Source of the DNA: Streptomyces albireticuli
GTDB taxonomy: Bacteria > Actinomycetota > Actinomycetes > Streptomycetales > Streptomycetaceae
Direction of reading: 5' to 3'
Length of the DNA stretch: 64,000 nt
NCBI RefSeq assembly: GCF_002192455.1
Contig: NZ_CP021744.1
Location: 4,060,001 to 4,124,000 of the forward strand
Positions 1 to 64,000 of the stretch are shown here, in pieces. A model generated the notes under the pieces. That model made no database searches. It saw nothing but the letters and a program-made list of their open reading frames with translations, and was not told the DNA's origin. The number at the start of each line of letters is the position of its first letter. The first letter of the stretch is position 1. Made by a program: the position numbers and the translations under genes.

Positions 1-383
1 GGCAGCCCGGCATCGTCGGCGTGCCCACCGAGGGTCCGTCCGCGCCGCAGCCGTCCGCGAAGAGCACCGACCTGGAGTTCGCGGACAAGACCCGCGCCAC
101 GGCCGAGGAGTTCTTCACCAAGTACGCCGCCGGCGAGCCGGGCTCGGTCGCCGCGCCGGGCGTCTCCATCCCGGCGCTGCCGCAGGGCATGACGCTGGGC
201 GCGCTGCGCACCTGGACGGTCGAGGACGGCTCCGGCACGGACCGTACCGGTACGGCCGTGGTCACCTGGCAGGTCGGCGGCGCCGAACTGGAGCAGACCT
301 ACCGGGTCAAGCTGACCCGGGTGTCCTCGGCCAAGGCCGAGCGCTGGCAGGTCGCGGAGGTCCACGGGGGACTGGCGCCCTGA
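1..383 (+). CDS. TcpC-like conjugal transfer protein, 5'-truncated
   Basis: The reading frame is open from base 3 to the TGA at 381-383, so the gene starts upstream of the window. The visible ~126 residues form an NTF2-like beta-rich domain ending in the pattern 'ERWQVAEVHGGLAP', typical of the extracytoplasmic C-terminal part of TcpC (a VirB8-like scaffold of Gram-positive type IV secretion). The assignment rests mainly on context: it is followed by TcpD-, TcpE- and VirB4/TcpF-like genes in the order known from clostridial Tcp conjugation loci. The membrane anchor and N-terminal domain cannot be seen. Another NTF2-like accessory protein is the alternative. Confidence 0.6.
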   Translation, partial: QPGIVGVPTEGPSAPQPSAKSTDLEFADKTRATAEEFFTKYAAGEPGSVAAPGVSIPALPQGMTLGALRTWTVEDGSGTDRTGTAVVTWQVGGAELEQTYRVKLTRVSSAKAERWQVAEVHGGLAP

Positions 384-463
384 GGCGCCGGGGCGGTCAC
401 GCCCGCACCCACCGACCGGAGTCCGCGGGCCCGCCCGCACGTATTCACAACTAGGGGAAACTG

Positions 464-697
464 ATGGAAATCGCCCTGAGCAGCGGCGCCGAACTCAAGT
501 CATGGGTGTTCCTGATCGCCGGGAACATCTTTCTCATCATCCTGGCGGTCAGGGCCATCGGGCACTACGCGAAGCGTGAATGGGGCGAGCTGCTCGGCCA
601 CTTCCTCGCGGGCGTCGTCGTCGCGGGCTTCGTCTTCGCGCCGGACGAGTCCAAGGACATGCTGATAGCCGTGTGGAAAAAAGTGGCGGGGGAATGA
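464..697 (+). CDS. TcpD-like small membrane protein
   Basis: A 77-residue protein with two hydrophobic segments (about residues 12-29 and 44-62) separated by a short charged stretch (YAKREWGE). The start ATG at 464 follows AGGGGAAACTG, a usable ribosome site. Size, topology and position between TcpC- and TcpE-like genes match the small TcpD-type membrane component of Gram-positive type IV secretion loci. Its molecular role is not visible in the sequence; a channel or pilin-like (VirB2/VirB3) role is inference. The stop codon overlaps the next start as ATGA, implying translational coupling. Confidence 0.6.
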   Translation: MEIALSSGAELKSWVFLIAGNIFLIILAVRAIGHYAKREWGELLGHFLAGVVVAGFVFAPDESKDMLIAVWKKVAGE

Positions 698-1290
698 GGG
701 TCGGCCACACCTTCACCCGCCACTTCGACCTGGAGACCCGGCAGCACGAGCTGTTCGGCATGGACCTGGGCGAAGGCCCCTCCCGGCGGGTCCTGGTGAC
801 CGGCGCGGCGCTCTACACGGTGTGGGTGGGCGGGTTGCTGCTGATCCTCGGCGTGCCGACCCAGCTGCTCTTCACCTTCTACTTCGCGCCGCCCGCGCTG
901 ATCACCTACTACGGCGCCCAGCGCTCGCGGCGTAACGAACGGCGCTGGAACCTCACCCGGTGGGCCCTGGTGATCCGCTATCTGACGGTCGGCCACCGCC
1001 CGATCGTCAACGGCGGCCGGCGCGCCGCCGACCGCAGCGAGTGGCTGCCCCTGCGGGCCCGCCTGGGCGAGCGGTCGGAGGCCTTCCTGGACCTCCCCGG
1101 CATGGGCGTCTTCGAGGGCGCCCTCGGCGGCGAGGAGCCGAAGCCCACCGCCGGCCGCCCGGCGAAGCTGGACTCCCGCCCCCGGCTCTACGGGCCCGAC
1201 CACGTCTACCGCGCCCGGATGCGCACCCGGTCCGGCCGCCGTGCCGAGGCCTCACCGGCCGGCGCCGACGCCAAGAAAGGCACGCGATGA
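694..1290 (+). CDS. TcpE-like membrane protein of a type IV secretion operon
   Basis: The start is the ATG at 694, which overlaps the previous stop as ATGA; this gives 198 residues. A hydrophobic hairpin lies at about residues 30-73 (two segments separated by a short turn), followed by a basic stretch (RRNERRWNLTRWALV) and a soluble C-terminal region. This layout, with aromatic/basic residues straight after the hairpin, fits the TcpE family (PrgI/VirB3-like), which in conjugation systems sits in the membrane next to the VirB4 ATPase. The gene again overlaps the downstream ATPase gene by 4 nt. Family assignment is by length, topology and neighbours. Confidence 0.62.
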   Translation: MRVGHTFTRHFDLETRQHELFGMDLGEGPSRRVLVTGAALYTVWVGGLLLILGVPTQLLFTFYFAPPALITYYGAQRSRRNERRWNLTRWALVIRYLTVGHRPIVNGGRRAADRSEWLPLRARLGERSEAFLDLPGMGVFEGALGGEEPKPTAGRPAKLDSRPRLYGPDHVYRARMRTRSGRRAEASPAGADAKKGTR

Positions 1291-3854
1291 AGATCGCCAA
1301 GGGCATCGCCAAATTCCTCGGCGTCAGCGGGGACCGCTCCGCGCCGCCGCCGCGTTACGTCGCCCTCGCCGACGGCCTGATCATCACGGAGACGCACGCC
1401 GAGGCGTGGTTCGTGCTGGCCAGCTCCAACACCGACCTGATGTCGGAGAGCGCCCGGGACTCCGAGCACGACCAGGCGAGCAGCGCCCTGGCCCGTACCC
1501 TCGCCGGCTACGACTGCCACCTCAAGGTGCTGTGGTCGCCGCTGAACGCGGAGGAGTACCGCACCGAGGCGGAGACCCTCTTCTCGGCGGGCGACTACGC
1601 CTCCTGGGCCGCCCTGCGCGTGGACCGGCTCGACGAGCTGGAGCTGCCCAGCCGGCTGCTGCTGCTCGGCGTGCGGATCTCGGAGCGTTCCAACCAGGCC
1701 CAGGCGCGTGGCCGCCGCGGCGTGCAGGAAGCCCTCGGCATCGGCTCGACCTCGGTCTCCCAGAAGGAGCTCGCCCGCCTCGACGCCCTCACCCGGCGGC
1801 TCGGCCGGCAGCTGGAGACCACTCCGTGGAAGGCCCAGCCGGCCGCCGTGGAGATGCTGGCCTGGATGATCGCCCGGGAGCAGCGGCGCGGCGCGGTGCT
1901 GCCCACCCCGAACGGCGAGGGCATGATCACGGGTGCCCGGCTCGCCCACCTCACCCGTGGCCGGGTGCTGCCCTACCCCGACCACGTGCGCGTCCTCGAC
2001 CAGCGCGGCGAGACCACCGGCTGGACCGCCGTCCTCACCATGGACGGTTTCCCGGAGGAGATGGAGTCGCCCGGCGCCGGCGAGTGGCTGCGCGCGGTCG
2101 CCGAGATCACGTACGTCCCCGACTACGTGGACGACGAGAACGACGCGGACATCCAGATCAAGCCGGTCAACCCCGAGCCGTCCGTCCGCTTCAAGGTCCT
2201 CCACAAGCGCGACGCGCTCAAGCAGATCGACGAGGTCCGCCGGCTGGCGAAGGAGCAGCGGCAGAGCGCCGCCAAGCACTCCGCCGGCGAGACCGCGCAG
2301 GAGATCGAGGAGACCGAGGAGACGATGACGTCCCTCTCGCGCGACATGAAGCGCGAGGATGTCACGCTCATGGAGGACCACCCGCGCCTGATCGTCAGCA
2401 GCGACGTCTCGCTGGACGACCTGCGCAGCCGCTGCGACGCCGTCATCGGCTACTACGGCGGCCTCGGCATCGAGGTCAGCGTGGCCGCCGAGGAGCAGCG
2501 CGAGCTGTGGCTGGAGTCCCAGCCCGGCGACATGCTGCGCGTGCCCGACCTGGTGCACACCCGCACGGTCGGCGCGTTCGCCGGCTCCTGGTTCTGGGGC
2601 GGCGCGGCCGTGGGCGACGACACGGGCCCGGTCATCGGCTATCTCACCGGCTCCACGCCGGGCGTCGTGCGCAACGACCTGACGGGCGGCTCGGAGCGCG
2701 GCGACGCGACGACGACCGCCTTCATCGGGCGCAGCGGCCGCGGCAAGACGACGGCGATGATGCTGTCGCTCCTGGACTCCGCCTTCCGCGGCTCCTTCGT
2801 GCTCGCCCTGGACTTCAAGGGCGACATGGGCGGCCTGGTGTCGGCGGGCCGGCGGTACGGGCTCAACGCCCATCTGATCGAGACGGGCGCCCAGTTCGCG
2901 GGCGTCGCCGACCTCTTCGCCCTGCTCAGCGGCGAGAGCGCGGAGCGCGCGCAGACGGAGGTGCCGGCCCAGCTGGGCATCGCGCTGCCGCAGCACCTGC
3001 GGATGCGCGGCGCGGAGACGCCGATCCAGAGCGCGGTCAACGAGGTCATCGCCGAGGGCGACCCGGCCACCTGGAAGGTCATCGAGCACCTCCGTCGGTC
3101 GGAGGACGAGCTCACCCGCGAGGCCGGTGACGCGCTGTACGAGCTGTCGCTGACGGGTCTCGGCGCGCCCTTCATGGGCCGGCCGCGGGGTGGTTCGCTG
3201 CTCACGCCGTCGCCGGGCATGTGGGTCGTGCAGGTCCCGGGCATCACCCTGCCGTCGCCGGACGACGACCGCGACGACTGGTCGGTGCACCAGCGGCTGT
3301 CGGTCGCGCTCGTCCACTCGCTGCTCGCGTACGGCATCAGCATGGCGGGCCGGAAGGACCTGCGGGGCCTGCGGAAGGTCGTCGCGGTGCCCGAGGTGCA
3401 CGTCCTCACGGCGACCCGCGAGGGCAGCTCGTTCCTCCAGTACATCGCGCGCGTCGGCCGCGCGCTGCACACCGCGCTGGTCGTCGACACCCAGGACCCG
3501 GAGTCGCTGGCGAGCCTCACGGGTCTGGTGGAGCAGATGACGACCGTCTTCGGCTTCCAGCTGACGACGGCCGAGCAGCAGGACGCGATGGCGGCCCTGC
3601 TGGACCTGCCCCGCGGCCCGCACACCCGGCAGCTGATCCAGGCGATCGGCGTCGATGTGACGCAGGAGATCCGGCACGGTCACTGCATCATGCGCGACCG
3701 GCGGTTCAGCAGCGCGACCGTGCAGTTCGACGTGCCCTCGGTGGAGCTGCTGCACCTGCTGAGCACGACGCCGAAGACCGGGGAAGCCGCCGCGGCGTCC
3801 CCGGTGTCCGTGGCCGAACCGGCCGGGTCCGAACCTCAGGGGGTAGGCGCATGA
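1287..3854 (+). CDS. VirB4/TcpF-like type IV secretion ATPase
   Basis: An 855-residue cytoplasmic ATPase, the energy component expected for a Tcp/VirB4-type machine. The start ATG at 1287 overlaps the TcpE-like stop. The N-terminal ~450 residues are a VirB4-like accessory domain. Walker A is GRSGRGKT at residues 481-488, followed by a strand ending LDFKGDMGG. The Walker B strand is VVAVPE at 698-703: the glutamate is present but the usual preceding aspartate is proline. A further helicase-like strand (TALVVDTQDPESL) follows, as in VirB4/HerA ATPases. The size is normal for VirB4. An FtsK-like coupling protein is the less likely alternative, since no gamma domain or TM segments are seen. Confidence 0.8.
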   Translation: MKIAKGIAKFLGVSGDRSAPPPRYVALADGLIITETHAEAWFVLASSNTDLMSESARDSEHDQASSALARTLAGYDCHLKVLWSPLNAEEYRTEAETLFSAGDYASWAALRVDRLDELELPSRLLLLGVRISERSNQAQARGRRGVQEALGIGSTSVSQKELARLDALTRRLGRQLETTPWKAQPAAVEMLAWMIAREQRRGAVLPTPNGEGMITGARLAHLTRGRVLPYPDHVRVLDQRGETTGWTAVLTMDGFPEEMESPGAGEWLRAVAEITYVPDYVDDENDADIQIKPVNPEPSVRFKVLHKRDALKQIDEVRRLAKEQRQSAAKHSAGETAQEIEETEETMTSLSRDMKREDVTLMEDHPRLIVSSDVSLDDLRSRCDAVIGYYGGLGIEVSVAAEEQRELWLESQPGDMLRVPDLVHTRTVGAFAGSWFWGGAAVGDDTGPVIGYLTGSTPGVVRNDLTGGSERGDATTTAFIGRSGRGKTTAMMLSLLDSAFRGSFVLALDFKGDMGGLVSAGRRYGLNAHLIETGAQFAGVADLFALLSGESAERAQTEVPAQLGIALPQHLRMRGAETPIQSAVNEVIAEGDPATWKVIEHLRRSEDELTREAGDALYELSLTGLGAPFMGRPRGGSLLTPSPGMWVVQVPGITLPSPDDDRDDWSVHQRLSVALVHSLLAYGISMAGRKDLRGLRKVVAVPEVHVLTATREGSSFLQYIARVGRALHTALVVDTQDPESLASLTGLVEQMTTVFGFQLTTAEQQDAMAALLDLPRGPHTRQLIQAIGVDVTQEIRHGHCIMRDRRFSSATVQFDVPSVELLHLLSTTPKTGEAAAASPVSVAEPAGSEPQGVGA

Positions 3855-4462
3855 AGCGTGCGGGAACGGTGGCCGTGACGGCGGCGGCGCTCGCGGCGGT
3901 GCTGGCGGTCGGCGGTTGCTCGTCCGGCGGCGGGCCGGGGGAGGACCCCAAGGTCAGCGCGGAGCGGGCGGCGAAGGAGAAGGCCGAGCGCGAGCGCGAG
4001 GAGAAGGCCGAGCGGGAGGCCCGGGCCGAGCGCGAGCGGATCGAGAAGGACCGGGCCGCGATGACCGCGGTCGCGGTGAAGTTCCGCACGGCCGTGAACG
4101 CCCACGACGGGAGGACGGCCTGCCCGCTGAAGACGGTGGAGGGCCGGTACGGCGACTCCCTGGAGAAGTGCCACGACTTCTACAAGCCCCCGGGCGGCAG
4201 GAAGCCGGACACCGAGCAGCGCACCAAGGTGACCGTCACCGGCGGGCCCGTCACGGTGCCGCCGTTCGAGAACCACCCCGGCGGCACCGGGCTGATGGTC
4301 ACGCAGGAGACGCCCGGCGACGGCGGCCGGGTGCACGTCAAGCGGGACGCCCTGCGCATGGTCAAGGTCGACGGCGCATGGCTCGTCGACCAGGACAAGG
4401 AGGTCCTGGACTCCGAGATGTCGGACCCCAGCCCGGTCCGCAGCGCCCTGACGCGGCCGTGA
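3851..4462 (+). CDS. Secretion-operon lipoprotein with charged coiled coil and NTF2-like domain
   Basis: A 203-residue predicted lipoprotein. The start ATG at 3851 overlaps the ATPase stop by 4 nt. The signal peptide ends in the lipobox LAVGGC with the lipid-attachment cysteine at residue 23. Residues about 37-75 are an uninterrupted run of Glu/Lys/Arg/Ala (AEREREEKAEREARAERER), predicted as a long helix or coiled coil. The C-terminal ~125 residues (from AVKFRTAVNAHDG) look like an NTF2-fold domain with two cysteines that could form a disulfide. Co-transcription with the secretion genes suggests an outward-facing structural or wall-spanning part. The exact function is unknown. Confidence 0.7.
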   Translation: MKRAGTVAVTAAALAAVLAVGGCSSGGGPGEDPKVSAERAAKEKAEREREEKAEREARAERERIEKDRAAMTAVAVKFRTAVNAHDGRTACPLKTVEGRYGDSLEKCHDFYKPPGGRKPDTEQRTKVTVTGGPVTVPPFENHPGGTGLMVTQETPGDGGRVHVKRDALRMVKVDGAWLVDQDKEVLDSEMSDPSPVRSALTRP

Positions 4463-4475
4463 GGGAGGTCCTGGC

Positions 4476-6533
4476 ATGAGGCTCCCCCGTTTCCGGAATC
4501 TGGCGATTCCGATCGTCGGCGCGCTCACCACGGTGATGGTGACGGCGACCGCCGCCGCGGCCGACGACAAGGACGCGTTCAGCCCGGCGGGCATCGGCAA
4601 CATGCTGCCGGTGCCCGAGTCCAGCTACTCCGGGACGGGGACGCTGTACGAGCAGTACGGCAATCCGAACCTCTGGCGGCTGGACAGCGAGCTGGGCTGG
4701 AAGGACGTCGCCGACAGCATGCTCAACGGCATCGCCGTCATCTTCATGGGCCTGACCGTCGTGCTCGGCCTGGCCGCGATCGTCGTCGTCCAGTGGTCCT
4801 TCAAGTTCACCAAGATCGACAAGCTGGGCGAGTCCATAGCCGGCGCCGTCTCCGGCGCCTCGGAGGCGGTGGTGGCCACCCTGCTGCCCACGGCGCTGGC
4901 CGTGGGCGTGCTGGTGGCCTGGATCAATCACCGTAAGGCCAACGGCTCGGCCTTGAACCAACTCGGCTGGGTCCTCGCCTCAGGGGTCCTGGCCGCGTCG
5001 TTGCTGACGACGCCCAAGACCTGGGTCGACGGCATCGAGTCGACCCGCACCATCGGCAGCACGGTGGCCATGGAGGCGACGAGCGCGGGGCTGGGCGAGG
5101 GCGGCAAGGAGCCGATCGACGTCGGACAGCCCAGCTACAAGGGCAACAGCACCCAGGACTCGGTGCTCCGCAAGTCCTCCGACGCGATCTGGCGCTCGTA
5201 CGTCGCCACCCCCTGGTGCATCGCCGAGTTCGGCAGCCTGGACGCCTGCAAGGAGTTCGGCAAGGACCTGCTGGACAAGGGCTCCGACTCCAAGGCGCGC
5301 AAGGACTGGCTGAGCGAGAACGTCGACGGCAAGCCCGAGAACGGCGGCGAGGCCACGCTGCGCTGGCGCCAGGGGCACACGCCCGAGGGCCGCATCATGG
5401 TCGCGATCCCCGCGTTCATCTGCGTGGCCCTCTTCGCCGCGCTGGCGATCGCCCTGGCCTTCGCCTCCCTGGCCTCGCTGATCGGCGCGTTCATGCTGCT
5501 GATCGCCGGAGTGGTCTTCGCCTGTCTGTGGGTGATCCCCGGCAGGCCCCGGCAGTGGGGCGTGCGCTGGTTCGACACGCTCCTGGGCTTCACCCTCCAG
5601 TCGCTGGTCAGCACGATGGTGCTGGGCTGTGTGCTGATCATGAATACGGTGAGCGTCCGGCTGCTCGACGACTTCGGGTGGTTCGCGGCCGCGGGCCTGA
5701 GCATCACCAGCGCCCTGGTGGCGTTCAAGTTCCGGACCATCATGGAGAGCATCGTCGGCGTGACCGGCGCCATGAGCGGCGGGATCGGGTCCATCGCCGC
5801 GCGCGGCGCCGGCCGGGTCGCCAAGCTCGGCGCCCGGACACTGGGCAGGGGCGTGGACTCCCTCACCAAGGAGCGCTCCCCGAAGCCCCGGCACTGGGAC
5901 CCGAACACCACCCGGGGCGACACGGGCAGGTCCTCCGACGCCGGTGCCACCCTGTCCCGGCTGCCGAAGCGCCCGCTGCCCCTGCCCACCACCCGGCAGG
6001 GCGGCGCGGGGCCGGTGGGCGAGGTCGTCGCGGCGGCCGCCAAGGCCGAGCTGGCGGCGGGTGCCAAGCGGCCCGACATGGCTCCGACGGCCACCCTCAC
6101 CCGGGTGCGCCCGGAGACGGCGGGGGGTGCCCTGCCCGCCCGCCGGACGGCCGAGCTGGGCAGCCTGCGGCCGCGTCCGGCGCTGTCCGCCGGGAGCACC
6201 GGGAGCGGCAGGACCACGCGGCCCTCGACCGGCCCCAAGGCGGCCGAGAAGCAGGCCGACAAGGTGGTCAAGGAAGCCAAGCAGGCCGCCAAGCAGCCCG
6301 CGGGCCGTCCCTCGGCGGCCCTGCGCCCCGAGAGCGGCTCCGGTGCGAGCTACGCGTTCCGCCAGGGCCCGCGGCCGGGCTCGGCGGCGCCGCGCGTCAT
6401 CCGGGGCGAGGTCGTCAGCCGCAGCACGATTCCGGCCGGCGGCGGCTCGCGGACCGCGCGGCCCAGCCAGCGGAAACGTTCCGTCGAACGCAGTTCGCCC
6501 GTGACCGGGCGCCGGCGCAGGGATGAGCGGTGA
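4476..6533 (+). CDS. VirB6/TcpH-like polytopic membrane protein
   Basis: A 685-residue protein starting at ATG 4476 with GGGAGG upstream. An N-terminal hydrophobic segment ends in ATAAAADD and resembles a cleavable signal. About seven or eight membrane segments follow between residues ~80 and ~435, including a long hydrophobic pair around IMVAIPAFICVALF and FMLLIAGVVFACLWVI. A periplasm-side loop of ~130 residues lies between the third and fourth segments. The last ~240 residues are basic, Pro/Ala/Arg-rich and probably disordered and cytoplasmic. This matches TcpH/VirB6-like (TrbL-type) channel proteins. In conjugative systems this protein forms the inner-membrane channel with VirB4 and VirB3. 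Confidence 0.72.
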   Translation: MRLPRFRNLAIPIVGALTTVMVTATAAAADDKDAFSPAGIGNMLPVPESSYSGTGTLYEQYGNPNLWRLDSELGWKDVADSMLNGIAVIFMGLTVVLGLAAIVVVQWSFKFTKIDKLGESIAGAVSGASEAVVATLLPTALAVGVLVAWINHRKANGSALNQLGWVLASGVLAASLLTTPKTWVDGIESTRTIGSTVAMEATSAGLGEGGKEPIDVGQPSYKGNSTQDSVLRKSSDAIWRSYVATPWCIAEFGSLDACKEFGKDLLDKGSDSKARKDWLSENVDGKPENGGEATLRWRQGHTPEGRIMVAIPAFICVALFAALAIALAFASLASLIGAFMLLIAGVVFACLWVIPGRPRQWGVRWFDTLLGFTLQSLVSTMVLGCVLIMNTVSVRLLDDFGWFAAAGLSITSALVAFKFRTIMESIVGVTGAMSGGIGSIAARGAGRVAKLGARTLGRGVDSLTKERSPKPRHWDPNTTRGDTGRSSDAGATLSRLPKRPLPLPTTRQGGAGPVGEVVAAAAKAELAAGAKRPDMAPTATLTRVRPETAGGALPARRTAELGSLRPRPALSAGSTGSGRTTRPSTGPKAAEKQADKVVKEAKQAAKQPAGRPSAALRPESGSGASYAFRQGPRPGSAAPRVIRGEVVSRSTIPAGGGSRTARPSQRKRSVERSSPVTGRRRRDER

Positions 6534-7327
6534 CGAAGAAGGCGAAGCAGGGGCAGCAGCCCGGCACCCCGGCCGAATGGCGGGAGCTCCTCAAGAACGG
6601 CTACGAGTACCCGGAGGAGATCGAGGCGCTGAACAAGCGCCGGGTGCGGCGGCGCGTCCGTAAGGCGTACCGGCAGGAGCGGCGCGAGGAGGTCCGGCGG
6701 CAGCTGGCGGAGGAGCGCCGCCGCGAGCCGGTCACACCGGGCGGCGCGATCGTGGTGATCGTCGGCATCCTGGCGATCGGCGCGGCGGTCTCCCACTGGT
6801 GGCCGGACCGCGGCGGCGCCCCGGCGACCGTGGTCCGCGCGGGCTCCGGCGACCGTACGGAGGAACCCGCGGCCGCCGGCACCCCCGCCGCGCCCCCCAC
6901 GCCCTCGGCACCGGCCTCGCCGGCGCCTACGGCGGACCTCAGCACGCCCGAGCGGACGGCCGAGGGGTGGGCCCGCGCGTACCTCGCACGCAACCCGCCC
7001 GTCGACAAGAAGCACACGGCCTCGGTCAAGCGCGCCGCCCCCTGGATGACGGAGACGCTGACCGAGAACCTGACGCGGTCCGAGGACAAGGCGTGGGGCC
7101 GGCTGGTCTCCAACGGCGGCGTCTCCACGGTGAAGCGCGTCTCCGTCGCGGCCTCCGACGACGAGCGGACCCGGCTCCAGGCCGACACCCCGGCGAGGGT
7201 GTGGCGCAAGGTCACCGCGGACGTCGACGTCGCCGGCTACACGAAGTACAGCGAGAACACGGTCCTCCTGGCCGAGATCGTGCGCAGCGGCGGCTCCTGG
7301 CGCGTGAGCAAGGTCCTGGGGGTCTGA
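6530..7327 (+). CDS. Single-span membrane protein with NTF2/VirB8-like extracytoplasmic domain
   Basis: A 265-residue protein starting at GTG 6530, which overlaps the TcpH-like stop as GTGA. The first ~70 residues are strongly basic and helical (RRVRRRVRKAYRQERREE). One membrane helix (GGAIVVIVGILAIGAAVS) follows at about residues 73-90, then an Ala/Pro linker and a C-terminal ~125-residue domain beginning RTAEGWARAYL and ending GSWRVSKVLGV. That domain looks like the NTF2 fold of VirB8/TcpC proteins. It is thus a second scaffold-like subunit besides the truncated first gene. Function is inferred from topology and operon position. Confidence 0.6.
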   Translation: MTKKAKQGQQPGTPAEWRELLKNGYEYPEEIEALNKRRVRRRVRKAYRQERREEVRRQLAEERRREPVTPGGAIVVIVGILAIGAAVSHWWPDRGGAPATVVRAGSGDRTEEPAAAGTPAAPPTPSAPASPAPTADLSTPERTAEGWARAYLARNPPVDKKHTASVKRAAPWMTETLTENLTRSEDKAWGRLVSNGGVSTVKRVSVAASDDERTRLQADTPARVWRKVTADVDVAGYTKYSENTVLLAEIVRSGGSWRVSKVLGV

Positions 7328-7331
7328 GCCG

Positions 7332-8564
7332 GTGGATTCACGTCAGGTCATGGCCCTGGCGGCGGGTGCCGCGCGCCGGGGCCTGGCGATCAAGGTCGGC
7401 CTGCCGCTCGGGGCGGCGCTCATGGCCTTCCTCATCCTGGTCGGCATGATGGCCGGCTTCGGCGGCGGGAGCGCCTCCGCGGCGGGCTGTGAGCAGCCCG
7501 GCCTGCCCGCGGACGACGGGGAGTACGGCAACGGGCAGTCCGGCGGGGACGCGCGGGGCGGCGCGGACAAGGAGCTCCGGTCCCGCCAGGTCGCCCACGC
7601 CAAGATCATCGACGAGGTGGCCAAGGAGGGGAAGCTGCCCGGCCGGGCCACGCTCATCGCGCTGATGACCGGCCTCGCGGAGTCGCAGCTGGAGAACCTC
7701 AAGGGCGGCGACCGGGACTCGGTCGGCATCTTCCAGCAGCGCCCCTCGACGGGCTGGGGCACCCCGGCGCAGATCAACGACATCAAGTACGCGACCCGCA
7801 TGTTCCTCTTCGGCGGCGACAGCGGCGACCCGCCCGGGCTGACCGACATCTCTTGGGAGAGCCTGTCCCTGAACGACGCCGCCCAGAAGGTGCAGCGGTC
7901 CGGCTTCCCCAACGCCTACGGGCCGAAGGAGACCCAGGCCCGCAGCATCGCCAAGGAAGCCGGCATCGACCTGGACCGGGCCGGTGAGAACCACCCCGGG
8001 CAGCCGGGCAGGAACGGCTCCAACGGCGGTGGCGGCGACCGTAAGGACGACGGCAAGGGGAACAACGACCCCGACGAGCCGCAGGACTGCGAGCAGCAGG
8101 GCTCCGGGAAGCCGGGCAAGCCCGGCGAGCCCTTCCACGACGGCAACGCCGGCTGGCCGAACGGGGTCAAGAACCCGCTCTCGACCGCCGACGCGATCCG
8201 TAAGGCGCGCGCCGAGGCCGACAGCCACCGGTCGCAGTGGTACCAGAAGTGCCTCGCCTTCACCTCGATCATGTACGGCTGGAGCTTCTCCGGCACGAAC
8301 TACGCCATCGACCACTACCAGGTGGAGATGCCGAAGGACATGCGGCACGACGGCGACCGCAACCCGCCCCCCGGCGCCCTGATGTTCTGGGACACCGGGC
8401 ACCGGGCCGGGCACGTCGCCATCTACCTCGGCGACGGAAAGATCGCGTCCAACGACATCGTGACGCCGGGCGAGATCTCGGTCGTCCCGGCCACCGACAT
8501 CGAGACCAAGTGGAGCGCGAAGTACCTGGGCTGGTCACCCCCCTACTACCCCAAGGGGGGCTGA
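7332..8564 (+). CDS. Membrane-anchored bifunctional cell-wall hydrolase (lysozyme-like plus NlpC/P60 or CHAP)
   Basis: A 410-residue protein starting at GTG 7332, 4 nt after the previous stop. A membrane anchor (about residues 25-48) precedes a lysozyme-like domain with a candidate catalytic glutamate, E117, in LMTGLAESQLENL, followed by GIFQQRP. A Gly/Asn/Asp-rich linker leads to a C-terminal papain-like domain with candidate C307 (QKCLAFTS) and H361 (GHVAIYLGDG). The same two-domain plan is found in TcpG-type hydrolases of Gram-positive type IV systems, which open peptidoglycan for the channel. The last core gene of the apparatus is therefore probably its wall-lytic enzyme. Confidence 0.78.
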   Translation: MDSRQVMALAAGAARRGLAIKVGLPLGAALMAFLILVGMMAGFGGGSASAAGCEQPGLPADDGEYGNGQSGGDARGGADKELRSRQVAHAKIIDEVAKEGKLPGRATLIALMTGLAESQLENLKGGDRDSVGIFQQRPSTGWGTPAQINDIKYATRMFLFGGDSGDPPGLTDISWESLSLNDAAQKVQRSGFPNAYGPKETQARSIAKEAGIDLDRAGENHPGQPGRNGSNGGGGDRKDDGKGNNDPDEPQDCEQQGSGKPGKPGEPFHDGNAGWPNGVKNPLSTADAIRKARAEADSHRSQWYQKCLAFTSIMYGWSFSGTNYAIDHYQVEMPKDMRHDGDRNPPPGALMFWDTGHRAGHVAIYLGDGKIASNDIVTPGEISVVPATDIETKWSAKYLGWSPPYYPKGG

Positions 8565-8662
8565 TCCGGGTCATCATTGCCGGGGACCGCGGCTCGCGCC
8601 GCCGCGGGCCCCGGCCGGCCGGCGGGAAACAGCGGTAAGTGGCGGTAAGTGAAGGATTGACC

Positions 8663-9682
8663 ATGCCTGTGGTGACGGACCCCGACTCGGTGCCCCTGAC
8701 GCCCGTGTACACCATCGTGATCAGCGCGGCGGGTGACGCGACCATCGAAGGGGAGCCGGTCGACCCGCTGCCCGGTCAGGACGCCCGCACCTCGGCGCTG
8801 GCGGACATCCGGGTGCGGGCGGCGCGGCGCGGTCACCCGATACGCATCAACGCCAAGGAGCCGGACGGCTCGGTGTGGCCGCTGATAGTCGACCACGACG
8901 GGGCGGTGACGCCGCTGGGGGCGCCGCACCCGGTGCCGGCGCCGGAGCCGGTGGAGCGGCCGGTACGAGCGGCGGAGCCCCTACGGGCCGAGGCGCCCAG
9001 GTACGCGGAGGCGCCCGTACGGGCCGAGGCACCCGGCTACCCGGAGGCGCCCGTACCGCCGCCGGGGCCGGCACCGGTCCCGGCCTTCGCGCCCGCCCCC
9101 GTGGCCCCCCTTGCCCCTGCCCCCGCCCCCGTGGCCCCGCCCGCCGCTGCCCCCGCGCCCATGGCGGAGCCCACCCCCGCCCCGCCCATATCCTTCGACG
9201 CTTCTGCCCCTTCAGCCCCTTCAGCCTTTTCCGTCCCTCCCGCCCCACCCGTCGCGCCGCCCAAGCCGCCCGCCGACTGGCACGCGCCCCTCCCCGCCCA
9301 CCACGCCCCCGTCTTCGCGCGCATCGTCGCGGCGGAGCTGCGCGGTGACCTGGCCGCCGCCGCGGTCGCGGCGAAGGAGCTGGAGGCGGCCGCCGACCGT
9401 GAGTACGGGCCGCTGCACCCGCACACCATCGGCGCGCTCGCCACACGCGCGTGGCTCGCGCTGCTCCTCCAGGACGACTGGGCCGCGGCCACCCGCCTCC
9501 ACCTGCGCACCGCTGAGCGCCGCGACACCGCCCGCGCCCCGCTGCCCGAGACGCTCAGGACGCTGCGCAACGCCCGCGCCGCCTGGCAGCGGCTCGCGGC
9601 CGCCGACAAGCTGGAGGCGGAGGACATCCGCCCGGAGCTGCTGCGCGTATCCGAGCTGATCGAGGGCGAGCGTCCGCAATAA
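8663..9682 (+). CDS. TPR-containing protein at the end of the secretion operon
   Basis: A 339-residue protein; ATG 8663 is preferred because GAAGGA lies 7 nt upstream, although an in-frame GTG at 8639 exists. The N-terminal ~85 residues form a compact domain starting MPVVTDPDSVPLTPVY. A long Pro/Ala-rich low-complexity linker (about residues 90-205) follows. The C-terminal ~130 residues are helical, and the pattern YGPLHPHTIGALATRAWLAL is typical of TPR_12-type repeats. It lies 98 nt after the hydrolase in the same direction, suggesting an adaptor role. A tandem GTAAGTGGC/GTAAGTGAA duplication just upstream is unusual. No catalytic motif is seen. Confidence 0.6.
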   Translation: MPVVTDPDSVPLTPVYTIVISAAGDATIEGEPVDPLPGQDARTSALADIRVRAARRGHPIRINAKEPDGSVWPLIVDHDGAVTPLGAPHPVPAPEPVERPVRAAEPLRAEAPRYAEAPVRAEAPGYPEAPVPPPGPAPVPAFAPAPVAPLAPAPAPVAPPAAAPAPMAEPTPAPPISFDASAPSAPSAFSVPPAPPVAPPKPPADWHAPLPAHHAPVFARIVAAELRGDLAAAAVAAKELEAAADREYGPLHPHTIGALATRAWLALLLQDDWAAATRLHLRTAERRDTARAPLPETLRTLRNARAAWQRLAAADKLEAEDIRPELLRVSELIEGERPQ

Positions 9683-9690
9683 TCGCGATC

Positions 9691-10458
9691 ATGCTGCCCG
9701 ACCCGCCCCCGCCCGCCCCGGAAGGGCCGCCCCCGCGGCCGCCGGCCGTCGTCCTGGAGATCCTCGCCGCCGGCGCGCCGTACTCCTTGCTCCTCTCCGG
9801 CGGTCTCGCGGTACGGGCGCACGGGCTGCTGCCGGCCGGCGGGCCCGACCGCGACCTGGAGTTCGTCACCGGCACGGACGCGCCCATGGCGGAGGTCGCG
9901 GACGCCCTCGGCGCCTGGCTGACCGGGCGCGGCCTGCGGGTCGGCGCGGTGGAGGCCGGCCCGCTCGCGGCGCGGCTCGTCGTGACGGACCCGGAGAGCG
10001 GCCTGGACCGCGCCGTCGACGTCCGTAAGGAGACGCTGTGGCGTCCGGCGGTGGAGAGCGCGTACGGGCCCGTACCGGCGGAGGAGGACGTCGTCGGCCT
10101 GGCGGTGCGCGCCCTCGCGGACCTGGGGCTCGCGGGCAGCCTCGTCGACGTACGGGCCGCGTCGGCGCGCTGGTCGCACGTGGAGCTGGAGGAGCTGGCC
10201 CGCCGTCACACGGTCGGCGCGCCCTTCGACCTCACCGACCTCCAGGCCCGCCTCGCCCGGTCGGAGTGGCTGGACGACGGCGAGTTCGCCGCGTACGGGC
10301 TGGACGACGGCGAGATCCAGGAACTCCGGCGCTGGGCGCAGGAATGGGTCGACGACATCGCCGAACGGCTCATCGAGGAAGCACCTTTCGAGGACCCGGA
10401 GACGGTGGCGGAGGCCACCGGCGAGACAACCGGGGAAACACCTGCCAAGGACGAGTGA
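9691..10458 (+). CDS. Nucleotidyltransferase-fold protein, AbiEii-like
   Basis: A 255-residue protein starting at ATG 9691, eight nt after the TPR gene. Residues ~33-55 contain LLLSGGLAVRAHGL followed by GGPDRDLEFVTG, which resembles the GG(T/L)AV..HG and DxD motifs of AbiEii/MNT-like nucleotidyltransferases. Here the metal-binding pair would be the D and E of RDLEF, a non-canonical spacing. A later DVRKETLW segment and an acidic helical C-terminus complete the protein. No AbiEi-like antitoxin gene is adjacent. The close spacing to genes on both sides places it in the same transcription unit. The activity, whether tRNA, protein or nucleotide modification, cannot be told. Confidence 0.5.
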   Translation: MLPDPPPPAPEGPPPRPPAVVLEILAAGAPYSLLLSGGLAVRAHGLLPAGGPDRDLEFVTGTDAPMAEVADALGAWLTGRGLRVGAVEAGPLAARLVVTDPESGLDRAVDVRKETLWRPAVESAYGPVPAEEDVVGLAVRALADLGLAGSLVDVRAASARWSHVELEELARRHTVGAPFDLTDLQARLARSEWLDDGEFAAYGLDDGEIQELRRWAQEWVDDIAERLIEEAPFEDPETVAEATGETTGETPAKDE

Positions 10459-10465
10459 GAACACC

Positions 10466-12256
10466 GTGAACCCCAAGTCGCCCGCGCACATAGCCAGGCA
10501 CTCCGTCGGGGAGTCCCGTGCCGCCGAGGCGGTCGAGGACTTCGCCTCGCGGATCGGCCGTCAGGTCGACCTGATGCAGCACAGCCCCGGCCGGGACACC
10601 TTCGGCTGGGAGATGATCGCCGAGGAGTTCCTCGACTACGTCGGCGCGCTGTCCCTCACCGACCCCGAGCTGCGCGGCAAGGACGCCGAGGCCGCCCTGC
10701 GGTCGGCGGGCGCGGCGGCCCTGGGCGTCGTCACCGTCGGCGTCTACCAGTGGGAGTCGGTCAACGTCTTCGTCGACTACGTCAACTTCGGCCTGACGTA
10801 CGGCCCCGCCGGCGACCCGGAGGTCTCCCTGGACGAGACCGACTGGCTCCGCGCCCTGGACCTCGCGGTGATCTGCGACCGCTACACCGCCGAGGCCGTG
10901 ACCTTCGGCGAGACCGCGCGGTACCTGCCCTCCGGCCCCGGGCACCCGCTGTGGGAGCGCGCGGCCACGGGCCAGGCGCACGGGATGCTCACCTACCTCC
11001 GCGGCTACGACCTCGACGAGGATTGGGACGGCGCCGAGCCGAGGACCCGCGCCGAGGCGGCCGGGCGGATCGACGCCCTCCTGTCCGAGCTCGCCGCCGA
11101 CGGGAACCGCAACCGCGCGCGCGTGGCCGGGCTCACGGCCGTACGCGCGCTCCTTACGGGCGACGAGAACGCCTTTGGCGCGGCCCTCGCCCGGCTGCTC
11201 ACCGCGCACCGCGACGTGGCGGGCGGCAGCGCGTCGCCGCGCGGCCTGCTGCCCCTCGACGCGATCGCCCTGGCCGCGCTGGCGCACCGGCGCGAGGGGT
11301 GGCCGCCGGCCGTCACCTCCGGCTATCTGCCGGCGGCGCTCGTCACCGGCGTCCGTACGGAGGGCCCGCGGGTCGGCCCGTACGGGCGGGACAAGCGCGA
11401 GGCCGCGCTGGCCGAGCTGGCCGCCGGGCCCGTCACGGTCGCCCGCCCGGCCTTCGCGTGGACGGACGAGCGGGACGACGGGGTCTACGACCGGCTCACG
11501 GACCGGAAGCTGGCGGAGTACGCGGACCCGGACGCCGACCCGCGGCTGATCGCCCGGATGCTGCCGAGCGGGGTCCGGCAGCAGGTCCTGCGCTTCCAGT
11601 GCCGGGCGGCCCACGACCCGGAGGGCACCGACCCCCGGCAGCGCGAGGCCCTCACCCTGGCCGCCGAACTGGGCGTGGCGGCCTGCGCGACCGGCGTGGC
11701 CGAGGACGGCGGGAGCGTCGAGGTGACGATCGGGGGCCGCACCCTGACACTGCCCCGGGTCGGGCCGCAGCCGGACAGGATGACCGGCGGGTGGACGTCC
11801 GCGGTGGGCGCCGCGCTCGTCGCCGGAGCGCGGGGACCGCTGGACCGGCTGCTCGCCGTGGACCCCGGCGCCTTCGGGGCCGCCGACGCGTCCTCCGTGA
11901 CGGCGGCCTACCGGGCCGCGCTCCACGACCACCTGCGCGGTGCCGACGCCCGTCCGGCCGTGGACCGCGCCCTCGCGGCCCGCGAGCGGGCGCTCGGCCG
12001 GGACTCCGACGACCTCTGCCCGCCCGTCGTGCTGCTCTCGCAACTGGTCGCCGGGGACGCCGAGGGGTTCGCGCTCGCGCTCGTCGACGCGCTGGAGGAG
12101 CACCGCGACCACTACGGCGTCGGCTCCCGGGCCGAGGGCGTGGACGCGGCGGCCGGCCTGGACGTCCTCGCGCTGGCCTGCCGGGCCCGCGCGGTGGGCA
12201 TGCCGGTACCGGTCCGCTCGCCCTATCTGCCGGAGGCGCTCCTCGCCCTTCACTGA
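10466..12256 (+). CDS. Tandem-duplicated Imm49-type immunity family protein
   Basis: A 596-residue protein starting at GTG 10466, seven nt after the nucleotidyltransferase-like gene. It is built of two related halves. The motif (T/A)GDxxxFxxAL followed by HR(D) and a LPLDAIALAALA or LDVLALACRA helix, then (G/S)YLP(A/E)AL, occurs at residues ~229-296 and again at ~527-594. The two GD aspartates are D233 and D531, exactly 298 residues apart, half the protein length. This C-terminal signature is that of Imm49 proteins, predicted immunity proteins of polymorphic toxin systems. No signal peptide is seen, so it is cytoplasmic. The cognate toxin is not evident in the window. Confidence 0.7.
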   Translation: MNPKSPAHIARHSVGESRAAEAVEDFASRIGRQVDLMQHSPGRDTFGWEMIAEEFLDYVGALSLTDPELRGKDAEAALRSAGAAALGVVTVGVYQWESVNVFVDYVNFGLTYGPAGDPEVSLDETDWLRALDLAVICDRYTAEAVTFGETARYLPSGPGHPLWERAATGQAHGMLTYLRGYDLDEDWDGAEPRTRAEAAGRIDALLSELAADGNRNRARVAGLTAVRALLTGDENAFGAALARLLTAHRDVAGGSASPRGLLPLDAIALAALAHRREGWPPAVTSGYLPAALVTGVRTEGPRVGPYGRDKREAALAELAAGPVTVARPAFAWTDERDDGVYDRLTDRKLAEYADPDADPRLIARMLPSGVRQQVLRFQCRAAHDPEGTDPRQREALTLAAELGVAACATGVAEDGGSVEVTIGGRTLTLPRVGPQPDRMTGGWTSAVGAALVAGARGPLDRLLAVDPGAFGAADASSVTAAYRAALHDHLRGADARPAVDRALAARERALGRDSDDLCPPVVLLSQLVAGDAEGFALALVDALEEHRDHYGVGSRAEGVDAAAGLDVLALACRARAVGMPVPVRSPYLPEALLALH

Positions 12257-12370
12257 GCCCTTCACTGATGGCCGGAAAGGGTCGCCCGGCGGGCGGGGCG
12301 TTCTTGTGGCACGTCTCACCGATCTTGCAGGCTGTGCGCACCGCGAAGGTCCGTACGGATGGGAGCGCAC

Positions 12371-13237
12371 ATGCCGCAGGAGTCCGCCCAGGAGCTCAAG
12401 GTCACCGCTGACGAAGTGGGCGACTGGTACGACCGGTTCGGCGACATCTACCACGAGACGCTGGGCGAGAGCGTGCACTGCGGGCTGTGGTTCCCGCCGG
12501 ACGAGCCTCACCCGACGAGCATGGACCTGGTCGACCTGTCGTCCCGGGCCCAGGACCGCTACACCGACTACCTCATCGAGACGCTGGATCCCCGCCCGGG
12601 CGACCACGTCCTCGACATCGGCTGCGGCACGGGCCGTTCGGCCCTCAGGCTGGTGCAGCAGCGCGACGCCAGGGTCACCGGCGTCGCCATCAGCAAGGAG
12701 CAGATAGCCCGTGCCGACCGCCTGGCGAACGAGCACGGCCTGACCGACCGCCTCACCTTCGCGTACGCGGACGCCCAGGCGCTGCCCTACGAGGACGGGA
12801 CGTTCGACCGCGCCTGGGCGGTGGAGAGCATCTGCCACATGGACCGCGCCAAGGCCCTCCAGGAGGCGTGGCGCGTGCTGCGTCCCGGCGGGGACCTCAT
12901 GGTCCTGGAGTCGGTCCTCACCGGCGAGCTGACCGCGGAGGACACGGCCGTCTTCCAGGTCATGCTGGCGTCCAACCTCCCGCCGACCCTGCCGGAGTTC
13001 TTCGGCCTGGTCGGTGACGCCGGCTTCGAGACCCTGGAGCTGAAGGACCTCTCGGCGAACCTCGCGATGACCATGAACGTGATGGCCCTGGTCTGCCACG
13101 ACCGCAAGGAGGAGTTCACCGAGCGGTTCGGCGCGGAGTTCATGGAGGGGGTTGTCCAGGGGCTGCCGAAGGCGCGCGAGGTGGTGGCGCGCAAGACGCG
13201 CTTCTTCCTCGTGATGCTGCGGAAGCCGCTGGCCTGA
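12371..13237 (+). CDS. SAM-dependent small-molecule methyltransferase
   Basis: A 288-residue class I methyltransferase. ATG 12371 is chosen because GGGAG lies 5 nt upstream; an ATG at 12359 is in frame. The SAM-binding motif is [13 protein letters not shown], followed by an acidic residue loop ([20 protein letters not shown]) and VLRPGGDL. The N-terminal segment ([25 protein letters not shown]) is typical of natural-product and sterol-type methyltransferases such as rifamycin or geranyl-diphosphate-like methylases. There is no biosynthetic cluster around it, so the substrate is unknown. It probably has its own promoter in the 114-nt gap after the Imm49 gene. Confidence 0.82.
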
Positions 13238-13243
13238 GGCGGG

Positions 13244-13270
13244 CGCCCCGGGCCGTGGCCGGCCCGGGGC
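13244..13270 (+). terminator. Hairpin terminator after the methyltransferase gene
   Basis: Two 10-base GC arms, GCCCCGGGCC and GGCCCGGGGC, are separated by 7 bases, just after the stop at 13237. There is no T-run, as is common in Streptomyces. The gene on the other side (ending at 13295) converges, so the hairpin may serve both strands. Confidence 0.55.
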
Positions 13271-13294
13271 GGCACCGCGCGGCGCCGCCGGCCG

Positions 13295-13543
13295 CTAGAC
13301 CGTCAGCGGCACCGGGTGAACCTCCTCGACGGGGTGCCCCGCCATCGCGTGCACCTTCTTGACCGCCTCCGCCGAGGGCGCCTCGGACAGGCAGTAGACG
13401 GTCCCGGACTGCGGATCCGCCCACGCCCGCTCGAAATGGACCTTCTCCTTGGCCTCGACGGCCAGGTCGGCCCGGTGCGCCGCGTGCAACTGCTCGGCGG
13501 TGATCCCCTTCATCCCGTGATGAACGTCCATGAACTTGGCCAT
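13295..13543 (-). CDS. SCO4226-like nickel-binding DUF4242 protein
   Basis: An 82-residue protein. The start is the ATG at 13543 (MAKFMDVHHGMKG), chosen because GGAGGTGTC precedes it; upstream codons lack a ribosome site. The sequence pattern (MDVHHGM near the N-terminus, HFERAWADPQSGTVYCLSEAP, then PVEEVHPVPLTV) matches the DUF4242 family. The Streptomyces coelicolor member SCO4226 of this family is known as a small ferredoxin-like-fold nickel-binding protein. Histidines at the N-terminus are the likely ligands. It is transcribed alone, convergent with the methyltransferase gene and downstream of the kinase gene. Its cellular role is not established by sequence. Confidence 0.85.
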   Translation of the reverse strand: MAKFMDVHHGMKGITAEQLHAAHRADLAVEAKEKVHFERAWADPQSGTVYCLSEAPSAEAVKKVHAMAGHPVEEVHPVPLTV

Positions 13544-13643
13544 CGCCCGACACCTCCGGTGGATCGCCCCGGGAACCCGTGAAGCGGGCCCTACTCCCAT
13601 CCTCGGCCCGGGCCCGCCGCGGCGCGACCCCGTAGGGCTTTCG

Positions 13644-15320
13644 TCAGCAGCGGACCGGCTGGCCGCTCTGCCGGGTGAGGTTGTCGGCCGACATCCAGCC
13701 CGCCGTCTTCGTGCCCTCCACCCGGGCGTAGATCCACTTGTTGCCGTAGGCGTTGACGACCGAGCAGTGGAACCAGAGCTTCGTGCCGGACTTGGCCCGT
13801 GAGACGGACGAACACGTCTGGTACGGGCCCGACACCAGGTGGTAGTCGCCGGTCAGGTAGCCGTAGGTGCCCGGCTTCGGGTCCTGGTGCGCCCAGCCGT
13901 TGCAGCTCTTCGACACCGGCGTGGGCTTGGCCGACGGGGAGCCGGGCCTGCTCGTGGTGCCGCTGGGCCGGGCCGAGGGGGACGACGCGCGCGAGGGCGT
14001 CCCGGACGGGCGTCCGGAGGCGCCGGGGGACGGGGAGGCGTCCGGGGTGCGCACGTCGGTGAGCGCCCCGCCGCCGTTCTCCTGGCCGCCGCCCGCCGGT
14101 GAGCCGGCCGCGGACGCCTGCGGCCGGGCCTCGTCGCCCTTCGCGCCGCCGTCGCCCACCAGGGCGTACGTGACGCCGCCGCCCGCGAGCACGACGGCCG
14201 CGGCGGCCGCCGCGGCGACCGTACGGCCGCGGCGGCGGGGGCGCCCGGTGGCGGGCGCGGGGCCCGCGGCCGGGGCCGCGGGCTGCGGGTAGCCGCTCTG
14301 CGGGGGATGCGGGACCTGCGGGTGCTGGGGAACCTGCGGGTACTGCGGGGCCGGCGGGTGGAACGGCGGGGCCGCGCCGAACCCGGGAGGCGGCACCGGG
14401 GTGACCGCCTGCGTCGGCACGGGCGTGACGACCGGTGCCGGCACGGGCGCCGGGTCCGTCGCCCCGCCCGCCGCCACCGCCTCCAGCATCTCGCGCGCCC
14501 GGTCCGCCGTCGGCCGGCTCTCCGGCTCCTTGGCCATCAGGGCCCGCAGCACCGGCGCGAGCGGCCCCGCCCGCCGCGGCTCCGGCAGGGGCTCCGTGAC
14601 GATCGCCGACAGGGTGGACCACACGGACGTGCGGCGGAACGGCGACGTGCCCTCCACCGCCGCGTACAGCGTCATGCCGAGCGACCAGATGTCCGAGGCG
14701 GGGCCGGGCTCCCGGCCCTGCGCGCGCTCCGGCGGCAGGTAGTCGAGGGAGCCGACGAGCTGGCCGCTCTGGGTCAGCTTGGCCATGGCCTCGTCGCCGG
14801 CGGCCTCCATGCTGGCTATGCCGAAGTCGGTGAGCACCACGCGCCCGCCGTGCTCCAGCAGCACGTTCCCCGGCTTGACGTCCCGGTGCAGCACGCCGGC
14901 CCGGTGCGCGGCGTCGAGCGCGTCCATCAGCCTGGCGCCGATCGCCGCCGCCTCGCGCGGCTCCAGCGGGCCGCGCTCCGCCAGGACGTCGTCGAGCGAG
15001 GGCCCGTCGACGAGCTCCATGACGATGACCGGCAGGCCCTGCTCCTCGGTCACGTCGTGCACGGTGACCACGCCGCTGTGCCGGATGCGGGCGGCGGCCT
15101 GCGCCTCCCGCCGCATCCGGGCCCGCAGGTCGGACAGTTCGTGCGTGGAGGCGTCGGTGAAGGCCCGCAGGACCTTGACGGCGACCTCCCGGTTCAGCAG
15201 CTCGTCCACCGCGCGGGCGACGACGCCCATGCCGCCCCGCCCGATCGTCGCGGTCACCCGGTAGCGGCCCCCGAGGACCTTGCCTGTCAGCTCTTCGCCG
15301 TTCGCTGCCCCCGCCGTCAC
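13644..15320 (-). CDS. Membrane Ser/Thr protein kinase (PknB-like) with SH3-like sensor tail
   Basis: A 558-residue Hanks-type kinase starting at GTG 15320. The nucleotide loop GRGGMG begins at residue 27. Catalytic K49 (VAVKV), the HRDVKPGN catalytic loop with D147, and DFG with D165 are all intact, as are the LVGSLDYLPPER activation segment and the regulatory C-lobe. A Pro/Gln-rich juxtamembrane stretch (about 290-345) precedes one membrane helix (TVAAAAAAAVVLAGGGVTYALV). The extracytoplasmic part has a Ser/Pro/Gly linker and a ~90-residue cysteine-containing domain resembling bacterial SH3 domains. PASTA repeats are absent, so the ligand is unlikely to be muropeptide in the PknB manner. 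Confidence 0.92.
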   Translation of the reverse strand: MTAGAANGEELTGKVLGGRYRVTATIGRGGMGVVARAVDELLNREVAVKVLRAFTDASTHELSDLRARMRREAQAAARIRHSGVVTVHDVTEEQGLPVIVMELVDGPSLDDVLAERGPLEPREAAAIGARLMDALDAAHRAGVLHRDVKPGNVLLEHGGRVVLTDFGIASMEAAGDEAMAKLTQSGQLVGSLDYLPPERAQGREPGPASDIWSLGMTLYAAVEGTSPFRRTSVWSTLSAIVTEPLPEPRRAGPLAPVLRALMAKEPESRPTADRAREMLEAVAAGGATDPAPVPAPVVTPVPTQAVTPVPPPGFGAAPPFHPPAPQYPQVPQHPQVPHPPQSGYPQPAAPAAGPAPATGRPRRRGRTVAAAAAAAVVLAGGGVTYALVGDGGAKGDEARPQASAAGSPAGGGQENGGGALTDVRTPDASPSPGASGRPSGTPSRASSPSARPSGTTSRPGSPSAKPTPVSKSCNGWAHQDPKPGTYGYLTGDYHLVSGPYQTCSSVSRAKSGTKLWFHCSVVNAYGNKWIYARVEGTKTAGWMSADNLTRQSGQPVRC

Positions 15321-15499
15321 CGCACGCTCCGTTCCGTCACTGTCCGCCTGTGCGCCCGTTCATGATCGGGCGGCCCCAAGGGTAAAGGCAGGAGCGCCGG
15401 GGGAGGCGGGTGGACGGGCGGGGCGTGCGCGGCGGAAGCGGCCCGGGCGGCGTCGTGAGACCCGCCGATGCGCCGGGCCTCATGGCGCGGGCGCCGCCG

Positions 15500-16027
15500 T
15501 CACCACACCAGGGCGTCGGCCGCGTTCGACTGCCAGTACGTGACCGCCGCGCTGTCGTCGATCCACGTGCCCTTGGGGAGCCGGACCGAGTCGGGCCCGC
15601 CCTCGGAGCCGTCGCCGCTGTCGAGGAAGACGTGCGCGGTACGGACGTACCGCCCGTTCTCCCCGGAGCCGTCGCCGGCCGACAGCGTGAGGCCCGCGTA
15701 GCCGGACTCGCCCGGCTTGAGCGTCACGACCGCCTGCGGCGCCGACTCCTCGATCGCCCGGGCGCCGACGTACGTGTCGTCGTCGAAGCCCAGGAGCGGG
15801 GCCTTGAGGAGGTTGCAGGGCTCGGAGCCGGTGTTGGTGACGGTGATCAGCTGGTGGTTGATCGGGCGGCTCACGTTCCGCACGGTGAAGTCGGCGTTCG
15901 CCGTGGAGCAGAGCGCCCGCACCGGGCCGCGGTCCGCCTGCGGGGCGGCCTGGGCGGGAACGGCCGCCGTCGCCAGAACGGCGGCGCCGGACAGGGCGGC
16001 GGTGGTGAGGAGGCGTGCGAAGCGCAT
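15500..16027 (-). CDS. Secreted DUF4232 protein
   Basis: A 175-residue protein with a Sec signal peptide (MRFARLLTTAALSGAAV, cleavage after AQA at about residue 27). The mature part is a single DUF4232 domain: VSRPINHQLITVTNTGSEPCNL, the central SGYAGLTLSAGDGSGENGR and the C-terminal IDDSAAVTYWQSNAADAL. Two cysteines (in ALCSTAN and EPCNL) probably form a disulfide. It is a clear paralogue of the lipoprotein at 17832-18560. GGAGAACCCC lies just before the ATG. DUF4232 proteins are exported and of unknown function in actinobacteria. Confidence 0.85.
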   Translation of the reverse strand: MRFARLLTTAALSGAAVLATAAVPAQAAPQADRGPVRALCSTANADFTVRNVSRPINHQLITVTNTGSEPCNLLKAPLLGFDDDTYVGARAIEESAPQAVVTLKPGESGYAGLTLSAGDGSGENGRYVRTAHVFLDSGDGSEGGPDSVRLPKGTWIDDSAAVTYWQSNAADALVW

Positions 16028-16214
16028 GGGGTTCTCCTGATGAGACGTCAGTGAGTGGTGACCGCCCCGGTGTTCCCCGAGGCGTGATCAGCCTGCGGCG
16101 CCGCCCGTCCCGGCTTCAAGGGCCTGCCCGGCCATCCGGGACGCCGGGACGGTTGCACACGGTCTGACCTGCGGAAACGTCAGCCCGTGGAACGCCTTGG
16201 TGGAACGCGGGCGG

Positions 16215-17624
16215 TCACTCCACGGGCGCCGGACCCCACTTCGTGTCCCCCGGCGGCTGCTGGTACGAGGGCCTGCCCGTGGAACCGCTGGTGCGGAAGG
16301 ACCTGCCCTGGTCGTCGATCCGGAGGGTCCCGCGCCGGCCGCCGCTGGACCACTGGAGCTCCAGGTGCCACCGCACGTCGCGTTGCTTCGCGTCGGCCTT
16401 GATGTAGAAGACCTCGGGGTCGGTGCGGCTCACCTTGTACGGGAAGTCGCGCTGACCGGCCACCGGGGTGAGGGCGGGCGACCCGGCGTCGAGGTCGACG
16501 CCGAAGGCGCGCGTGGCCACGTCCCCGCCGCACCCGACGCCGGTGGCGTACGCGTTCCAGGCGAGCGGCGCGCCCGTGCCGTCCACCCGGACGTGCAGCT
16601 GCTCCAGCACGACCGTGTCCTTGCCGGCGCCCTGCAAAGTGATCTTGATGAACTGCTGGTCGGCGACGACGGCGCCGAGCTCGGACGCCCAGGCGGGCGC
16701 GTCCTGCTCGATGGGGGGCTTCGGCATCTCGGCCGGGGCCCGGTTGACCAGGAAGCGCTGGGAGCAGGGGCTCTCGTAGGCGTACGGCCGGGTGTGGGCG
16801 GTCAGGGGGGCGTCGCCCCCGTCACCGCCGGCCTTGTCGTCGCGGTCGGCGCCGGCCTCTCCGCCGCCGGCCTCCTGCTTGCCGGGGGCGCCGGGTGACG
16901 CGGCGTCATCCGGGGCCGTGGACGCGGCGGGCTCGTCGCCGTCCTTCTCCTTCTCCTTCTTCTCCTCCTCCGGAGAGGCGGACGGCGTGCCGGACGGGCC
17001 CTGTCCGGGCTTCCCGGGCGCGGCCGCCCCGGGCTTCCTGGAGGAGGAGGCCGCGGCGGGCCCCTTCTTCCCGTCGCCGCCGTCGCTCCCGACGAGGCCG
17101 ACGGCGAGCGCGGCGGAGCCCGTCACGCCCATGACGCAGGCCACGGCCAGGGCGGCCAGGACGCCCTTACGGGGCCGCCGCTTCCGCTGCGGGTGGTCGG
17201 CAGGTACGGCCGCCGGGGGCGGTGTCGCCGTCGTGTCCTCCGGCGGCGGTGGTGTGGTTCCCGCCCGGGGAGCCTGCTCCACCGGAGGCGCGGGTTCCGG
17301 TCTTGGCGGGGCCGCCTCGGCCGTCGCCGCCACAGCTTCCGTGCGGGCGGCCCCGGCTGACGCCCCGTCGGCCTCGGGCTTACGGCCGCGTGCCGCGTCC
17401 GCGAGGATCCACGCCCGGTGGACCCGCATCATCTCTTCCGGCGTGGCCTTGCACAGGCGGGCCAGCCGCTCCACCGGAGCGAACTCCGCCGGCACGGTGG
17501 ACCCGTTGCAGTAGCGGTGCAAGGTCGACGTGCTCACGTGCAGCCGCTTGGCCAGCACCCCGTAACTCAGGCCCGAGCGCTCCTTCAGCGCGCGCAGCAG
17601 ATCCGCGAGACCGTTGGCCTCCAC
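16215..17624 (-). CDS. Helix-turn-helix membrane protein with extracytoplasmic domain
   Basis: A 469-residue protein. The GTG at 17624 is preferred because GGAGGGGCGAA precedes it; longer in-frame starts at 17642 and 17666 lack a ribosome site. The N-terminus is an XRE-type HTH domain (LLRALKERSGLSYGVLAKRL, HVSTSTLHRYCNG). A charged Ala/Pro-rich linker leads to one membrane helix (GVLAALAVACVMGVTGSAAL, about residues 160-185). A low-complexity stretch and a ~170-residue outer domain with two cysteines follow. Such one-piece DNA-binding/membrane-sensing proteins are common in Streptomyces. Lying between two divergently placed DUF4232 genes, it may regulate them; this is inference. Confidence 0.75.
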   Translation of the reverse strand: MEANGLADLLRALKERSGLSYGVLAKRLHVSTSTLHRYCNGSTVPAEFAPVERLARLCKATPEEMMRVHRAWILADAARGRKPEADGASAGAARTEAVAATAEAAPPRPEPAPPVEQAPRAGTTPPPPEDTTATPPPAAVPADHPQRKRRPRKGVLAALAVACVMGVTGSAALAVGLVGSDGGDGKKGPAAASSSRKPGAAAPGKPGQGPSGTPSASPEEEKKEKEKDGDEPAASTAPDDAASPGAPGKQEAGGGEAGADRDDKAGGDGGDAPLTAHTRPYAYESPCSQRFLVNRAPAEMPKPPIEQDAPAWASELGAVVADQQFIKITLQGAGKDTVVLEQLHVRVDGTGAPLAWNAYATGVGCGGDVATRAFGVDLDAGSPALTPVAGQRDFPYKVSRTDPEVFYIKADAKQRDVRWHLELQWSSGGRRGTLRIDDQGRSFRTSGSTGRPSYQQPPGDTKWGPAPVE

Positions 17625-17831
17625 TTCGCCCCTCCGTCCCATGTCCCCGTTCCAGGGAACACCCATTCCCCCAGGTCAGAGCCAGTGCGAGCGTTCCGGC
17701 GTCCCTAACGGGCCGGTTGTGCTGGCGCCAGGGACGCGGCGTCGCACAAGCTTTCGTCATCCAAGCACGCCGCTCCCGGATCCGGTCGAGCGGCGCTCCG
17801 CTTCCCCTCCCCCTGAAGAGAGAGATCCGCC

Positions 17832-18560
17832 ATGCGCGCCTCCGTCCGCCGGCCCCGTCTGTTCGCCGCCGCCTCCGTCGTGCTCGCCGCACTCGCCCTG
17901 ACGGCGTGCGAGAGCGGAGAGGGTACCCGCGCGGAGGGTGCCGCCTCCCAGCCCGCCCAGGCGGACCGCCCCTCGCAGCCGGCGGGGCCGAGCGAGCCGG
18001 CCGGGAAGCCCGACCGCCCGGCCGGGTCCGCCGCCTCCGGCGAGAAGGGGACGGGCGGTACGAGCACGGGCCAGGCAGGGAAGGGCGGTACGGGCGGCAA
18101 GGGCGCGGCCCACGGACCGGCCTCCGCCGACAGCGACCCGTACGCCCCCGAGAACCGGGTGGCCTGCACCGCCGACAACACCGAGATCATCGCCACGCCG
18201 GTCTCCCGCCCGCTCAACCACATGCTGCTCACGATCACCAACACCGGATCCAAGATGTGTGACCTGAAGGGCTACCCGATCGTCAGGTTCGACGAGGCCC
18301 AGTCCGTGCCGCCGGTCATGGAGCAGACCAAGCCCCAGGCGGTCACCTCGCTCGCCCCGGGCAAGAAGGGCTACGCCGGCGTGATCCTGTCCGCGGGCGA
18401 CGGCACGGGCGGCGAGGGCCGCACGGCACAGAGCCTGGAGATCGGCTTCGAGGGCGGCGGCAGGATGGCGGAGGCCGCCCTCCAGGCCAAGGGGGTGCAC
18501 ATCGACGACTCACTGCGGGTCACCTACTGGGTGTCCTCGTCCACGGACGCGCTCAACTGA
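17832..18560 (+). CDS. DUF4232 lipoprotein
   Basis: A 242-residue lipoprotein with the lipobox LALTAC and lipidated cysteine at residue 26. A Gly/Pro/Lys-rich, probably disordered spacer covers residues ~30-105. The C-terminal ~135 residues are a DUF4232 domain: VSRPLNHMLLTITNTGSKMCDL, GYAGVILSAGDGTGGEGR, IDDSLRVTYWVSSSTDAL. These blocks align one-to-one with the secreted protein at 15500-16027, so the two are paralogues that differ in anchoring (free versus lipid-tethered). AGAGAGA lies before the ATG. It is divergent from the HTH membrane protein gene. Confidence 0.85.
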   Translation: MRASVRRPRLFAAASVVLAALALTACESGEGTRAEGAASQPAQADRPSQPAGPSEPAGKPDRPAGSAASGEKGTGGTSTGQAGKGGTGGKGAAHGPASADSDPYAPENRVACTADNTEIIATPVSRPLNHMLLTITNTGSKMCDLKGYPIVRFDEAQSVPPVMEQTKPQAVTSLAPGKKGYAGVILSAGDGTGGEGRTAQSLEIGFEGGGRMAEAALQAKGVHIDDSLRVTYWVSSSTDALN

Positions 18561-18604
18561 CGCGCTCGCTCATCCGGCGCACCCGCTCACCTGACGCGGA
18601 CGAC

Positions 18605-18635
18605 GAAAAAGCCCCGGGCCGCTGGCCTGGGGCTT
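18605..18635 (-). terminator. Intrinsic terminator of tRNA-Gly
   Basis: Read on the minus strand, the inverted repeat AAGCCCC (18609-18615 complement) / GGGGCTT (18629-18635) with extra GC pairs inside is followed by TTTTT (18606-18610). It starts 13 bases beyond the tRNA 3' end. This is a textbook rho-independent terminator, with a T-run that is unusual for this GC-rich genome. Confidence 0.8.
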
Positions 18636-18647
18636 CGAGGAACTGCG

Positions 18648-18721
18648 TGGAGCGGGTGACGAGAATCGAACTCGCGCTCTGAGCTTGGGAAGCTCATGTT
18701 CTACCATTAAACTACACCCGC
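18648..18721 (-). tRNA. tRNA-Gly (anticodon CCC)
   Basis: On the minus strand a complete cloverleaf can be folded. The acceptor stem GCGGGTG pairs with CACCCGC, and the D-arm is GTTTAATGGTAGAAC. The anticodon stem is TGAGC/GCTCA with loop TTCCCAA (anticodon CCC, reading GGG), and the T-arm is GCGAG-TTCGATT-CTCGT. The discriminator base is T and CCA is encoded. The length is 74 nt including CCA. No tRNA-directed integration footprint is seen next to it. Confidence 0.95.
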
Positions 18722-18980
18722 GAGGACGCCCGTTCCGGGCATCGCATCGTCGCACACTGTACCCCATCGAAGGCCCCCGGCGCACTGGTCGCGGGGGTCT
18801 TCTTGGCGTGGCTGGGATCCGTGGGGCGGGTGGGGATGCGGCCGTGGGTGACGGGAGTTGGGGCGTACCGTGGGGCGGGGCAAGCCGTCGGGGGGCTTCC
18901 GGGAGTGCCGCCTTCAAGCCCGTCCCGTACATCCCCTAATGTGGCTTTTGTCTTTCACGTACATGGGGAAAGGGAGCTCG

Positions 18981-19151
18981 ATGGAGCGCACCGTCGTTCG
19001 TTGTGCCGAAGGGCACGTGTTCAGCACCGCTTCGTTCCCGATGCAGAATCTCGGCCCCGGCCGGCTCGGCCCCGGGCGGCTTCTCCGCTGCCCGCGCTGC
19101 GCCCGGCTGCGGCACTCCGTCCCGGTGACCGCCGGCGGACAGAAGCGATAG
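18981..19151 (+). CDS. Small zinc-ribbon-like protein
   Basis: A 56-residue protein starting at ATG 18981, with AAAGGGAG placed 5 nt upstream. It has two candidate metal-binding pairs, RCAEGHVF (Cys plus His) near the N-terminus and RCPRCARL at about residues 36-43, joined by a repeat-like LGPGRLGPGRLL stretch. The arrangement suggests a rubredoxin- or zinc-ribbon-type knuckle. No enzyme motif is present. It stands alone upstream of dcd and is followed by a long palindrome. Function unknown. Confidence 0.65.
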   Translation: MERTVVRCAEGHVFSTASFPMQNLGPGRLGPGRLLRCPRCARLRHSVPVTAGGQKR

Positions 19152-19221
19152 CGCGAACGAAGAGCCGGCGCAGTGGGCCGGAGCAGTGATCCGAGAGCGA
19201 CGAGCAGGGAGTCATGAGCGG

Positions 19222-19253
19222 CGCGGGCCCGGTCCGATCGGACCGGGCCCGCG
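19222..19253 (+). terminator. Perfect 32-bp palindrome between the small zinc-ribbon gene and dcd
   Basis: Arms 19222-19237 and 19238-19253 are exact reverse complements with no spacer; the centre is CCGATCGG. It can form a very stable hairpin after the small gene, without a T-run, and it also lies only ~31 nt before the dcd start. A terminator is the simplest reading. A protein-binding site is possible. Confidence 0.6.
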
Positions 19254-19283
19254 TTGTCCGGCTTCTCCGCGTATCCTCGACCC

Positions 19284-19859
19284 GTGCTTCTCTCAGACAA
19301 GGACATCCGGACCGAGATCGACGCCGGCCGGGTGCGTATCGACCCGTTCGACGAATCCATGGTGCAGCCGTCGAGCATCGATGTGCGCCTCGACCGCTAC
19401 TTCCGGGTGTTCGAGAACCACCGGTACCCGCACATCGACCCCGCGGTCGAGCAGGCGGACCTCACGCGTGAGGTGGTGCCGGAGGGCGACGAGGCGTTCA
19501 TCCTGCACCCCGGTGAGTTCGTGCTCGCCTCGACGTACGAGGTCATCACGCTCCCCGACGACGTGGCCTCCCGCCTGGAGGGCAAGTCCAGCCTCGGCCG
19601 GCTCGGTCTGCTGACGCACTCCACGGCCGGCTTCATCGACCCGGGCTTCTCCGGGCACGTGACGCTGGAGCTGTCGAACATGGCCACGCTGCCGATCAAG
19701 CTGTGGCCGGGGATGAAGATCGGGCAGCTGTGCATGTTCCGGCTGACCTCACCCGTCGAGCATCCTTACGGGTCCGCGAAGCACGGTTCCCGCTACCAGG
19801 GCCAGCGCGGGCCGACGCCCTCGCGATCCTTCCAGAATTTCCACCGCACGCAGGTCTGA
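19284..19859 (+). CDS. dcd: dCTP deaminase
   Basis: A 191-residue enzyme of the dUTPase superfamily that deaminates dCTP to dUTP for thymidylate synthesis. The start is GTG 19284 ([12 protein letters not shown]), matching the usual N-terminus. Diagnostic motifs are [10 protein letters not shown], the Dcd signature KSSLGRLGL, and [15 protein letters not shown] carrying the catalytic glutamate. The C-terminal [13 protein letters not shown] segment closes over the nucleotide. Length is typical. Some actinobacterial Dcd enzymes also hydrolyse dUTP; the sequence alone does not settle this here. The phosphoribosyltransferase gene follows 29 nt later, probably co-transcribed. Confidence 0.96.
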
Positions 19860-19888
19860 GCGACCAGGGAACAAGGCGAAGAGCAACA

Positions 19889-20386
19889 GTGAGTGAGATC
19901 CGCGAGAACCTGACCTACCCGATCTTCGGGCAGGCCATCCGTGAGCTGGCACAGACCATCGCGGACGACGGCTACGAGCCGGACATCATCCTCTCCATCG
20001 CGCGCGGCGGCGTCTTCGTCGCGGGCGGCCTGGCGTACGCGCTGGACTGCAAGAACATCCACCTGGTGAACGTGGAGTTCTACACCGGCGTCGGCACCAC
20101 GCTGGAGATGCCGGTCATGCTCTCCCCCGTCCCGAACGCGATCGACTTCTCCAACAAGAAGGTCCTGATCGCCGACGACGTCGCCGACACCGGCAAGACG
20201 CTCAAGCTGGTGCACGACTTCTGCCTGGAGCACGTCGCCGAGGTCCGCAGCGCCGTGATCTACGAGAAGAGCCACTCGCTCGTGAAGTGCGAGTACGTGT
20301 GGAAGAAGACCGACGAGTGGATCAACTTCCCGTGGAGCGTCGAGCCGCCGGTCGTGCGGCGCGAGGGCCAGGTCCTCGACGCGTGA
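19889..20386 (+). CDS. Type I phosphoribosyltransferase
   Basis: A 165-residue protein starting at GTG 19889 (MSEIRENLTYPIFG). The PRPP-binding loop is VLIADDVADTGKT at about residues 92-104. The pyrophosphate-loop region is ILSIARGGVFVAGGLA. The fold and length resemble Gpt/xanthine-guanine or hypoxanthine phosphoribosyltransferases, so a purine-salvage role is likely. The base specificity cannot be read from the sequence. It lies directly after dcd, linking two nucleotide-metabolism genes, and is closed by a very strong terminator. Confidence 0.85.
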   Translation: MSEIRENLTYPIFGQAIRELAQTIADDGYEPDIILSIARGGVFVAGGLAYALDCKNIHLVNVEFYTGVGTTLEMPVMLSPVPNAIDFSNKKVLIADDVADTGKTLKLVHDFCLEHVAEVRSAVIYEKSHSLVKCEYVWKKTDEWINFPWSVEPPVVRREGQVLDA

Positions 20387-20400
20387 GCGTCCGCTGACAC

Positions 20401-20446
20401 GAGAGAGGGCCCCGGCCGCGTTCTTACGCGGCCGGGGCCCTCTCTT
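20401..20446 (+). terminator. Strong hairpin terminator, convergent genes
   Basis: 18-base arms (20403-20420 and 20427-20444) are perfectly complementary around the loop TTCTTA, followed by TTT. The site lies between the phosphoribosyltransferase gene and the opposing Yip1 gene, and can act on both strands. Confidence 0.88.
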
Positions 20447-20469
20447 TCGTTCTCTCGCGCTTCCGGTGC

Positions 20470-21504
20470 CTACAGCGTGCCGAGCTTGATGATGGACAGC
20501 AGCGCGATCAGCTGGATGGACGAGGCGGCCAGCGCCCTCGGCCACGGCAGGTCGTGCGACTTGCTCACCATCGAGGTGAAGAGCACGCCCGCCACCAGCC
20601 AGGTGGCCCAGCCCAGCACCTGGACGAAGGGGCTGTCGCCGCCCATGAACATCGCGAACAGCAGGCGCGGCGCGTCCGTGATCGACATGATCAGCATGGA
20701 CAGGCCGACCGTCGGCTGCCAGAGGCCGTCGCCGCCGAGCTGCCGGGCCAGGGTGTGGGTGACGGCGCCGAGGATCAGGCCCGAGATCACCACCACGACG
20801 CCGGTGATCAGCACCGACGGCAGGCTGTTGGAGAGCGAGGCGTTCAGCACGTCCTCGCGGGCCTTGTCGAAGCCGAAGACGGCGAGCAGGCCGTAGACGA
20901 AGGTGACGACGAGGGCCGGGACCCAGACCGCGTGGTCGCGCATCTGCCAGAAGGTGGCGGACGGGCGCAGCACGATGCCGGTCAGCAGCTCCTTCCACGG
21001 CAGGCGCGGGCCGGGCGGCGGCGCGGGGGCGGCGGGGTAGGGGTCCTGGCCGCCGTACGGGTCCTGGCCGCCGTAGGCGTCGGGGCCGTCGCCGATGCTG
21101 AACTGCCGGGTGTGGCCGGGGTCGTCGCCGGGGCCCGGGGCGTAGTACGGGTCCTGCGGGGCGGGTCCCGGTCCGGGCTGCGGCTGCCCGCCGTACGGCT
21201 GGTTGTAGCCCGGCCGGCCCTGCTGGCCGTAGCCCTGCTGCCCGTAACCCTGCGGGTCGTAGCCCGGCCGGCCCTGGCCGTGCCCCTGGGGCGCGCCTCC
21301 GCCGAAGTACTCGGGCTCGTCGTACGCCGACGGCCGCTGCCACTGCTGACCGCCGCCGTGGCCACCGGCGGGTCCGCCGCCGTGCCCGCCGGGGCCGCCC
21401 TGACCGCCTTGGCCGCCGTACGGGGCCTGGTACTGCCCCGGGCGCTGTCCTTGCCGCGCGGGGTCGTGTGCGTCCCGTCCGCGTCCCATCCTGAATCCAG
21501 CCAC
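20470..21504 (-). CDS. Yip1-family membrane protein with Gly/Gln/Tyr-rich N-terminus
   Basis: A 344-residue protein. The first ~165 residues are low complexity (many GQ, GY, PYGGQ units), probably disordered. The second half carries four to five membrane helices (beginning WVPALVVTFVYGLLAVFG, then VLITGVVVVISGLILGAV) and fits the Yip1 superfamily of polytopic proteins of unknown function. The PWKELLTGIVLRPSATFWQM block before the first helix is characteristic of the actinobacterial members. The start is the GTG at 21504; an in-frame ATG at 21489 is an alternative. It is convergent with the phosphoribosyltransferase gene. Confidence 0.72.
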   Translation of the reverse strand: MAGFRMGRGRDAHDPARQGQRPGQYQAPYGGQGGQGGPGGHGGGPAGGHGGGQQWQRPSAYDEPEYFGGGAPQGHGQGRPGYDPQGYGQQGYGQQGRPGYNQPYGGQPQPGPGPAPQDPYYAPGPGDDPGHTRQFSIGDGPDAYGGQDPYGGQDPYPAAPAPPPGPRLPWKELLTGIVLRPSATFWQMRDHAVWVPALVVTFVYGLLAVFGFDKAREDVLNASLSNSLPSVLITGVVVVISGLILGAVTHTLARQLGGDGLWQPTVGLSMLIMSITDAPRLLFAMFMGGDSPFVQVLGWATWLVAGVLFTSMVSKSHDLPWPRALAASSIQLIALLSIIKLGTL

Positions 21505-21738
21505 ACCTCGAACGTACCCGTTCCACGAGGTCGCGGCGCTTGGGCCCCGGGAACGGGCCCGCCTTTGCGGCCGAGCTGTGACATCCCCTAAGGGAAAGAC
21601 CGGGGGTTGGGCAACTCTCGCTCCACACTGGGTATCAGCGGCATCCGGCGTCCCCCCTGTGGGCGTACGTCGCAGGGAGGACGAACGGGAGCGCGGAGGC
21701 GTGCCCGGGTGCGCCGAGGCGCCCCCGCGACGCCCTCT

Positions 21739-22245
21739 TCACCGCAGTGTGGTCTTCACCGGCACGCCTCCGCGCGAGCCCTTCCCGTCGACGCCGCCCA
21801 CGTTGTCGATCATCCGCTGGAGGACGGTGAGCGTGGCGGCGTACTCCTCGTCCGTGACGCCCTCGTGGATCTCCGAGCGCAGCCGGGTGACGAGGTCCTT
21901 CGTCCGGCTCTTGGCCTCCCGGCCGGCCTCCGTGAGCCGCAGGCGGCCGTCGGCGCCTTCGCGGAGCCAGCCGCGCGCGAGCAGGTGGTCGACGGCGTGG
22001 CCGGTCAGCTCGCGCCCCAGCTCGATGAACGGCCGCAGCCGGTCGCCGACCTCCTCGCGGGTGAGGCCGTCCTCGGCGCCCGCGACGTGGTTGAGCGTCC
22101 ACCACTGGGGCTGGGTGACGTCGGTACGGGCCATGGCGCTCTGGATGTGCCGGATGACCGCCTTGTCGGCGGCCCAGGTCCAGTAGCCGACCGGCTGGGT
22201 GGCGAGGGCGGCGGTGTCGGTGAGCTCGCGGTGTGTCGTCGTCAT
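21739..22245 (-). CDS. MarR-family winged-helix regulator
   Basis: A 168-residue protein. The ATG at 22245 is preferred; an in-frame GTG lies at 22251. The central region (TQPQWWTLNHVAG, EDGLTREEVGDRL, HAVDHLLARGWLREGADGRLRLTEAG) is a MarR-type winged helix with a clear wing (GADGRLRLT). Terminal helices, including the C-terminal LTVLQRMIDN, would form the dimer interface. No ribosome site precedes the start, and a promoter with a 24-bp palindromic operator ends just before it. Autorepression and a leaderless mRNA are therefore likely. No obvious target gene is adjacent. Confidence 0.85.
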   Translation of the reverse strand: MTTTHRELTDTAALATQPVGYWTWAADKAVIRHIQSAMARTDVTQPQWWTLNHVAGAEDGLTREEVGDRLRPFIELGRELTGHAVDHLLARGWLREGADGRLRLTEAGREAKSRTKDLVTRLRSEIHEGVTDEEYAATLTVLQRMIDNVGGVDGKGSRGGVPVKTTLR

Positions 22246-22258
22246 GTGCACGACGCTA

Positions 22259-22282
22259 TGACCTCAAGCATTGTTGAGGTCA
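22259..22282 (-). promoter_or_regulatory. MarR promoter with palindromic operator
   Basis: The inverted repeat TGACCTCAA (22259-22267) / TTGAGGTCA (22274-22282) has perfect 9-bp arms and a 6-bp centre. On the minus strand, TTGACC (22283-22278) serves as a -35 box and CATAGC (22260-22255) as a -10 box with 17-bp spacing. The palindrome therefore covers the -35 box and the whole spacer. The predicted start of transcription falls at or beside the ATG. Confidence 0.72.
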
Positions 22283-22380
22283 AGGGTCGGCGAGACATTC
22301 GGAGGAAGAACTTCCGGGGGTGGGCCGGGGTCGGCGGCGGAGGGCCGCGTCCGCGTCCACCGTGTCACGCCCGTACGACA

Positions 22381-22417
22381 ACGGCCGGTCCCCCGAAGCC
22401 TTCGGGGGACCGGCCGT
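22381..22417 (-). terminator. Hairpin terminator of the Fe-S reductase gene
   Basis: 18-base perfect arms (22381-22398 and 22400-22417) lie ~20 bases beyond the stop of the minus-strand reductase gene ending at 22437. No T-run is seen. Confidence 0.8.
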
Positions 22418-22436
22418 CACAGCGTGCTCGTACCGG

Positions 22437-24713
22437 CTACTTCACCGGCTCCGGCTCCGGCGCGTCCGCCTTCTCGCCGTCGCCCTCCGGCTCCACCGGG
22501 GTCTTCACCGACTCCAGCAGCAGCTGGGAGACGTCGACGACCTGGATGGACTCCTTGGCCTTGCCGTCGTTCTTCTTGCCGTTGACCGAGTCGGTCAGCA
22601 TGACGAGGCAGAAGGGGCAGGCGGTGGAGACGATGTCCGGGTTGAGGGACAGCGCCTCGTCCACGCGCTCGTTGTTGATGCGCTTGCCGATGCGCTCCTC
22701 CATCCACATGCGCGCGCCGCCCGCGCCGCAGCAGAAGCCGCGCTCCTTGTGGCGGTGCATCTCCTCGTTCCGCAGGCCCGGCACCTTCGCGATGATCTCG
22801 CGCGGGGGCGTGTAGACCTTGTTGTGGCGGCCCAGGTAGCACGGGTCGTGGTACGTGATCAGACCCTCGACCGGCGTGACGGGGATCAGCCGGCCCTCGT
22901 CGATCAGGTGCTGGAGCAGCTGCGTGTGGTGGATGACCTCGTACTCGCCGCCGAGCTGCGGGTACTCGTTGGCGATGGTGTTGAAGCAGTGCGGGCAGGT
23001 CGCGACGATCTTCTTCTTGGACTTCTCGACCTTGACGGCCGGTTCGCCGTCCTCGCCGTCGGTCTCGCCGAACGCCATGTTCAGCATCTCGACGTTCTGC
23101 TGGCCGAGCTGCTGGAAGAGGAACTCGTTGCCCAGGCGGCGGGCCGAGTCACCGGTGCACGCCTCGTCGCCGCCCATGATCGCGAACTTCACGCCCGCGA
23201 TGTGCAGCAGCTCCGCGAAGGCCTTCGTGGTCTTCTTGGCGCGGTCCTCCAGGGCGCCGGCGCAGCCGACCCAGTAGAGGTAGTCGACCTCGCTGAGGTC
23301 CTCGATGTCCTTGCCGACGACCGGGACCTCGAAGTCGACCTCCTTGGTCCACTGAAGGCGCTGCTTCTTCGCCAGGCCCCAGGGGTTGCCCTTCTTCTCC
23401 AGGTTCTTGAGCATCGTGCCCGCCTCGGACGGGAAGGAGCTCTCGATCATCACCTGGTAGCGGCGCATGTCGACGATGTGGTCGACGTGCTCGATGTCGA
23501 CCGGGCACTGCTCGACGCAGGCGCCGCAGGTGGTGCAGGACCACAGCACGTCCGGGTCGATGACGCCGTTCTCTTCGAGGGTGCCGATCAGCGGGCGCTC
23601 GGCCTCGGCCAGCGCCGCCGCCGGGACGTCCTTCAGCTGCTCCTCGGAGCCCTTCTCGTTGCCCTCGGCGTCCTTGCCGCCGCCCGCGAGCAGGTACGGC
23701 GCCTTGGCGTGCGCGTGGTCGCGGAGCGCCATGATCAGCAGCTTCGGCGACAGCGGCTTGCCGGTGTTCCAGGCCGGGCACTGCGACTGGCAGCGGCCGC
23801 ACTCGGTGCAGGTGGAGAAGTCGAGGATGCCCTTCCAGGAGAACTCCTCGACCTTGGAGACGCCGAAGACGTCGTCCTCGCCCGGGTCCTCGAAGTCGAT
23901 CGGCTTGCCGCCGCTCGTCATCGGCTGGAGCGCGCCCAGGGCGACGCCGCCGTCGGCCTCGCGCTTGAACCAGATGTTGGGGAAGCCCAGGAAGCGGTGC
24001 CAGGCCACGCCCATGTCGGTCTTCAGCGAGACCGTGATCATCCAGATGAACGACGTCGCGATCTTGATGCCCGCGACGAGGTAGGTGATGTTCTGGACGG
24101 TGTCGAGGCTCAGGCTGTTGAAGGCCGCGACCATCGGGTACGAGGCGAAGTAGCCGATCTCGTAGTGGTCGACGCCGTGCTGGGTGCCCTCCAGGGCGTG
24201 CAGCGTCATGATGCAGAGGCCGACGACGAGGATGACGGTCTCGACGAAGTACGCCTGGCCGAAGTTCGAGCCCGTGAAGCGGGACTTCCGGCCCGCCTTG
24301 CCGGGCTTGCTCAGCTGGCGGATGACGATCAGCGTCACGATGCCGACCGTCGTCATCAGGCCGAGGAACTCGACGAAGATCTCGTACGGCAGCCAGTCGC
24401 CGATGACCGGGATCAGCCAGTCGGCCTGGAAGAGCTGGCCGATCGCGTTGACGATCGTCAGCAGCAGCGAGAAGAAGCCCACCGCGACGAACCAGTGGGC
24501 GACACCGACGACGCCCCACTTGTTCATGCGGGTGTGGCCGAGGAATTCCTTGACGACCGTGATCGTGCGCTGCACCGGCTCGTCGGTACGGGTGCCCGCG
24601 GGTACGGGCTGCCCCATCCGCATGAAGCGGTAGAGCTGGAGGATGGCACGGCCGAACAGCGCGACGCCGACCGCGATTAGGACCAGCGACACGATGATCG
24701 CGGCGAGTTGCAT
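22437..24713 (-). CDS. Membrane Fe-S reductase (HdrD/Rv0338c-like)
   Basis: A 758-residue redox protein. The N-terminal ~250 residues hold about six membrane helices of the NarI/HdrE type (MQLAAIIVSLVLIAVGVALF, then WFVAVGFFSLLLTIVNAIG) for quinone or heme contact. Two [4Fe-4S] motifs follow, CTECGRCQSQCPA and CTTCGACVEQCPVD. Two CCG-type cysteine domains complete it, with YWVGCAG, CPHCFN, the DPCYLGRHN block and GFCCGAGGARMW. This fusion matches the actinobacterial heterodisulfide-reductase-like proteins such as mycobacterial Rv0338c. It probably links a quinone pool to a dithiol or Fe-S partner; the physiological substrate is not known. GAGGAG precedes the ATG at 24713. Confidence 0.85.
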   Translation of the reverse strand: MQLAAIIVSLVLIAVGVALFGRAILQLYRFMRMGQPVPAGTRTDEPVQRTITVVKEFLGHTRMNKWGVVGVAHWFVAVGFFSLLLTIVNAIGQLFQADWLIPVIGDWLPYEIFVEFLGLMTTVGIVTLIVIRQLSKPGKAGRKSRFTGSNFGQAYFVETVILVVGLCIMTLHALEGTQHGVDHYEIGYFASYPMVAAFNSLSLDTVQNITYLVAGIKIATSFIWMITVSLKTDMGVAWHRFLGFPNIWFKREADGGVALGALQPMTSGGKPIDFEDPGEDDVFGVSKVEEFSWKGILDFSTCTECGRCQSQCPAWNTGKPLSPKLLIMALRDHAHAKAPYLLAGGGKDAEGNEKGSEEQLKDVPAAALAEAERPLIGTLEENGVIDPDVLWSCTTCGACVEQCPVDIEHVDHIVDMRRYQVMIESSFPSEAGTMLKNLEKKGNPWGLAKKQRLQWTKEVDFEVPVVGKDIEDLSEVDYLYWVGCAGALEDRAKKTTKAFAELLHIAGVKFAIMGGDEACTGDSARRLGNEFLFQQLGQQNVEMLNMAFGETDGEDGEPAVKVEKSKKKIVATCPHCFNTIANEYPQLGGEYEVIHHTQLLQHLIDEGRLIPVTPVEGLITYHDPCYLGRHNKVYTPPREIIAKVPGLRNEEMHRHKERGFCCGAGGARMWMEERIGKRINNERVDEALSLNPDIVSTACPFCLVMLTDSVNGKKNDGKAKESIQVVDVSQLLLESVKTPVEPEGDGEKADAPEPEPVK

Positions 24714-24958
24714 GGTGGCTCCTCGGCCTCCGGGAGTGAACTACTACTAACGGGTAACTTATCCGGTCCGTACGAGACTACTCACTCGCGCGCCCGCGAT
24801 ATAGCCGCATCGCCGGTGATCTGTGTCGCTCAGGTAAGCCTCAGGAAATCGTCAGGCGCGCGTCAGGAATCCCGGGCCTTTCCCGGCGCCCGTACCCGCC
24901 TCGCGGCCCGCTCCGCACCCCGCTGACCTGCCGTCCTGCGCATAAGACCCGCATAAGA

Positions 24959-24979
24959 GTTGAGTGTCCCCGACTCAGG
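24959..24979 (+). promoter_or_regulatory. HAIR (HspR operator) 1 of the dnaK operon
   Basis: TTGAGT (24960-24965), seven bases, ACTCAG (24973-24978). The HspR consensus is CTTGAGT-N7-ACTCAAG, so the outermost bases of this copy deviate. A TTGACA box follows at 24984-24989. Confidence 0.75.
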
Positions 24980-25010
24980 TCCGTTGACAGGTCCGGATCC
25001 GTGTTGCACC

Positions 25011-25031
25011 CTTGAGCCTGTTCCACTCAAG
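25011..25031 (+). promoter_or_regulatory. HAIR (HspR operator) 2 of the dnaK operon
   Basis: CTTGAGC (25011-25017), seven bases, ACTCAAG (25025-25031): 13 of 14 consensus bases of the HspR inverted repeat. It ends 18 nt before the dnaK ATG and so probably lies at or after the transcription start, ideal for repression by the HspR encoded four genes downstream. Confidence 0.85.
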
Positions 25032-25049
25032 TCAGCTGGAGGAATCGAC

Positions 25050-26912
25050 ATGGCACGTGCGGTCGGCATCGACCTGGGTACGACGAACTCCGTCGTCAGT
25101 GTTCTCGAGGGCGGTGAGCCCACCGTCATCACCAACGCCGAGGGCGCCAGGACCACGCCGTCCGTCGTCGCCTTCGCGAAGAACGGCGAGGTTCTGGTCG
25201 GCGAGGTCGCCAAGCGCCAGGCAGTCACCAACGTCGATCGGACGATCCGCTCCGTCAAGCGCCACATGGGCACTGACTGGAAGATCAACATCGATGGCAA
25301 GGACTTCAACCCGCAGCAGATGAGCGCCTTCATCCTGCAGAAGCTGAAGCGTGACGCCGAGGCCTACCTGGGCGAGAAGGTCGTCGACGCGGTCATCACC
25401 GTCCCGGCGTACTTCAACGACTCGGAGCGCCAGGCCACCAAGGAGGCCGGTGAGATCGCGGGTCTGAACGTCCTGCGCATCGTCAACGAGCCGACGGCGG
25501 CCGCCCTGGCCTACGGCCTGGACAAGGACGACCAGACCATCCTGGTCTTCGACCTCGGTGGCGGCACCTTCGACGTCTCGCTGCTGGAGATCGGCGACGG
25601 TGTCGTCGAGGTCAAGGCGACCAACGGCGACAACCACCTCGGTGGTGACGACTGGGACCAGCGCGTCGTCGACTACCTGGTCAAGCAGTTCCAGAACGGC
25701 CACGGCGTCGACCTGTCCAAGGACAAGATGGCCCTCCAGCGCCTCCGCGAGGCCGCTGAGAAGGCGAAGATCGAGCTGTCCTCGTCCACCGAGACCTCGA
25801 TCAACCTGCCCTACATCACGGCGTCCGCCGAGGGCCCGCTGCACCTGGACGAGAAGCTCACCCGCGCCCAGTTCCAGCAGCTGACGGAGGACCTCCTCCA
25901 GCGCTGCAAGACCCCCTTCCACAACGTCATCAAGGACGCCGGCATCGCGCTGTCCGAGATCGACCACGTGGTCCTGGTCGGTGGCTCCACCCGTATGCCC
26001 GCCGTCGCCGAGCTCGTCAAGGAGCTGACCGGCGGCAAGGAGGCCAACAAGGGTGTGAACCCGGACGAGGTCGTCGCCATCGGCGCCTCGCTCCAGGCCG
26101 GTGTCCTCAAGGGTGAGGTCAAGGACGTCCTGCTGCTCGACGTCACCCCGCTGTCCCTCGGTATCGAGACCAAGGGCGGCATCATGACCAAGCTGATCGA
26201 GCGCAACACCACGATCCCGACCAAGCGCTCCGAGATCTTCACGACGGCCGAGGACAACCAGCCGTCCGTCCAGATCCAGGTCTACCAGGGCGAGCGCGAG
26301 ATCGCGGCGTACAACAAGAAGCTCGGCATGTTCGAGCTGACCGGCCTGCCGCCGGCCCCGCGTGGCGTCCCGCAGATCGAGGTCTCCTTCGACATCGACG
26401 CCAACGGCATCATGCACGTGACCGCGAAGGACCTGGGCACGGGCAAGGAGCAGAAGATGACCGTCACCGGCGGCTCCTCGCTCGCCAAGGACGAGGTCGA
26501 CCGCATGCGCCAGGAGGCCGAGCAGTACGCGGAGGAGGACCACCGCCGCCGCGAGGCCGCCGAGTCCCGCAACCAGGGCGAGCAGCTCGTCTACCAGACG
26601 GAGAAGTTCCTCAAGGACAACGAGGACAAGGTCCCGGCCGAGGTGAAGACCGAGGTGGAGACCGCCGTCGCCGAGCTGAAGGAGAAGCTCAAGGGCGAGG
26701 ACACGGCCGAGATCCGCACCGCGACCGAGAAGGTCGCCGCGGTCAGCCAGAAGCTCGGCCAGGCGATGTACGCCGACGCGCAGGCCGCCCAGGGTGCCGC
26801 CGGCGCCGAGGGTGCCGCGGGCGCCGGTGCCGGCCAGCCCAAGGCCGAGGACGACGTCGTCGACGCCGAGATCGTGGACGACGAGAAGCCGAAGGGCGGT
26901 GCGTCGGCGTGA
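25050..26912 (+). CDS. dnaK: Chaperone DnaK (Hsp70)
   Basis: A 620-residue Hsp70. ATG 25050 follows GGAGGAATCGAC. The ATPase domain shows GIDLGTTNS at the N-terminus, [22 protein letters not shown] and the [11 protein letters not shown] motif. The substrate-binding domain begins after the linker [12 protein letters not shown]. The helical lid ends in an Ala/Gly-rich tail and the acidic [13 protein letters not shown] typical of actinobacterial DnaK. It folds and protects unfolded proteins together with GrpE and DnaJ from the same operon. In Streptomyces DnaK also acts as HspR co-repressor. Expression should be heat-inducible through the two HAIR sites upstream. Confidence 0.98.
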
Positions 26913-27547
26913 CGGAGGAGACCCCGGGTTTCGACGAGAAGCCTGACGTCCCCTCCGACGCCACGCCCGAAGACGCGGCGCAGGGCGCCGGGTCCGCCGA
27001 CCAGGCGGGCCCGGCCCCGGCCGGGGAAGAGCTGGTCGAGGTAGGACTCCAGGCTCAGCTGGACCAGGCCCAGTCGGCGCTCAGCGAGCGCACGGGGGAC
27101 CTCCAGCGGCTCCAGGCCGAGTACCAGAACTACCGCCGCCGGGTCGAGCGGGACCGGGCCACGGTCAAGGAGATCGCCGTCGCGAACCTCCTGTCCGAGC
27201 TCCTTCCCACCCTCGACGACATCGGCCGCGCCCGTGACCACGGCGAGCTCGTCGGCGGCTTCAAGTCCGTCGCCGAGTCGATGGAGACGGTCGTCGCCAA
27301 GATGGGCCTCCAGCAGTTCGGCAAGGAGGGCGAGCCCTTCGACCCGCTGATCCACGAGGCGCTGATGCACTCCTACGCGCCGGACGTCACCGAGACCACG
27401 TGCGTGCAGATTCTCCAGCCGGGGTATCGGATCGGCGAGCGGACGATCCGCCCCGCGCGGGTCGCCGTGGCCGAGCCCCAGCCGGGCGCCCAGAAGGGCG
27501 AGGGCGACGAGCCGGACGAGGAGAGCGGTGGCCCGGACAAGGGCTGA
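26909..27547 (+). CDS. grpE: Nucleotide exchange factor GrpE
   Basis: A 212-residue GrpE that releases ADP from DnaK. The GTG start at 26909 overlaps the dnaK stop by 4 nt. An acidic, disordered N-terminal ~45 residues precedes the long dimerisation helix ([19 protein letters not shown]). The conserved C-terminal beta domain contains [14 protein letters not shown] and [20 protein letters not shown]. The acidic Glu/Asp-rich tail is a normal actinobacterial feature. Confidence 0.97.
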
Positions 27548-27589
27548 CGCGATGAACGACCGCAGGGACCGGAAGGAGGGACACCGGGG

Positions 27590-28765
27590 ATGAGTACCAA
27601 GGACTTCGTCGAGAAGGACTACTACAAGGTCCTCGGTGTGCCCAAGGACGCCACCGAGGCGGAGATCAAGAAGGCGTACCGGAAGCTCGCCCGCGAGTAC
27701 CACCCGGACGCCAACAAGGGCGACGCCTCGGCCGAGGAGCGCTTCAAGGAGATCTCCGAGGCGAACGACGTCCTCGCCGACCCCAAGCGGCGCAAGGAGT
27801 ACGACGAGGCCCGCGCCCTGTTCGGGAACGGTGGATTCCGTCCCGGGCCGGGCGGCGGCGCCGGCGGTTCCTTCAACTTCGACCTGGGCGACCTCTTCGG
27901 GGGCGCCCAGGGCGGGGGCGGCGGCGCCGGTGGCTTCGGCGGCGGCCTGGGCGACGTCTTCGGCGGCCTGTTCAACCGCGGCGCGGGTGCCCGCACCCAG
28001 CCGCGGCGCGGCCAGGACATCGAGTCCGAGGTCTCGCTCAATTTCTCCGAGGCGGTGGAGGGGGCCACGGTCCCGCTCCGGATGTCCTCCTCGGCGGCGT
28101 GCAAGGCGTGCTCCGGCACCGGCGACAAAAACGGTACGCCGCGGGTCTGCCCGACCTGCGTCGGCACCGGCCAGGTCTCGCACGGCTCCGGCGGCGGCTT
28201 CTCGCTGACGGACCCCTGCCCCGACTGCAAGGGCCGCGGGCTCATCCCCGAGAACCCCTGCGACACCTGCAAGGGCAGCGGCCGGGCCACGTCCTCCCGC
28301 ACCATGCAGGTCCGCATCCCGCCGGGCGTCTCCGACGGCCAGCGGATCCGGCTGCGCGGCAAGGGCGCCCCGGGCGAGCGCGGCGGCCCCAGCGGCGACC
28401 TCTACGTCGTGGTGCACGTCGGCAGCCACCCGGTCTTCGGCCGTAAGGACGACAACCTCACCATCACCGTGCCGGTCTCCTTCGTGGAGGCGGCGCTCGG
28501 CGGCGAGGTGCGGGTCCCGACCCTCGGCGGCCCGCCGGTCACCCTCAAACTGCCCGCCGGCACGCCCAACGGCCGCACGATGCGCGCCCGTGGCAAGGGC
28601 GCGGTCCGTAAGGACGGCACCCGGGGCGATCTGCTGGTGACGGTGGAGGTGGCCGTTCCCACGGAGCTCGACGACAAGGCGCGGGAGGCCCTGGAGGCCT
28701 ACCGCGAGGCGACGGCGGGCGCCGACCCGAGGGCCGATCTGTTCCAGGCCGCGAAGGGAGCATGA
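27590..28765 (+). CDS. dnaJ: Chaperone DnaJ
   Basis: A 391-residue type I J-protein. The J domain (KDYYKVLGVPKDATEAE) carries the essential HPD in REYHPDANKG. A long Gly/Phe-rich region (about residues 80-130) follows. Four zinc-binding repeats are complete: CKACSGTG, CPTCVGTG, CPDCKGRG and CDTCKGSG. The C-terminal client-binding domains follow (from IPPGVSDGQRIRLRGKG). GGAAGGAGGG lies upstream of the ATG at 27590. The gene lies 42 nt after grpE and 1 nt before hspR. Confidence 0.98.
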   Translation: MSTKDFVEKDYYKVLGVPKDATEAEIKKAYRKLAREYHPDANKGDASAEERFKEISEANDVLADPKRRKEYDEARALFGNGGFRPGPGGGAGGSFNFDLGDLFGGAQGGGGGAGGFGGGLGDVFGGLFNRGAGARTQPRRGQDIESEVSLNFSEAVEGATVPLRMSSSAACKACSGTGDKNGTPRVCPTCVGTGQVSHGSGGGFSLTDPCPDCKGRGLIPENPCDTCKGSGRATSSRTMQVRIPPGVSDGQRIRLRGKGAPGERGGPSGDLYVVVHVGSHPVFGRKDDNLTITVPVSFVEAALGGEVRVPTLGGPPVTLKLPAGTPNGRTMRARGKGAVRKDGTRGDLLVTVEVAVPTELDDKAREALEAYREATAGADPRADLFQAAKGA

Positions 28766-28766
28766 G

Positions 28767-29231
28767 ATGGACGGCCGACGACGGCGTTTCGAACCCACCC
28801 AGCCTTACCAGCTGACCGACGAGTCGCCGGTCTACGTCATCTCGGTCGCCGCCCAGCTGTCGGGCCTGCACCCGCAGACCCTCCGGCAGTACGACCGGCT
28901 CGGCCTGGTCTCCCCGGACCGGACGGCCGGCCGCGGCCGCCGCTACTCGGCCCGGGACATCGAGCTCCTGCGCCAGGTGCAGCAGCTCAGCCAGGACGAG
29001 GGCATCAACCTCGCCGGCATCAAGCGCATCATCGAGCTGGAGAACCAGGTGTCCGCGCTCAAGGCGCGGATCGCCGAGCTCCAGGGCATGGTCGAGGGCG
29101 CGGCCACCGCCATGCAGCAGGCGGAGGCCGCCGTCCACGCCTCGTACCGCCGCGACCTGGTCCCGTACCAGGACGTGCAGCAGACGAGCGCGCTGGTGGT
29201 CTGGCGGCCCCGGCGCGACCAGGACCGCTAG
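28767..29231 (+). CDS. hspR: Heat-shock repressor HspR (MerR family)
   Basis: A 154-residue MerR-type repressor and the fourth gene of the dnaK operon, one base after dnaJ. The HTH is VAAQLSGLHPQTLRQYDRLG with wing VSPDRTAGRGRRYS. A dimerisation helix (IIELENQVSALKARIAELQ) follows. HspR is known to bind HAIR repeats upstream of dnaK and clpB in Streptomyces. Both kinds of site are present in this window (24959, 25011 and 38598). The operon structure gives negative autoregulation, with DnaK as titratable co-repressor in the published model. Confidence 0.96.
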   Translation: MDGRRRRFEPTQPYQLTDESPVYVISVAAQLSGLHPQTLRQYDRLGLVSPDRTAGRGRRYSARDIELLRQVQQLSQDEGINLAGIKRIIELENQVSALKARIAELQGMVEGAATAMQQAEAAVHASYRRDLVPYQDVQQTSALVVWRPRRDQDR

Positions 29232-29249
29232 GTCCGCAGGCGGCACGGC

Positions 29250-29287
29250 CAGGGGGCCGGGTGAGCTTTCCGCTCGCCCGGCCCCTT
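29250..29287 (+). terminator. Terminator of the dnaK operon
   Basis: GGGGCCGGGTGAGC pairs with GCTCGCCCGGCCCC (one G-T pair) around a short CTTTCC-type loop, 20 bases after the hspR stop. A TTTT lies ~6 bases downstream. Confidence 0.75.
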
Positions 29288-29451
29288 CGCGTTTTCCGCC
29301 CCGGCGGGCCAGGGGAGTTGACGGCCTGTCACCCGAGTGGGTGGCGTGCCCGCCCCTGACCTCGGGCAGACCGTACCGTGGGTACCAGGGTCATGATCGT
29401 GCGGTTCACTTGCACGGAAGGGTCCTGATCGCCGTGGGGAAGGTGACGCGG

Positions 29452-30780
29452 GTGCTCCTGAGCTTCCGAGTGTCGAACCACCGGTCCATCAGAGAGGAAC
29501 AGCAGCTGCTCCTCTCGCCCGTCCAGGAGACGGCACCGGGCTCCGCCGACGGCACCTCCACGCCCCCCTCCGCCGTGCCCGTCGCGGCGCTCTTCGGTGC
29601 CAACGCCGCCGGGAAGTCGAACGTCGTCGACGCCCTGCACTTCATGGCGGGCCTGGTGCACAGCTCCCACCGCGACGCCGAGCCCGGCGGCGGCCTCGTC
29701 CGCTCCCCGTTCCTGCTGGACGAGCGGAGCGCCTCCGCCCCGTCCTGGTACGTGGTCGACCTCGTCCTCGGCGGTGTCCGCCACACCTACGGCTTCGGCG
29801 TCGACGACGAGCGGGTCCTCGACGAGTGGCTGTACAGCTACCCCGACGGCACCCGGCGCACGGTCTTCCAGCGGTCCGGCGACGAGATCGACTTCGGCGA
29901 GGGCGCGCCCAAGGCCGAGCTGGAGCTCGTCCGCAGCATCACCGAGCCGAACGTCCTGTTCCTGACGGTCGCGGCCCGGTCCCGGCAGGCGCTCCTCCAG
30001 CCGGTGTACGCCTGGTTCCGGGCGGTCCGCTTCCGCGCGGGCGGCGCGCACGGCTCCCCCGACCCGGGCAGCCTGCGCCGCTTGCAGGACCCCGCGCGCG
30101 CGGCCTCCGTCGTGGCCCTGTTGCAGGCCGCCGACCTGGGCATCGAGGACATGGGCGTCGAGGACTTCGAGGCGGACGGCGCCGACCGGGTCTCGGCCCT
30201 CACCTTCCGCGAGCGGCTGATGCGCGAGCTCAGGCGCACCGAGCTCTCCACGTTCCTCTTCACCACCACGACCGCCCGCGTGTGGGTGCAGCAGAGGGCG
30301 CGCGACGGCAGCAGCGCGCGCCTGGGCCTGGAGGACCAGTCCCAGGGCACCCGCATGCTCTTCGACTACGCCGGCCCCGTCCTCGACGCCCTGGAACAGG
30401 GCAGCATGCTGATCGTCGACGAGGTCGACGCCAGCCTCCACCCCCGGCTGACGGCCCAGGTCATCCGCCTCTTCCAGAGCCCCGCGGCCAACCCTCGCGG
30501 CGCCCAGCTCCTGCTGACGACCCACGACGTGAGCCTCCTCGGCCGCAGCGCCGGCGAGGAGATCCTCCGGCGGGACCAGATCTGGTTCGTCGAGAAGGAC
30601 CGCCACGGCGAGACCACGCTCTTCCCCCTCTCGGACTTCACCCCCCGCCAAGCGGAGAACCGCGAGCGGCGGTACCTCGGCGGGAGTTATGGTGCGGTCC
30701 CGGTCCTCAGTGACGAGCGGTTCGAGGCGGCGCTGGCCGCCAGGGGGAGAACAGTGGATGGCGAGGACGCCGAAACTTAG
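29452..30780 (+). CDS. OLD/RloA-like AAA (ABC-type) ATPase of a two-gene module
   Basis: A 442-residue ATPase. GTG 29452 is chosen because the usual family N-terminus (LLSFRVSNHRSIREEQQL) begins there, with GGGGAAGGTG upstream. Walker A is GANAAGKS at residues 49-56. The signature-like QSQGTRMLFDYA precedes Walker B MLIVDEVDASLHP with D323/E324, and a switch histidine follows in LLLTTHDVSLL. This is the AAA15/OLD ATPase class seen in defence modules such as RloA, AriA of PARIS and retron effectors. It ends 23 nt inside the RloB-like gene, so the two are coupled. Location, right after the heat-shock operon, suggests an inserted accessory pair. Confidence 0.85.
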   Translation: MLLSFRVSNHRSIREEQQLLLSPVQETAPGSADGTSTPPSAVPVAALFGANAAGKSNVVDALHFMAGLVHSSHRDAEPGGGLVRSPFLLDERSASAPSWYVVDLVLGGVRHTYGFGVDDERVLDEWLYSYPDGTRRTVFQRSGDEIDFGEGAPKAELELVRSITEPNVLFLTVAARSRQALLQPVYAWFRAVRFRAGGAHGSPDPGSLRRLQDPARAASVVALLQAADLGIEDMGVEDFEADGADRVSALTFRERLMRELRRTELSTFLFTTTTARVWVQQRARDGSSARLGLEDQSQGTRMLFDYAGPVLDALEQGSMLIVDEVDASLHPRLTAQVIRLFQSPAANPRGAQLLLTTHDVSLLGRSAGEEILRRDQIWFVEKDRHGETTLFPLSDFTPRQAENRERRYLGGSYGAVPVLSDERFEAALAARGRTVDGEDAET

Positions 30781-31429
30781 CGGCCGCCGGGGTGTCGTCC
30801 GCGGCGTTGTCCGTGGCACCGGCCGTGGCGCCGTGCGCGGCCCCGGCCGCGGGCCGGCCTTCGAGTCCGGCGTCCTGCGCGCCCCCGCCACCCGGCCGGG
30901 CCGCGACCGGCTGCTGGTCGTCTGCGGCGCCAAGGCCACCGAGAAGCACTACCTCCAAGGTCTCGTCGAACACCTCGCCAACCCGGCCGTCACCGTCCGC
31001 ATCCGGACCAAGCCCTGCTCCCCGGCCCAGCTCATCGCCTACGCGGCCGGTGAACGCGACCGCGCGGGCGACGACTTCGACCAGATCTGGTGCGTCTTCG
31101 ACGTCGACGAGTACGACGTCGCCCGCGCGGTGACCCGTGCCCGCCGGGAGGGCATCGAGGTCGCCGTCTCCAACCCCTGCTTCGAGCTGTGGCTGGTCCT
31201 CCACTTCTCCGACCACAAGGCCCATGTCGGCACCTACCGCGAGCTGTTGCCCTACCTGAAGCGGTACGTCCCCGCCTACGACAAGGCCCGCCTGGACTTC
31301 CGCGACTACGAACACGGGTGGCCCTCGGCGGGCAGCCGCGCGGCGGTCCTCGCGGAGGCGGGGCACGAGCACGCGACGAACCCGTCGACGGGGGTGTGGG
31401 CCCTGGTGGACCGCATCGCCGGCCGCTGA
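30758..31429 (+). CDS. RloB-family protein (TOPRIM-like) with atypical first motif
   Basis: A 223-residue protein starting at ATG 30758, 23 nt inside the ATPase gene, with GGGGGAGAAC upstream. Hallmarks are LLVVCGAKATEKHYLQGL at about residues 52-69, the acidic DVD at 115-117 in WCVFDVDEYD, and SNPCFELWLVLHF at 138-150. Classical RloB/TOPRIM proteins carry a glutamate in the first motif (cEG..TE). Here the aligned position is glycine 57, while T61 and E62 are kept. The N-terminal 35 residues are Arg/Gly-rich. With the ATPase it resembles ATPase-TOPRIM defence pairs; nuclease activity is uncertain given the changed residue. Confidence 0.8.
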   Translation: MARTPKLSGRRGVVRGVVRGTGRGAVRGPGRGPAFESGVLRAPATRPGRDRLLVVCGAKATEKHYLQGLVEHLANPAVTVRIRTKPCSPAQLIAYAAGERDRAGDDFDQIWCVFDVDEYDVARAVTRARREGIEVAVSNPCFELWLVLHFSDHKAHVGTYRELLPYLKRYVPAYDKARLDFRDYEHGWPSAGSRAAVLAEAGHEHATNPSTGVWALVDRIAGR

Positions 31430-31445
31430 ACCGTCTCCTTGTGGA

Positions 31446-31907
31446 TCACCCCCAGGCCGGTGGCGCCTTCCTGGTGATCTCGCACCAGACCGCCTTGGAC
31501 TCGGTGGTCGCCAGCCCCCTGGGCAGCGAGAAGTAGTTCCACCGGTCCGCGAGCAGTTGCAGCAACGCGAGGCCGCGGCCGCTGTCGCTGTACGGGTGGG
31601 TGACCCGCACCCCGGGCGGCTGCGGGCAGGAATCCCACACGGTCATCCGCAGCACGTCCCATTCCGACCAGCGGACGCGTAGTTCGGCGTCGCCGGTGGT
31701 GTGGACGATCGCGTTGGTGAGCATCTCCCCGGCCAACAGTTCGGCGCGGCCGGTCAGTTCGTCCAATCCGTGGGCCTTGAGGGCGGCCCGGAGGGTCGTA
31801 CGGGCTACTCGGACGGCTCTGGGGTCGTGGGGGACGTGCAGGATGTACTCGAACGGTTCGACGGCGGTGGCCGGGGGAACGGTGTCGATCGCGGGTAGGG
31901 GCAGCAC
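31446..31907 (-). CDS. RsbW-like anti-sigma-type ATP-binding protein (whiJ-locus type)
   Basis: A 153-residue GHKL-fold protein. GTG 31907 follows AGGAGGCGTTC, a perfect ribosome site. Motifs are the N-box region LLAGEMLTNAIVHTTGD, the G1 box MTVWDSCPQPP with an aspartate, and the G2 box SDSGRGLALLQLLADRW. Such small HATPase proteins occur in Streptomyces next to XRE/DUF5753 and DUF397 genes, as in the whiJ and abaA-like loci. It is divergent from the XRE gene across 229 bp. It may act as a kinase/anti-sigma factor or simply as an ATP-binding partner; its target is unknown. Confidence 0.85.
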   Translation of the reverse strand: MLPLPAIDTVPPATAVEPFEYILHVPHDPRAVRVARTTLRAALKAHGLDELTGRAELLAGEMLTNAIVHTTGDAELRVRWSEWDVLRMTVWDSCPQPPGVRVTHPYSDSGRGLALLQLLADRWNYFSLPRGLATTESKAVWCEITRKAPPAWG

Positions 31908-32136
31908 GAACGCCTCCTGCGGGGGTTTTGGTGTGTCGGCCCCGGTGTCATGCCGCGCATGCGTGTTTGGGCATGGCGGTGCGCTTCCGGTGACCGGATC
32001 TCGCCACTCTGTGAGCGGCGCAACGCTCAACGTAGGGACAAATCTTGTTCCTGTGCAAGCCGTTGGGGAAAGTTCGCCCACCAGGGTGGGGTCATGGCAG
32101 AGTGCCCGGCACCAGGACCTGCGAGAGGGAGAGGGC

Positions 32137-32991
32137 ATGCCGCCGAGATCGAACCCCACTGCCCGCCAAGTGCGGTTGGGTACGGAGCTCAAGAGGCTGC
32201 GTGAGCGTGCCGGAATCACGGCGATCGAAGCGGCCCGGGTCGTCGGGGTGGACGCAGGCAAGATGTCCCACATCGAGTCGGGGCGCGCGGCGGTGACCGA
32301 GGACCGGCTTCGTAGGCTTGCGGAGCATCTAGGGGTCGCCGACGCCGGGCTGGTGGATGCCCTTGTGGCGATGGCCACCGAGCGCCGTCGCGGCTGGTGG
32401 GAGAAGTACCGTGAACTGGTCCATCCATTGGCCCTCGACCTGGCGGAGCTGGAACATCACGCCCGTGGTCTGCGGGCTCTTCAGGTGATCCATATCCCGG
32501 GGCTCTTGCAGTGCGAGGGTCACGCTCGGGCATTGTTCAGCAACTCCATGCCGGACCTGTCGGCCCAGGAAGTCGAAGCGATCGTCGAGTTCCGGATGCG
32601 GCGACGTCGGCAGATCTTCGACCGTGACGATCCTCCCCGCCTCGACGCCGTGATTCACGAAGCTGCCTTACGTATCCGGGTGGGGGATCGCAAACTTGCA
32701 CGCGAACAGCTCGACCTGCTGCTCGAGCTCTCCGAACGGCCTGAACTGAGCGTGCGAGTAGTGCCCTTCGAGCGGGATGGTTTCACGGAGACGTCATTTT
32801 CGATGCTCTACGCGGAGGGGCCTGTGCAGCAGCTGGACGCGGTCCAGTTCGACGCCGTGCACGGCAGCATCTTCGTGTACGACGAGAAGGCTCTCTCGAG
32901 GTACAGGACGGTCCTCGACGCGGCGGCGGGCGCCTCGTTGTCCAGAGTCGAGTCGCGGGATCTCATTCGACGTATCGCTCGTGAGTTGTAA
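32137..32991 (+). CDS. XRE/DUF5753 regulator (WhiJ-like) with a TTA codon
   Basis: A 284-residue regulator starting at ATG 32137 after GAGAGGGAGAGGGC. The N-terminal HTH (LGTELKRLRERAGITAIEAA, then KMSHIESGRAAVTEDRLRRL) is XRE type. The remainder is the DUF5753 domain, with IPGLLQCEGHARALF, the RMRRRRQIFDRDDPPRLDAVIHEAAL core and the C-terminal YDEKALSRYRTVLD. Codon 178 (32668-32670) is TTA, which in Streptomyces needs the bldA tRNA, so the protein is probably made only late in development. Three DUF397 genes follow directly. XRE/DUF397 pairs such as Scr1/Scr2 of S. coelicolor regulate antibiotic production or development. Confidence 0.9.
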   Translation: MPPRSNPTARQVRLGTELKRLRERAGITAIEAARVVGVDAGKMSHIESGRAAVTEDRLRRLAEHLGVADAGLVDALVAMATERRRGWWEKYRELVHPLALDLAELEHHARGLRALQVIHIPGLLQCEGHARALFSNSMPDLSAQEVEAIVEFRMRRRRQIFDRDDPPRLDAVIHEAALRIRVGDRKLAREQLDLLLELSERPELSVRVVPFERDGFTETSFSMLYAEGPVQQLDAVQFDAVHGSIFVYDEKALSRYRTVLDAAAGASLSRVESRDLIRRIAREL

Positions 32992-33001
32992 GGGTTTGGA
33001 C

Positions 33002-33187
33002 ATGGCTCATATCCCCTGGCAGAAGAGCTCGTTCTCGGCATCCACTACGGGCAACGAGTGTGTCGAGGTCGGCCCTGCCCATGGCGCAGTGCTCCTCCGG
33101 GAAAGCGACGAGCCCGGCCTGGTCATTGAGACCACCCTCGGGAGCCTCGCCGCGCTGATACGCGCGGTCAAAGTGCAGGTCGTCTGA
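33002..33187 (+). CDS. DUF397 protein, copy 1
   Basis: A 61-residue protein beginning MAHIPWQKSSFSAS, 10 nt after the XRE stop. It has the DUF397 layout: W-(Q)KSSFS near the start, NECVEV, then VLLRESDEPG and a C-terminal LAALIRAVK helix. DUF397 proteins are small partners of XRE/DUF5753 regulators; they have been proposed to counteract or modulate them. It is the first of three tandem copies. Confidence 0.92.
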   Translation: MAHIPWQKSSFSASTTGNECVEVGPAHGAVLLRESDEPGLVIETTLGSLAALIRAVKVQVV

Positions 33188-33367
33188 ATGGGTTCCTGGC
33201 AAAGGAGCTCGTACTCGGGCGGCATGGACAACCAGGAGTGCGTGGAGGTCTCTCGTAACGATGGCGTGATTCGCCTCCGCGAAAGCGACGAGCCCGGCGT
33301 GGTCATCAGGACCACGCCCAGCAACCTCGCTGCGCTGATACGCGCGGTCAAAGTGAAGGTGGTTTAA
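33188..33367 (+). CDS. DUF397 protein, copy 2
   Basis: A 59-residue protein starting MGSWQRSSYSGG at ATG 33188, directly after the stop of copy 1, and ending TAA at 33365-33367. It keeps NQECVEV, RLRESDEPGVVI and LAALIRAVKVKVV. Nucleotide blocks such as GATACGCGCGGTCAAAGTG are identical to copy 1, showing a recent tandem duplication. No spacer separates it from copy 1, and copy 3 follows at once. Confidence 0.9.
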   Translation: MGSWQRSSYSGGMDNQECVEVSRNDGVIRLRESDEPGVVIRTTPSNLAALIRAVKVKVV

Positions 33368-33556
33368 GTGAGCGCCTGGCAGAAGAGTACGTATTCGGCC
33401 GACACCCCGGGGAACGAGTGTGTTGAGGTCGGCGCTACCGGCGACACCGTCGCCGTTCGCGAAAGCGACGAGCCCGGCGTGGTCCTGACCACCACACCGG
33501 GCTCCCTCCGCACCCTCATCCGGTCGCTCAAGGCGCGCGGCGCTGCGGCTGGGTGA
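33368..33556 (+). CDS. DUF397 protein, copy 3
   Basis: A 62-residue protein starting at GTG 33368, directly after the stop of copy 2. It shows WQKSTYSAD, NECVEVGATGD, VRESDEPGVVLTTTPGSL and an altered C-terminus (LRTLIRSLKARGAAAG). The block GCGAAAGCGACGAGCCCGGC is shared with copy 2. It is the most diverged of the three, suggesting an older partner gene plus a newer duplicate. Confidence 0.92.
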   Translation: MSAWQKSTYSADTPGNECVEVGATGDTVAVRESDEPGVVLTTTPGSLRTLIRSLKARGAAAG

Positions 33557-33564
33557 GCGGGAGA

Positions 33565-33779
33565 TTTCCCCAGCCCCGCCCCTTCCCGAAACTGGGGCTT
33601 CGCCCCAGACCCCCTGCCGCGCTGGCGCGCGGTGGCCTCAAACTCCCCCAGCTACCGCTGGGAGGTGCCCCCAGCCGGGCTGAAATTCGCCCGGTTCCGG
33701 GAGACAACTCAGCCCGGCCGGCGCTTGAGGACCGGGGTCCGGGGCGGAGCCCCGGTCGGGAAGGGGCGGGGTGGGGAAA
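33565..33779. repeat. Intergenic GC-rich inverted-repeat element, copy A
   Basis: The element begins TTTCCCCAGCCCCGCCCCTT and ends with the near-complement GAAGGGGCGGGGTGGGGAAA. Inside are the hairpins GGGGCTTCGCCCC and GGGGTCCGGGGCGGAGCCCC. It lies between the third DUF397 gene and the convergent hydrolase gene. Related copies occur at 55337, 58990 and 61263. Confidence 0.85.
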
Positions 33780-33797
33780 GGCCCGCCGCAGGCGCAC

Positions 33798-35282
33798 TCA
33801 CACCCCGAGACGGCCGAGGACGGCCCGAGCCGCCTCCCGCACACCCGCCCGCGTCTCCTCGTTGACATCGACCGTCTCGAAACCGTGGTGGGCCGAGGGA
33901 ATGTCGACCACGTCGACACACGCGCCGGAGGCCGCCGCCGAGGCCAAAAACTCCGCGACCGTGGCCGCGATCTCCGCCCGCTCCTGCCCCACCCTGGTCA
34001 GTACGACCGGCAGGTCACCCGCCGAACGTACGGCCTCCACCGGCCGGAAGCGGGAGTCCGCCGGGAAGCCCCAGTTCGGCATGGGCGCCAGGATCGGGTA
34101 CGTCGCGCCGACGCACCGCAGCCAGGAGGGCGGGTTCGCGAGCCAGTCCGCGCAGAGCAGGCCGCCGGCCGAGAAGAACCAGAGGGCGACGCGGGACGCG
34201 TCGACACGCGGGTCGGCCCGGACGCGTTCGACCGCGGCGGCGATGTCGGACGCGGCGACCGGGTAGTCGGCGAGGTCGTGGAGGCCGTGGTCGACCATGA
34301 CGCCGACCGCGCCGAGTTCGGCGACGTGCCGCGCGTAGCCGACGTAGCCGGGCCAGTCGCGCGGGGTGGGCCCGACGTCGCGGGGGACGGGCCCGCCGTG
34401 GACGAACACGACGGCCGGACGGGGGCCGGGCTCGTCGGGGAAGTACAGGTCGACGTTGCCGACCCGCTCGCGGGCGCGCTCGGGTACGTCCAGGAGGAAC
34501 GGGCGCAGGTGGGCGGGGAGTTCGGGCGCGGTCATCCGGTGGCCTTCGCCGGCGGCGGCGCTCAGCAGGACACCGGTGAGCGCGTCCGGCGTGGAGAGCA
34601 TCGGCCAGTGGCCCGTGTCGAGCTCGAAGAAGGTGACGCGGGGGTCGGCGAGGGCCAGGAGGCGGGGGTCGCCGAGGCCGAGGAGGGCCTCGACCATGGC
34701 GATGCTGGAGCCGTTGCCCGTGCAAAGGACGCCCGTGGTGGGGACGGTGGTGAGCGCCTCGCTGAGGTGCAGCGGCTGGGTGAGCGTGCCCGCGGGCTGC
34801 GGGACCGCGCGCCGCGCGAGCTCGGCGAGGGCCTCCGCCGGGACGCCCGCGGTGCTGCCGAGGACGTCCCAGCCGCCGGCCGCCGGCGCGGGGACCGGCA
34901 GGCCGGGCCGCTCGGCGAGGTGCGCGTGGACCGCCGGGCTGGGTACGAGCTTCGCGGCGGGGTCGCCGTTCTGCGGCATGGCGGTGTCGAGGCAGACGAC
35001 GCGGGCGACGCGGTCGGGGCGGAGGGCCGCCGCGCCGAGGGCGGGGTGGACGCCGTAGCAGTGGCCGACGAGGACGATCTCCGGGGCGTCCAGGCCGTCG
35101 ATGACCCGGACGACGTCCTGGACGTGGGTGTCGAGACCGGTGCCGGACGCGGCGGACGCTCCGTCCATGCCGGTGAGTGTGACGGGGTGGACCTCGGCGC
35201 CCGATCCGGTCAGCCGGTCGGCGACCTCTCGCCAGATCCAGCCACCGGTGTGGAGCCCGGACACCAGGATGAACGCCGTCAT
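33798..35282 (-). CDS. Fused double alpha/beta hydrolase with Cys in the first nucleophile elbow
   Basis: A 494-residue protein made of two alpha/beta-hydrolase domains. Domain 1 (about 1-245) begins FILVSGLHTGGWIWREVADR; its nucleophile elbow is VGHCYG, with cysteine instead of serine, and the candidate base is in LDTGHWPML. Domain 2 (about 255-494) begins RMTAPELPAHLRPFLLDVPE, has the oxyanion-type FVHGGPVPRD, the elbow-like FFSAGG and a C-terminal SAHHGFE histidine, and resembles dienelactone-hydrolase/acyl-peptidase-type enzymes. An internal ATG at the junction overlaps a TGA in another frame, as if two ATGA-coupled genes had fused. ATG 35282 has GAGGAGGCATTC upstream. A divergent MerR gene may control it. 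Confidence 0.82.
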   Translation of the reverse strand: MTAFILVSGLHTGGWIWREVADRLTGSGAEVHPVTLTGMDGASAASGTGLDTHVQDVVRVIDGLDAPEIVLVGHCYGVHPALGAAALRPDRVARVVCLDTAMPQNGDPAAKLVPSPAVHAHLAERPGLPVPAPAAGGWDVLGSTAGVPAEALAELARRAVPQPAGTLTQPLHLSEALTTVPTTGVLCTGNGSSIAMVEALLGLGDPRLLALADPRVTFFELDTGHWPMLSTPDALTGVLLSAAAGEGHRMTAPELPAHLRPFLLDVPERARERVGNVDLYFPDEPGPRPAVVFVHGGPVPRDVGPTPRDWPGYVGYARHVAELGAVGVMVDHGLHDLADYPVAASDIAAAVERVRADPRVDASRVALWFFSAGGLLCADWLANPPSWLRCVGATYPILAPMPNWGFPADSRFRPVEAVRSAGDLPVVLTRVGQERAEIAATVAEFLASAAASGACVDVVDIPSAHHGFETVDVNEETRAGVREAARAVLGRLGV

Positions 35283-35381
35283 GAATGCCTCCTCGTACGC
35301 TGCGGTCGCCGGGCGGCCGGCCGTGGGGGCCGCCCGCGCTCGTCGTTACGGTAGGAACTCCTGCTGGGGGAGGTTCAAGCC

Positions 35382-36299
35382 ATGTCGTCAGAGTGCGTGT
35401 GGAGCATCGGGGAGCTGGCGGAGCACGCGGGGGTCACCGTGAAGACCGTCCGCTTCTATTCGGACAGCGGTCTGCTGCCGGAGGGTGCCCGCAGCGCGGG
35501 CGGTCACCGGCGGTACGGGCCGGAGGCGCTGGAGCGGCTGCGGCTGATCCGGTCGCTGCGGGCGCTGGACCTGCCGGTCCCGGAGGTGGGGCGGGTGCTG
35601 GACGGAGAGGGCGCGCTGGAGGCCGCCATCGAGGGGCAGCTCCTGGAGGTCGGCTCGCGGCTGGCGGAGCTGCGGTGGCGGGAGGCGGCGCTCCAACTGG
35701 TCAGGGACTGCGCGCCGGAGGAGCGGGCGGAGCGGCTGCGGCTGGTGGGGGCGGTGACGGCGCCGCCGAGCACGGCGTCGCTGGTGCGGTTCTGGCGGCT
35801 CTGGCTGCCGCCGAGGCTGCCGGCGGAGGTGCTGTCCCGGTTCCTGGAACAGGCGGTCCCGGAGCTGCCGGACGCGCCGACGCCGGAGCAGGTGCTGGCC
35901 TTCGCCCGGCTGCACGCGATGGTCTCGGCGGTGTGCGCGGGGGAGAGCTGCCAGCCGGTCGTGCACCGGTCGGGGACGGGCTACCGCCCGGCGGTGCTGT
36001 ACGACGGGCTGGGCGAGGCGTTCGCGCTGGCCGCGCCGGAGCTGACGGCGGGGCGGCGGCCGCGCGAGGGGGAGGCGCTGGACTGCTTCGTCGCGGCGTA
36101 CGCGGGGGCGCGCGGGGCGCGTGACACGGCCGGTTTCCGCAGGGAGCTGAGCCGCGAGCTCGCCTCGGATCCCCGGCTCGACCGCTACTGGCAGCTGGTC
36201 GCGGAGCTGAACGGCCCGGCGGCGCCGACGCCGGGCGTCGCCCACGACTGGCTGCGCGAGGCGCTGGACGCCCAGCTCGCCGGGCGGGCGGCGGCCTGA
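35382..36299 (+). CDS. MerR-family regulator with large C-terminal domain
   Basis: A 305-residue protein starting at ATG 35382, with GGGGGAGG ~8 nt upstream. The N-terminal HTH/wing is SIGELAEHAGVTVKTVRFYS and GGHRRYGPEALERL, a textbook MerR domain. A coupling helix follows (LLEVGSRLAELRWREAAL). The remaining ~190 residues form a helical domain of unknown ligand. It diverges from the double hydrolase gene across a 99-bp gap, the usual arrangement for a MerR regulator and its target. The inducer cannot be guessed. Confidence 0.9.
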   Translation: MSSECVWSIGELAEHAGVTVKTVRFYSDSGLLPEGARSAGGHRRYGPEALERLRLIRSLRALDLPVPEVGRVLDGEGALEAAIEGQLLEVGSRLAELRWREAALQLVRDCAPEERAERLRLVGAVTAPPSTASLVRFWRLWLPPRLPAEVLSRFLEQAVPELPDAPTPEQVLAFARLHAMVSAVCAGESCQPVVHRSGTGYRPAVLYDGLGEAFALAAPELTAGRRPREGEALDCFVAAYAGARGARDTAGFRRELSRELASDPRLDRYWQLVAELNGPAAPTPGVAHDWLREALDAQLAGRAAA

Positions 36300-36330
36300 G
36301 CGGGGCCGGGGCCCATGCCGGGAAAAGGGC

Positions 36331-36363
36331 GGCCGGCCCGTCCGAGGTGGGGACGGGCCGGCC
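36331..36363. terminator. Bidirectional hairpin between MerR and cyclophilin genes
   Basis: GGCCGGCCCGTCC and GGACGGGCCGGCC are perfect 13-base arms with a 7-base loop. It lies between two convergent genes. Confidence 0.8.
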
Positions 36364-36412
36364 GGTGCCGGCGGGGGCCTCTCGCCTTACGGCGTGGCCC
36401 TGCCAGGGGTTC

Positions 36413-36910
36413 TTACTGCTCGACGACGCCGGACTTGGCGATGGCGATCTTGGCGCGGGTGGCGCCGGACTGGGAGCCGAGGGACTCGATCTTCGTGACC
36501 AGGTCCTGGCCCTCGACGACCTCGCCGAAGACGACGTGCTTGCCGTCCAGCCAGTCGGTGACGATGGTGGTGATGAAGAACTGCGAGCCGTTGGTGTTCT
36601 TGCCGGCGTTCGCCATCGAGAGCAGGAACGGGCGGTCGTGCTTGAGCTTGAAGTTCTCGTCCGCGAACTTCTCGCCGTAGATGCTCTTGCCGCCGGTGCC
36701 GTCGCCGCGGGTGAAGTCGCCACCCTGGAGCATGAACTGCGGGATGACGCGGTGGAAGCCGGAGCCCTCGTAGCCGAAGCCGTGCTGGCCGGTGGCGAGC
36801 TCGCGGAAGTTCTGGGCGGTCTTGGGGACGACGTCGTCGTACAGCTTGAAGACGATGCGGCCGGCGGCGTCGCCGTCGATGGTGATGTCGAAGAACACGT
36901 TGTTACTCAT
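36413..36910 (-). CDS. Cyclophilin-type peptidyl-prolyl cis-trans isomerase
   Basis: A 165-residue cytoplasmic cyclophilin. The start [13 protein letters not shown] at ATG 36910 is chosen over the ATG at 36919 because it matches the known 165-residue Streptomyces cyclophilins. Active-site motifs are complete: [36 protein letters not shown] and the tryptophan in [11 protein letters not shown]. It catalyses proline isomerisation during folding and should bind cyclosporin. It is transcribed alone on the minus strand. Confidence 0.96.
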
Positions 36911-37012
36911 GGAGCCCATCCTGACATTAGGGAGGGCGCGGTGCGCGCGGGGTGGGGGTGGGGTGTCGGGTGTGATCTTCCCCGGGCCCGCCTTTCCCGT
37001 GACCGGCCACGG

Positions 37013-37381
37013 CTAGGTGAGCCGCAGCCGGACCTCCAGCTCGTGCTCGCCCGGCACCGTGCCGCGGTCCTCCACGGTGAACGCCGCCGTGAGCTCCTGC
37101 CGCACCTTGCGCACGGGGTCCGCCGCGCCGAAGAGGTCGACGGAGACGCCGCCGGACAGGGTGACGGGCGTCGCCGTCGACGGGACGTGGCCGGTGCGGG
37201 TGTCGACGACCATGCACCACACCATGTGCTCCGCGCCGGACGCGGCCTTGACCTCGCTGCGGGTGGGTTCCTCCACCTCGGGGAAGGCCGACTCCAGGGC
37301 GCGGAAGACCGCGCCCGCGTCCTGGTGGCCGCAGTCGGTCACATGGATGCTGACGTGGTCCGCACTCTCGGCGCCGCTCAT
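37013..37381 (-). CDS. Conserved hypothetical protein
   Basis: A 122-residue soluble protein from ATG 37381. It reads as an alternating alpha/beta domain (DHVSIHVTDCGHQDAGAVF, VKAASGAEHMVWCMVVDT, then a strand-rich C-terminus ending GEHELEVRLRLT). No signal peptide, membrane segment or known catalytic motif is present. It stands alone between the cyclophilin gene and the small gene pair at 37480-38432. Codon use is typical of the chromosome, so it is probably a real gene, but the function is unknown. Confidence 0.65.
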   Translation of the reverse strand: MSGAESADHVSIHVTDCGHQDAGAVFRALESAFPEVEEPTRSEVKAASGAEHMVWCMVVDTRTGHVPSTATPVTLSGGVSVDLFGAADPVRKVRQELTAAFTVEDRGTVPGEHELEVRLRLT

Positions 37382-37479
37382 GACGTGGATGCTCCCTCTG
37401 CCGTCCGGGACCGTCTGTCACCCCCGACGGTACGAGCCGCGGGCCGCCCCGGCACCAGTACGGGGGCCAACCGGGCTGC

Positions 37480-38028
37480 TCAGGGCAGCAGGTCCAGGCC
37501 GGCCTCCAGGAGCATGCCCGGCGCCCCGCGCGCGCCCGTGCCGAACGCGGCGGCGAGGGCGTAGCCGAGGGCGGCGTCCAGCGGCATGATCTTCGCGCGC
37601 CGCCGCCAGTCGGCGGGCTCGACGATCCCGCCGCGCTGCGCGGTGAGCCTGCCGAGGCGCGTGCCGTTCCGGGACAGCCGGCTGGACGCGTCGGACGACG
37701 GGACGAGGCGATATCTGCCGTCGGTCCTCATCTTCACCGTGACCGCGTACGAGCGGCGGGTGATCCGGCCCCGGCCGAGCGTGAGGGGGGCCTCGGCGCC
37801 GTCGACGGCCAGGGTGAGGGCGGTGGCGTCGCGGCTGCCGATGGGGACGTGTTCGCTGGTGTGCCCGCCGGGGGCGCGGCGGAGGGCGACGTGCGGGATC
37901 GCGGGGCCCGAGACGTCGAGGAGTCCGGCGTCGGAGTCGAGGGAGAGGTCGATCCTGCCGAAGACGGGATCGTGGGTGAAGGAGGTGACGGGGTCCACGG
38001 GAAGGTCACTGCCCCAGCCGGGGGTCAT
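37480..38028 (-). CDS. Hypothetical protein coupled to an F420-type oxidoreductase gene
   Basis: A 182-residue protein starting at ATG 38028, whose codon overlaps the upstream oxidoreductase stop (ATGA). The sequence is beta-rich (MTPGWGSDLPVDPVTSF, FGRIDLSLDSDAGLLDV, RRSYAVTVKMRTDGRYRLVP) and ends in a short hydrophobic helix (LGYALAAAFGTG). The DGRYRLVP region reads like a lipid- or DUF-type barrel, but no family is recognised. Translational coupling to the PPOX-type gene suggests a linked function. Confidence 0.65.
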   Translation of the reverse strand: MTPGWGSDLPVDPVTSFTHDPVFGRIDLSLDSDAGLLDVSGPAIPHVALRRAPGGHTSEHVPIGSRDATALTLAVDGAEAPLTLGRGRITRRSYAVTVKMRTDGRYRLVPSSDASSRLSRNGTRLGRLTAQRGGIVEPADWRRRAKIMPLDAALGYALAAAFGTGARGAPGMLLEAGLDLLP

Positions 38029-38432
38029 GGAACCAGGCCCAGCGCCTTCGTCACGGTGATCTCGACCAGGACGCGGTCGGGGTTGGGCGAGGGCGTCCGG
38101 CCGTACCGCTCGGCGTAGCGGTTCACGGCGTCCGCGACGGCGTCGGCCTCGGTGCGCACGACGGCGACGCCCTCCAGGGTCGCCCACTTCCGCTCGCCGA
38201 TCTGGCAGACCGCGACACGGGCGCCGTCCGGGCCGGCGGCCAGGATGTTGGCGACCTTGCGGCTGGTCTTGTTCGTGATCACCCGGGCGAGGCCGGTCTC
38301 GGGGTCGAACGTGACGCCGACGGGCACCAGGTGCGGGCTGCCGTCGGGGCGGGTGGTGGTGAGCGTGCAGATGTGCCGCTCGCGCCAGAAGTCGACGTAT
38401 GCGGGGGTGAGTGCGCTGAGGTCGTGGGCCAT
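38025..38432 (-). CDS. PPOX-class F420-dependent oxidoreductase
   Basis: A 135-residue split-barrel flavin/deazaflavin protein starting at ATG 38432. It contains ERHICTLTTTRPDGSPHLVP (the strand-turn-strand typical of the F420/PNPOx superfamily), TNKTSRKVANILA for phosphate contacts, and RVAVCQIGERKWATLEGVA. Length and motifs match actinobacterial F420-binding reductases or sequestering proteins; the electron acceptor is unknown. It is followed by the coupled hypothetical gene and faces clpB divergently. Confidence 0.85.
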   Translation of the reverse strand: MAHDLSALTPAYVDFWRERHICTLTTTRPDGSPHLVPVGVTFDPETGLARVITNKTSRKVANILAAGPDGARVAVCQIGERKWATLEGVAVVRTEADAVADAVNRYAERYGRTPSPNPDRVLVEITVTKALGLVP

Positions 38433-38597
38433 GCGGAGAGCGTAGCCGCGGGCCCCCGGCCGGAGCCGGTGGTCTCCGGAGTCCGGTGCCCGTCGGGGCG
38501 CGCCCCGGGCCCCGGCGCCGGAACATGGGACCCGGGCCCGCCGTCCGCCGGTGGATGATCTTGTAGGCGGCGGTGGGCGCATGGTGGCGGTGACAGG

Positions 38598-38618
38598 GTT
38601 GAGTGGAATAGGCTCAAC
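38598..38618 (+). promoter_or_regulatory. HAIR (HspR operator) of clpB
   Basis: GTTGAGT (38598-38604), seven bases, GCTCAAC (38612-38618). The six inner bases TTGAGT/(A)CTCAA largely match the HspR consensus; the outer G/C pair is a symmetrical change. It lies 69 nt before the chosen clpB start and overlaps a likely -10 region (ACTTAT at 38617-38622). Confidence 0.8.
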
Positions 38619-38687
38619 TTATCGCACGTTGCTCACAGCAGGACGGGCGTGACGGACCAGGACGCCGACACAGAGGAGGAGCGCACC

Positions 38688-41339
<2,652 letters not shown>

Positions 41340-41351
41340 AAGCGCGCCCGC

Positions 41352-41382
41352 CGGGCCCGCCCACAGGCTGTGGGCGGGCCCG
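41352..41382 (+). terminator. Terminator of clpB
   Basis: CGGGCCCGCCCACA pairs with TGTGGGCGGGCCCG around the loop GGC, 13 bases after the clpB stop. There is no T-run. Confidence 0.85.
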
Positions 41383-41501
41383 CCCGCGACCTGGTGTCCG
41401 CGTGATCCCTTTTTCGGGTGTTGATCTGGTTACGCCAGGGGTTGCGGGGCAGGGGCTGGTGTGGGGGAGGATGGCGGCAACCGTACGAAGGGAAATTCAC
41501 G

Positions 41502-42038
41502 GTGAGCATCGACCCGTCCTCGATTCCGAACTTCGGGGGCCAGCCCGAACCGCAGGAGACGGGCCCGGCCGGCCCCGTCATCCCCGACCAGGACCTGGTC
41601 AAGCAGCTCCTCGACCAGATGGAGCTGAAGTACGTCGTGGACGACGAGGGAGACCTCGCCGCACCGTGGGAGCAGTTCCGTACGTACTTCATGTTCCGCG
41701 GTGAGGAGGAGCAGCAGGTCTTCTCCGTGCGCACGTTCTACGACCGCCCGCACGGCATCGACGAGAAGCTGCGTCTTCTCGAGGTCATCGACGACTGGAA
41801 CCGCCGCACCCTGTGGCCGAAGGTCTACACCCACACCAACGACGACGGCACCGTCCGCCTGATCGGCGAGGCGCAGATGCTGATCGGCGTCGGCGTGTCC
41901 CTGGAGCACTTCGTCTCCAGCACGGTCAGCTGGGTCCGCGCCTCGATCGAGTTCGACAAGTGGCTGATCGAGCAGCTCGGCCTGGAGGCCGACGCCGAGT
42001 CCGGTGACGACGAGAAGCCGGGCGACGACCAGGCCTGA
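41502..42038 (+). CDS. YbjN-domain protein
   Basis: A 178-residue cytoplasmic protein starting at GTG 41502 with GAAGGGAAATT upstream. The core is the YbjN / type III chaperone-like fold: LLDQMELKYVVDDEGDL, YFMFRGEEEQQVFSVRTFYD, LLEVIDDWNRRTLWPKVYTH and SLEHFVSSTVSW. The acidic C-terminus is probably disordered. YbjN-like proteins are linked to stress or sensory control in other bacteria, but no activity is defined. A promoter probably lies in the gap after the clpB terminator. Confidence 0.82.
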   Translation: MSIDPSSIPNFGGQPEPQETGPAGPVIPDQDLVKQLLDQMELKYVVDDEGDLAAPWEQFRTYFMFRGEEEQQVFSVRTFYDRPHGIDEKLRLLEVIDDWNRRTLWPKVYTHTNDDGTVRLIGEAQMLIGVGVSLEHFVSSTVSWVRASIEFDKWLIEQLGLEADAESGDDEKPGDDQA

Positions 42039-42077
42039 GCCCCCGGCCCCGCCGGGCCGGCCCCGCGGGGACCGGCC

Positions 42078-43289
42078 TCACATCGGCATGCGGGCGACCG
42101 TCAGCAGGTACGTCCCGTAGAAGAACGAGAGCCCGGCCAGCGCGCCGACCGTCACGACGACGGTGCGCGGCCGGGCTCTGGCCATGGCCACGGCGGCCGG
42201 GAGCAGCAGCGGGAAGGCCGGCAGCAGGAAGCGCGGCTTGGACGCGAAGTAGCTGGAGCCGCCGACCGCGATCACCACGAGCACCAGCGCGTAGACGAAG
42301 AGGGCCGCGGGCGGCCGGTCGAGCAGCAGCAGGACCAGGCAGACCAGCGCGATCCCGGTGACCGCCATGGTCATGTAGTACGCCATGGAGTCCCGGCCGG
42401 TGATCAGGTGCCGGATGAAGCCCAGCGCGTTCACCCCGAAGTCGAAGCGCGAGCCCCACAGCCGCTGCACCTCGAAGTAGCCGAAGAGCCCGCCGCCGGA
42501 GCGGTGGCCGGCCCAGACGATGTAGCCGGCCCAGCCCAGCGGGGCGATCGCCGCGCCCGTCCACACCCGCCAGTCGGTGCGCGAGCGCCGGTCCTGGCAC
42601 AGGGTGAGCGCGGCCGCGCAGATCACGGCGGCGGCCACCGCGACGGCGTTGGGCCGGGAGAGCCCGGCGAGCAGCGCGAGCACCCCGGCCCACAGCGGAC
42701 GGCCGGTGACCGCGGCGTAGAGCGCCCAGACGGCGAGCGCCGTCATCAGCGGCTCGGTGTACGCCATCGACTGCACGATCGCGTGCGGCAGCAGCCCCCA
42801 CAGCACCACGAGCAGCGTGCCCACCCTGCGGCCGTGCAGCAGCTCGCCGACCGCGTAGATGCCCCAGGCCGCGGCTCCGGCCGAGACCCAGGCGACGAGC
42901 AGCCCGGCGGAGACGACGGTGAGCGGCAGGACGACCGTGACGGCGCGGACCAGACCGGGGAAGAGCGGGAAGAACGCCAGGTCGTTGAAGACCACGCCGC
43001 GGGTGGTGAGCGAGGGCAGGATCAGCCCGTAGCCGTGCCGGGCGATGCCCGCGTACCAGATGCCGTCCCAGGAGTGGCCGAGCAGCGTGCGCGGGTGGCG
43101 GCCGATCCACCAGGCCCAGGCGGCCATGATCGCCATGCCGGTCAGCCGGGCGCCCGCGTAGAGCGCGAGCGCCGGCGCGGCCCGGCGCAGCGCGTCGCGC
43201 ACCCGGTCGAGGCGGCGCTCACGGGCGCCGCCCGCCGTGGGGCGCGGTTCCGGTGCCTCGCGGACGGGCACGGCGGTGTCGGCTGACAC
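42078..43289 (-). CDS. Polytopic mannosyltransferase-like membrane protein
   Basis: A 403-residue membrane protein. GTG 43289 follows CGGAGGTGCCCCC. About ten membrane helices follow a charged N-terminus. The first outer loop carries GHSWDGIWYAGIARHGYG, with the WDxxWY motif seen in PIG-V/GPI-mannosyltransferase and related GT-C enzymes, where the aspartate is catalytic. FFPLFPGLVR and SMAYTEPLMTALAVWALYA are further GT-C hallmarks. The likely substrate is a polyprenyl-phosphate sugar, used for protein or glycan mannosylation. It is convergent with the YbjN gene. Confidence 0.8.
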   Translation of the reverse strand: MSADTAVPVREAPEPRPTAGGARERRLDRVRDALRRAAPALALYAGARLTGMAIMAAWAWWIGRHPRTLLGHSWDGIWYAGIARHGYGLILPSLTTRGVVFNDLAFFPLFPGLVRAVTVVLPLTVVSAGLLVAWVSAGAAAWGIYAVGELLHGRRVGTLLVVLWGLLPHAIVQSMAYTEPLMTALAVWALYAAVTGRPLWAGVLALLAGLSRPNAVAVAAAVICAAALTLCQDRRSRTDWRVWTGAAIAPLGWAGYIVWAGHRSGGGLFGYFEVQRLWGSRFDFGVNALGFIRHLITGRDSMAYYMTMAVTGIALVCLVLLLLDRPPAALFVYALVLVVIAVGGSSYFASKPRFLLPAFPLLLPAAVAMARARPRTVVVTVGALAGLSFFYGTYLLTVARMPM

Positions 43290-43687
43290 GGGGGCACCTC
43301 CGGTGCGGGCACGGCCCGGCGCCGCGCCCGCGGGGCGGGGCGGCGGGCCGGTCGTGGCCCGGGGACGGGCGGGGGACGGGGCGGGTACGGGCCGGGCGCC
43401 GGTCCGGGCACTCCGTGCGCGCGGACGACGGAGCCGGTCTCGGCATACCGACCATGCGGCGCGCTTCGCGCGCGCGCGACCCGGAACGCCCGTGGGCGGT
43501 GCGCTTTCCACCCGCTCGGCGGGCATCGCGGAGTGTCGGCACCGCCGGGCGCCCGGTGTGTGCTGCGCGCCCGGGTGTCCTGGTCCGCGCCCCATGGGCC
43601 CGCCTATCGTGAGGCCGACCCATGGGCTTATGGACAGATGGAAATCGACTTACCGACTTGATTCACGGACGTGGAAAGCGGGATCGC
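43290..43687. other. 398-bp divergent intergenic region
   Basis: Very GC-rich, between the mannosyltransferase and aminotransferase genes. It contains the alternating purine-pyrimidine tract CGCGCTTCGCGCGCGCGCGA near 43459-43479. No reliable gene was found here. The aminotransferase promoter should lie in the AT-richer last 70 bp (around TATGGACAGATGG). Confidence 0.55.
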
Positions 43688-44854
43688 ATGAATTCGGAAT
43701 GGAGCCCGGCGGCACGGGTGCGGGGCATGGGCGCGTCGGTCTTCACGGAGATGACGGAGCTCGCCCGGGAGACCGGCGCCGTCAACCTCGGCCAGGGCGT
43801 GCCGGAGCTGGCCGCCCCGGAGGGTCTTCTGAAGGACGTCGCGGCGGCGGTCCTCGCGGGCAGCAACCAGTACCCGCCCGCGGTGGGCTTCCCGGCGCTG
43901 CGCGAGGCGGTCGCCGCGCACCAGAGCCGGCGGTACGGACTGGAGTACGACCCGCGGGACGAGGTGCTGGTGACCACGGGCGCGACGGAGGCGATCGCGG
44001 CGACGCTGCTGGCGCTGTGCGACCCCGGTGACGAGGTGCTCGCCTTCGACCCCTGCTACGACGCCTACCCGGCGGTCACGCGGTTCGCCGGCGCCACCCT
44101 GGTGCCCGTGCCGCTGGCCCTGGACGACGACACGTTCGCCCTGGACGTGGCGGCGCTGCGGGCGGCCGTCACGCCGCGCACACGCGTGCTGATGCTCAAC
44201 ACCCCGCACAACCCGACGGGGAAGGTCTTCACCGCCGAGGAGCTGGCGGCCGTCGCCGAGGTGTGCCAGGAGCACGGACTGACGGTGGTGACGGACGAGG
44301 TCTACGAACACCTCGTCTACGACGGGCGGCACCGGGCGATCGCCGCGCTGCCGGGGATGCGGGAGCGGACGCTGACCATCTCGTCGGCGGGCAAGACCTT
44401 CAACGTCACGGGCTGGAAGGTCGGCTGGGTGTGCGGCCCGGCGCCGCTGGTCGCCGCGGTGGGGGCGGCGAAGCAGTTCCTGACCTACGCCTCGGGCACG
44501 CCGTACCAGGAGGCGCTCGCGCGGACGCTGGGGGGCGTGGAGGCGTGGGCGGAGGAGCTCAGGCGCACGCTGCGGCGCAATCGCGACCTGCTGAGCGAGG
44601 GGCTCACGCGGGCGGGGTTGCGTCCCTATCGCGCGGAGGCGGGATATTTCGTCCAGGCCGATGTCAGCGCGTGGGGTTACCCGGACGGCGTGCGATTCTG
44701 CCGTGAACTCCCGCTGCGCGCCGGGGTGGTGGCCATTCCCACGTCCGCCTTCTATCTGCGCCCCGACGCGCCGTCCTCTCTCGTGCGTTTCTCGTTCTGC
44801 AAGCGTGAAGAATCGGTGCGCACCGCCGTGGAGAAGCTGATTCAGGCTATTTGA
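43688..44854 (+). CDS. PLP-dependent aminotransferase (class I/II)
   Basis: A 388-residue fold-type I aminotransferase starting at ATG 43688. Motifs are VNLGQGVPELAAPEGLL, SNQYPPAVGFPALREAVAAH, VTTGATEAIAATLLA, LNTPHNPTGKVF and TDEVYEHLVYDG. The PLP lysine is in ISSAGKTFNVTGWKVGW. The C-terminal FSFCKREE arginine binds the substrate carboxylate. It resembles kynurenine/methionine-type (KAT/YbdL) aminotransferases, but the substrate is not certain. The 338-bp gap after it separates it from DUF2617, so it is probably monocistronic. Confidence 0.92.
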   Translation: MNSEWSPAARVRGMGASVFTEMTELARETGAVNLGQGVPELAAPEGLLKDVAAAVLAGSNQYPPAVGFPALREAVAAHQSRRYGLEYDPRDEVLVTTGATEAIAATLLALCDPGDEVLAFDPCYDAYPAVTRFAGATLVPVPLALDDDTFALDVAALRAAVTPRTRVLMLNTPHNPTGKVFTAEELAAVAEVCQEHGLTVVTDEVYEHLVYDGRHRAIAALPGMRERTLTISSAGKTFNVTGWKVGWVCGPAPLVAAVGAAKQFLTYASGTPYQEALARTLGGVEAWAEELRRTLRRNRDLLSEGLTRAGLRPYRAEAGYFVQADVSAWGYPDGVRFCRELPLRAGVVAIPTSAFYLRPDAPSSLVRFSFCKREESVRTAVEKLIQAI

Positions 44855-44935
44855 TCAGGAGATTTGCAGCTGGCCCATGCTTGATCGCATATGCGTCCGG
44901 CGGGTTGTGGGCCGCCCGCCGGTCACATTGATTCT

Positions 44936-44952
44936 GAACAGTTGAACTGTTC
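44936..44952. promoter_or_regulatory. 17-bp palindrome, candidate operator
   Basis: GAACAGTT-G-AACTGTTC has perfect 8-bp arms around a single base. It is AT-rich in a GC-rich context and lies 26 nt before a small open frame. The binding protein is unknown. Confidence 0.55.
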
Positions 44953-44977
44953 GGCCCTCGCGTGGATGGAAAGCACG

Positions 44978-45019
44978 ATGAGATGGGTAAAAACGCTGTG
45001 GGCGCCGCTCAATTCATGA
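44978..45019 (+). CDS. Possible 13-residue leader peptide
   Basis: ATG 44978 to TGA 45017-45019 encodes MRWVKTLWAPLNS, with GGAAAG 4 nt upstream of the start. Two of 13 residues are tryptophan. It may be a regulatory leader or small peptide gene, but an open frame this short can arise by chance. No attenuator-type terminator immediately follows. Confidence 0.25.
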   Translation: MRWVKTLWAPLNS

Positions 45020-45192
45020 TTCCCTCTCATTCAGAGACACGTTTCGGAGACGACTCCTCTCGGAATCCTCGGAATCACTGTCCTCGGATCCCACGGAACC
45101 CCCCTCTGTGGGCATGAGCCGGCGCACTCGAAGACTCTGGTCCTCCTCGGCGGGCCGGCCCACCCTCCACTGCGTGCTTGCGGAGCCGACCC

Positions 45193-45711
45193 ATGCTCAC
45201 CACCCTCAAGACCACCTACACCGATACCCGCGCCGCCGATCTCGCCTGGTGTCTGGGGAAGGACCCCCTCCCCGCGCTGGCCGTCCTCGACCTGCGGCTC
45301 GCCGACTCCCAGGTCCAGTTGCGCCTGCTCGGCGCCTCCCACCAGGTCCTCCTCGAAGAGGGCGACGGCGTCTGCTCGGAGACGGTGGCCTGCCTGCCGG
45401 GCAGCGCCACCCCGCTGCCGCTCGGCGTGGCCAAGCGCGTGGGGGCCTGGGAGTACGAGTTCGCCGCACGGATAGAAACGCTCTCGCGCGGCTCCTTCGC
45501 GGGCCGGGCGCAGGAGTTGCTCGCCCTCGTCGCCGAACACCCGTACGGCCTGGCAGGAACCTTTCCGGGCAGCCCGCACGCTTTCACCGCGCTGCTCGCC
45601 CAGCGCTGCGAGGGCCAGGTCAGCTGGCGCACCTGGCACGCGTATCCGCAGGAGGGGCGCCTGGTCGCCACCCGTACGCGGGTGGGCGCACGCGCGGCCG
45701 CTCCCCTCTAG
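45193..45711 (+). CDS. DUF2617 protein
   Basis: A 172-residue soluble protein starting at ATG 45193 (MLTTLKTTYTDTRAADLAWC). It matches DUF2617 in length and in the blocks LRLLGASHQVLLEE, GVAKRVGAWEYEFAARIE, VAEHPYGLAGTFPGSPHAFT and a tail ending WRTWHAYPQEGRLVATRT. DUF2617 genes commonly neighbour spermidine synthase-like genes in actinobacteria, as here. No catalytic function is established. The stop codon TAG lies inside the first unit of an 11-bp tandem repeat. Confidence 0.85.
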   Translation: MLTTLKTTYTDTRAADLAWCLGKDPLPALAVLDLRLADSQVQLRLLGASHQVLLEEGDGVCSETVACLPGSATPLPLGVAKRVGAWEYEFAARIETLSRGSFAGRAQELLALVAEHPYGLAGTFPGSPHAFTALLAQRCEGQVSWRTWHAYPQEGRLVATRTRVGARAAAPL

Positions 45712-45780
45712 GTCCCCTCTAGGTCCCCTCTAGGTCCCCTCTAGGTCCCCTCTAGGTCCCCTCTAGGCCCCCTCTGGGCC
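45702..45780 (+). repeat. 11-bp tandem repeat (TAGGTCCCCTC), about six units
   Basis: Units start at 45709, 45720, 45731, 45742, 45753 and 45764 (the last is TAGGCCCCCTC), followed by a degenerate seventh. The first TAG is the stop codon of the DUF2617 gene. Each junction makes CTAG, a tetranucleotide that is rare in Streptomyces DNA. Confidence 0.95.
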
Positions 45781-45882
45781 TGCTCCAGGGCTCGCTCCGC
45801 GCTTCCGAACGGTCATGGAACACCTGTAATAAACCCTTGTGGGTGACAAAAGGTTGCCGGATCGTGACGTAGCGTTCCCGGC

Positions 45883-47475
45883 ATGATCTACCGCCCGGTA
45901 CCGGCGCGGCTGCCCGTACCGGCCGGGCTCGGCCGCCTCGTGGTCCTGACCACCGTCTTCGTCTGCGCCGCCTGCGGGTTGGTGTACGAGCTGGAGCTGG
46001 TCGCCCTGGCCTCGTACCTCATCGGCGACTCCGTCACCCAGGCGTCCGTCGTCCTGTCGGTGATGGTCTTCGCGATGGGCATCGGCTCGCTGCTCGCCAA
46101 GCGCTTACGGAGCCGCGCCGCCCTGGGGTTCGCCGCGGTCGAGGCCGCCCTCGCGCTGGTCGGCGGCCTCTCGGCGATGGCGCTCTACGCCTGCTTCGCC
46201 TGGTTCGGCCAGGCGCGCCTGGCCCTGGTGGGCTTCTCGCTGGCCATCGGGGTGCTGATCGGCGCCGAGGTGCCCCTGCTGATGACGCTCATCCAGCGCA
46301 TCCGGCGGCAGGACGCGGGCGGCGCCGTCGCCGACCTCTTCGCCGCCGACTACGTGGGCGCCCTCGTCGGCGGGCTCGCCTTCCCGTTCCTCCTGCTCCC
46401 CGTGCTGGGGCAGTTGACGGGCGCGCTGCTGACCGGCGGGGTCAACGCCGTCGCGGGCGGCGCCCTGGTGCTCTGGCTCTTCCGCGGCGACCTCAGCGTC
46501 CGGGCCCGCTGGGCGCTCCTCGTCGCCAACGGCCTGGTGCTGGCCGTCCTGGCCGTCGGCTCGGCCCTCACCGTCCCCTTCGAACGGGCCGCGCGCCACG
46601 CCGTCTACGGCGGGGACGTGCGGGTGGCCGTGCAGTCGGGCGTGCAGGAGGTCGTGCTCACGGGCGGCGGCCGGAGCGGCCGCCCCCTCTCCCTCTTCCT
46701 GGACGGCAGGCTGAAGGTCTGCGGAGAGGACGAATTCCGGTACCACGAAGCCCTGGTGCACCCCGCGATGTCCGGCCCGCACCGCCGGGTGCTGGTCCTC
46801 GGCGGCGGCGACGGCCTCGCCGTCCGCGAACTCCTGCGCTACGGCGACGTCGAGCGGGTCACGGTCGTCGAAGTCGACCCCACCGTGCTGCGGTTGGCGC
46901 GCACCGCCCCCGACCTCGTCGCCCTCAACCGCGCCGCCTACCGCGACCCCCGCGTGCGCGTCGTCACCGCCGACGCGTTCGAGTGGCTGCGCGCCCTGCC
47001 CGCCGCCGCGCCCCCGTACGACGTGGTGGTCTCCGACCTCCCCGACCCCGGCATCACACCCAGCACCAAGCTCTACTCCCAGGAGTTCTACGGCCTGGTG
47101 GAGCGCAGGCTGGCCCCCGGCGGCCGGCTCGCGATCCACGCCGGCACGGTCGACGTCCGCCCGCAGGTCTTCTGGACGGTCGACGCCACGGTCCGCTCCC
47201 TGGGCCTGACCAGCCGGCCGTACCGGGTGAGCGGCAGCGGCTTCACCACCGGCCCCGACCGCACCTCCCGGCGGTCCGGGGCGTCCGGCGGGGGCACGGG
47301 CTGGAGCTTCCTGCTGGTCTCCCGCGAGTCCCTGTGGCTGCGGCTGCCGCCGGTGCGGCCGTACCTCCAGTCGCTGTCGCCGAAGGGGCTGACCGACGCC
47401 TGGCGGGCCGCCGAGCGCGGCCGGGAGCCCGGCATGCTGCCGTCGACGCTGATGCACCCGCGCTACGCGGACTGA
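45883..47475 (+). CDS. Membrane spermidine synthase-like protein with a TTA codon
   Basis: A 530-residue protein starting at ATG 45883. Residues ~18-225 hold about seven membrane helices (beginning [20 protein letters not shown]). The C-terminal ~300 residues are a polyamine aminopropyltransferase domain: [35 protein letters not shown] (SAM-type loop), VTVVEVDP and [11 protein letters not shown]. The YHE and D-type substrate residues are present, so aminopropyl transfer is plausible, though the substrate is unproved. Codon 75 (46105-46107) is TTA, making translation dependent on the bldA tRNA. Its 3' end overlaps the convergent AraC gene by 13 nt. Confidence 0.88.
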
Positions 47476-48416
47476 GGCGCGTCCCCCCGGCCGTGCTCCG
47501 GCCGCTCCGCGCGCGGCTCGCCGCCGCGGCGCAGCGCCGTGCGGAAGGCGCCCGGGGAGCAGCCCTCGCGGTGGTGGAAGAACTTCGAGAAGTTCGCCGG
47601 GTCGTCGAAGCCCACGCGGCCGGCGATCCGGGCCGCCGGCAGGTCGCTGTGCGCGAGCAGTCGCTTGGCCTCCAGTATCACCCGCCGGTCGATGAACTCC
47701 TTGGCGCCGACCCCGGCCGCGCACAGCGAGGCGCGGGCGAGGGTGCGGGTGGAGTAGCCGAGGGCGCGGGCGTAGTCCGCGACCCGGTGGTGCGTGGCGA
47801 AGTCGCGCTCGACGGCCGCCCGGAAGCGCACGAAGGTGTCGCCCGGCGCGGGGACGCTGCTGCCGGCGTGGGCCGAGAGGTGCGCCAGCCGCAGCACCAG
47901 CACGGACAGCAGGTGCCGCAGGACGTCGGTGTGCACATCGGCGGGCAGCCCGCCGCCGGTGCGGAAGTCGGCCTCCAGATGGCCCACCGCGCAGAAGACG
48001 GCCTCGCGGTCGGGGCCGACCGGCTGCCACAGCACCGGCCGGAAGGGGTCGTCCGCGACGGCCGCCACGGCCGTGCCGGACGGCAGGAAGCCGGGCTGGG
48101 CGAGGACGACGACGCCCTCCGGCTCCGACCCCGGCCGCCCCTCGCCGAACTGCTGCACCTGGCCGGGGCGTACCCACAGCACCGAGCCCGCCTCCAGCCA
48201 GTGGCCGGTGAAGTCCACGGTGTGCTCCGCGGCGCCCGACCGGACGGCGACGATCTGGTGGAAGTCCAGCCGCTGGGGCTTGGCCAGCAGCCCCTCGGGG
48301 GCGCGGCGGCGCAGCTCGGCGAGCGTCATCACCTCGATGCCCGCGGGGGTGCCGGGCGGGGCCTTGTAGGCGAGCTCGACGATCTCTTCATGTCGCTCGT
48401 GTCGCTTTTTCACCAT
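47463..48416 (-). CDS. AraC-family regulator
   Basis: A 317-residue regulator starting at ATG 48416 ([13 protein letters not shown]). The N-terminal part is a cupin-like sensor ([37 protein letters not shown]). The C-terminal AraC double HTH shows [15 protein letters not shown] and [32 protein letters not shown]. It diverges from the DsbA/NAD-binding gene pair across 198 bp and probably controls it. Its last codons overlap the opposite-strand spermidine synthase gene by 13 nt. Confidence 0.92.
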
Positions 48417-48614
48417 GAGGAGACCTGAGCGTACCTGGTTGCGGCCCGGATCCGGGCTTAGCTTGGTCGTAACGCACAACAAAGAGTGTGCGGGGCCCAC
48501 AGCCTTCGCGGCCGGCCCACAGGCCCCGCGAAGGGCCCCCGGGCCCGGGAACGGCCCGCATCCCCCCCACAGACGGCACGCGGAAGCGACCACGGACGGA
48601 ATCCAGGGAAAGAC

Positions 48615-49238
48615 ATGGCACAGCACCGGCTCACCTACGCATTCGACGCCTACTGCGGCTGGTGCTACGGCTTCGGACCCACGATCCGGGAGTTCGCCGC
48701 CGCGAACGCCGACCGCATCGAGCTGACCGTCCTCAACGGCGGGCTCTTCACCGGCCCCCGGGCGCAGCCCGTCAGCGCGTACCCCTACATCCCGCAGGCG
48801 GACGCCCGGATCGGCGAGCTGACCGGCGCGGTCTTCGGCGAGGGCTACGCGAAGGCCTTCGCCGACGGCACGGCCGTCCTCGACTCGGCCGGTGCCGCGA
48901 CGGCCCTCGTCGCCCTGCGGCAGCAGGCCCCCGAGAGGACACTGGAGTTCGCGGGCGCGCTCCAGCGTGCCTGGTACGTCGACGGGCGCCCGCTGTCCGA
49001 CCCGGCCACGCTCCGCGCGGTCGCCGAGACCGCGGGCGGTGTGGACGCCGACGCGGTGGTCGCCGCCCACGCCGACCCCGCCACCCGCCGCGCGGCGGAG
49101 GCGGACTTCCGCGAGGTCCGCCGACTCGGCGTCGACAGCTTCCCCACCTTGCTGCTGCACACGCCCGGCGGGGTGCGGCGGCTCGGCGGCCCGATGTCCG
49201 ACGCGCGGACGCTGACGCGCGCCCTCGACCAGCACTGA
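48615..49238 (+). CDS. DsbA-family thiol oxidoreductase-like protein
   Basis: A 207-residue thioredoxin-fold protein starting at ATG 48615 with AGGGAAAG upstream. The active site is CGWC within FDAYCGWCYGFGP, and the cis-proline region is RLGVDSFPTLLL. There is no signal peptide, so it acts in the cytoplasm, like FrnE/2-hydroxychromene isomerase-type DsbA proteins. It is followed 47 nt later by a flavin-reductase-like NAD(P)-binding gene and preceded by a divergent AraC gene, suggesting a small inducible redox or detoxification unit. Confidence 0.85.
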   Translation: MAQHRLTYAFDAYCGWCYGFGPTIREFAAANADRIELTVLNGGLFTGPRAQPVSAYPYIPQADARIGELTGAVFGEGYAKAFADGTAVLDSAGAATALVALRQQAPERTLEFAGALQRAWYVDGRPLSDPATLRAVAETAGGVDADAVVAAHADPATRRAAEADFREVRRLGVDSFPTLLLHTPGGVRRLGGPMSDARTLTRALDQH

Positions 49239-49285
49239 CCTTCCTGCCCCCCCACATCCCCCTTCTCTCCCTAAGGAGTCCCCCC

Positions 49286-49936
49286 ATGGCGAAGATCGCT
49301 CTCTTCGGTGCCAACGGCACGATCGGCAGCCGCGTGCTGCGCGAGGCGCTGGACCGCGGCCACCAGGTCACGGCCGTCGTCCGTGACCCCGCCAAGGTCA
49401 CCGAGACCCACGACAACCTGACCGTCACCAAGGGCGACGTCCTCGACCCGGCGTCGGTGACCGCGGCCGCCCAGGGCCAGGACGTCGTCATCAGCGCCGT
49501 CGGCGGCGGCGACGGCCCCGGTCACGTCGCGACCATCGAGCCGGCCGCCAAGTCCCTGGTCGCCGGTGTGCGCGCGGCCGGCGCCGACGCCCCGCGGCTG
49601 ATCGCGGTCGGTGGCGCGGGCTCGCTGCGCACCCCCGACGGCAAGCAGGTCTGGGACGCCGAGGGCCTCCCCGAGTTCCTGCTCCAGATCATGCACGCGC
49701 ACGGTGACGCGCTGGACTTCTACCGCACCGTCACCGACGTCCGCTGGACCAACGTCAGCCCCGCCGGGCTGATCGAGCCGGGTGAGCGCACGGGCGCGTA
49801 CCGCACCGGCCTGGAGGACCTCGTGACCGACGGGGACGGCAAGAGCCGCATCTCCACCGAGGACTACGCCGTGGCCCTGATCGACGAGGTCGAGAAGCCG
49901 CAGCACGTCGGTGAGCGCTTCACCGTCGCGTACTGA
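49286..49936 (+). CDS. NAD(P)H-binding protein (NmrA/YwnB-like SDR)
   Basis: A 216-residue atypical short-chain dehydrogenase starting at ATG 49286 after AAGGAG. The dinucleotide-binding loop is IALFGANGTIGSRVLREALD, followed by VTAVVRDPAKV (NADPH-type basic residue) and the DVVISAVGGGDG segment. No YxxxK catalytic pair is obvious, as in NmrA/flavin-reductase-like members. It belongs to an operon with the DsbA-like gene, under probable AraC control. Substrate unknown. Confidence 0.88.
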   Translation: MAKIALFGANGTIGSRVLREALDRGHQVTAVVRDPAKVTETHDNLTVTKGDVLDPASVTAAAQGQDVVISAVGGGDGPGHVATIEPAAKSLVAGVRAAGADAPRLIAVGGAGSLRTPDGKQVWDAEGLPEFLLQIMHAHGDALDFYRTVTDVRWTNVSPAGLIEPGERTGAYRTGLEDLVTDGDGKSRISTEDYAVALIDEVEKPQHVGERFTVAY

Positions 49937-50121
49937 TCCCGCGACCCGTCCCGCGTACTGATCCTCGTACGCGGGCCGGTGGCGCGCCCGGGCGGCACTC
50001 TCCCGGTGCCGCCCCTCGCGGTACCGACCCGCTCGGCCCCGTACCCCCGCCTGCCGAAGTCCGACGGAAAGTTCGACCGGAGAGGCAAGGGTTCGGGGCC
50101 TGGTGGGTAGGCTCGCTTGTC

Positions 50122-50928
50122 ATGGAGCATGAGGTGTTCGTTCCGTTTCCCGTCGGATCCGTCCGGCGGGTCCTCGCCGACCCCGCGCGCGTCGTGCGCT
50201 GCGTCCCCGGCCTCCAGCAGGACGTCGCGGACGCCTCCGGCGCGCTCGTGGCCGGGCGGCTCCGGCTGCGCATAGGCGGCTCGACCATCACCTACCGGGG
50301 CTCGCTGCACCTGACCGAGCGCGACGGCGGGTACGACCTGTCCGGCGAGGGCAGCGAGGTGCGCGGCTCCGGCACGGTGACGCTCACGCTGCGCGGGCTG
50401 CTGGAGCCGGTCGAGGGCGGCACCCGGCTGGTCTGCGTGGCCACGGTCGGCAGCGCCGGCCGGCTCGCGGAGTTCGACGGGAAGACGGCGGAGGCCACGG
50501 CCCGCCGGCTGCTGGACCGCTTCGCCGCCGCGCTGGCGGAGGAGTTGCGCGAGGACGCCGAGGAGGAGGCGGGCGACGGCCCGCGCCTGGAAGGCGGCAG
50601 CGTCTTCGACACGGAGGTCCCGTCGCCGTCGCTCGACCCGTCGGCGGACGATGACGACGACGATGACGAAGCCGACGACGACGGTGCCGACGACGAGGAT
50701 GACGACGACGAGGCGCCCGCGGCGGAGGCGGCCCACGCCCGCCGCACGATGATCGGCCGCAGCGCCGAGGAGGTCGACCATGCCCCGCCGAGGGGCCGTT
50801 ACGCCCCGGTGCCGGCCCCCGAGGCGGCGTCCGCCACCGCGGCGGCCCTGCGCTGGGCGGCGCCCGCCGCGGCGGTGGCCCTGGCCTCCGCGGTGGTGGT
50901 GGGCCGGGTGCTGCGGCGCCGTCGCTAG
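50122..50928 (+). CDS. SRPBCC (CoxG-like) protein with acidic tract and C-terminal membrane anchor
   Basis: A 268-residue protein starting at ATG 50122. Residues 1-150 are a START/SRPBCC lipid-binding-like domain of the CoxG type (MEHEVFVPFPVGSVRRVLAD, VVRCVPGLQQDVAD, YDLSGEGSEVRGSGTVTLTL). An extremely acidic stretch at about 173-205 follows (runs of Asp broken by Glu/Ala). A short Pro-rich segment leads to a C-terminal hydrophobic helix (AAPAAAVALASAVVVGRVL) ending in RRRR, which looks like a tail anchor. CoxG-like domains accompany CO dehydrogenases, but none is present here. Confidence 0.8.
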   Translation: MEHEVFVPFPVGSVRRVLADPARVVRCVPGLQQDVADASGALVAGRLRLRIGGSTITYRGSLHLTERDGGYDLSGEGSEVRGSGTVTLTLRGLLEPVEGGTRLVCVATVGSAGRLAEFDGKTAEATARRLLDRFAAALAEELREDAEEEAGDGPRLEGGSVFDTEVPSPSLDPSADDDDDDDEADDDGADDEDDDDEAPAAEAAHARRTMIGRSAEEVDHAPPRGRYAPVPAPEAASATAAALRWAAPAAAVALASAVVVGRVLRRRR

Positions 50929-50980
50929 CGGTTCGGGGTCCGGACCGCTTCGGCCCGCCTCAGCCCGTAATGTCGGACCC

Positions 50981-51793
50981 GTGACCAACGACGTACGCAC
51001 AGACCACAGCACCGTGCATCTGACGGCCGGCGGTGCCGAGCTGACGCTCGATCCGGGCAACGGCTGCCGGATCACCAGTCTCCGGATCGACGGCACGGAA
51101 CTCCTCCGGCAGGGTGCCAAATACGGCGCCTTCCCCATGGTCCCCTGGTGCGGGCGGATCGAGCTCGGGCAGTTCCGCAACGGCGGCGAGCGGCACCAGA
51201 TGCCCGTCAACTCCGGCCCGCACGCGATCCACGGCACCGGCCGGGACACCGCCTGGCACACCGCCAGGGTGGCGGACTCCTCGGCCGCGTTCTTCTACGA
51301 CCTGGCCGCCCCCTGGCCGTACCCCGGCCGCGTCACCCAGGTGGCCGAGCTGACGGCGGATTCCCTCACGCTCACCATGGGCGTCGAGACCTACGCCGAC
51401 TCCTTCCCGGCCCAGGCCGGCTGGCACCCCTGGTTCCTGCGCAACCTCGGCACCGGCAAGGACGTCGAGCTCGGCTTCGAGGCGGGGTGGCAGGAGGAGC
51501 GCGGCGACGACCACCTGCCGACGGGCCGTCGCATCGACCCCCGCCCCGGGCCCTGGGACGACTGCTTCGGGATGCCCGACGGCGTGGACGTCACCCTCAC
51601 CTGGCCGGGCGCCCTGGAGCTGAAGGTCGCCGGCCGCAGCGAGTGGGTCGTGATCTACGACGAGCAGGCCGAGGCCGTCTGCGTCGAGCCGCAGTCCGGG
51701 CCGCCGAACGGGCTCAACACCCTGCCGCGCCTGGTCACGCCCATCGATCCGCTGGAGATCTCCACGACGTGGACCTGGCGGACCCTGGCCTAA
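50981..51793 (+). CDS. Aldose 1-epimerase-like protein
   Basis: A 270-residue beta-sandwich sugar epimerase starting at GTG 50981. Motifs are GCRITSLRIDGTELL, FPMVPWCGRIELGQF (substrate-binding arginine), the catalytic-type histidines in GPHAIHGTG and QAGWHPWFLRNLG, and the C-terminal VCVEPQSGPPNGLNT with the catalytic glutamate. The fold family interconverts anomers of hexoses; some members act on hexose-6-phosphates, so specificity is open. It ends only 10 nt before the first possible pyrE start, suggesting co-transcription. Confidence 0.88.
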   Translation: MTNDVRTDHSTVHLTAGGAELTLDPGNGCRITSLRIDGTELLRQGAKYGAFPMVPWCGRIELGQFRNGGERHQMPVNSGPHAIHGTGRDTAWHTARVADSSAAFFYDLAAPWPYPGRVTQVAELTADSLTLTMGVETYADSFPAQAGWHPWFLRNLGTGKDVELGFEAGWQEERGDDHLPTGRRIDPRPGPWDDCFGMPDGVDVTLTWPGALELKVAGRSEWVVIYDEQAEAVCVEPQSGPPNGLNTLPRLVTPIDPLEISTTWTWRTLA

Positions 51794-51803
51794 GCTCATG
51801 CCC

Positions 51804-52343
51804 ATGAGCGATGCGCGTGACGCCCTTCTTCAGCAGATCAAGGACAAGGCCGTGGTCCACGGCAAGGTGACCCTCTCCTCCGGCAAGGAGGCCGATTACT
51901 ACATCGACCTCCGCCGGATCACCCTGGACGCCGAGGCGGCGCCGCTGGTCGGCCAGGTGATGCTGGACGCCACCGCCGACCTGGAGTACGACGCCGTCGG
52001 CGGCCTCACCCTGGGCGCCGACCCGGTCGCCACCTCGATGCTGCACGCCGCCGCCGCGCGCGGCCGCAAGCTGGACGCCTTCGTCGTGCGCAAGGCGCAG
52101 AAGACGCACGGCATGCAGCGCCGCATCGAGGGTCCGGACATCAAGGGCCGTCGCGTCCTGGTGGTCGAGGACACCTCGACCACCGGCGGCTCCCCGCTGA
52201 CGGCCGTCGAGGCGGCCCGCGAGGCCGGCGCCGAGGTCGTGGCCGTGGCGACGATCGTCGACCGCGGTGCCGCCTCCGCCATCGAAGAGGCCGGTCTGCG
52301 CTATGTGACGGGCTACTCCCTGGGTGACCTCGACCTGGGCTGA
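51804..52343 (+). CDS. pyrE: Orotate phosphoribosyltransferase
   Basis: A 179-residue enzyme of pyrimidine synthesis, converting orotate and PRPP to OMP. ATG 51804 (MSDARDALLQQI) is preferred on alignment with other actinobacterial PyrE; ATG 51798 is equally possible and neither has a strong ribosome site. Motifs are KVTLSSGKEADYYIDLR, the GLTLGADPVATSM region, VVRKAQKTHGM and the PRPP loop VLVVEDTSTTGGS. The length is normal. A 40-bp palindrome containing parS follows the stop. Confidence 0.95.
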   Translation: MSDARDALLQQIKDKAVVHGKVTLSSGKEADYYIDLRRITLDAEAAPLVGQVMLDATADLEYDAVGGLTLGADPVATSMLHAAAARGRKLDAFVVRKAQKTHGMQRRIEGPDIKGRRVLVVEDTSTTGGSPLTAVEAAREAGAEVVAVATIVDRGAASAIEEAGLRYVTGYSLGDLDLG

Positions 52344-52380
52344 CCTGCGGGTTTGGTTTTTGGATCAAGAAAAGCGCGAC

Positions 52381-52420
52381 CGGTGGGCGCGTGGTTTCAC
52401 GTGAAACCACGCGCCCACCG
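52381..52420. other. parS centromere site inside a perfect 40-bp palindrome
   Basis: The palindrome 52381-52420 is perfect, with no spacer. Its centre, 52394-52407, is GTTTCACGTGAAAC, the exact ParB-binding parS core known from Streptomyces and most bacteria. The GC-rich outer arms (CGGTGGGCGCGTG and complement) can also act as the pyrE terminator. It implies oriC-proximal location. Confidence 0.93.
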
Positions 52421-52471
52421 GCACATCTGGCGTGAGCACCATGTGGAGCAATTCGGGGAGTCTGGGAAGAT

Positions 52472-52496
52472 GGGGGCGACGATGAACGTCGCCCCC
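52472..52496 (+). terminator. Perfect hairpin in the fba leader
   Basis: GGGGGCGACG and CGTCGCCCCC are perfect 10-base arms around ATGAA, followed by TAGG. It lies 47 nt before the fba start. It may terminate read-through, or act as a leader structure that modulates fba expression. Confidence 0.5.
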
Positions 52497-52543
52497 TAGG
52501 TCAGGGCCCCCTCGCCCACCCGCACATCACAAGGAGCGGACAG

Positions 52544-53566
52544 ATGCCCATCGCAACCCCCGAGGTCTACAACGAGATGCTCGACCGGGCGAAGGCAGGC
52601 AAGTTCGCCTACCCGGCCATCAATGTGACCTCGACGCAGACTCTGCACGCCGCACTGCGCGGCTTCGCCGAGGCGGAGAGCGACGGCATCATCCAGATCT
52701 CCACCGGTGGCGCGGAGTTCCTCGGTGGCCAGTACAGCAAGGACATGGTCTCCGGCGCCGTCGCGCTGGCCGAGTTCGCGCACGTCGTCGCCAAGAAGTA
52801 CCCGGTGAACATCGCGCTGCACACCGACCACTGCCCGAAGGACAAGCTCGACGGCTACGTCCGTCCGCTGCTGGCCATCTCGCAGGAGCGTGTCGCCGCC
52901 GGTCAGAACCCGCTCTTCCAGTCCCACATGTGGGACGGCTCCGCCGAGAAGCTCGACGAGAACCTCGCCATCGCGAAGGAGCTCCTCGCCGAGGCCGTGA
53001 AGGCGAAGATCATCCTTGAGGTCGAGATCACCCCGACCGGTGGCGAGGAGGACGGCGTCTCCCACGAGATCAACGACGACCTCTACACCACCGTCGCCGA
53101 CGTCGAGCGCACCGCCGAGGCCCTGGGCCTGGGCGAGAAGGGCCGCTACCTGCTGGCCGCCTCCTTCGGCAACGTCCACGGCGTCTACAAGCCGGGCAAC
53201 GTCGTGCTCCGCCCCGAGCTGCTCCGTGACCTCCAGGACGGCATCGCCGCCAAGCACGGCAAGGCCGACCCGTTCGACTTCGTCTTCCACGGCGGCTCCG
53301 GCTCCACGGAGGAGGAGATCCGCACCGCGCTGGAGAACGGCGTCGTGAAGATGAACCTCGACACCGACACCCAGTACGCCTTCACGCGTCCGGTCGCGGC
53401 CCACATGTTCAAGAACTACGACGGCGTCCTGAAGGTCGACGGCGAGGTCGGCGACAAGAAGACCTACGACCCGCGCACCTGGGGCAAGCTGGCCGAGGGC
53501 AGCATGGCCGCGCGCGTCACCAAGGCCTGCGCCGACCTGCGCGCCACGGGCACCAAGCTGAAGTAG
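52544..53566 (+). CDS. fba: Fructose-bisphosphate aldolase, class II
   Basis: A 340-residue zinc aldolase of glycolysis/gluconeogenesis. ATG 52544 follows AAGGAGCGGACAG. Zinc and catalytic motifs are intact: ALHTDHCPKDKLDGY (Asp and His), EVEITPTGGEEDGVSHE with the metal glutamate, ASFGNVHGVYKPGN with the second histidine, and FVFHGGSGSTEEEI with the third. NLDTDTQYAF binds the substrate phosphate. Length is typical of the 340-residue actinobacterial class IIA/FbaA type. Strong codon bias agrees with high expression. Confidence 0.97.
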   Translation: MPIATPEVYNEMLDRAKAGKFAYPAINVTSTQTLHAALRGFAEAESDGIIQISTGGAEFLGGQYSKDMVSGAVALAEFAHVVAKKYPVNIALHTDHCPKDKLDGYVRPLLAISQERVAAGQNPLFQSHMWDGSAEKLDENLAIAKELLAEAVKAKIILEVEITPTGGEEDGVSHEINDDLYTTVADVERTAEALGLGEKGRYLLAASFGNVHGVYKPGNVVLRPELLRDLQDGIAAKHGKADPFDFVFHGGSGSTEEEIRTALENGVVKMNLDTDTQYAFTRPVAAHMFKNYDGVLKVDGEVGDKKTYDPRTWGKLAEGSMAARVTKACADLRATGTKLK

Positions 53567-53606
53567 GTCCTCTCCGGGGCTGCCGGGCAGCCCCACGAGG
53601 CCCGGG

Positions 53607-53652
53607 AAGGGCCCGGCCCCCGCTCGCACCGACGAGCGGCGGCCGGGCCCTT
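53607..53652 (+). terminator. Terminator of fba
   Basis: AAGGGCCCGGCC pairs with GGCCGGGCCCTT; an inner stem (GCTCG/CGAGC) closes the loop. TTTC follows. It begins 41 bases after the stop. Confidence 0.85.
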
Positions 53653-53751
53653 TCGCGTGGCCGGGCCGCTTCGTACGTACGGGCCGCTTCGTACGGCCTG
53701 GCCGGGCGTCCTCGCCTGGCCCGGCCCGCCCCTCCGGGGGATGATCGCCGC

Positions 53752-55317
53752 ATGAGCGACTCCGCACCGGACCCCGGCCGCGGCCCCGAGCCTGTCCCGC
53801 CACCCGGGCCGCCGCCCGGCACGGCACCGGGCGGGGCCGCCACGGACGACGGCGCGCCCGTCGTGCGCATGGGCACCGCCGCCGGGCGCTGGGTCCTGCT
53901 GACGGCCGTCCTCGGCTCGGGCATGGCGATGCTGGACAGCACCGTCGTCAACGTCGCGCTGCCGCACATCGGCCGGGACCTCGACGCGGACCTGGCGGCC
54001 CTCCAGTGGACCGTCAACGCCTACATGCTCACCCTCGCCGGCCTGATCCTGCTGGGCGGCTCCCTGGGCGACCGGTACGGGCGCAGGCGCGTCTTCGTCA
54101 TCGGCGTGGTGTGGTTCGCGCTGGCCTCGCTGCTGTGCGGGGTGGCGCCGGACGCCGGGGTGCTGATCGCGGCGCGGGCCCTCCAGGGCGTCGGGGGCGC
54201 GCTGCTCACGCCCGGCTCGCTCGCGCTGATCCAGGCGGTCTTCCACCCCGACGACCGGGCGGGCGCGGTCGGCGCCTGGTCGGGGCTGGGCGGTGTGGCG
54301 TCGGCCGTCGGCCCCTTCGTGGGCGGCTGGCTGGTGGACGGGCCGGGCTGGCGCTGGGTGTTCCTGATCAACCTGCCGCTGGCCGCCGTGTGCGTGGTGG
54401 TCGCGCTGCGGTACGTACCGGAGACCCGCGACCCGACGGCGCACGGCCGGTTCGACGTGCTCGGCGCGGCCCTGGGGGCGCTGGCCCTCGGCGCCGTGAC
54501 GTACGCGCTGATCGCCGCGCCCGACAAGGGCGCCTCGCCCTGGGTGATCGTCCCGGCCGTCGCGGGTGTGCTGCTGGGCGTCGCCTTCGTGGCCGTGGAG
54601 CGCCGGCGGGCGGACCCGATGCTGCCGCCGGGGATCTTCGCCGTCCGGCAGTTCACGGCGATCAACGTCGTCACGGTCTTCGTCTACGCCGCCTTCAGCG
54701 GCTTCTTCTTCCTCGCGGTGCTCCAGCTCCAGGTCGTCGTGGGCTGGTCGGCGCTCGCGGCGGGCACGGCCCTGCTGCCCACGACCGTGCTGATGCTGCT
54801 GCTCTCCGCCCGCTCCGGGAAGATCGCCCAGCGCATCGGGGCGCGGCTCCCGCTGACCGTCGGACCGCTGCTGTGCGCGGCCGGGCTGCTGCTGATGACG
54901 AGGGTCGGGGCCGGAGCGGTGTACTGGCGGGACGTGCTGCCCGCGCTCGTCGTGCTGGGCATGGGCATGGTGGTGCTGGTCGCGCCGCTCACCGCCACGG
55001 TGCTCGCCTCCGTCGACGTCTCCCGGGCGGGCCTGGCCAGCGGCATCAACAACGCGGCGGCCCGCGCGGCCGGCCTGATCGCGGTCGCCGCGCTGCCGCT
55101 CCTGGCGGGCATGGGCCCGGACGTCTACCGGGACCCGGCGGCGTTCTCCCGGACCTTCGACCGGGCGATGCTGATGTGCGCGGGGGCGCTGGTGGTGGGG
55201 GCGGTGCTGGCCTGGGCGACGGTGCGGGGCCCCGAGCGGGGCGGGGGCGGGGGCCGGGCGGAGTGCGAGTACCACTGCGGGGTGTCGTCACCGCCGCTGG
55301 ATCCGGGGGACGGGTAG
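53752..55317 (+). CDS. MFS drug exporter (DHA2/EmrB-QacA type)
   Basis: A 521-residue, 14-helix major facilitator starting at ATG 53752. A 45-residue Pro/Gly-rich leader precedes helix 1. Family motifs are LDSTVVNVALPHIGRDL (the DHA2 helix-1 signature), GSLGDRYGRRRVFVIG (motif A), ALQGVGGALLTPGSLALI (motif C region) and GPFVGGWLVDG. These are proton-driven multidrug or antibiotic exporters of the cytoplasmic membrane. No regulatory gene lies next to it, and the substrate is unknown. Confidence 0.92.
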   Translation: MSDSAPDPGRGPEPVPPPGPPPGTAPGGAATDDGAPVVRMGTAAGRWVLLTAVLGSGMAMLDSTVVNVALPHIGRDLDADLAALQWTVNAYMLTLAGLILLGGSLGDRYGRRRVFVIGVVWFALASLLCGVAPDAGVLIAARALQGVGGALLTPGSLALIQAVFHPDDRAGAVGAWSGLGGVASAVGPFVGGWLVDGPGWRWVFLINLPLAAVCVVVALRYVPETRDPTAHGRFDVLGAALGALALGAVTYALIAAPDKGASPWVIVPAVAGVLLGVAFVAVERRRADPMLPPGIFAVRQFTAINVVTVFVYAAFSGFFFLAVLQLQVVVGWSALAAGTALLPTTVLMLLLSARSGKIAQRIGARLPLTVGPLLCAAGLLLMTRVGAGAVYWRDVLPALVVLGMGMVVLVAPLTATVLASVDVSRAGLASGINNAAARAAGLIAVAALPLLAGMGPDVYRDPAAFSRTFDRAMLMCAGALVVGAVLAWATVRGPERGGGGGRAECEYHCGVSSPPLDPGDG

Positions 55318-55336
55318 CGGGCCGCGGCGCGGGGCC

Positions 55337-55461
55337 TTTCCCCACCCCGCCCCTTCCCGAATGTCCTCAAACGCCGGACGGGCTGATTTTCAGCCCGTCC
55401 GGCGCTTGAGGACCGGGGTCCGGGGCGGAGCCCCGGTTCGGGAAGGGGCGGGGCTGGGGAC
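55337..55461. repeat. Intergenic GC-rich inverted-repeat element, copy B
   Basis: Ends are TTTCCCCACCCCGCCCCTTC and GGAAGGGGCGGGGCTGGGGA. The middle has a 13-bp stem CGCCGGACGGGCT/AGCCCGTCCGGCG and the shared core GACCGGGGTCCGGGGCGGAG. It lies after the MFS gene. Confidence 0.88.
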
Positions 55462-55531
55462 AAAGCCCCGCGCAGCGGCAACCCCGCCGCACCCTACGGC
55501 CCGTACCGGACACTGCGGCAGACTGGACCGC

Positions 55532-55945
55532 ATGTCCATTCACGAGAACCTGCTCGGGGGACCGCCCCCGACCCACCTCCCCGACGACCCGGAGCCGCGA
55601 GAGTTGCTCGCCTCCGGCGCCGCTCCCGCCGAGGTCGCCGCGAAGTACCCCGCGTCCTCCCTCGCCTGGGCGCAGCTCGCCGACGAGGCGTTCGACGGCG
55701 GCCGCGTCGTCGAGTCCTATGCGTACGCCCGCACGGGCTACCACCGCGGCCTCGACGCCCTGCGCCGCAGCGGCTGGAAGGGCCACGGCCCGGTGCCGTT
55801 CGAGCACGAGCCGAACCGCGGCTTCCTGCGCGCGCTGCACGCCCTCGCCCGCGCCGCCCAGGCGATCGGCGAGCAGGAGGAGTACGAGCGCTGCTCGACC
55901 TTCCTGCGGGAGAGCTCCCCGACGGCCGCCAACACCCTGGGCTGA
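55532..55945 (+). CDS. DUF3151 protein
   Basis: A 137-residue cytoplasmic helical protein starting at ATG 55532. It matches the DUF3151 family over its whole length: MSIHENLLGGPPPTHLPDD, VAAKYPASSLAWAQLADEAF, ESYAYARTGYHRGLDALRRS and NRGFLRALHALARAAQAIGE. The helical-hairpin pattern is TPR-like. The family is confined to actinobacteria and has no known role. It is separated from the kynurenine operon by a hairpin. Confidence 0.9.
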   Translation: MSIHENLLGGPPPTHLPDDPEPRELLASGAAPAEVAAKYPASSLAWAQLADEAFDGGRVVESYAYARTGYHRGLDALRRSGWKGHGPVPFEHEPNRGFLRALHALARAAQAIGEQEEYERCSTFLRESSPTAANTLG

Positions 55946-55953
55946 GCCACGGA

Positions 55954-55982
55954 CGCCGTCACGGCCCACAGCCGTGACGGCG
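55954..55982 (+). terminator. Hairpin after the DUF3151 gene
   Basis: CGCCGTCACGGC and GCCGTGACGGCG are perfect 12-base arms with a 5-base loop, 8 bases after the stop. Confidence 0.8.
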
Positions 55983-56106
55983 CCGGTCCCGGCGGGAGGC
56001 ACGAGGCCCTCGAAGACCTTCCACGGGCCTTGCAGCCGACGGCGTCCGGCACGGATGATCCCCGCAGTGACCCGGCGACCCCGGGAGCGACGGCAGGGGA
56101 GACACC

Positions 56107-56982
56107 ATGACTTCCGAACCACGTTCCACCGTTCAGGACACCGCGCCCGGCAGTACGGGCGACACCACGGGCGACACCGCGCCGAACATCCGCTTCACCG
56201 GCAGCACGCCCTACGAGGACTATGTGCGGGCCTCCGTCCTCGGCGACCTCCAGGAACCGCTCTCCGACGACCCCGGCGAGATGTCCTTCCTCGTCACCAC
56301 CCAGGTGATGGAGCTCTGGTTCACCCTCCTCGTGCACGAGTGGCAGACCGCCGCCCGCGCCCTGCGCGAGGACGACCTGGCGACCGCGATGGCCGCGCTC
56401 AGACGCTCCACCTACGAGCTCGAATCGCTCAACGCGTCCTGGAAGCCGCTCGCTCATCTGACACCCACTCAGTTCAACGCCTTCCGCTCCGCCCTCGGCG
56501 AGGCCTCCGGCTTCCAGTCGGCGACCTACCGCCGCCTGGAGTTCCTGCTCGGCGAGAAGTCCCCGGCGATGCTCGTCCCCTACCGCGGGGCGCCCGCCCT
56601 CCACGCGGAGCTGGAGCAGGCGTTGCGTGAACCGGGCCTGTACGACGAGGTGCTGCGCCACCTCGCCCGCCGCGGCCACGCGATACCCCGGGCCGTCCTC
56701 GACCGCGACGTCTCCGAGCGCTACGCCCCGGACCCCGCCGTCGAGGAGGTCTGGCAGCGCGTCTACGCGGGCGACCAGAACGCCGAGGCGTGCCGGCTGG
56801 GCGAGGCCCTGACCGAGGTCGCCGAGCTGGTCTGGCGGTGGCGCAACGACCATCTCGTCGCCACCCGGCGGGCGATGGGCGCCAAGGTGGGCACCGGTGG
56901 CTCGGCGGGTGTCGCCTGGCTGGAGAAACGTGCCGCCAAACACGTCTTCCCCGAGCTGTGGACGGCGCGCAGCCGTGTCTGA
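56107..56982 (+). CDS. kynA: Tryptophan 2,3-dioxygenase
   Basis: A 291-residue heme enzyme that opens tryptophan to N-formylkynurenine. ATG 56107 has AGGGGAGACACC upstream. Motifs are TPYEDYVRASVLGDLQ, SFLVTTQVMELWFTLLVHEW (active-site histidine region), NAFRSALGEASGFQSATYRR, the heme-ligand histidine in WRWRNDHLVATRR, and VGTGGSAGVAWLEK for substrate binding. It is the first gene of a three-gene catabolic operon, and kynU overlaps its last 8 bases. Confidence 0.96.
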   Translation: MTSEPRSTVQDTAPGSTGDTTGDTAPNIRFTGSTPYEDYVRASVLGDLQEPLSDDPGEMSFLVTTQVMELWFTLLVHEWQTAARALREDDLATAMAALRRSTYELESLNASWKPLAHLTPTQFNAFRSALGEASGFQSATYRRLEFLLGEKSPAMLVPYRGAPALHAELEQALREPGLYDEVLRHLARRGHAIPRAVLDRDVSERYAPDPAVEEVWQRVYAGDQNAEACRLGEALTEVAELVWRWRNDHLVATRRAMGAKVGTGGSAGVAWLEKRAAKHVFPELWTARSRV

Positions 56983-58183
56983 CGGGCAGCCGGACGCACT
57001 CGCCGCCGAGGCCGCGGCGCTCGACGAGGGCGACGTACTCCGCGCCGTACGGAAGGAGTTCGCCCTCGACGACGGCACCGTCTACCTCGACGGGAACTCC
57101 CTGGGGGCGCTGCCCCGCACCGTCGCCGGACGGCTCGCCGAGGTCGTCGGCGAGGAGTGGGGGCGGCTGCGCATCCGCTCCTGGACCGAATCCGGGTGGT
57201 GGGAGGCGCCCGAGCGGGTCGGCGACCGCCTCGGGCGGCTCGTCGGGGCCGCCCCCGGCCAGCTCGTCGTCGGCGACTCCACGAGCGTCAACGTCTTCAA
57301 GGCGGTCGTCGCCGCCGTCCGGCTGGCGGGGCCGGGCCGCGACGAGGTGCTGGTCGACGCGGCGACGTTCCCCACGGACGGCTACATCGCCGCCTCCGCC
57401 GCCCGGATGACGGGCTGCCGGATCCGGACGGTCGACGCCTGGGACGTCCCCGCGGTGGCCGGGCCGCGCACCGCCGTCGCGCTCGTCAACCACGCCGACT
57501 ACCGCTCGGGCCGCCTCCACGACATGGCCGGGACGACGGCGGCCGTGCACGCGGCCGGGGCCCGGGTGGTGTGGGACCTGTGCCACAGCGCGGGCGCCCT
57601 GCCCGTCGGGCTCGACGCGGACGGCGTGGACTTCGCGGTCGGCTGCACGTACAAGTACCTCAACGGCGGGCCCGGCGCCCCCGCCTACCTCTATGTGCGC
57701 CGCGAGCTCCAGCCCCGCTTCGACTCCCCGCTCCCGGGCTGGAACTCCCACGCCGACCCCTTCGCCATGGATTCCGCCTACGCGCCCGCCGACGGCGCGG
57801 CCAGGGGCCGGGTCGGTACCCCGGAGATCCTCTCCCTGCTCGCCCTGGACGCAGCGCTCGACGTCTGGGAAGACGTCGCCCTTACGGACGTGAGGGCGAA
57901 AAGTCTTGCCCTTACGGACTTCTTCCTGCGCTGCGTCGAGGCGTACGTCCCCACAGGCCGCGTCGAGAGGATCACCCCCGCCGCGCACGCCGAGCGCGGC
58001 AGCCAGGTCTCCCTGCGGTGCGCCTCCGGCGCGGCCGGCGTCATGCAGGAGCTGATCCGGCGCGGCGTCGTCGGCGACTTCCGCCGCCCGGACGTCCTGC
58101 GCTTCGGCTTCACCCCGCTCTACACCGGCTTCGCCGAGACGCGGCGGGCGGCGCGGGTGCTGGGGGAGGTGCTGGCCGGATGA
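56975..58183 (+). CDS. kynU: Kynureninase
   Basis: A 402-residue PLP enzyme cleaving kynurenine to anthranilate and alanine. The start GTG 56975 overlaps kynA by 8 nt. Motifs are YLDGNSLGALPRTVAGRL, VGDSTSVNVFKAVVAA, ALVNHADYRSGRLHDM, WDLCHSAGALPVGLDADGVD, and the PLP lysine in CTYKYLNGGPGAPA. C-terminal FGFTPLYTGFAETRRAARVL closes the fold. It overlaps the formamidase gene by 4 nt (ATGA). Confidence 0.96.
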   Translation: MSDGQPDALAAEAAALDEGDVLRAVRKEFALDDGTVYLDGNSLGALPRTVAGRLAEVVGEEWGRLRIRSWTESGWWEAPERVGDRLGRLVGAAPGQLVVGDSTSVNVFKAVVAAVRLAGPGRDEVLVDAATFPTDGYIAASAARMTGCRIRTVDAWDVPAVAGPRTAVALVNHADYRSGRLHDMAGTTAAVHAAGARVVWDLCHSAGALPVGLDADGVDFAVGCTYKYLNGGPGAPAYLYVRRELQPRFDSPLPGWNSHADPFAMDSAYAPADGAARGRVGTPEILSLLALDAALDVWEDVALTDVRAKSLALTDFFLRCVEAYVPTGRVERITPAAHAERGSQVSLRCASGAAGVMQELIRRGVVGDFRRPDVLRFGFTPLYTGFAETRRAARVLGEVLAG

Positions 58184-58932
58184 CGGTTCCCGGGCCCGGG
58201 GCGGAGGCCGAGGAGCGGGCGCTGATGGCGCTGCCGTACGAGCCGCCCTCCACCACGGTCGCCTACGGGGAGCACCCCAGCCAGGTCGTCGACTTCTACC
58301 GCCCGGCGGGGGCGACCGGCCCCCGCGAGCTCCGGGTGACGCTCCTGCACGGCGGCTTCTGGCGCGAGGCCTACGACCGGCGCCACCTCGCCCCGCTGGC
58401 GGCGGCGCTGGCGGGGCCGGGCGTCGAGGTCGCGCTGGCGGAGTACCGCCGGGTGGGCGGGGGCGGCGGGCTGCCCGCCACGTTCGAGGACGTGGCGCGG
58501 ATCACCGCGCTGCCCGGCGCCCCCGCCCGGCACGTCCTGGTGGGCCACTCCGCCGGCGGCCACCTCGCGCTGTGGGCGGCGAGCGCCGCCCCCGGCTCGG
58601 TCACCGAGGTCGTGGCCGTGGCACCCGTCGCGGACCTGCGCCGGGCCCGCGCCCTGGGCCTAGGCAACGGCGCCGTCACGGCCCTCCTGGGCCCCGGGGA
58701 ACACCCCGAGGCCGACCCGTCCCGCCTCTCCCCACCCCGCATGCCGGTCACGGTCCTGCACGGCACGGCGGACCCGGACGTGCCGCTGTCGGTGTCCGGG
58801 GGGTACGTGTCGGCGATGCGGGGGTGTGGGGGCGGGGTGGTGCTGCGGGCGTTGCGGGGGGTGGGGCACTTCGGGGCGGTGACGCCGGGGGTGTCGGCGT
58901 GCGGGGAGCTTTTGGGGGTGCTGGGGTTGTGA
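58180..58932 (+). CDS. Alpha/beta-hydrolase kynurenine formamidase (arylformamidase type)
   Basis: A 250-residue serine hydrolase overlapping the kynU stop by 4 nt. It has the oxyanion motif LHGGFWREAYD, nucleophile elbow VGHSAGGHLALW, acid in HGTADPDVPL and the histidine in GVGHFGAV, so the triad is complete. In an operon with kynA and kynU it should remove the formyl group from N-formylkynurenine, taking the place of the unrelated metal-dependent KynB. The operon thus makes anthranilate, perhaps for antibiotic synthesis or NAD-independent catabolism. The last 130 bp are extremely G-rich on the coding strand. Confidence 0.88.
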   Translation: MTVPGPGAEAEERALMALPYEPPSTTVAYGEHPSQVVDFYRPAGATGPRELRVTLLHGGFWREAYDRRHLAPLAAALAGPGVEVALAEYRRVGGGGGLPATFEDVARITALPGAPARHVLVGHSAGGHLALWAASAAPGSVTEVVAVAPVADLRRARALGLGNGAVTALLGPGEHPEADPSRLSPPRMPVTVLHGTADPDVPLSVSGGYVSAMRGCGGGVVLRALRGVGHFGAVTPGVSACGELLGVLGL

Positions 58933-59269
58933 CGGGGGTGGGGGTGCGGTGAGGGTGCCGGGGGGCGGGGTGCCGCTGCGCGGGGGCCTTGTCCCCACCC
59001 CGCCCCTTCCCGCTGCATCCGATGTGCGGCTCCGCCGCGTGGCGGGGGCAAGCCCCCGGGCCCCCGGTTCCGCGCTTCGACCGGGGTCCGGGGCGGAGCC
59101 CCGGTTCGGGAAGGGGCGGGGTGGGGAAAAGGCCCGCCGCAGGCGCACCCCTCACCCGCCCCCACCCGCCCCCGCCGCCGCACCCCGCGCGTAGTACTTG
59201 AGACGGACCCCGACAGATCCCCACCATTGAGGACGCCGCCCCCACCCACCGTTGCCTACCTTTGATGTC
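58933..59269. other. 337-bp intergenic region with G-rich tract and repeat copy C
   Basis: The first 50 bp continue the G-runs from the end of the formamidase gene (GGGGGTGGGGGTGCGG). Repeat copy C follows (58990-59129). The last 140 bp form the leader of the histidine kinase gene. No gene was seen here. Confidence 0.6.
58990..59129. repeat. Intergenic GC-rich inverted-repeat element, copy C
   Basis: Begins GTCCCCACCCCGCCCCTTCC and ends GGAAGGGGCGGGGTGGGGAA. It shares the core GACCGGGGTCCGGGGCGGAG with copies A and B. It is followed by GGCCCGCCGCAGGCGCAC, also found after copy A. Confidence 0.88.
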
Positions 59270-60601
59270 GTGACCGAGACCTACGACAACGGCCCCCGCA
59301 CCGAACTGCGCATGGCGAAGACCGCCCTCCGCGGCATCCGCGAGGACCTCTTCCACGACGCGTTCGCCTTCCGGCCGCTGCCGCCCCTGCCCGCCGACCA
59401 CAGGCTGGTCCGCAGGCTGCCGGGGCGTGCCCGGCACTACGGGCGGTGGTTCCCGCACGCCGTCCTGGTCGGGTTCACCGCCGTGGTCATGCTCGCGACG
59501 GTGGAGCGCCACGGCGGGCTGTTCGGGATCGTGGCGGCGCTGTTCGTCGGGGTGCCGATGGTGACGACGCTGTTCCGTCCGGTGGGCGCGTGGTGGCTGT
59601 CGGTCGGCAGTGTCATGTTCACGGGCGTCGTCCTCTCCGGTTCCGACATGGGGCTGTGGTCGCCCGGCGGCTTCTTCTCGCACCTCTTCGTGCTGCTGGT
59701 CGTGGCGCTGCGCACCCGACCGCGCGTGGCGGCCGAGATGCTGGCCCTGACCGGGGCCATGGGCCTCTTCCTTGCGTTCTTCATGCGCGGGATCGGCCCT
59801 TACGGCGGCAACTACTTCGTCGGCGATCTGTTCCAGATGCTGGTGATCTACGGGATGGTGCTCTTCGTCGTCCTCGCCATACGCGGGCTGCGCGAGAGCA
59901 AGCAGCAGGTCGTCGCCCAGGTCGCCGTCACCGAGGTCGAGCGCTCCCGCCGGACCGTGCTGGAGGAGCGCACCACCATCGCCCGCGAGCTGCACGACGT
60001 GGTCGCGCACCACATGTCCGTCGTGGCCATCCAGGCGGAGGCCGCGCCCTACCGGGTGCAGGACACCCCGCCGGAGCTCGCCGCCGCGTTCCAGACCATC
60101 CGCGAGAACGCCGTCGCCGCCCTGACCGAGCTGCGCCGGGTGCTCGGCGTCGTGCGGTCGGAGAACCCCGACGCCTTCGCCGACCCCGAGGCGCCGCAGC
60201 CCACCCTCGCCGCCCTCGACACGCTCTTCGACAACGTCCGCTCCGCCGGGCTGTCCGTCGAGCACGTCACCACGGGCGCCGTGCGGCCGCTGCCGCAGGG
60301 CGTGGAGCTGTCGGCCTACCGCATCGTCCAGGAGGCGCTCAGCAACGTGCTGCGGCACGCCCCCGGGGCCGAGGCCCGCGTCGAGCTCGGCTACGTCCTC
60401 GGCGGCCTCGGCCTGCGGATCGTCAACGGCCCGGCCAACCGCCTGGCCAAGCCCTCGCCGGGGGCCGGGCACGGCGTGCTCGGCATGCGCGAGCGCGTCG
60501 CCATGCTCGGCGGCGAGATGACGGCGGAGGCCACGCCCGAGGGCGGCTACGAGGTCACGGCCTTCATCCCGGTCACGGTGGACGAGGCGGCCGCCGCATG
60601 A
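59270..60601 (+). CDS. NarL-type sensor histidine kinase
   Basis: A 443-residue membrane kinase. GTG 59270 (MTETYDNGP) is the likely start; no clear ribosome site precedes it. Four to five membrane helices lie between residues ~65 and ~215 (HAVLVGFTAVVMLATVE, FVVLAIRGL). The dimerisation/phospho-acceptor motif is TTIARELHDVVAHHMSVVAI with its histidine. The ATPase has SAYRIVQEALSNVLRHAPGA (N box) and GHGVLGMRERVAMLGG (G2 box). The G1 region reads LRIVNGPANR, with asparagine where many kinases have aspartate. It is coupled by ATGA to the response regulator. The signal is unknown. Confidence 0.9.
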   Translation: MTETYDNGPRTELRMAKTALRGIREDLFHDAFAFRPLPPLPADHRLVRRLPGRARHYGRWFPHAVLVGFTAVVMLATVERHGGLFGIVAALFVGVPMVTTLFRPVGAWWLSVGSVMFTGVVLSGSDMGLWSPGGFFSHLFVLLVVALRTRPRVAAEMLALTGAMGLFLAFFMRGIGPYGGNYFVGDLFQMLVIYGMVLFVVLAIRGLRESKQQVVAQVAVTEVERSRRTVLEERTTIARELHDVVAHHMSVVAIQAEAAPYRVQDTPPELAAAFQTIRENAVAALTELRRVLGVVRSENPDAFADPEAPQPTLAALDTLFDNVRSAGLSVEHVTTGAVRPLPQGVELSAYRIVQEALSNVLRHAPGAEARVELGYVLGGLGLRIVNGPANRLAKPSPGAGHGVLGMRERVAMLGGEMTAEATPEGGYEVTAFIPVTVDEAAAA

Positions 60602-61257
60602 CCATCCGTGTGCTGATCGTGGACGACCAGATGATGGTCCGCGAGGGTTTCTCCGTCCTGCTCAACGCCATGCCGGACATCGAGGTCGTCGGCGAGGCCG
60701 TGGACGGCCGGCAGGCCGTCGAGCAGGTGGCGGCGCTGCGGCCCGACGTCGTCCTCATGGACATCCGGATGCCGGTGCTCAACGGCCTGGAGGCGACCCG
60801 CGAGATCGTCGCCGCCGACGCCGAGGCGAAGGTCCTCGTCCTGACCACCTTCGATCTCGACGAGTACGTCTACCAAGCCCTGCGGGCCGGGGCCAGCGGC
60901 TTCCTGCTCAAGGACGCGTCCGCACAGCAGCTCGCCGACGGCGTGCGCGTCGTGGCCTCGGGGGAGGCGCTGCTCGCCCCCACGGTCACCAAGCGCCTGA
61001 TCCTGGAGTTCTCCCGGCTGGGCGCGCCCAAGCCGCCCACGCAGGAGCGGATCGGCGACCTTACGGAGCGCGAGACGGAGGTCCTGGTCCTCGTCGCCCA
61101 GGGCCGCTCCAACTCCGAGATCGCGACGCATCTGGTGGTGGCGGAGTCCACGGTCAAGACGCACGTCAGCCGCATCCTGGTGAAGCTGGGCCTGCGCGAC
61201 CGCACGCAGGCGGCGGTCTTCGCGTACGAGGCGGGCCTGATCACACCGGGCGGCTGA
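60598..61257 (+). CDS. NarL/LuxR-family response regulator
   Basis: A 219-residue regulator overlapping the kinase gene by 4 nt. The receiver domain (MTIRVLIVDDQMMVREGFS) has the acidic pair DD, the phosphorylation aspartate in VVLMDIRMP and the lysine in FLLKDAS. The C-terminal LuxR HTH is LTERETEVLVLVAQGRSNSE and VVAESTVKTHVSRILVKLGL. It should bind DNA as a phosphorylated dimer. Target genes are not evident; the kynurenine operon upstream on the same strand is one candidate. Confidence 0.95.
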   Translation: MTIRVLIVDDQMMVREGFSVLLNAMPDIEVVGEAVDGRQAVEQVAALRPDVVLMDIRMPVLNGLEATREIVAADAEAKVLVLTTFDLDEYVYQALRAGASGFLLKDASAQQLADGVRVVASGEALLAPTVTKRLILEFSRLGAPKPPTQERIGDLTERETEVLVLVAQGRSNSEIATHLVVAESTVKTHVSRILVKLGLRDRTQAAVFAYEAGLITPGG

Positions 61258-61262
61258 GAGAA

Positions 61263-61345
61263 CAGCCTGTCCGGCGTTCGAGGACACCGCGCGGAGCGGA
61301 AGGGGTCCGGGGCGGAACCCCGGTCACGGGAAGGGGCGGGGGAAA
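61263..61345. repeat. Intergenic GC-rich repeat element, partial copy D
   Basis: Contains GGGGTCCGGGGCGGAACCCC followed by CGGGAAGGGGCGGGGGAAAG, matching the right half of copies A-C. The left terminal repeat is missing. It lies between the response regulator gene and the convergent kinase-like gene. Confidence 0.8.
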
Positions 61346-61406
61346 GGCCCCGCGCGGCGGAACCGCCCGCCCGCACCCGCGCCCACCCCGCCGTACCCCA
61401 CCCCGC

Positions 61407-62513
61407 TCAAACCCTCGGCAGCACCAGCCGCCAAGCCCCCTCCACCACCGTCCACGTCCGCGTGCGGAACGGCCCCGCCGCCACGTTGTCCGCCCGGTAG
61501 CGGAAGCCCGGCCCCGAGACCGTGACGCGGCGCGCCCGCGTCCGCAGCGGCCGTTCTCCCGCGTGCGTGTGGATCACGACCTCCGCGAAGCCGTCCACGG
61601 TGGAGACGGCGACCCGCGCGACCGGCCGGTCCAGGTCGGCGAGCAGCACGCCGTCGGCCTCCACCCGCAGCCGGGTGCACGAGGGGAGCGAGGGGTGGCG
61701 CGCGGCCGGGCCGGTGAGCAGGGTCAGCGCCGAGCGCGCCGTACGGGCGGCGGGGGACCACCACGGCCGGTCCGGGCCTGTGACTCCCGTCACCTCGGAG
61801 GCCGCCTCCGCGGTCAGCTCCGCGGCCGTCTCCGCCGTGAGCTCCGCCGTCACCTCGGCACCGGCGCCGAGCCCGGCGGTCTCCGCGAGCCCGGCGACCC
61901 GCGAGGCCTCGGCGAGGCCGCCGGACCCGCCTCCCGGCGCACCGCCGGCGTCGCCCTCGGCAACGGCGTCCGCCGTCCCCCGGGCGGGCCCCGGCACGGC
62001 CACGTCCGACCCGTTCGGCCTAATCGTCTCGTTCGTCTCGAAGGGCGGCGCCGCCCGGTCCAGGCCACCCGTGCCGGGGATCCACAGACCGCCCAGCACC
62101 ACGCCGTCGCCGTCGTCCACCAAGGCGTCCAGACGCCGCTCCGTGCCGTCCAGGACGGCCCGCGCCGCCGCGACCGACCCCAGGGGCACCCCGAGCGTGC
62201 GGGCCAGCGAGACGGCCGGCAGGGCGCCGATGGGCACGAGCGACACCGGCACCTCCGGCAGCTCGCGGCGGCGGTGCAGCACCCTCACGGCGTGCAGCAG
62301 GGCCCGGTCGTCGCCGATGACCACGGGGCGCCGGCGGCCGCGCCGGGCCAGTGCGCGCTCGACGTCCTCGGGGCCTTCCGGGAGGCATATCTTCGCCACC
62401 GCGCCGCCGCAGAGGACGTCCTTCGCGATCCGCACGGACTCGCCGTCCACGCGTCGGGCGACCGGGTCGATGACCACGAGCAGAGCCTGCTCTGTGGAGT
62501 CTGGAGCCGACAC
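61407..62513 (-). CDS. Diacylglycerol kinase-like protein with altered catalytic motif
   Basis: A 368-residue protein starting at GTG 62513 after AGGAAGGACC. The N-terminal ~130 residues resemble the DAGK/NAD-kinase-like catalytic domain (ALLVVIDPVARRV, VVIGDDRALLHAVRVL, VPIGALPAVSLARTLGVPL). The nearly invariant GGDGT motif appears as IGDDR. An Ala/Thr/Glu-rich insertion (about residues 190-240) leads to a C-terminal domain (LRVEADGVLLADLDRPVARV, PGFRYRADNVAAGPFRTRTW) like that of diacylglycerol kinases. It may bind lipid without normal kinase activity. It is divergent from purA. Confidence 0.72.
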   Translation of the reverse strand: MSAPDSTEQALLVVIDPVARRVDGESVRIAKDVLCGGAVAKICLPEGPEDVERALARRGRRRPVVIGDDRALLHAVRVLHRRRELPEVPVSLVPIGALPAVSLARTLGVPLGSVAAARAVLDGTERRLDALVDDGDGVVLGGLWIPGTGGLDRAAPPFETNETIRPNGSDVAVPGPARGTADAVAEGDAGGAPGGGSGGLAEASRVAGLAETAGLGAGAEVTAELTAETAAELTAEAASEVTGVTGPDRPWWSPAARTARSALTLLTGPAARHPSLPSCTRLRVEADGVLLADLDRPVARVAVSTVDGFAEVVIHTHAGERPLRTRARRVTVSGPGFRYRADNVAAGPFRTRTWTVVEGAWRLVLPRV

Positions 62514-62635
62514 CTCGGTCCTTCCTCAGGTGCTGTTTTTCCCGGGGGACGGCCCCGGGCTCCCCGGCCGTGCCGAGGGGCCCCGGGTCTTTCTGTTCGT
62601 CCCCCGAGCGAAATATTCGGTAATCTCTCGGTGCA

Positions 62636-62666
62636 AGAGCCCCTGTCGCTGTTGCGCCAGGGGCTT
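62636..62666 (+). promoter_or_regulatory. Hairpin in the purA upstream region
   Basis: AGCCCCTG and CAGGGGCT are 8-base complementary arms with a 10-base loop, followed by TCGTC. It lies ~115 nt before the purA start. It could be a leader structure or a terminator of upstream transcription. It follows an AT-rich stretch (GCGAAATATTCGG, 62609-62621, itself an inverted repeat CGAAATATTCG-like). Confidence 0.45.
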
Positions 62667-62778
62667 CGTCTATCCGGGGCACGGGTTCGACGGCTCTAGC
62701 GGTGGTGTACGCCGTGAGCACGCGAGGTGACGCCACCACGCACGTTGGACATGCCCCGCCCGGAAGGGGTGTACGCCT

Positions 62779-64000
62779 GTGCCCGCACTTGTGCTGCTCG
62801 GTGCTCAGTGGGGTGATGAGGGCAAGGGAAAGGCCACCGACCTCCTCGGTGGATCCGTGGACTATGTGGTGCGCTACCAAGGTGGCAACAACGCCGGCCA
62901 CACGGTGGTCGTCGGCGACCAGAAATACGCGCTGCATCTCCTCCCTTCCGGAATCCTCTCGCCGGGGTGCACCCCGGTGATCGGTAACGGAGTCGTCGTC
63001 GACCCGGCGGTCCTGCTCTCCGAGCTGAGCGGACTCAACGAGCGCGGCGTCGACACGTCCAAGCTGCTGCTCAGCGGTAACGCGCACCTGATCACGCCGT
63101 ACCACACCACGGTCGACAAGGTGACGGAACGCTTCCTCGGCAAGCGGAAGATCGGCACCACCGGTCGCGGCATCGGCCCGACCTACGCCGACAAGATCAA
63201 CCGCGTGGGCATCCGCGTCCAGGACCTCTACGACGAGTCGATCCTGGAGCAGAAGGTCGAGGCCGCTCTCGACTTCAAGAACCAGATCCTGGCGAAGCTC
63301 TACAACCGCCGCGCCATCGAGTCCGGCAAGATCGTCGAGGAGCTGCTCACCTACGCGGAGCAGATCAAGCCGTACGTGGCCGACACGACGCTGATCCTCA
63401 ACAACGCCATCGACGAGGGCAAGGTCGTCCTCTTCGAGGGCGGCCAGGGCACGCTGCTCGACGTCGACCACGGCACGTACCCCTTCGTCACCTCGTCCAA
63501 CCCGACCGCGGGCGGCGCCTGCACGGGTGCCGGCGTCGGTCCGACGAAGATCAACCGGGTCATCGGCATCCTCAAGGCGTACACGACCCGCGTCGGCGCC
63601 GGCCCGTTCCCGACCGAGCTGTTCGACAAGGACGGCGAGGCGCTGCGGACCATCGGTGGCGAGCGCGGTGTGACCACCGGCCGTGACCGCCGCTGCGGCT
63701 GGTTCGACGCCGTCATCGCCCGCTACGCGACCCGCGTCAACGGCCTGACGGACTTCTTCCTCACCAAGCTCGACGTGCTCACCGGCTGGGAGCAGATCCC
63801 GGTCTGCGTCGCCTACGAGATCGACGGCAAGCGCGTCGAGGAGCTGCCCTACAGCCAGAGCGACTTCCACCACGCGAAGCCGATCTACGAGATGCTGCCG
63901 GGCTGGTCCGAGGACATCACCAAGGCCAAGACCTTCGCCGACCTGCCGAAGAACGCGCAGGCCTACGTGAAGGCGCTGGAGGAGATGTCCGGCGCGCCGA
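62779..64000 (+). CDS. purA: Adenylosuccinate synthetase, 3'-truncated by the window
   Basis: The first 407 residues of an enzyme of about 427, joining IMP and aspartate with GTP in AMP synthesis. GTG 62779 ([20 protein letters not shown]) follows GGAAGGGG. Signature motifs are [11 protein letters not shown] with the catalytic aspartate, [46 protein letters not shown] and [17 protein letters not shown]. All substrate-binding blocks that fall inside the window are normal. The C-terminal ~20 residues lie beyond base 64000. Confidence 0.97.

Follow-up and report, generated by a model that had tools for sequence, protein, structure and literature searches.

A chromosomal Tcp-type secretion operon of Streptomyces albireticuli with alarmone synthetase-family genes and a candidate immunity gene

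The Gram-positive type IV secretion systems (T4SSs) described in the literature that we searched are machines for DNA transfer, and in that literature we found no demonstrated effector-delivering or antibacterial example. For diderm bacteria, T4SSs that inject effectors are established. One of them, the antibacterial X-T4SS of Xanthomonas, Stenotrophomonas and Lysobacter, is a Gram-negative VirB1-11 machine that depends on VirD4, is tied to toxin-immunity pairs and has effectors that bear a conserved C-terminal part. The Tcp conjugation system of pCW3 and its actinobacterial plasmid relatives have TcpC, VirB4/TcpF, TcpH-like and TcpG-like parts, and pCW3-type systems couple through a TcpA/FtsK-type protein and use atypical relaxases that are missed by Pfam relaxase models. 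On the chromosomes of Streptomyces coelicolor, S. lividans and S. avermitilis, the six-gene membrane-ATPase operon cmdABCDEF resembles a plasmid transfer region, with three genes similar to transfer genes of SLP2, and its deletion in S. coelicolor disturbs sporulation (PMC2782261).

Alarmone synthetases are known as exported enzymes and as toxins. SaEAS and AaEAS are toxic when located in the cytoplasm (PMC12691689), and RelA/SpoT-domain polymorphic toxins associated with type VII secretion systems (T7SSs) are delivered by WXG/T7SS as C-terminal fusions (PMC3482391, PMC12691689). An S. albireticuli homologue (cluster A) has been reported to co-occur with TrwB, TrwK and TrwI, with one sentence devoted to a T4SS (Ahmad et al., 2025; PMC12691689). 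This homologue probably corresponds to the locus described here. New relative to that report are the Tcp type of the machine, its VirD4 protein, the immunity candidate D, the T2 tail, the exchange of cassettes and their distribution.

The window that we analysed is a 64,000 nt stretch of S. albireticuli DNA, and the T4SS operon is a plus-strand chain that begins before its first base and ends at 9682 (Table 1). The operon is chromosomal, at 4.06 Mb along a single 8.14 Mb contig with dcd and dnaK/dnaJ near by, as expected from the stable chromosomal setting proposed in an initial annotation of the window. That annotation described nine plus-strand genes joined mostly by 4 nt overlaps; the plus-strand run stands, and there are four such overlaps (TcpD/TcpE at 694-697, TcpE/VirB4 at 1287-1290, VirB4/lipoprotein at 3851-3854 and TcpH/anchor at 6530-6533), the remaining joints within the window being gaps of 4-80 bp. 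Because the window start cuts the operon, which continues upstream through the preceding 6.3 kb, its statement that there is no coupling ATPase has to be reversed: a VirD4/TraG-type gene lies in the same chain, 6.3 kb ahead of the window. The gene order is unbroken, VirD4-A-T1-D-T2-TcpC...TcpG, with A, T1, D and T2 sitting between VirD4 and tcpC and joined by 1-4 nt overlaps. These alarmone synthetase/D cassettes were overlooked in the first reading because they lie outside the window.

Table 1. Genes of the T4SS operon. Window position x corresponds to position x+15000 of the extended sequence L005.
Feature	Location	Strand	Basis or remark
VirD4/TraG-type coupling ATPase	L005:8749-10575	+	outside window; T4SS-DNA_transf 4.5e-35, PDB TrwB 1.9e-7
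gene A (accessory region + domain D)	L005:10572-11768	+	outside window
T1, alarmone synthetase family	L005:11765-12448	+	outside window; PDB 8vx3 SaEAS profile 9e-27 (T1/T2)
D, candidate immunity protein	L005:12448-12939	+	outside window; co-varies with T2
T2, alarmone synthetase family	L005:12936-13967	+	outside window; 8vx3 SaEAS 9e-27, Foldseek TMt 0.83
TcpC/VirB8-like, 417 aa	1..383 (3' part); start L005:14130 (window -870)	+	PF12642 in homologues
TcpD-like small membrane protein, 77 aa	464..697	+	position, conservation in relatives; no family match
TcpE-like membrane protein, 198 aa	694..1290	+	position, conservation; no Pfam match
VirB4/TcpF ATPase, 855 aa	1287..3854	+	AAA_10 3e-24; NF052333 (TcpF) 3.4e-13, far under that model's own cut-off; Walker A GRSGRGKT
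lipoprotein, 203 aa	3851..4462	+	lipobox VGGC; found in most relatives
TcpH/VirB6-like polytopic membrane protein, 685 aa	4476..6533	+	NF046089 4.1e-14
second bitopic VirB8/NTF2-like anchor, 265 aa, tentative	6530..7327	+	hhalign to TcpC E 1.1e-4, 37 columns
TcpG-like cell-wall hydrolase, 410 aa	7332..8564	+	NlpC/P60 8.1e-5, at family cut-off; endolysin PHROG matches
conserved accessory protein, 347 aa, C-terminal half 'TPR-like'	8639..9682	+	adjoins plasmid-type relatives too; no Pfam match

Profile matches to AAA_10, NF052333, PF12642, NF046089 and NlpC/P60 bear out the Tcp-like character of the machine, which combines a VirB4-type ATPase with the VirB8/TcpC- and VirB6/TcpH-like subunits and cell-wall hydrolase of an MPF_FA/Tcp T4SS. 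The TcpC family model PF12642 was matched by all six homologues examined (best 5e-7), and the S. albireticuli protein itself scores 24.8 bits, slightly below the 27-bit cut-off. The labels given earlier to VirB4/TcpF, TcpC, TcpH and TcpG thus have family matches behind them, and the others stand mainly by position and conservation in relatives: TcpD and TcpE had no match in Pfam or PDB searches, and a Pfam search with the 'TPR' protein was empty. Assignment of the second NTF2-like anchor leans on the same grounds, its hhalign match to TcpC being short. PDB searches with the TcpC, second-anchor, TcpE, TcpH and VirB4 profiles returned no informative structures. The locus shares its channel parts with pCW3-type systems and differs from them in a coupling ATPase of VirD4/TraG rather than TcpA type, in the presence of toxin/immunity-like cassettes and in the absence of a relaxase of the families tested.

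T1 and T2 are members of the exported alarmone synthetase family, with the same fold and catalytic motif as SaEAS and AaEAS. A model of T2 aligns with S. albidoflavus SaEAS (PDB 8vx3) at a TM-score of 0.83 in Foldseek, and of its catalytic residues K70, D98, Y141 and E158, D98 occupies the position of the SaEAS active-site Asp. The K/D/Y/E motif is complete in every T2 seen, and T2 therefore has both the SYNTH fold and the catalytic residues of an exported alarmone synthetase; in T1 the catalytic tyrosine has been lost in some species. SaEAS differs in carrying a Sec signal and in having no candidate immunity partner (PMC12691689). The C-terminus of T2 is a conserved basic tail behind a disordered, variable linker, and our guess is that this tail acts as a T4SS signal; a T2 encoded beside another T4SS (L022) is without it.

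Domain D occurs as a free protein and is also fused to the VirD4-linked gene A. A fold search in the PDB gave nothing below E 0.1, and a class-wide search with D matched, outside the genus, only the N-terminal region of gene A. A relative of D, supported by a modest hhalign probability of 69%, lies directly downstream of T-domain genes in two T7SS loci (L024 and L028), an order shared with our locus, where T1 and T2 are not C-terminal fusions of the T7SS kind.

Alongside a coupling ATPase, two toxin-like enzymes with probable immunity proteins stand in place of DNA-transfer genes, and the locus therefore looks like a protein-injecting weapon that arose from a DNA-transfer machine. Our preferred reading, to which we assign a probability of roughly 0.6, is that a domesticated Tcp-type T4SS delivers toxic alarmone synthetases, with D as the immunity protein; delivery, toxicity and immunity are what we infer. 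A conjugative system would have been converted on the verticillate Streptomyces chromosome into a protein-delivery machine whose effectors would be T2 and, where it is still active, T1. The VirD4-type ATPase, probably with gene A, may recruit them through a C-terminal signal into a channel of VirB4, TcpC, TcpD, TcpE and TcpH, and TcpG would open the cell wall. The enzyme would use up ATP/GTP inside the recipient, whether a hypha or a cell, to form (p)ppApp or (p)ppGpp, and growth would stop, with D, free and fused to A, shielding the producer and its siblings as cognate immunity. The parallel with the X-T4SS lies in VirD4, the putative toxin-immunity pairs and the conserved C-terminal part, and the difference lies in the Tcp-type components and in unrelated effectors and signal. 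The earlier hunch that the operon serves protein secretion rather than ordinary conjugation gains support, secretion itself being predicted from sequence.

We lean slightly towards the wider proposition that a Gram-positive T4SS has here become a dedicated effector weapon, in which the Tcp channel was kept, an FtsK-like DNA pump gave way to a VirD4-type protein receptor, and polymorphic alarmone synthetase/immunity cassettes are swapped among strains at one slot. If toxic enzymes are delivered, the locus shows that a monoderm conjugation machine can become a weapon. T4SSs would then be an additional delivery route for alarmone-synthetase toxins, D would be a candidate immunity family without a known-fold match in the PDB, and the steps of coupling-ATPase swap and cargo cassette would be directly testable at a Streptomyces locus.

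The cargo-bearing block recurs in ten other species, mostly verticillate, with a rearranged version in S. ficellus, yet it is not a general feature of the genus, this VirB4 having been found in 13 of the 392 further Streptomyces genomes that were sampled (about 3%). Orthology with cmdABCDEF was dropped on this distribution alone. Seven genomes, S. albireticuli included, share the same site beside an SDR gene. An empty-site comparison based on the downstream methyltransferase gene was uninformative, as conservation of this gene does not extend to the relatives sampled. The chromosomal form with toxin-like cargo is found chiefly in verticillate species; for the remaining VirB4 relatives, the usual setting is a small, plasmid-like contig that encodes another kind of ATPase, FtsK-like, and bears no cargo of the T/D kind.

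The absences first reported for relaxase and integrase hold: the four relaxase families searched, TrwC, Relaxase, Replic_Relax and MobA_MobL (PF08751, PF03432, PF13814, PF03389), have no member genome-wide, and no integrase occurs among about 20 flanking genes tested. The 3' end of the tRNA-Gly at 18648 is not repeated, and long direct repeats near the locus resemble dispersed intergenic repeats; an integrated element with att sites was rejected on these two observations. A conjugative element, remnant or still active, whose T4SS moves DNA and whose T and D proteins are addiction or entry-exclusion modules, would suit the plasmid-like contigs of most VirB4 relatives and the atypical relaxases of pCW3-type systems. 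It appears quite improbable given the shared site beside the SDR gene, the missing integrase and relaxase families, the unduplicated tRNA-Gly end and a VirD4 protein where plasmids have an FtsK-like ATPase. A canonical relaxase was likewise not seen on the contigs that carry the plasmid-type relatives, and relaxase absence alone is therefore no proof of protein export. The ATPase of the L023 cluster, used as a query, has no copy in the S. albireticuli genome.

By co-variation, the genes ahead of tcpC fall into two linkage groups, one of VirD4, A and T1 (r 0.84-0.92) and one of D and T2 (r = 0.87), with low values for the neighbours T1 and D (r 0.22) and for T2 with VirB4 (r 0.15). As D and T2 co-vary and are uncoupled from the adjacent T1 and also from VirB4, they move as an exchangeable pair. 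Between S. hiroshimensis and S. roseoverticillatus, T2 is 50% and VirB4 96% identical. Two species carry additional D-T2 pairs, one has an orphan D, and D-T2 also adjoins the VirD4 of another T4SS (L022) and VirD4 of Actinomadura and Kribbella. For all genes tested, dN/dS was 0.1-0.5. Linkage and co-variation thus tie putative toxin-immunity pairs to VirD4 and the T4SS. Were the pairs ordinary toxin-antitoxin or phage-defence modules of the toxSAS/CapRel type, roles in which related toxSAS enzymes serve (PMC12691689), their place beside a T4SS would be due to chance. We regard this as very unlikely: the cassette keeps to VirD4 in 13 of 14 loci found with D (the exception is S. netropsis) and stands beside an unrelated T4SS in L022, D is fused to gene A, and a phage-defence identity was rejected after a PADLOC search with T and D gave no match.

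The same exchange bears on self- or kin-directed signalling, in which the T4SS would export alarmone synthetases to the medium or to sibling hyphae, the alarmones would steer germination or development, and D would be a cytoplasmic inhibitor acting before export. In Streptomyces, some secreted alarmone synthetases have no immunity gene, and spore germination is influenced by (p)ppApp supplied from outside (PMC12691689); the sporulation defect of cmdABCDEF mutants and the near restriction of the block to one morphological group point the same way. The exchange and duplication of D-T2 alleles, with an orphan D left behind, are typical of effector-immunity conflict, not of a stable signal, and signalling seems to us unlikely.

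The window covers positions 4,060,001-4,124,000 of one 8.14 Mb contig, and its left edge cuts the T4SS operon. Nine plus-strand genes of this operon, called like those upstream by codon-position G+C, end between positions 383 and 9682, with 4-nt overlaps at four joints. Their Tcp-like character, proposed in the initial annotation, is borne out by family matches for VirB4/TcpF (AAA_10, 3e-24; NCBIfam TcpF model, 3.4e-13), TcpC (PF12642, matched by all six homologues, best 5e-7), TcpH (NF046089, 4e-14) and TcpG (NlpC/P60, at the model cut-off). Family searches gave no match for TcpD, TcpE, the second VirB8-like anchor or the 'TPR' protein, whose assignments rest on position and conservation. The claim that a coupling ATPase is absent did not survive addition of the 30 kb before the window (locus L005; window x is L005 x + 15000). 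A VirD4 gene heads the same gene chain outside the window, and its apparent absence was therefore an edge effect. VirD4, A (an accessory region with a C-terminal copy of D), T1, D and T2 are chained by 1-4-nt overlaps, and tcpC starts 162 bp past T2. T1 and T2 belong to the exported alarmone synthetase (EAS) family and are candidate effectors; D is a candidate immunity protein.

Genes ahead of tcpC in S. albireticuli (L005 coordinates)
Gene	Position	Strand	Match
VirD4	8749-10575	+	T4SS-DNA_transf 4.5e-35; PDB TrwB 1.9e-7
A	10572-11768	+	C-terminal D copy, 62% identical
T1	11765-12448	+	XopAD C-terminal alarmone-synthetase-like part 3.9e-23
D	12448-12939	+	
T2	12936-13967	+	XopAD C-terminal alarmone-synthetase-like part 5.6e-25

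Against the PDB, the T1/T2 profile matched SaEAS, the exported alarmone synthetase of S. albidoflavus (8vx3, 9e-27), and the AlphaFold model of T2 (pLDDT 79; a disordered linker follows approximately 260 ordered residues) superposes on it with a TM of 0.83 by target length. Residues K70, D98, Y141 and E158, which map to RelA/SpoT catalytic positions, are present in all T2 proteins; His replaces Tyr in T1 of S. klenkii, S. mashuensis and S. netropsis. Conservation is 0.72 over the final 12 residues of T2, against 0.10-0.45 for the preceding linker, and orphan relatives do not have this tail. T4SS signals are usually located at this position. The T2 Asp corresponds to the active-site Asp named for SaEAS (PMC12691689), and in 2012 the RelA/SpoT domain was noted both in XopAD and among polymorphic toxins (PMC3482391). 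A third, orphan alarmone-synthetase-like gene, resembling Sec-type exported enzymes, lies at ~6.84 Mb of the same genome (L033:9657-10487, reverse complement).

Relatives of D lie directly 3′ of T-domain genes at two loci, of which one carries a WXG pair, and putative immunity genes were reported in 2025 beside T7SS-linked homologues (PMC12691689). No relative of D was found in the PDB. Pairwise identity matrices of the gene products from eight genomes correlated for D and T2 (r 0.87) and among VirD4, A and T1 (r 0.84-0.92), as against T1 and T2 (r 0.10) and T2 and VirB4 (r 0.15). D and T2 act as a single exchangeable unit, and adjacency alone does not account for their correlation: T1 and D reach only r 0.22 despite a one-base overlap of their genes. 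Between S. hiroshimensis and S. roseoverticillatus, identity is 96% for VirB4 but 50% for T2. The S. nondiastaticum block is a mosaic; its second D-T2 pair shows 96/90% identity to the pair of S. roseoverticillatus, and the latter species also retains an orphan D. Synonymous divergence is highest at D-T2 in several pairs (roseoverticillatus-klenkii, 0.51-0.70 versus 0.10-0.11 for VirD4/VirB4). Such co-variation, exchange and divergence are typical of toxin-immunity cassettes. It is possible that T and D instead form a toxin-antitoxin module beside the T4SS by chance, or that T4SS-exported enzymes signal to kin. Because of the D-T2 exchange, the D relatives after T-domain genes, the conserved T2 tail and the dN/dS values (0.1-0.5 in all genes tested, including T1 and D, which indicates that the block is maintained), we favour, at a probability of roughly 60%, a domesticated Tcp-type T4SS that would deliver alarmone-synthetase effectors. 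The initial observation is borne out in part, and the earlier proposal of protein or DNA secretion between hyphae is supported in part.

This VirB4 is present in 13 of 392 other sampled Streptomyces genomes, in systems of two kinds. In the first (VirB4 53-69% identical), the T4SS is found mainly on small contigs, of which some also carry ParA-like genes. Here tcpC follows a gene for a P-loop protein that matches FtsK/HerA weakly; the best PDB match of this protein, a 'DNA translocase coupling protein' that we take to be TcpA, is likewise weak (E 0.23). These plasmid-type relatives have an FtsK-like ATPase where S. albireticuli has VirD4. In the second (89-97%), VirD4-A-T1-D-T2 precedes tcpC. 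A D-profile scan of named genomes placed it in S. eurocidicus, albireticuli, olivoreticuli, roseoverticillatus, klenkii, mashuensis, hiroshimensis, 'Streptosporangium' nondiastaticum and two further strains. Most of the named species are verticillate; one locus (L039) stops before tcpC because its contig ends. The S. ficellus locus has VirD4, the N-terminal region of A, D and T2 as individual genes that diverge from tcpC-virB4. In the VirB4 tree the T2-bearing systems cluster together, S. ficellus branching off first (95/93). S. netropsis (L045:9377-11484) has lost VirD4 and the T4SS, keeps A, and has T joined to D within a single frame; this copy is a degenerating remnant. Actinomadura DC4 and Kribbella antibiotica carry VirD4-D-(D)-T with no adjoining Tcp core; zinc-ribbon or membrane proteins are also encoded there. 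D-T2 adjoins the VirD4 of another T4SS in one genome (G080) and a T4SS-like cluster in a second (G264). Such a second machine may use the same candidate effectors. Genes for an ATPase of ~500 aa, a cell-wall hydrolase and a lipoprotein lie beside D-T2 in these loci.

A remnant of a conjugative element is a further possibility. As in the first annotation, neither a relaxase nor an integrase was found: TrwC, Relaxase, Replic_Relax and MobA_MobL were not found in the whole genome, no integrase was found among ~20 flanking genes, and no duplicate of the tRNA-Gly end was found. The relaxase result is to be weighed with care, since the T4SS contigs of the plasmid-type relatives also lack these families; those relatives may use an atypical relaxase. 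The region runs on into dcd and dnaK/dnaJ, and the same SDR gene lies upstream of the block in six other genomes.

Ahmad et al. (2025; PMC12691689) reported an EAS homologue of S. albireticuli (their cluster A) that co-occurs with the T4SS proteins TrwB, TrwK and TrwI; locus L038, from S. albireticuli, indicates that this is most likely the locus described here. In the literature searched, effector-delivering T4SSs occur only in Gram-negatives. New here are the Tcp type, the replacement of the FtsK-like ATPase by VirD4, the candidate immunity family D, the T2 tail, the D-T2 cassette exchange and the distribution.

Several neighbouring genes deserve mention. A conserved operon neighbour at window 9691-10458 has a nucleotidyltransferase-like look (PDRDLEF, GGLAVRAHG) and no Pfam match; in S. 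olivoreticuli its homologue and a methyltransferase gene lie upstream of VirD4, so the block has moved locally. Just past the operon, 10466-12256 encodes an Imm49-family immunity protein (596 aa, Pfam 1.9e-51); none was seen between operon and methyltransferase in S. eurocidicus, and Imm49-like genes occur near T-domain toxins in two other loci (L025, L028). At 29341-30780, adjoining dnaK/dnaJ, is an AbiLi/AriA-like AAA gene (PADLOC 4.8e-90), possibly for phage defence.
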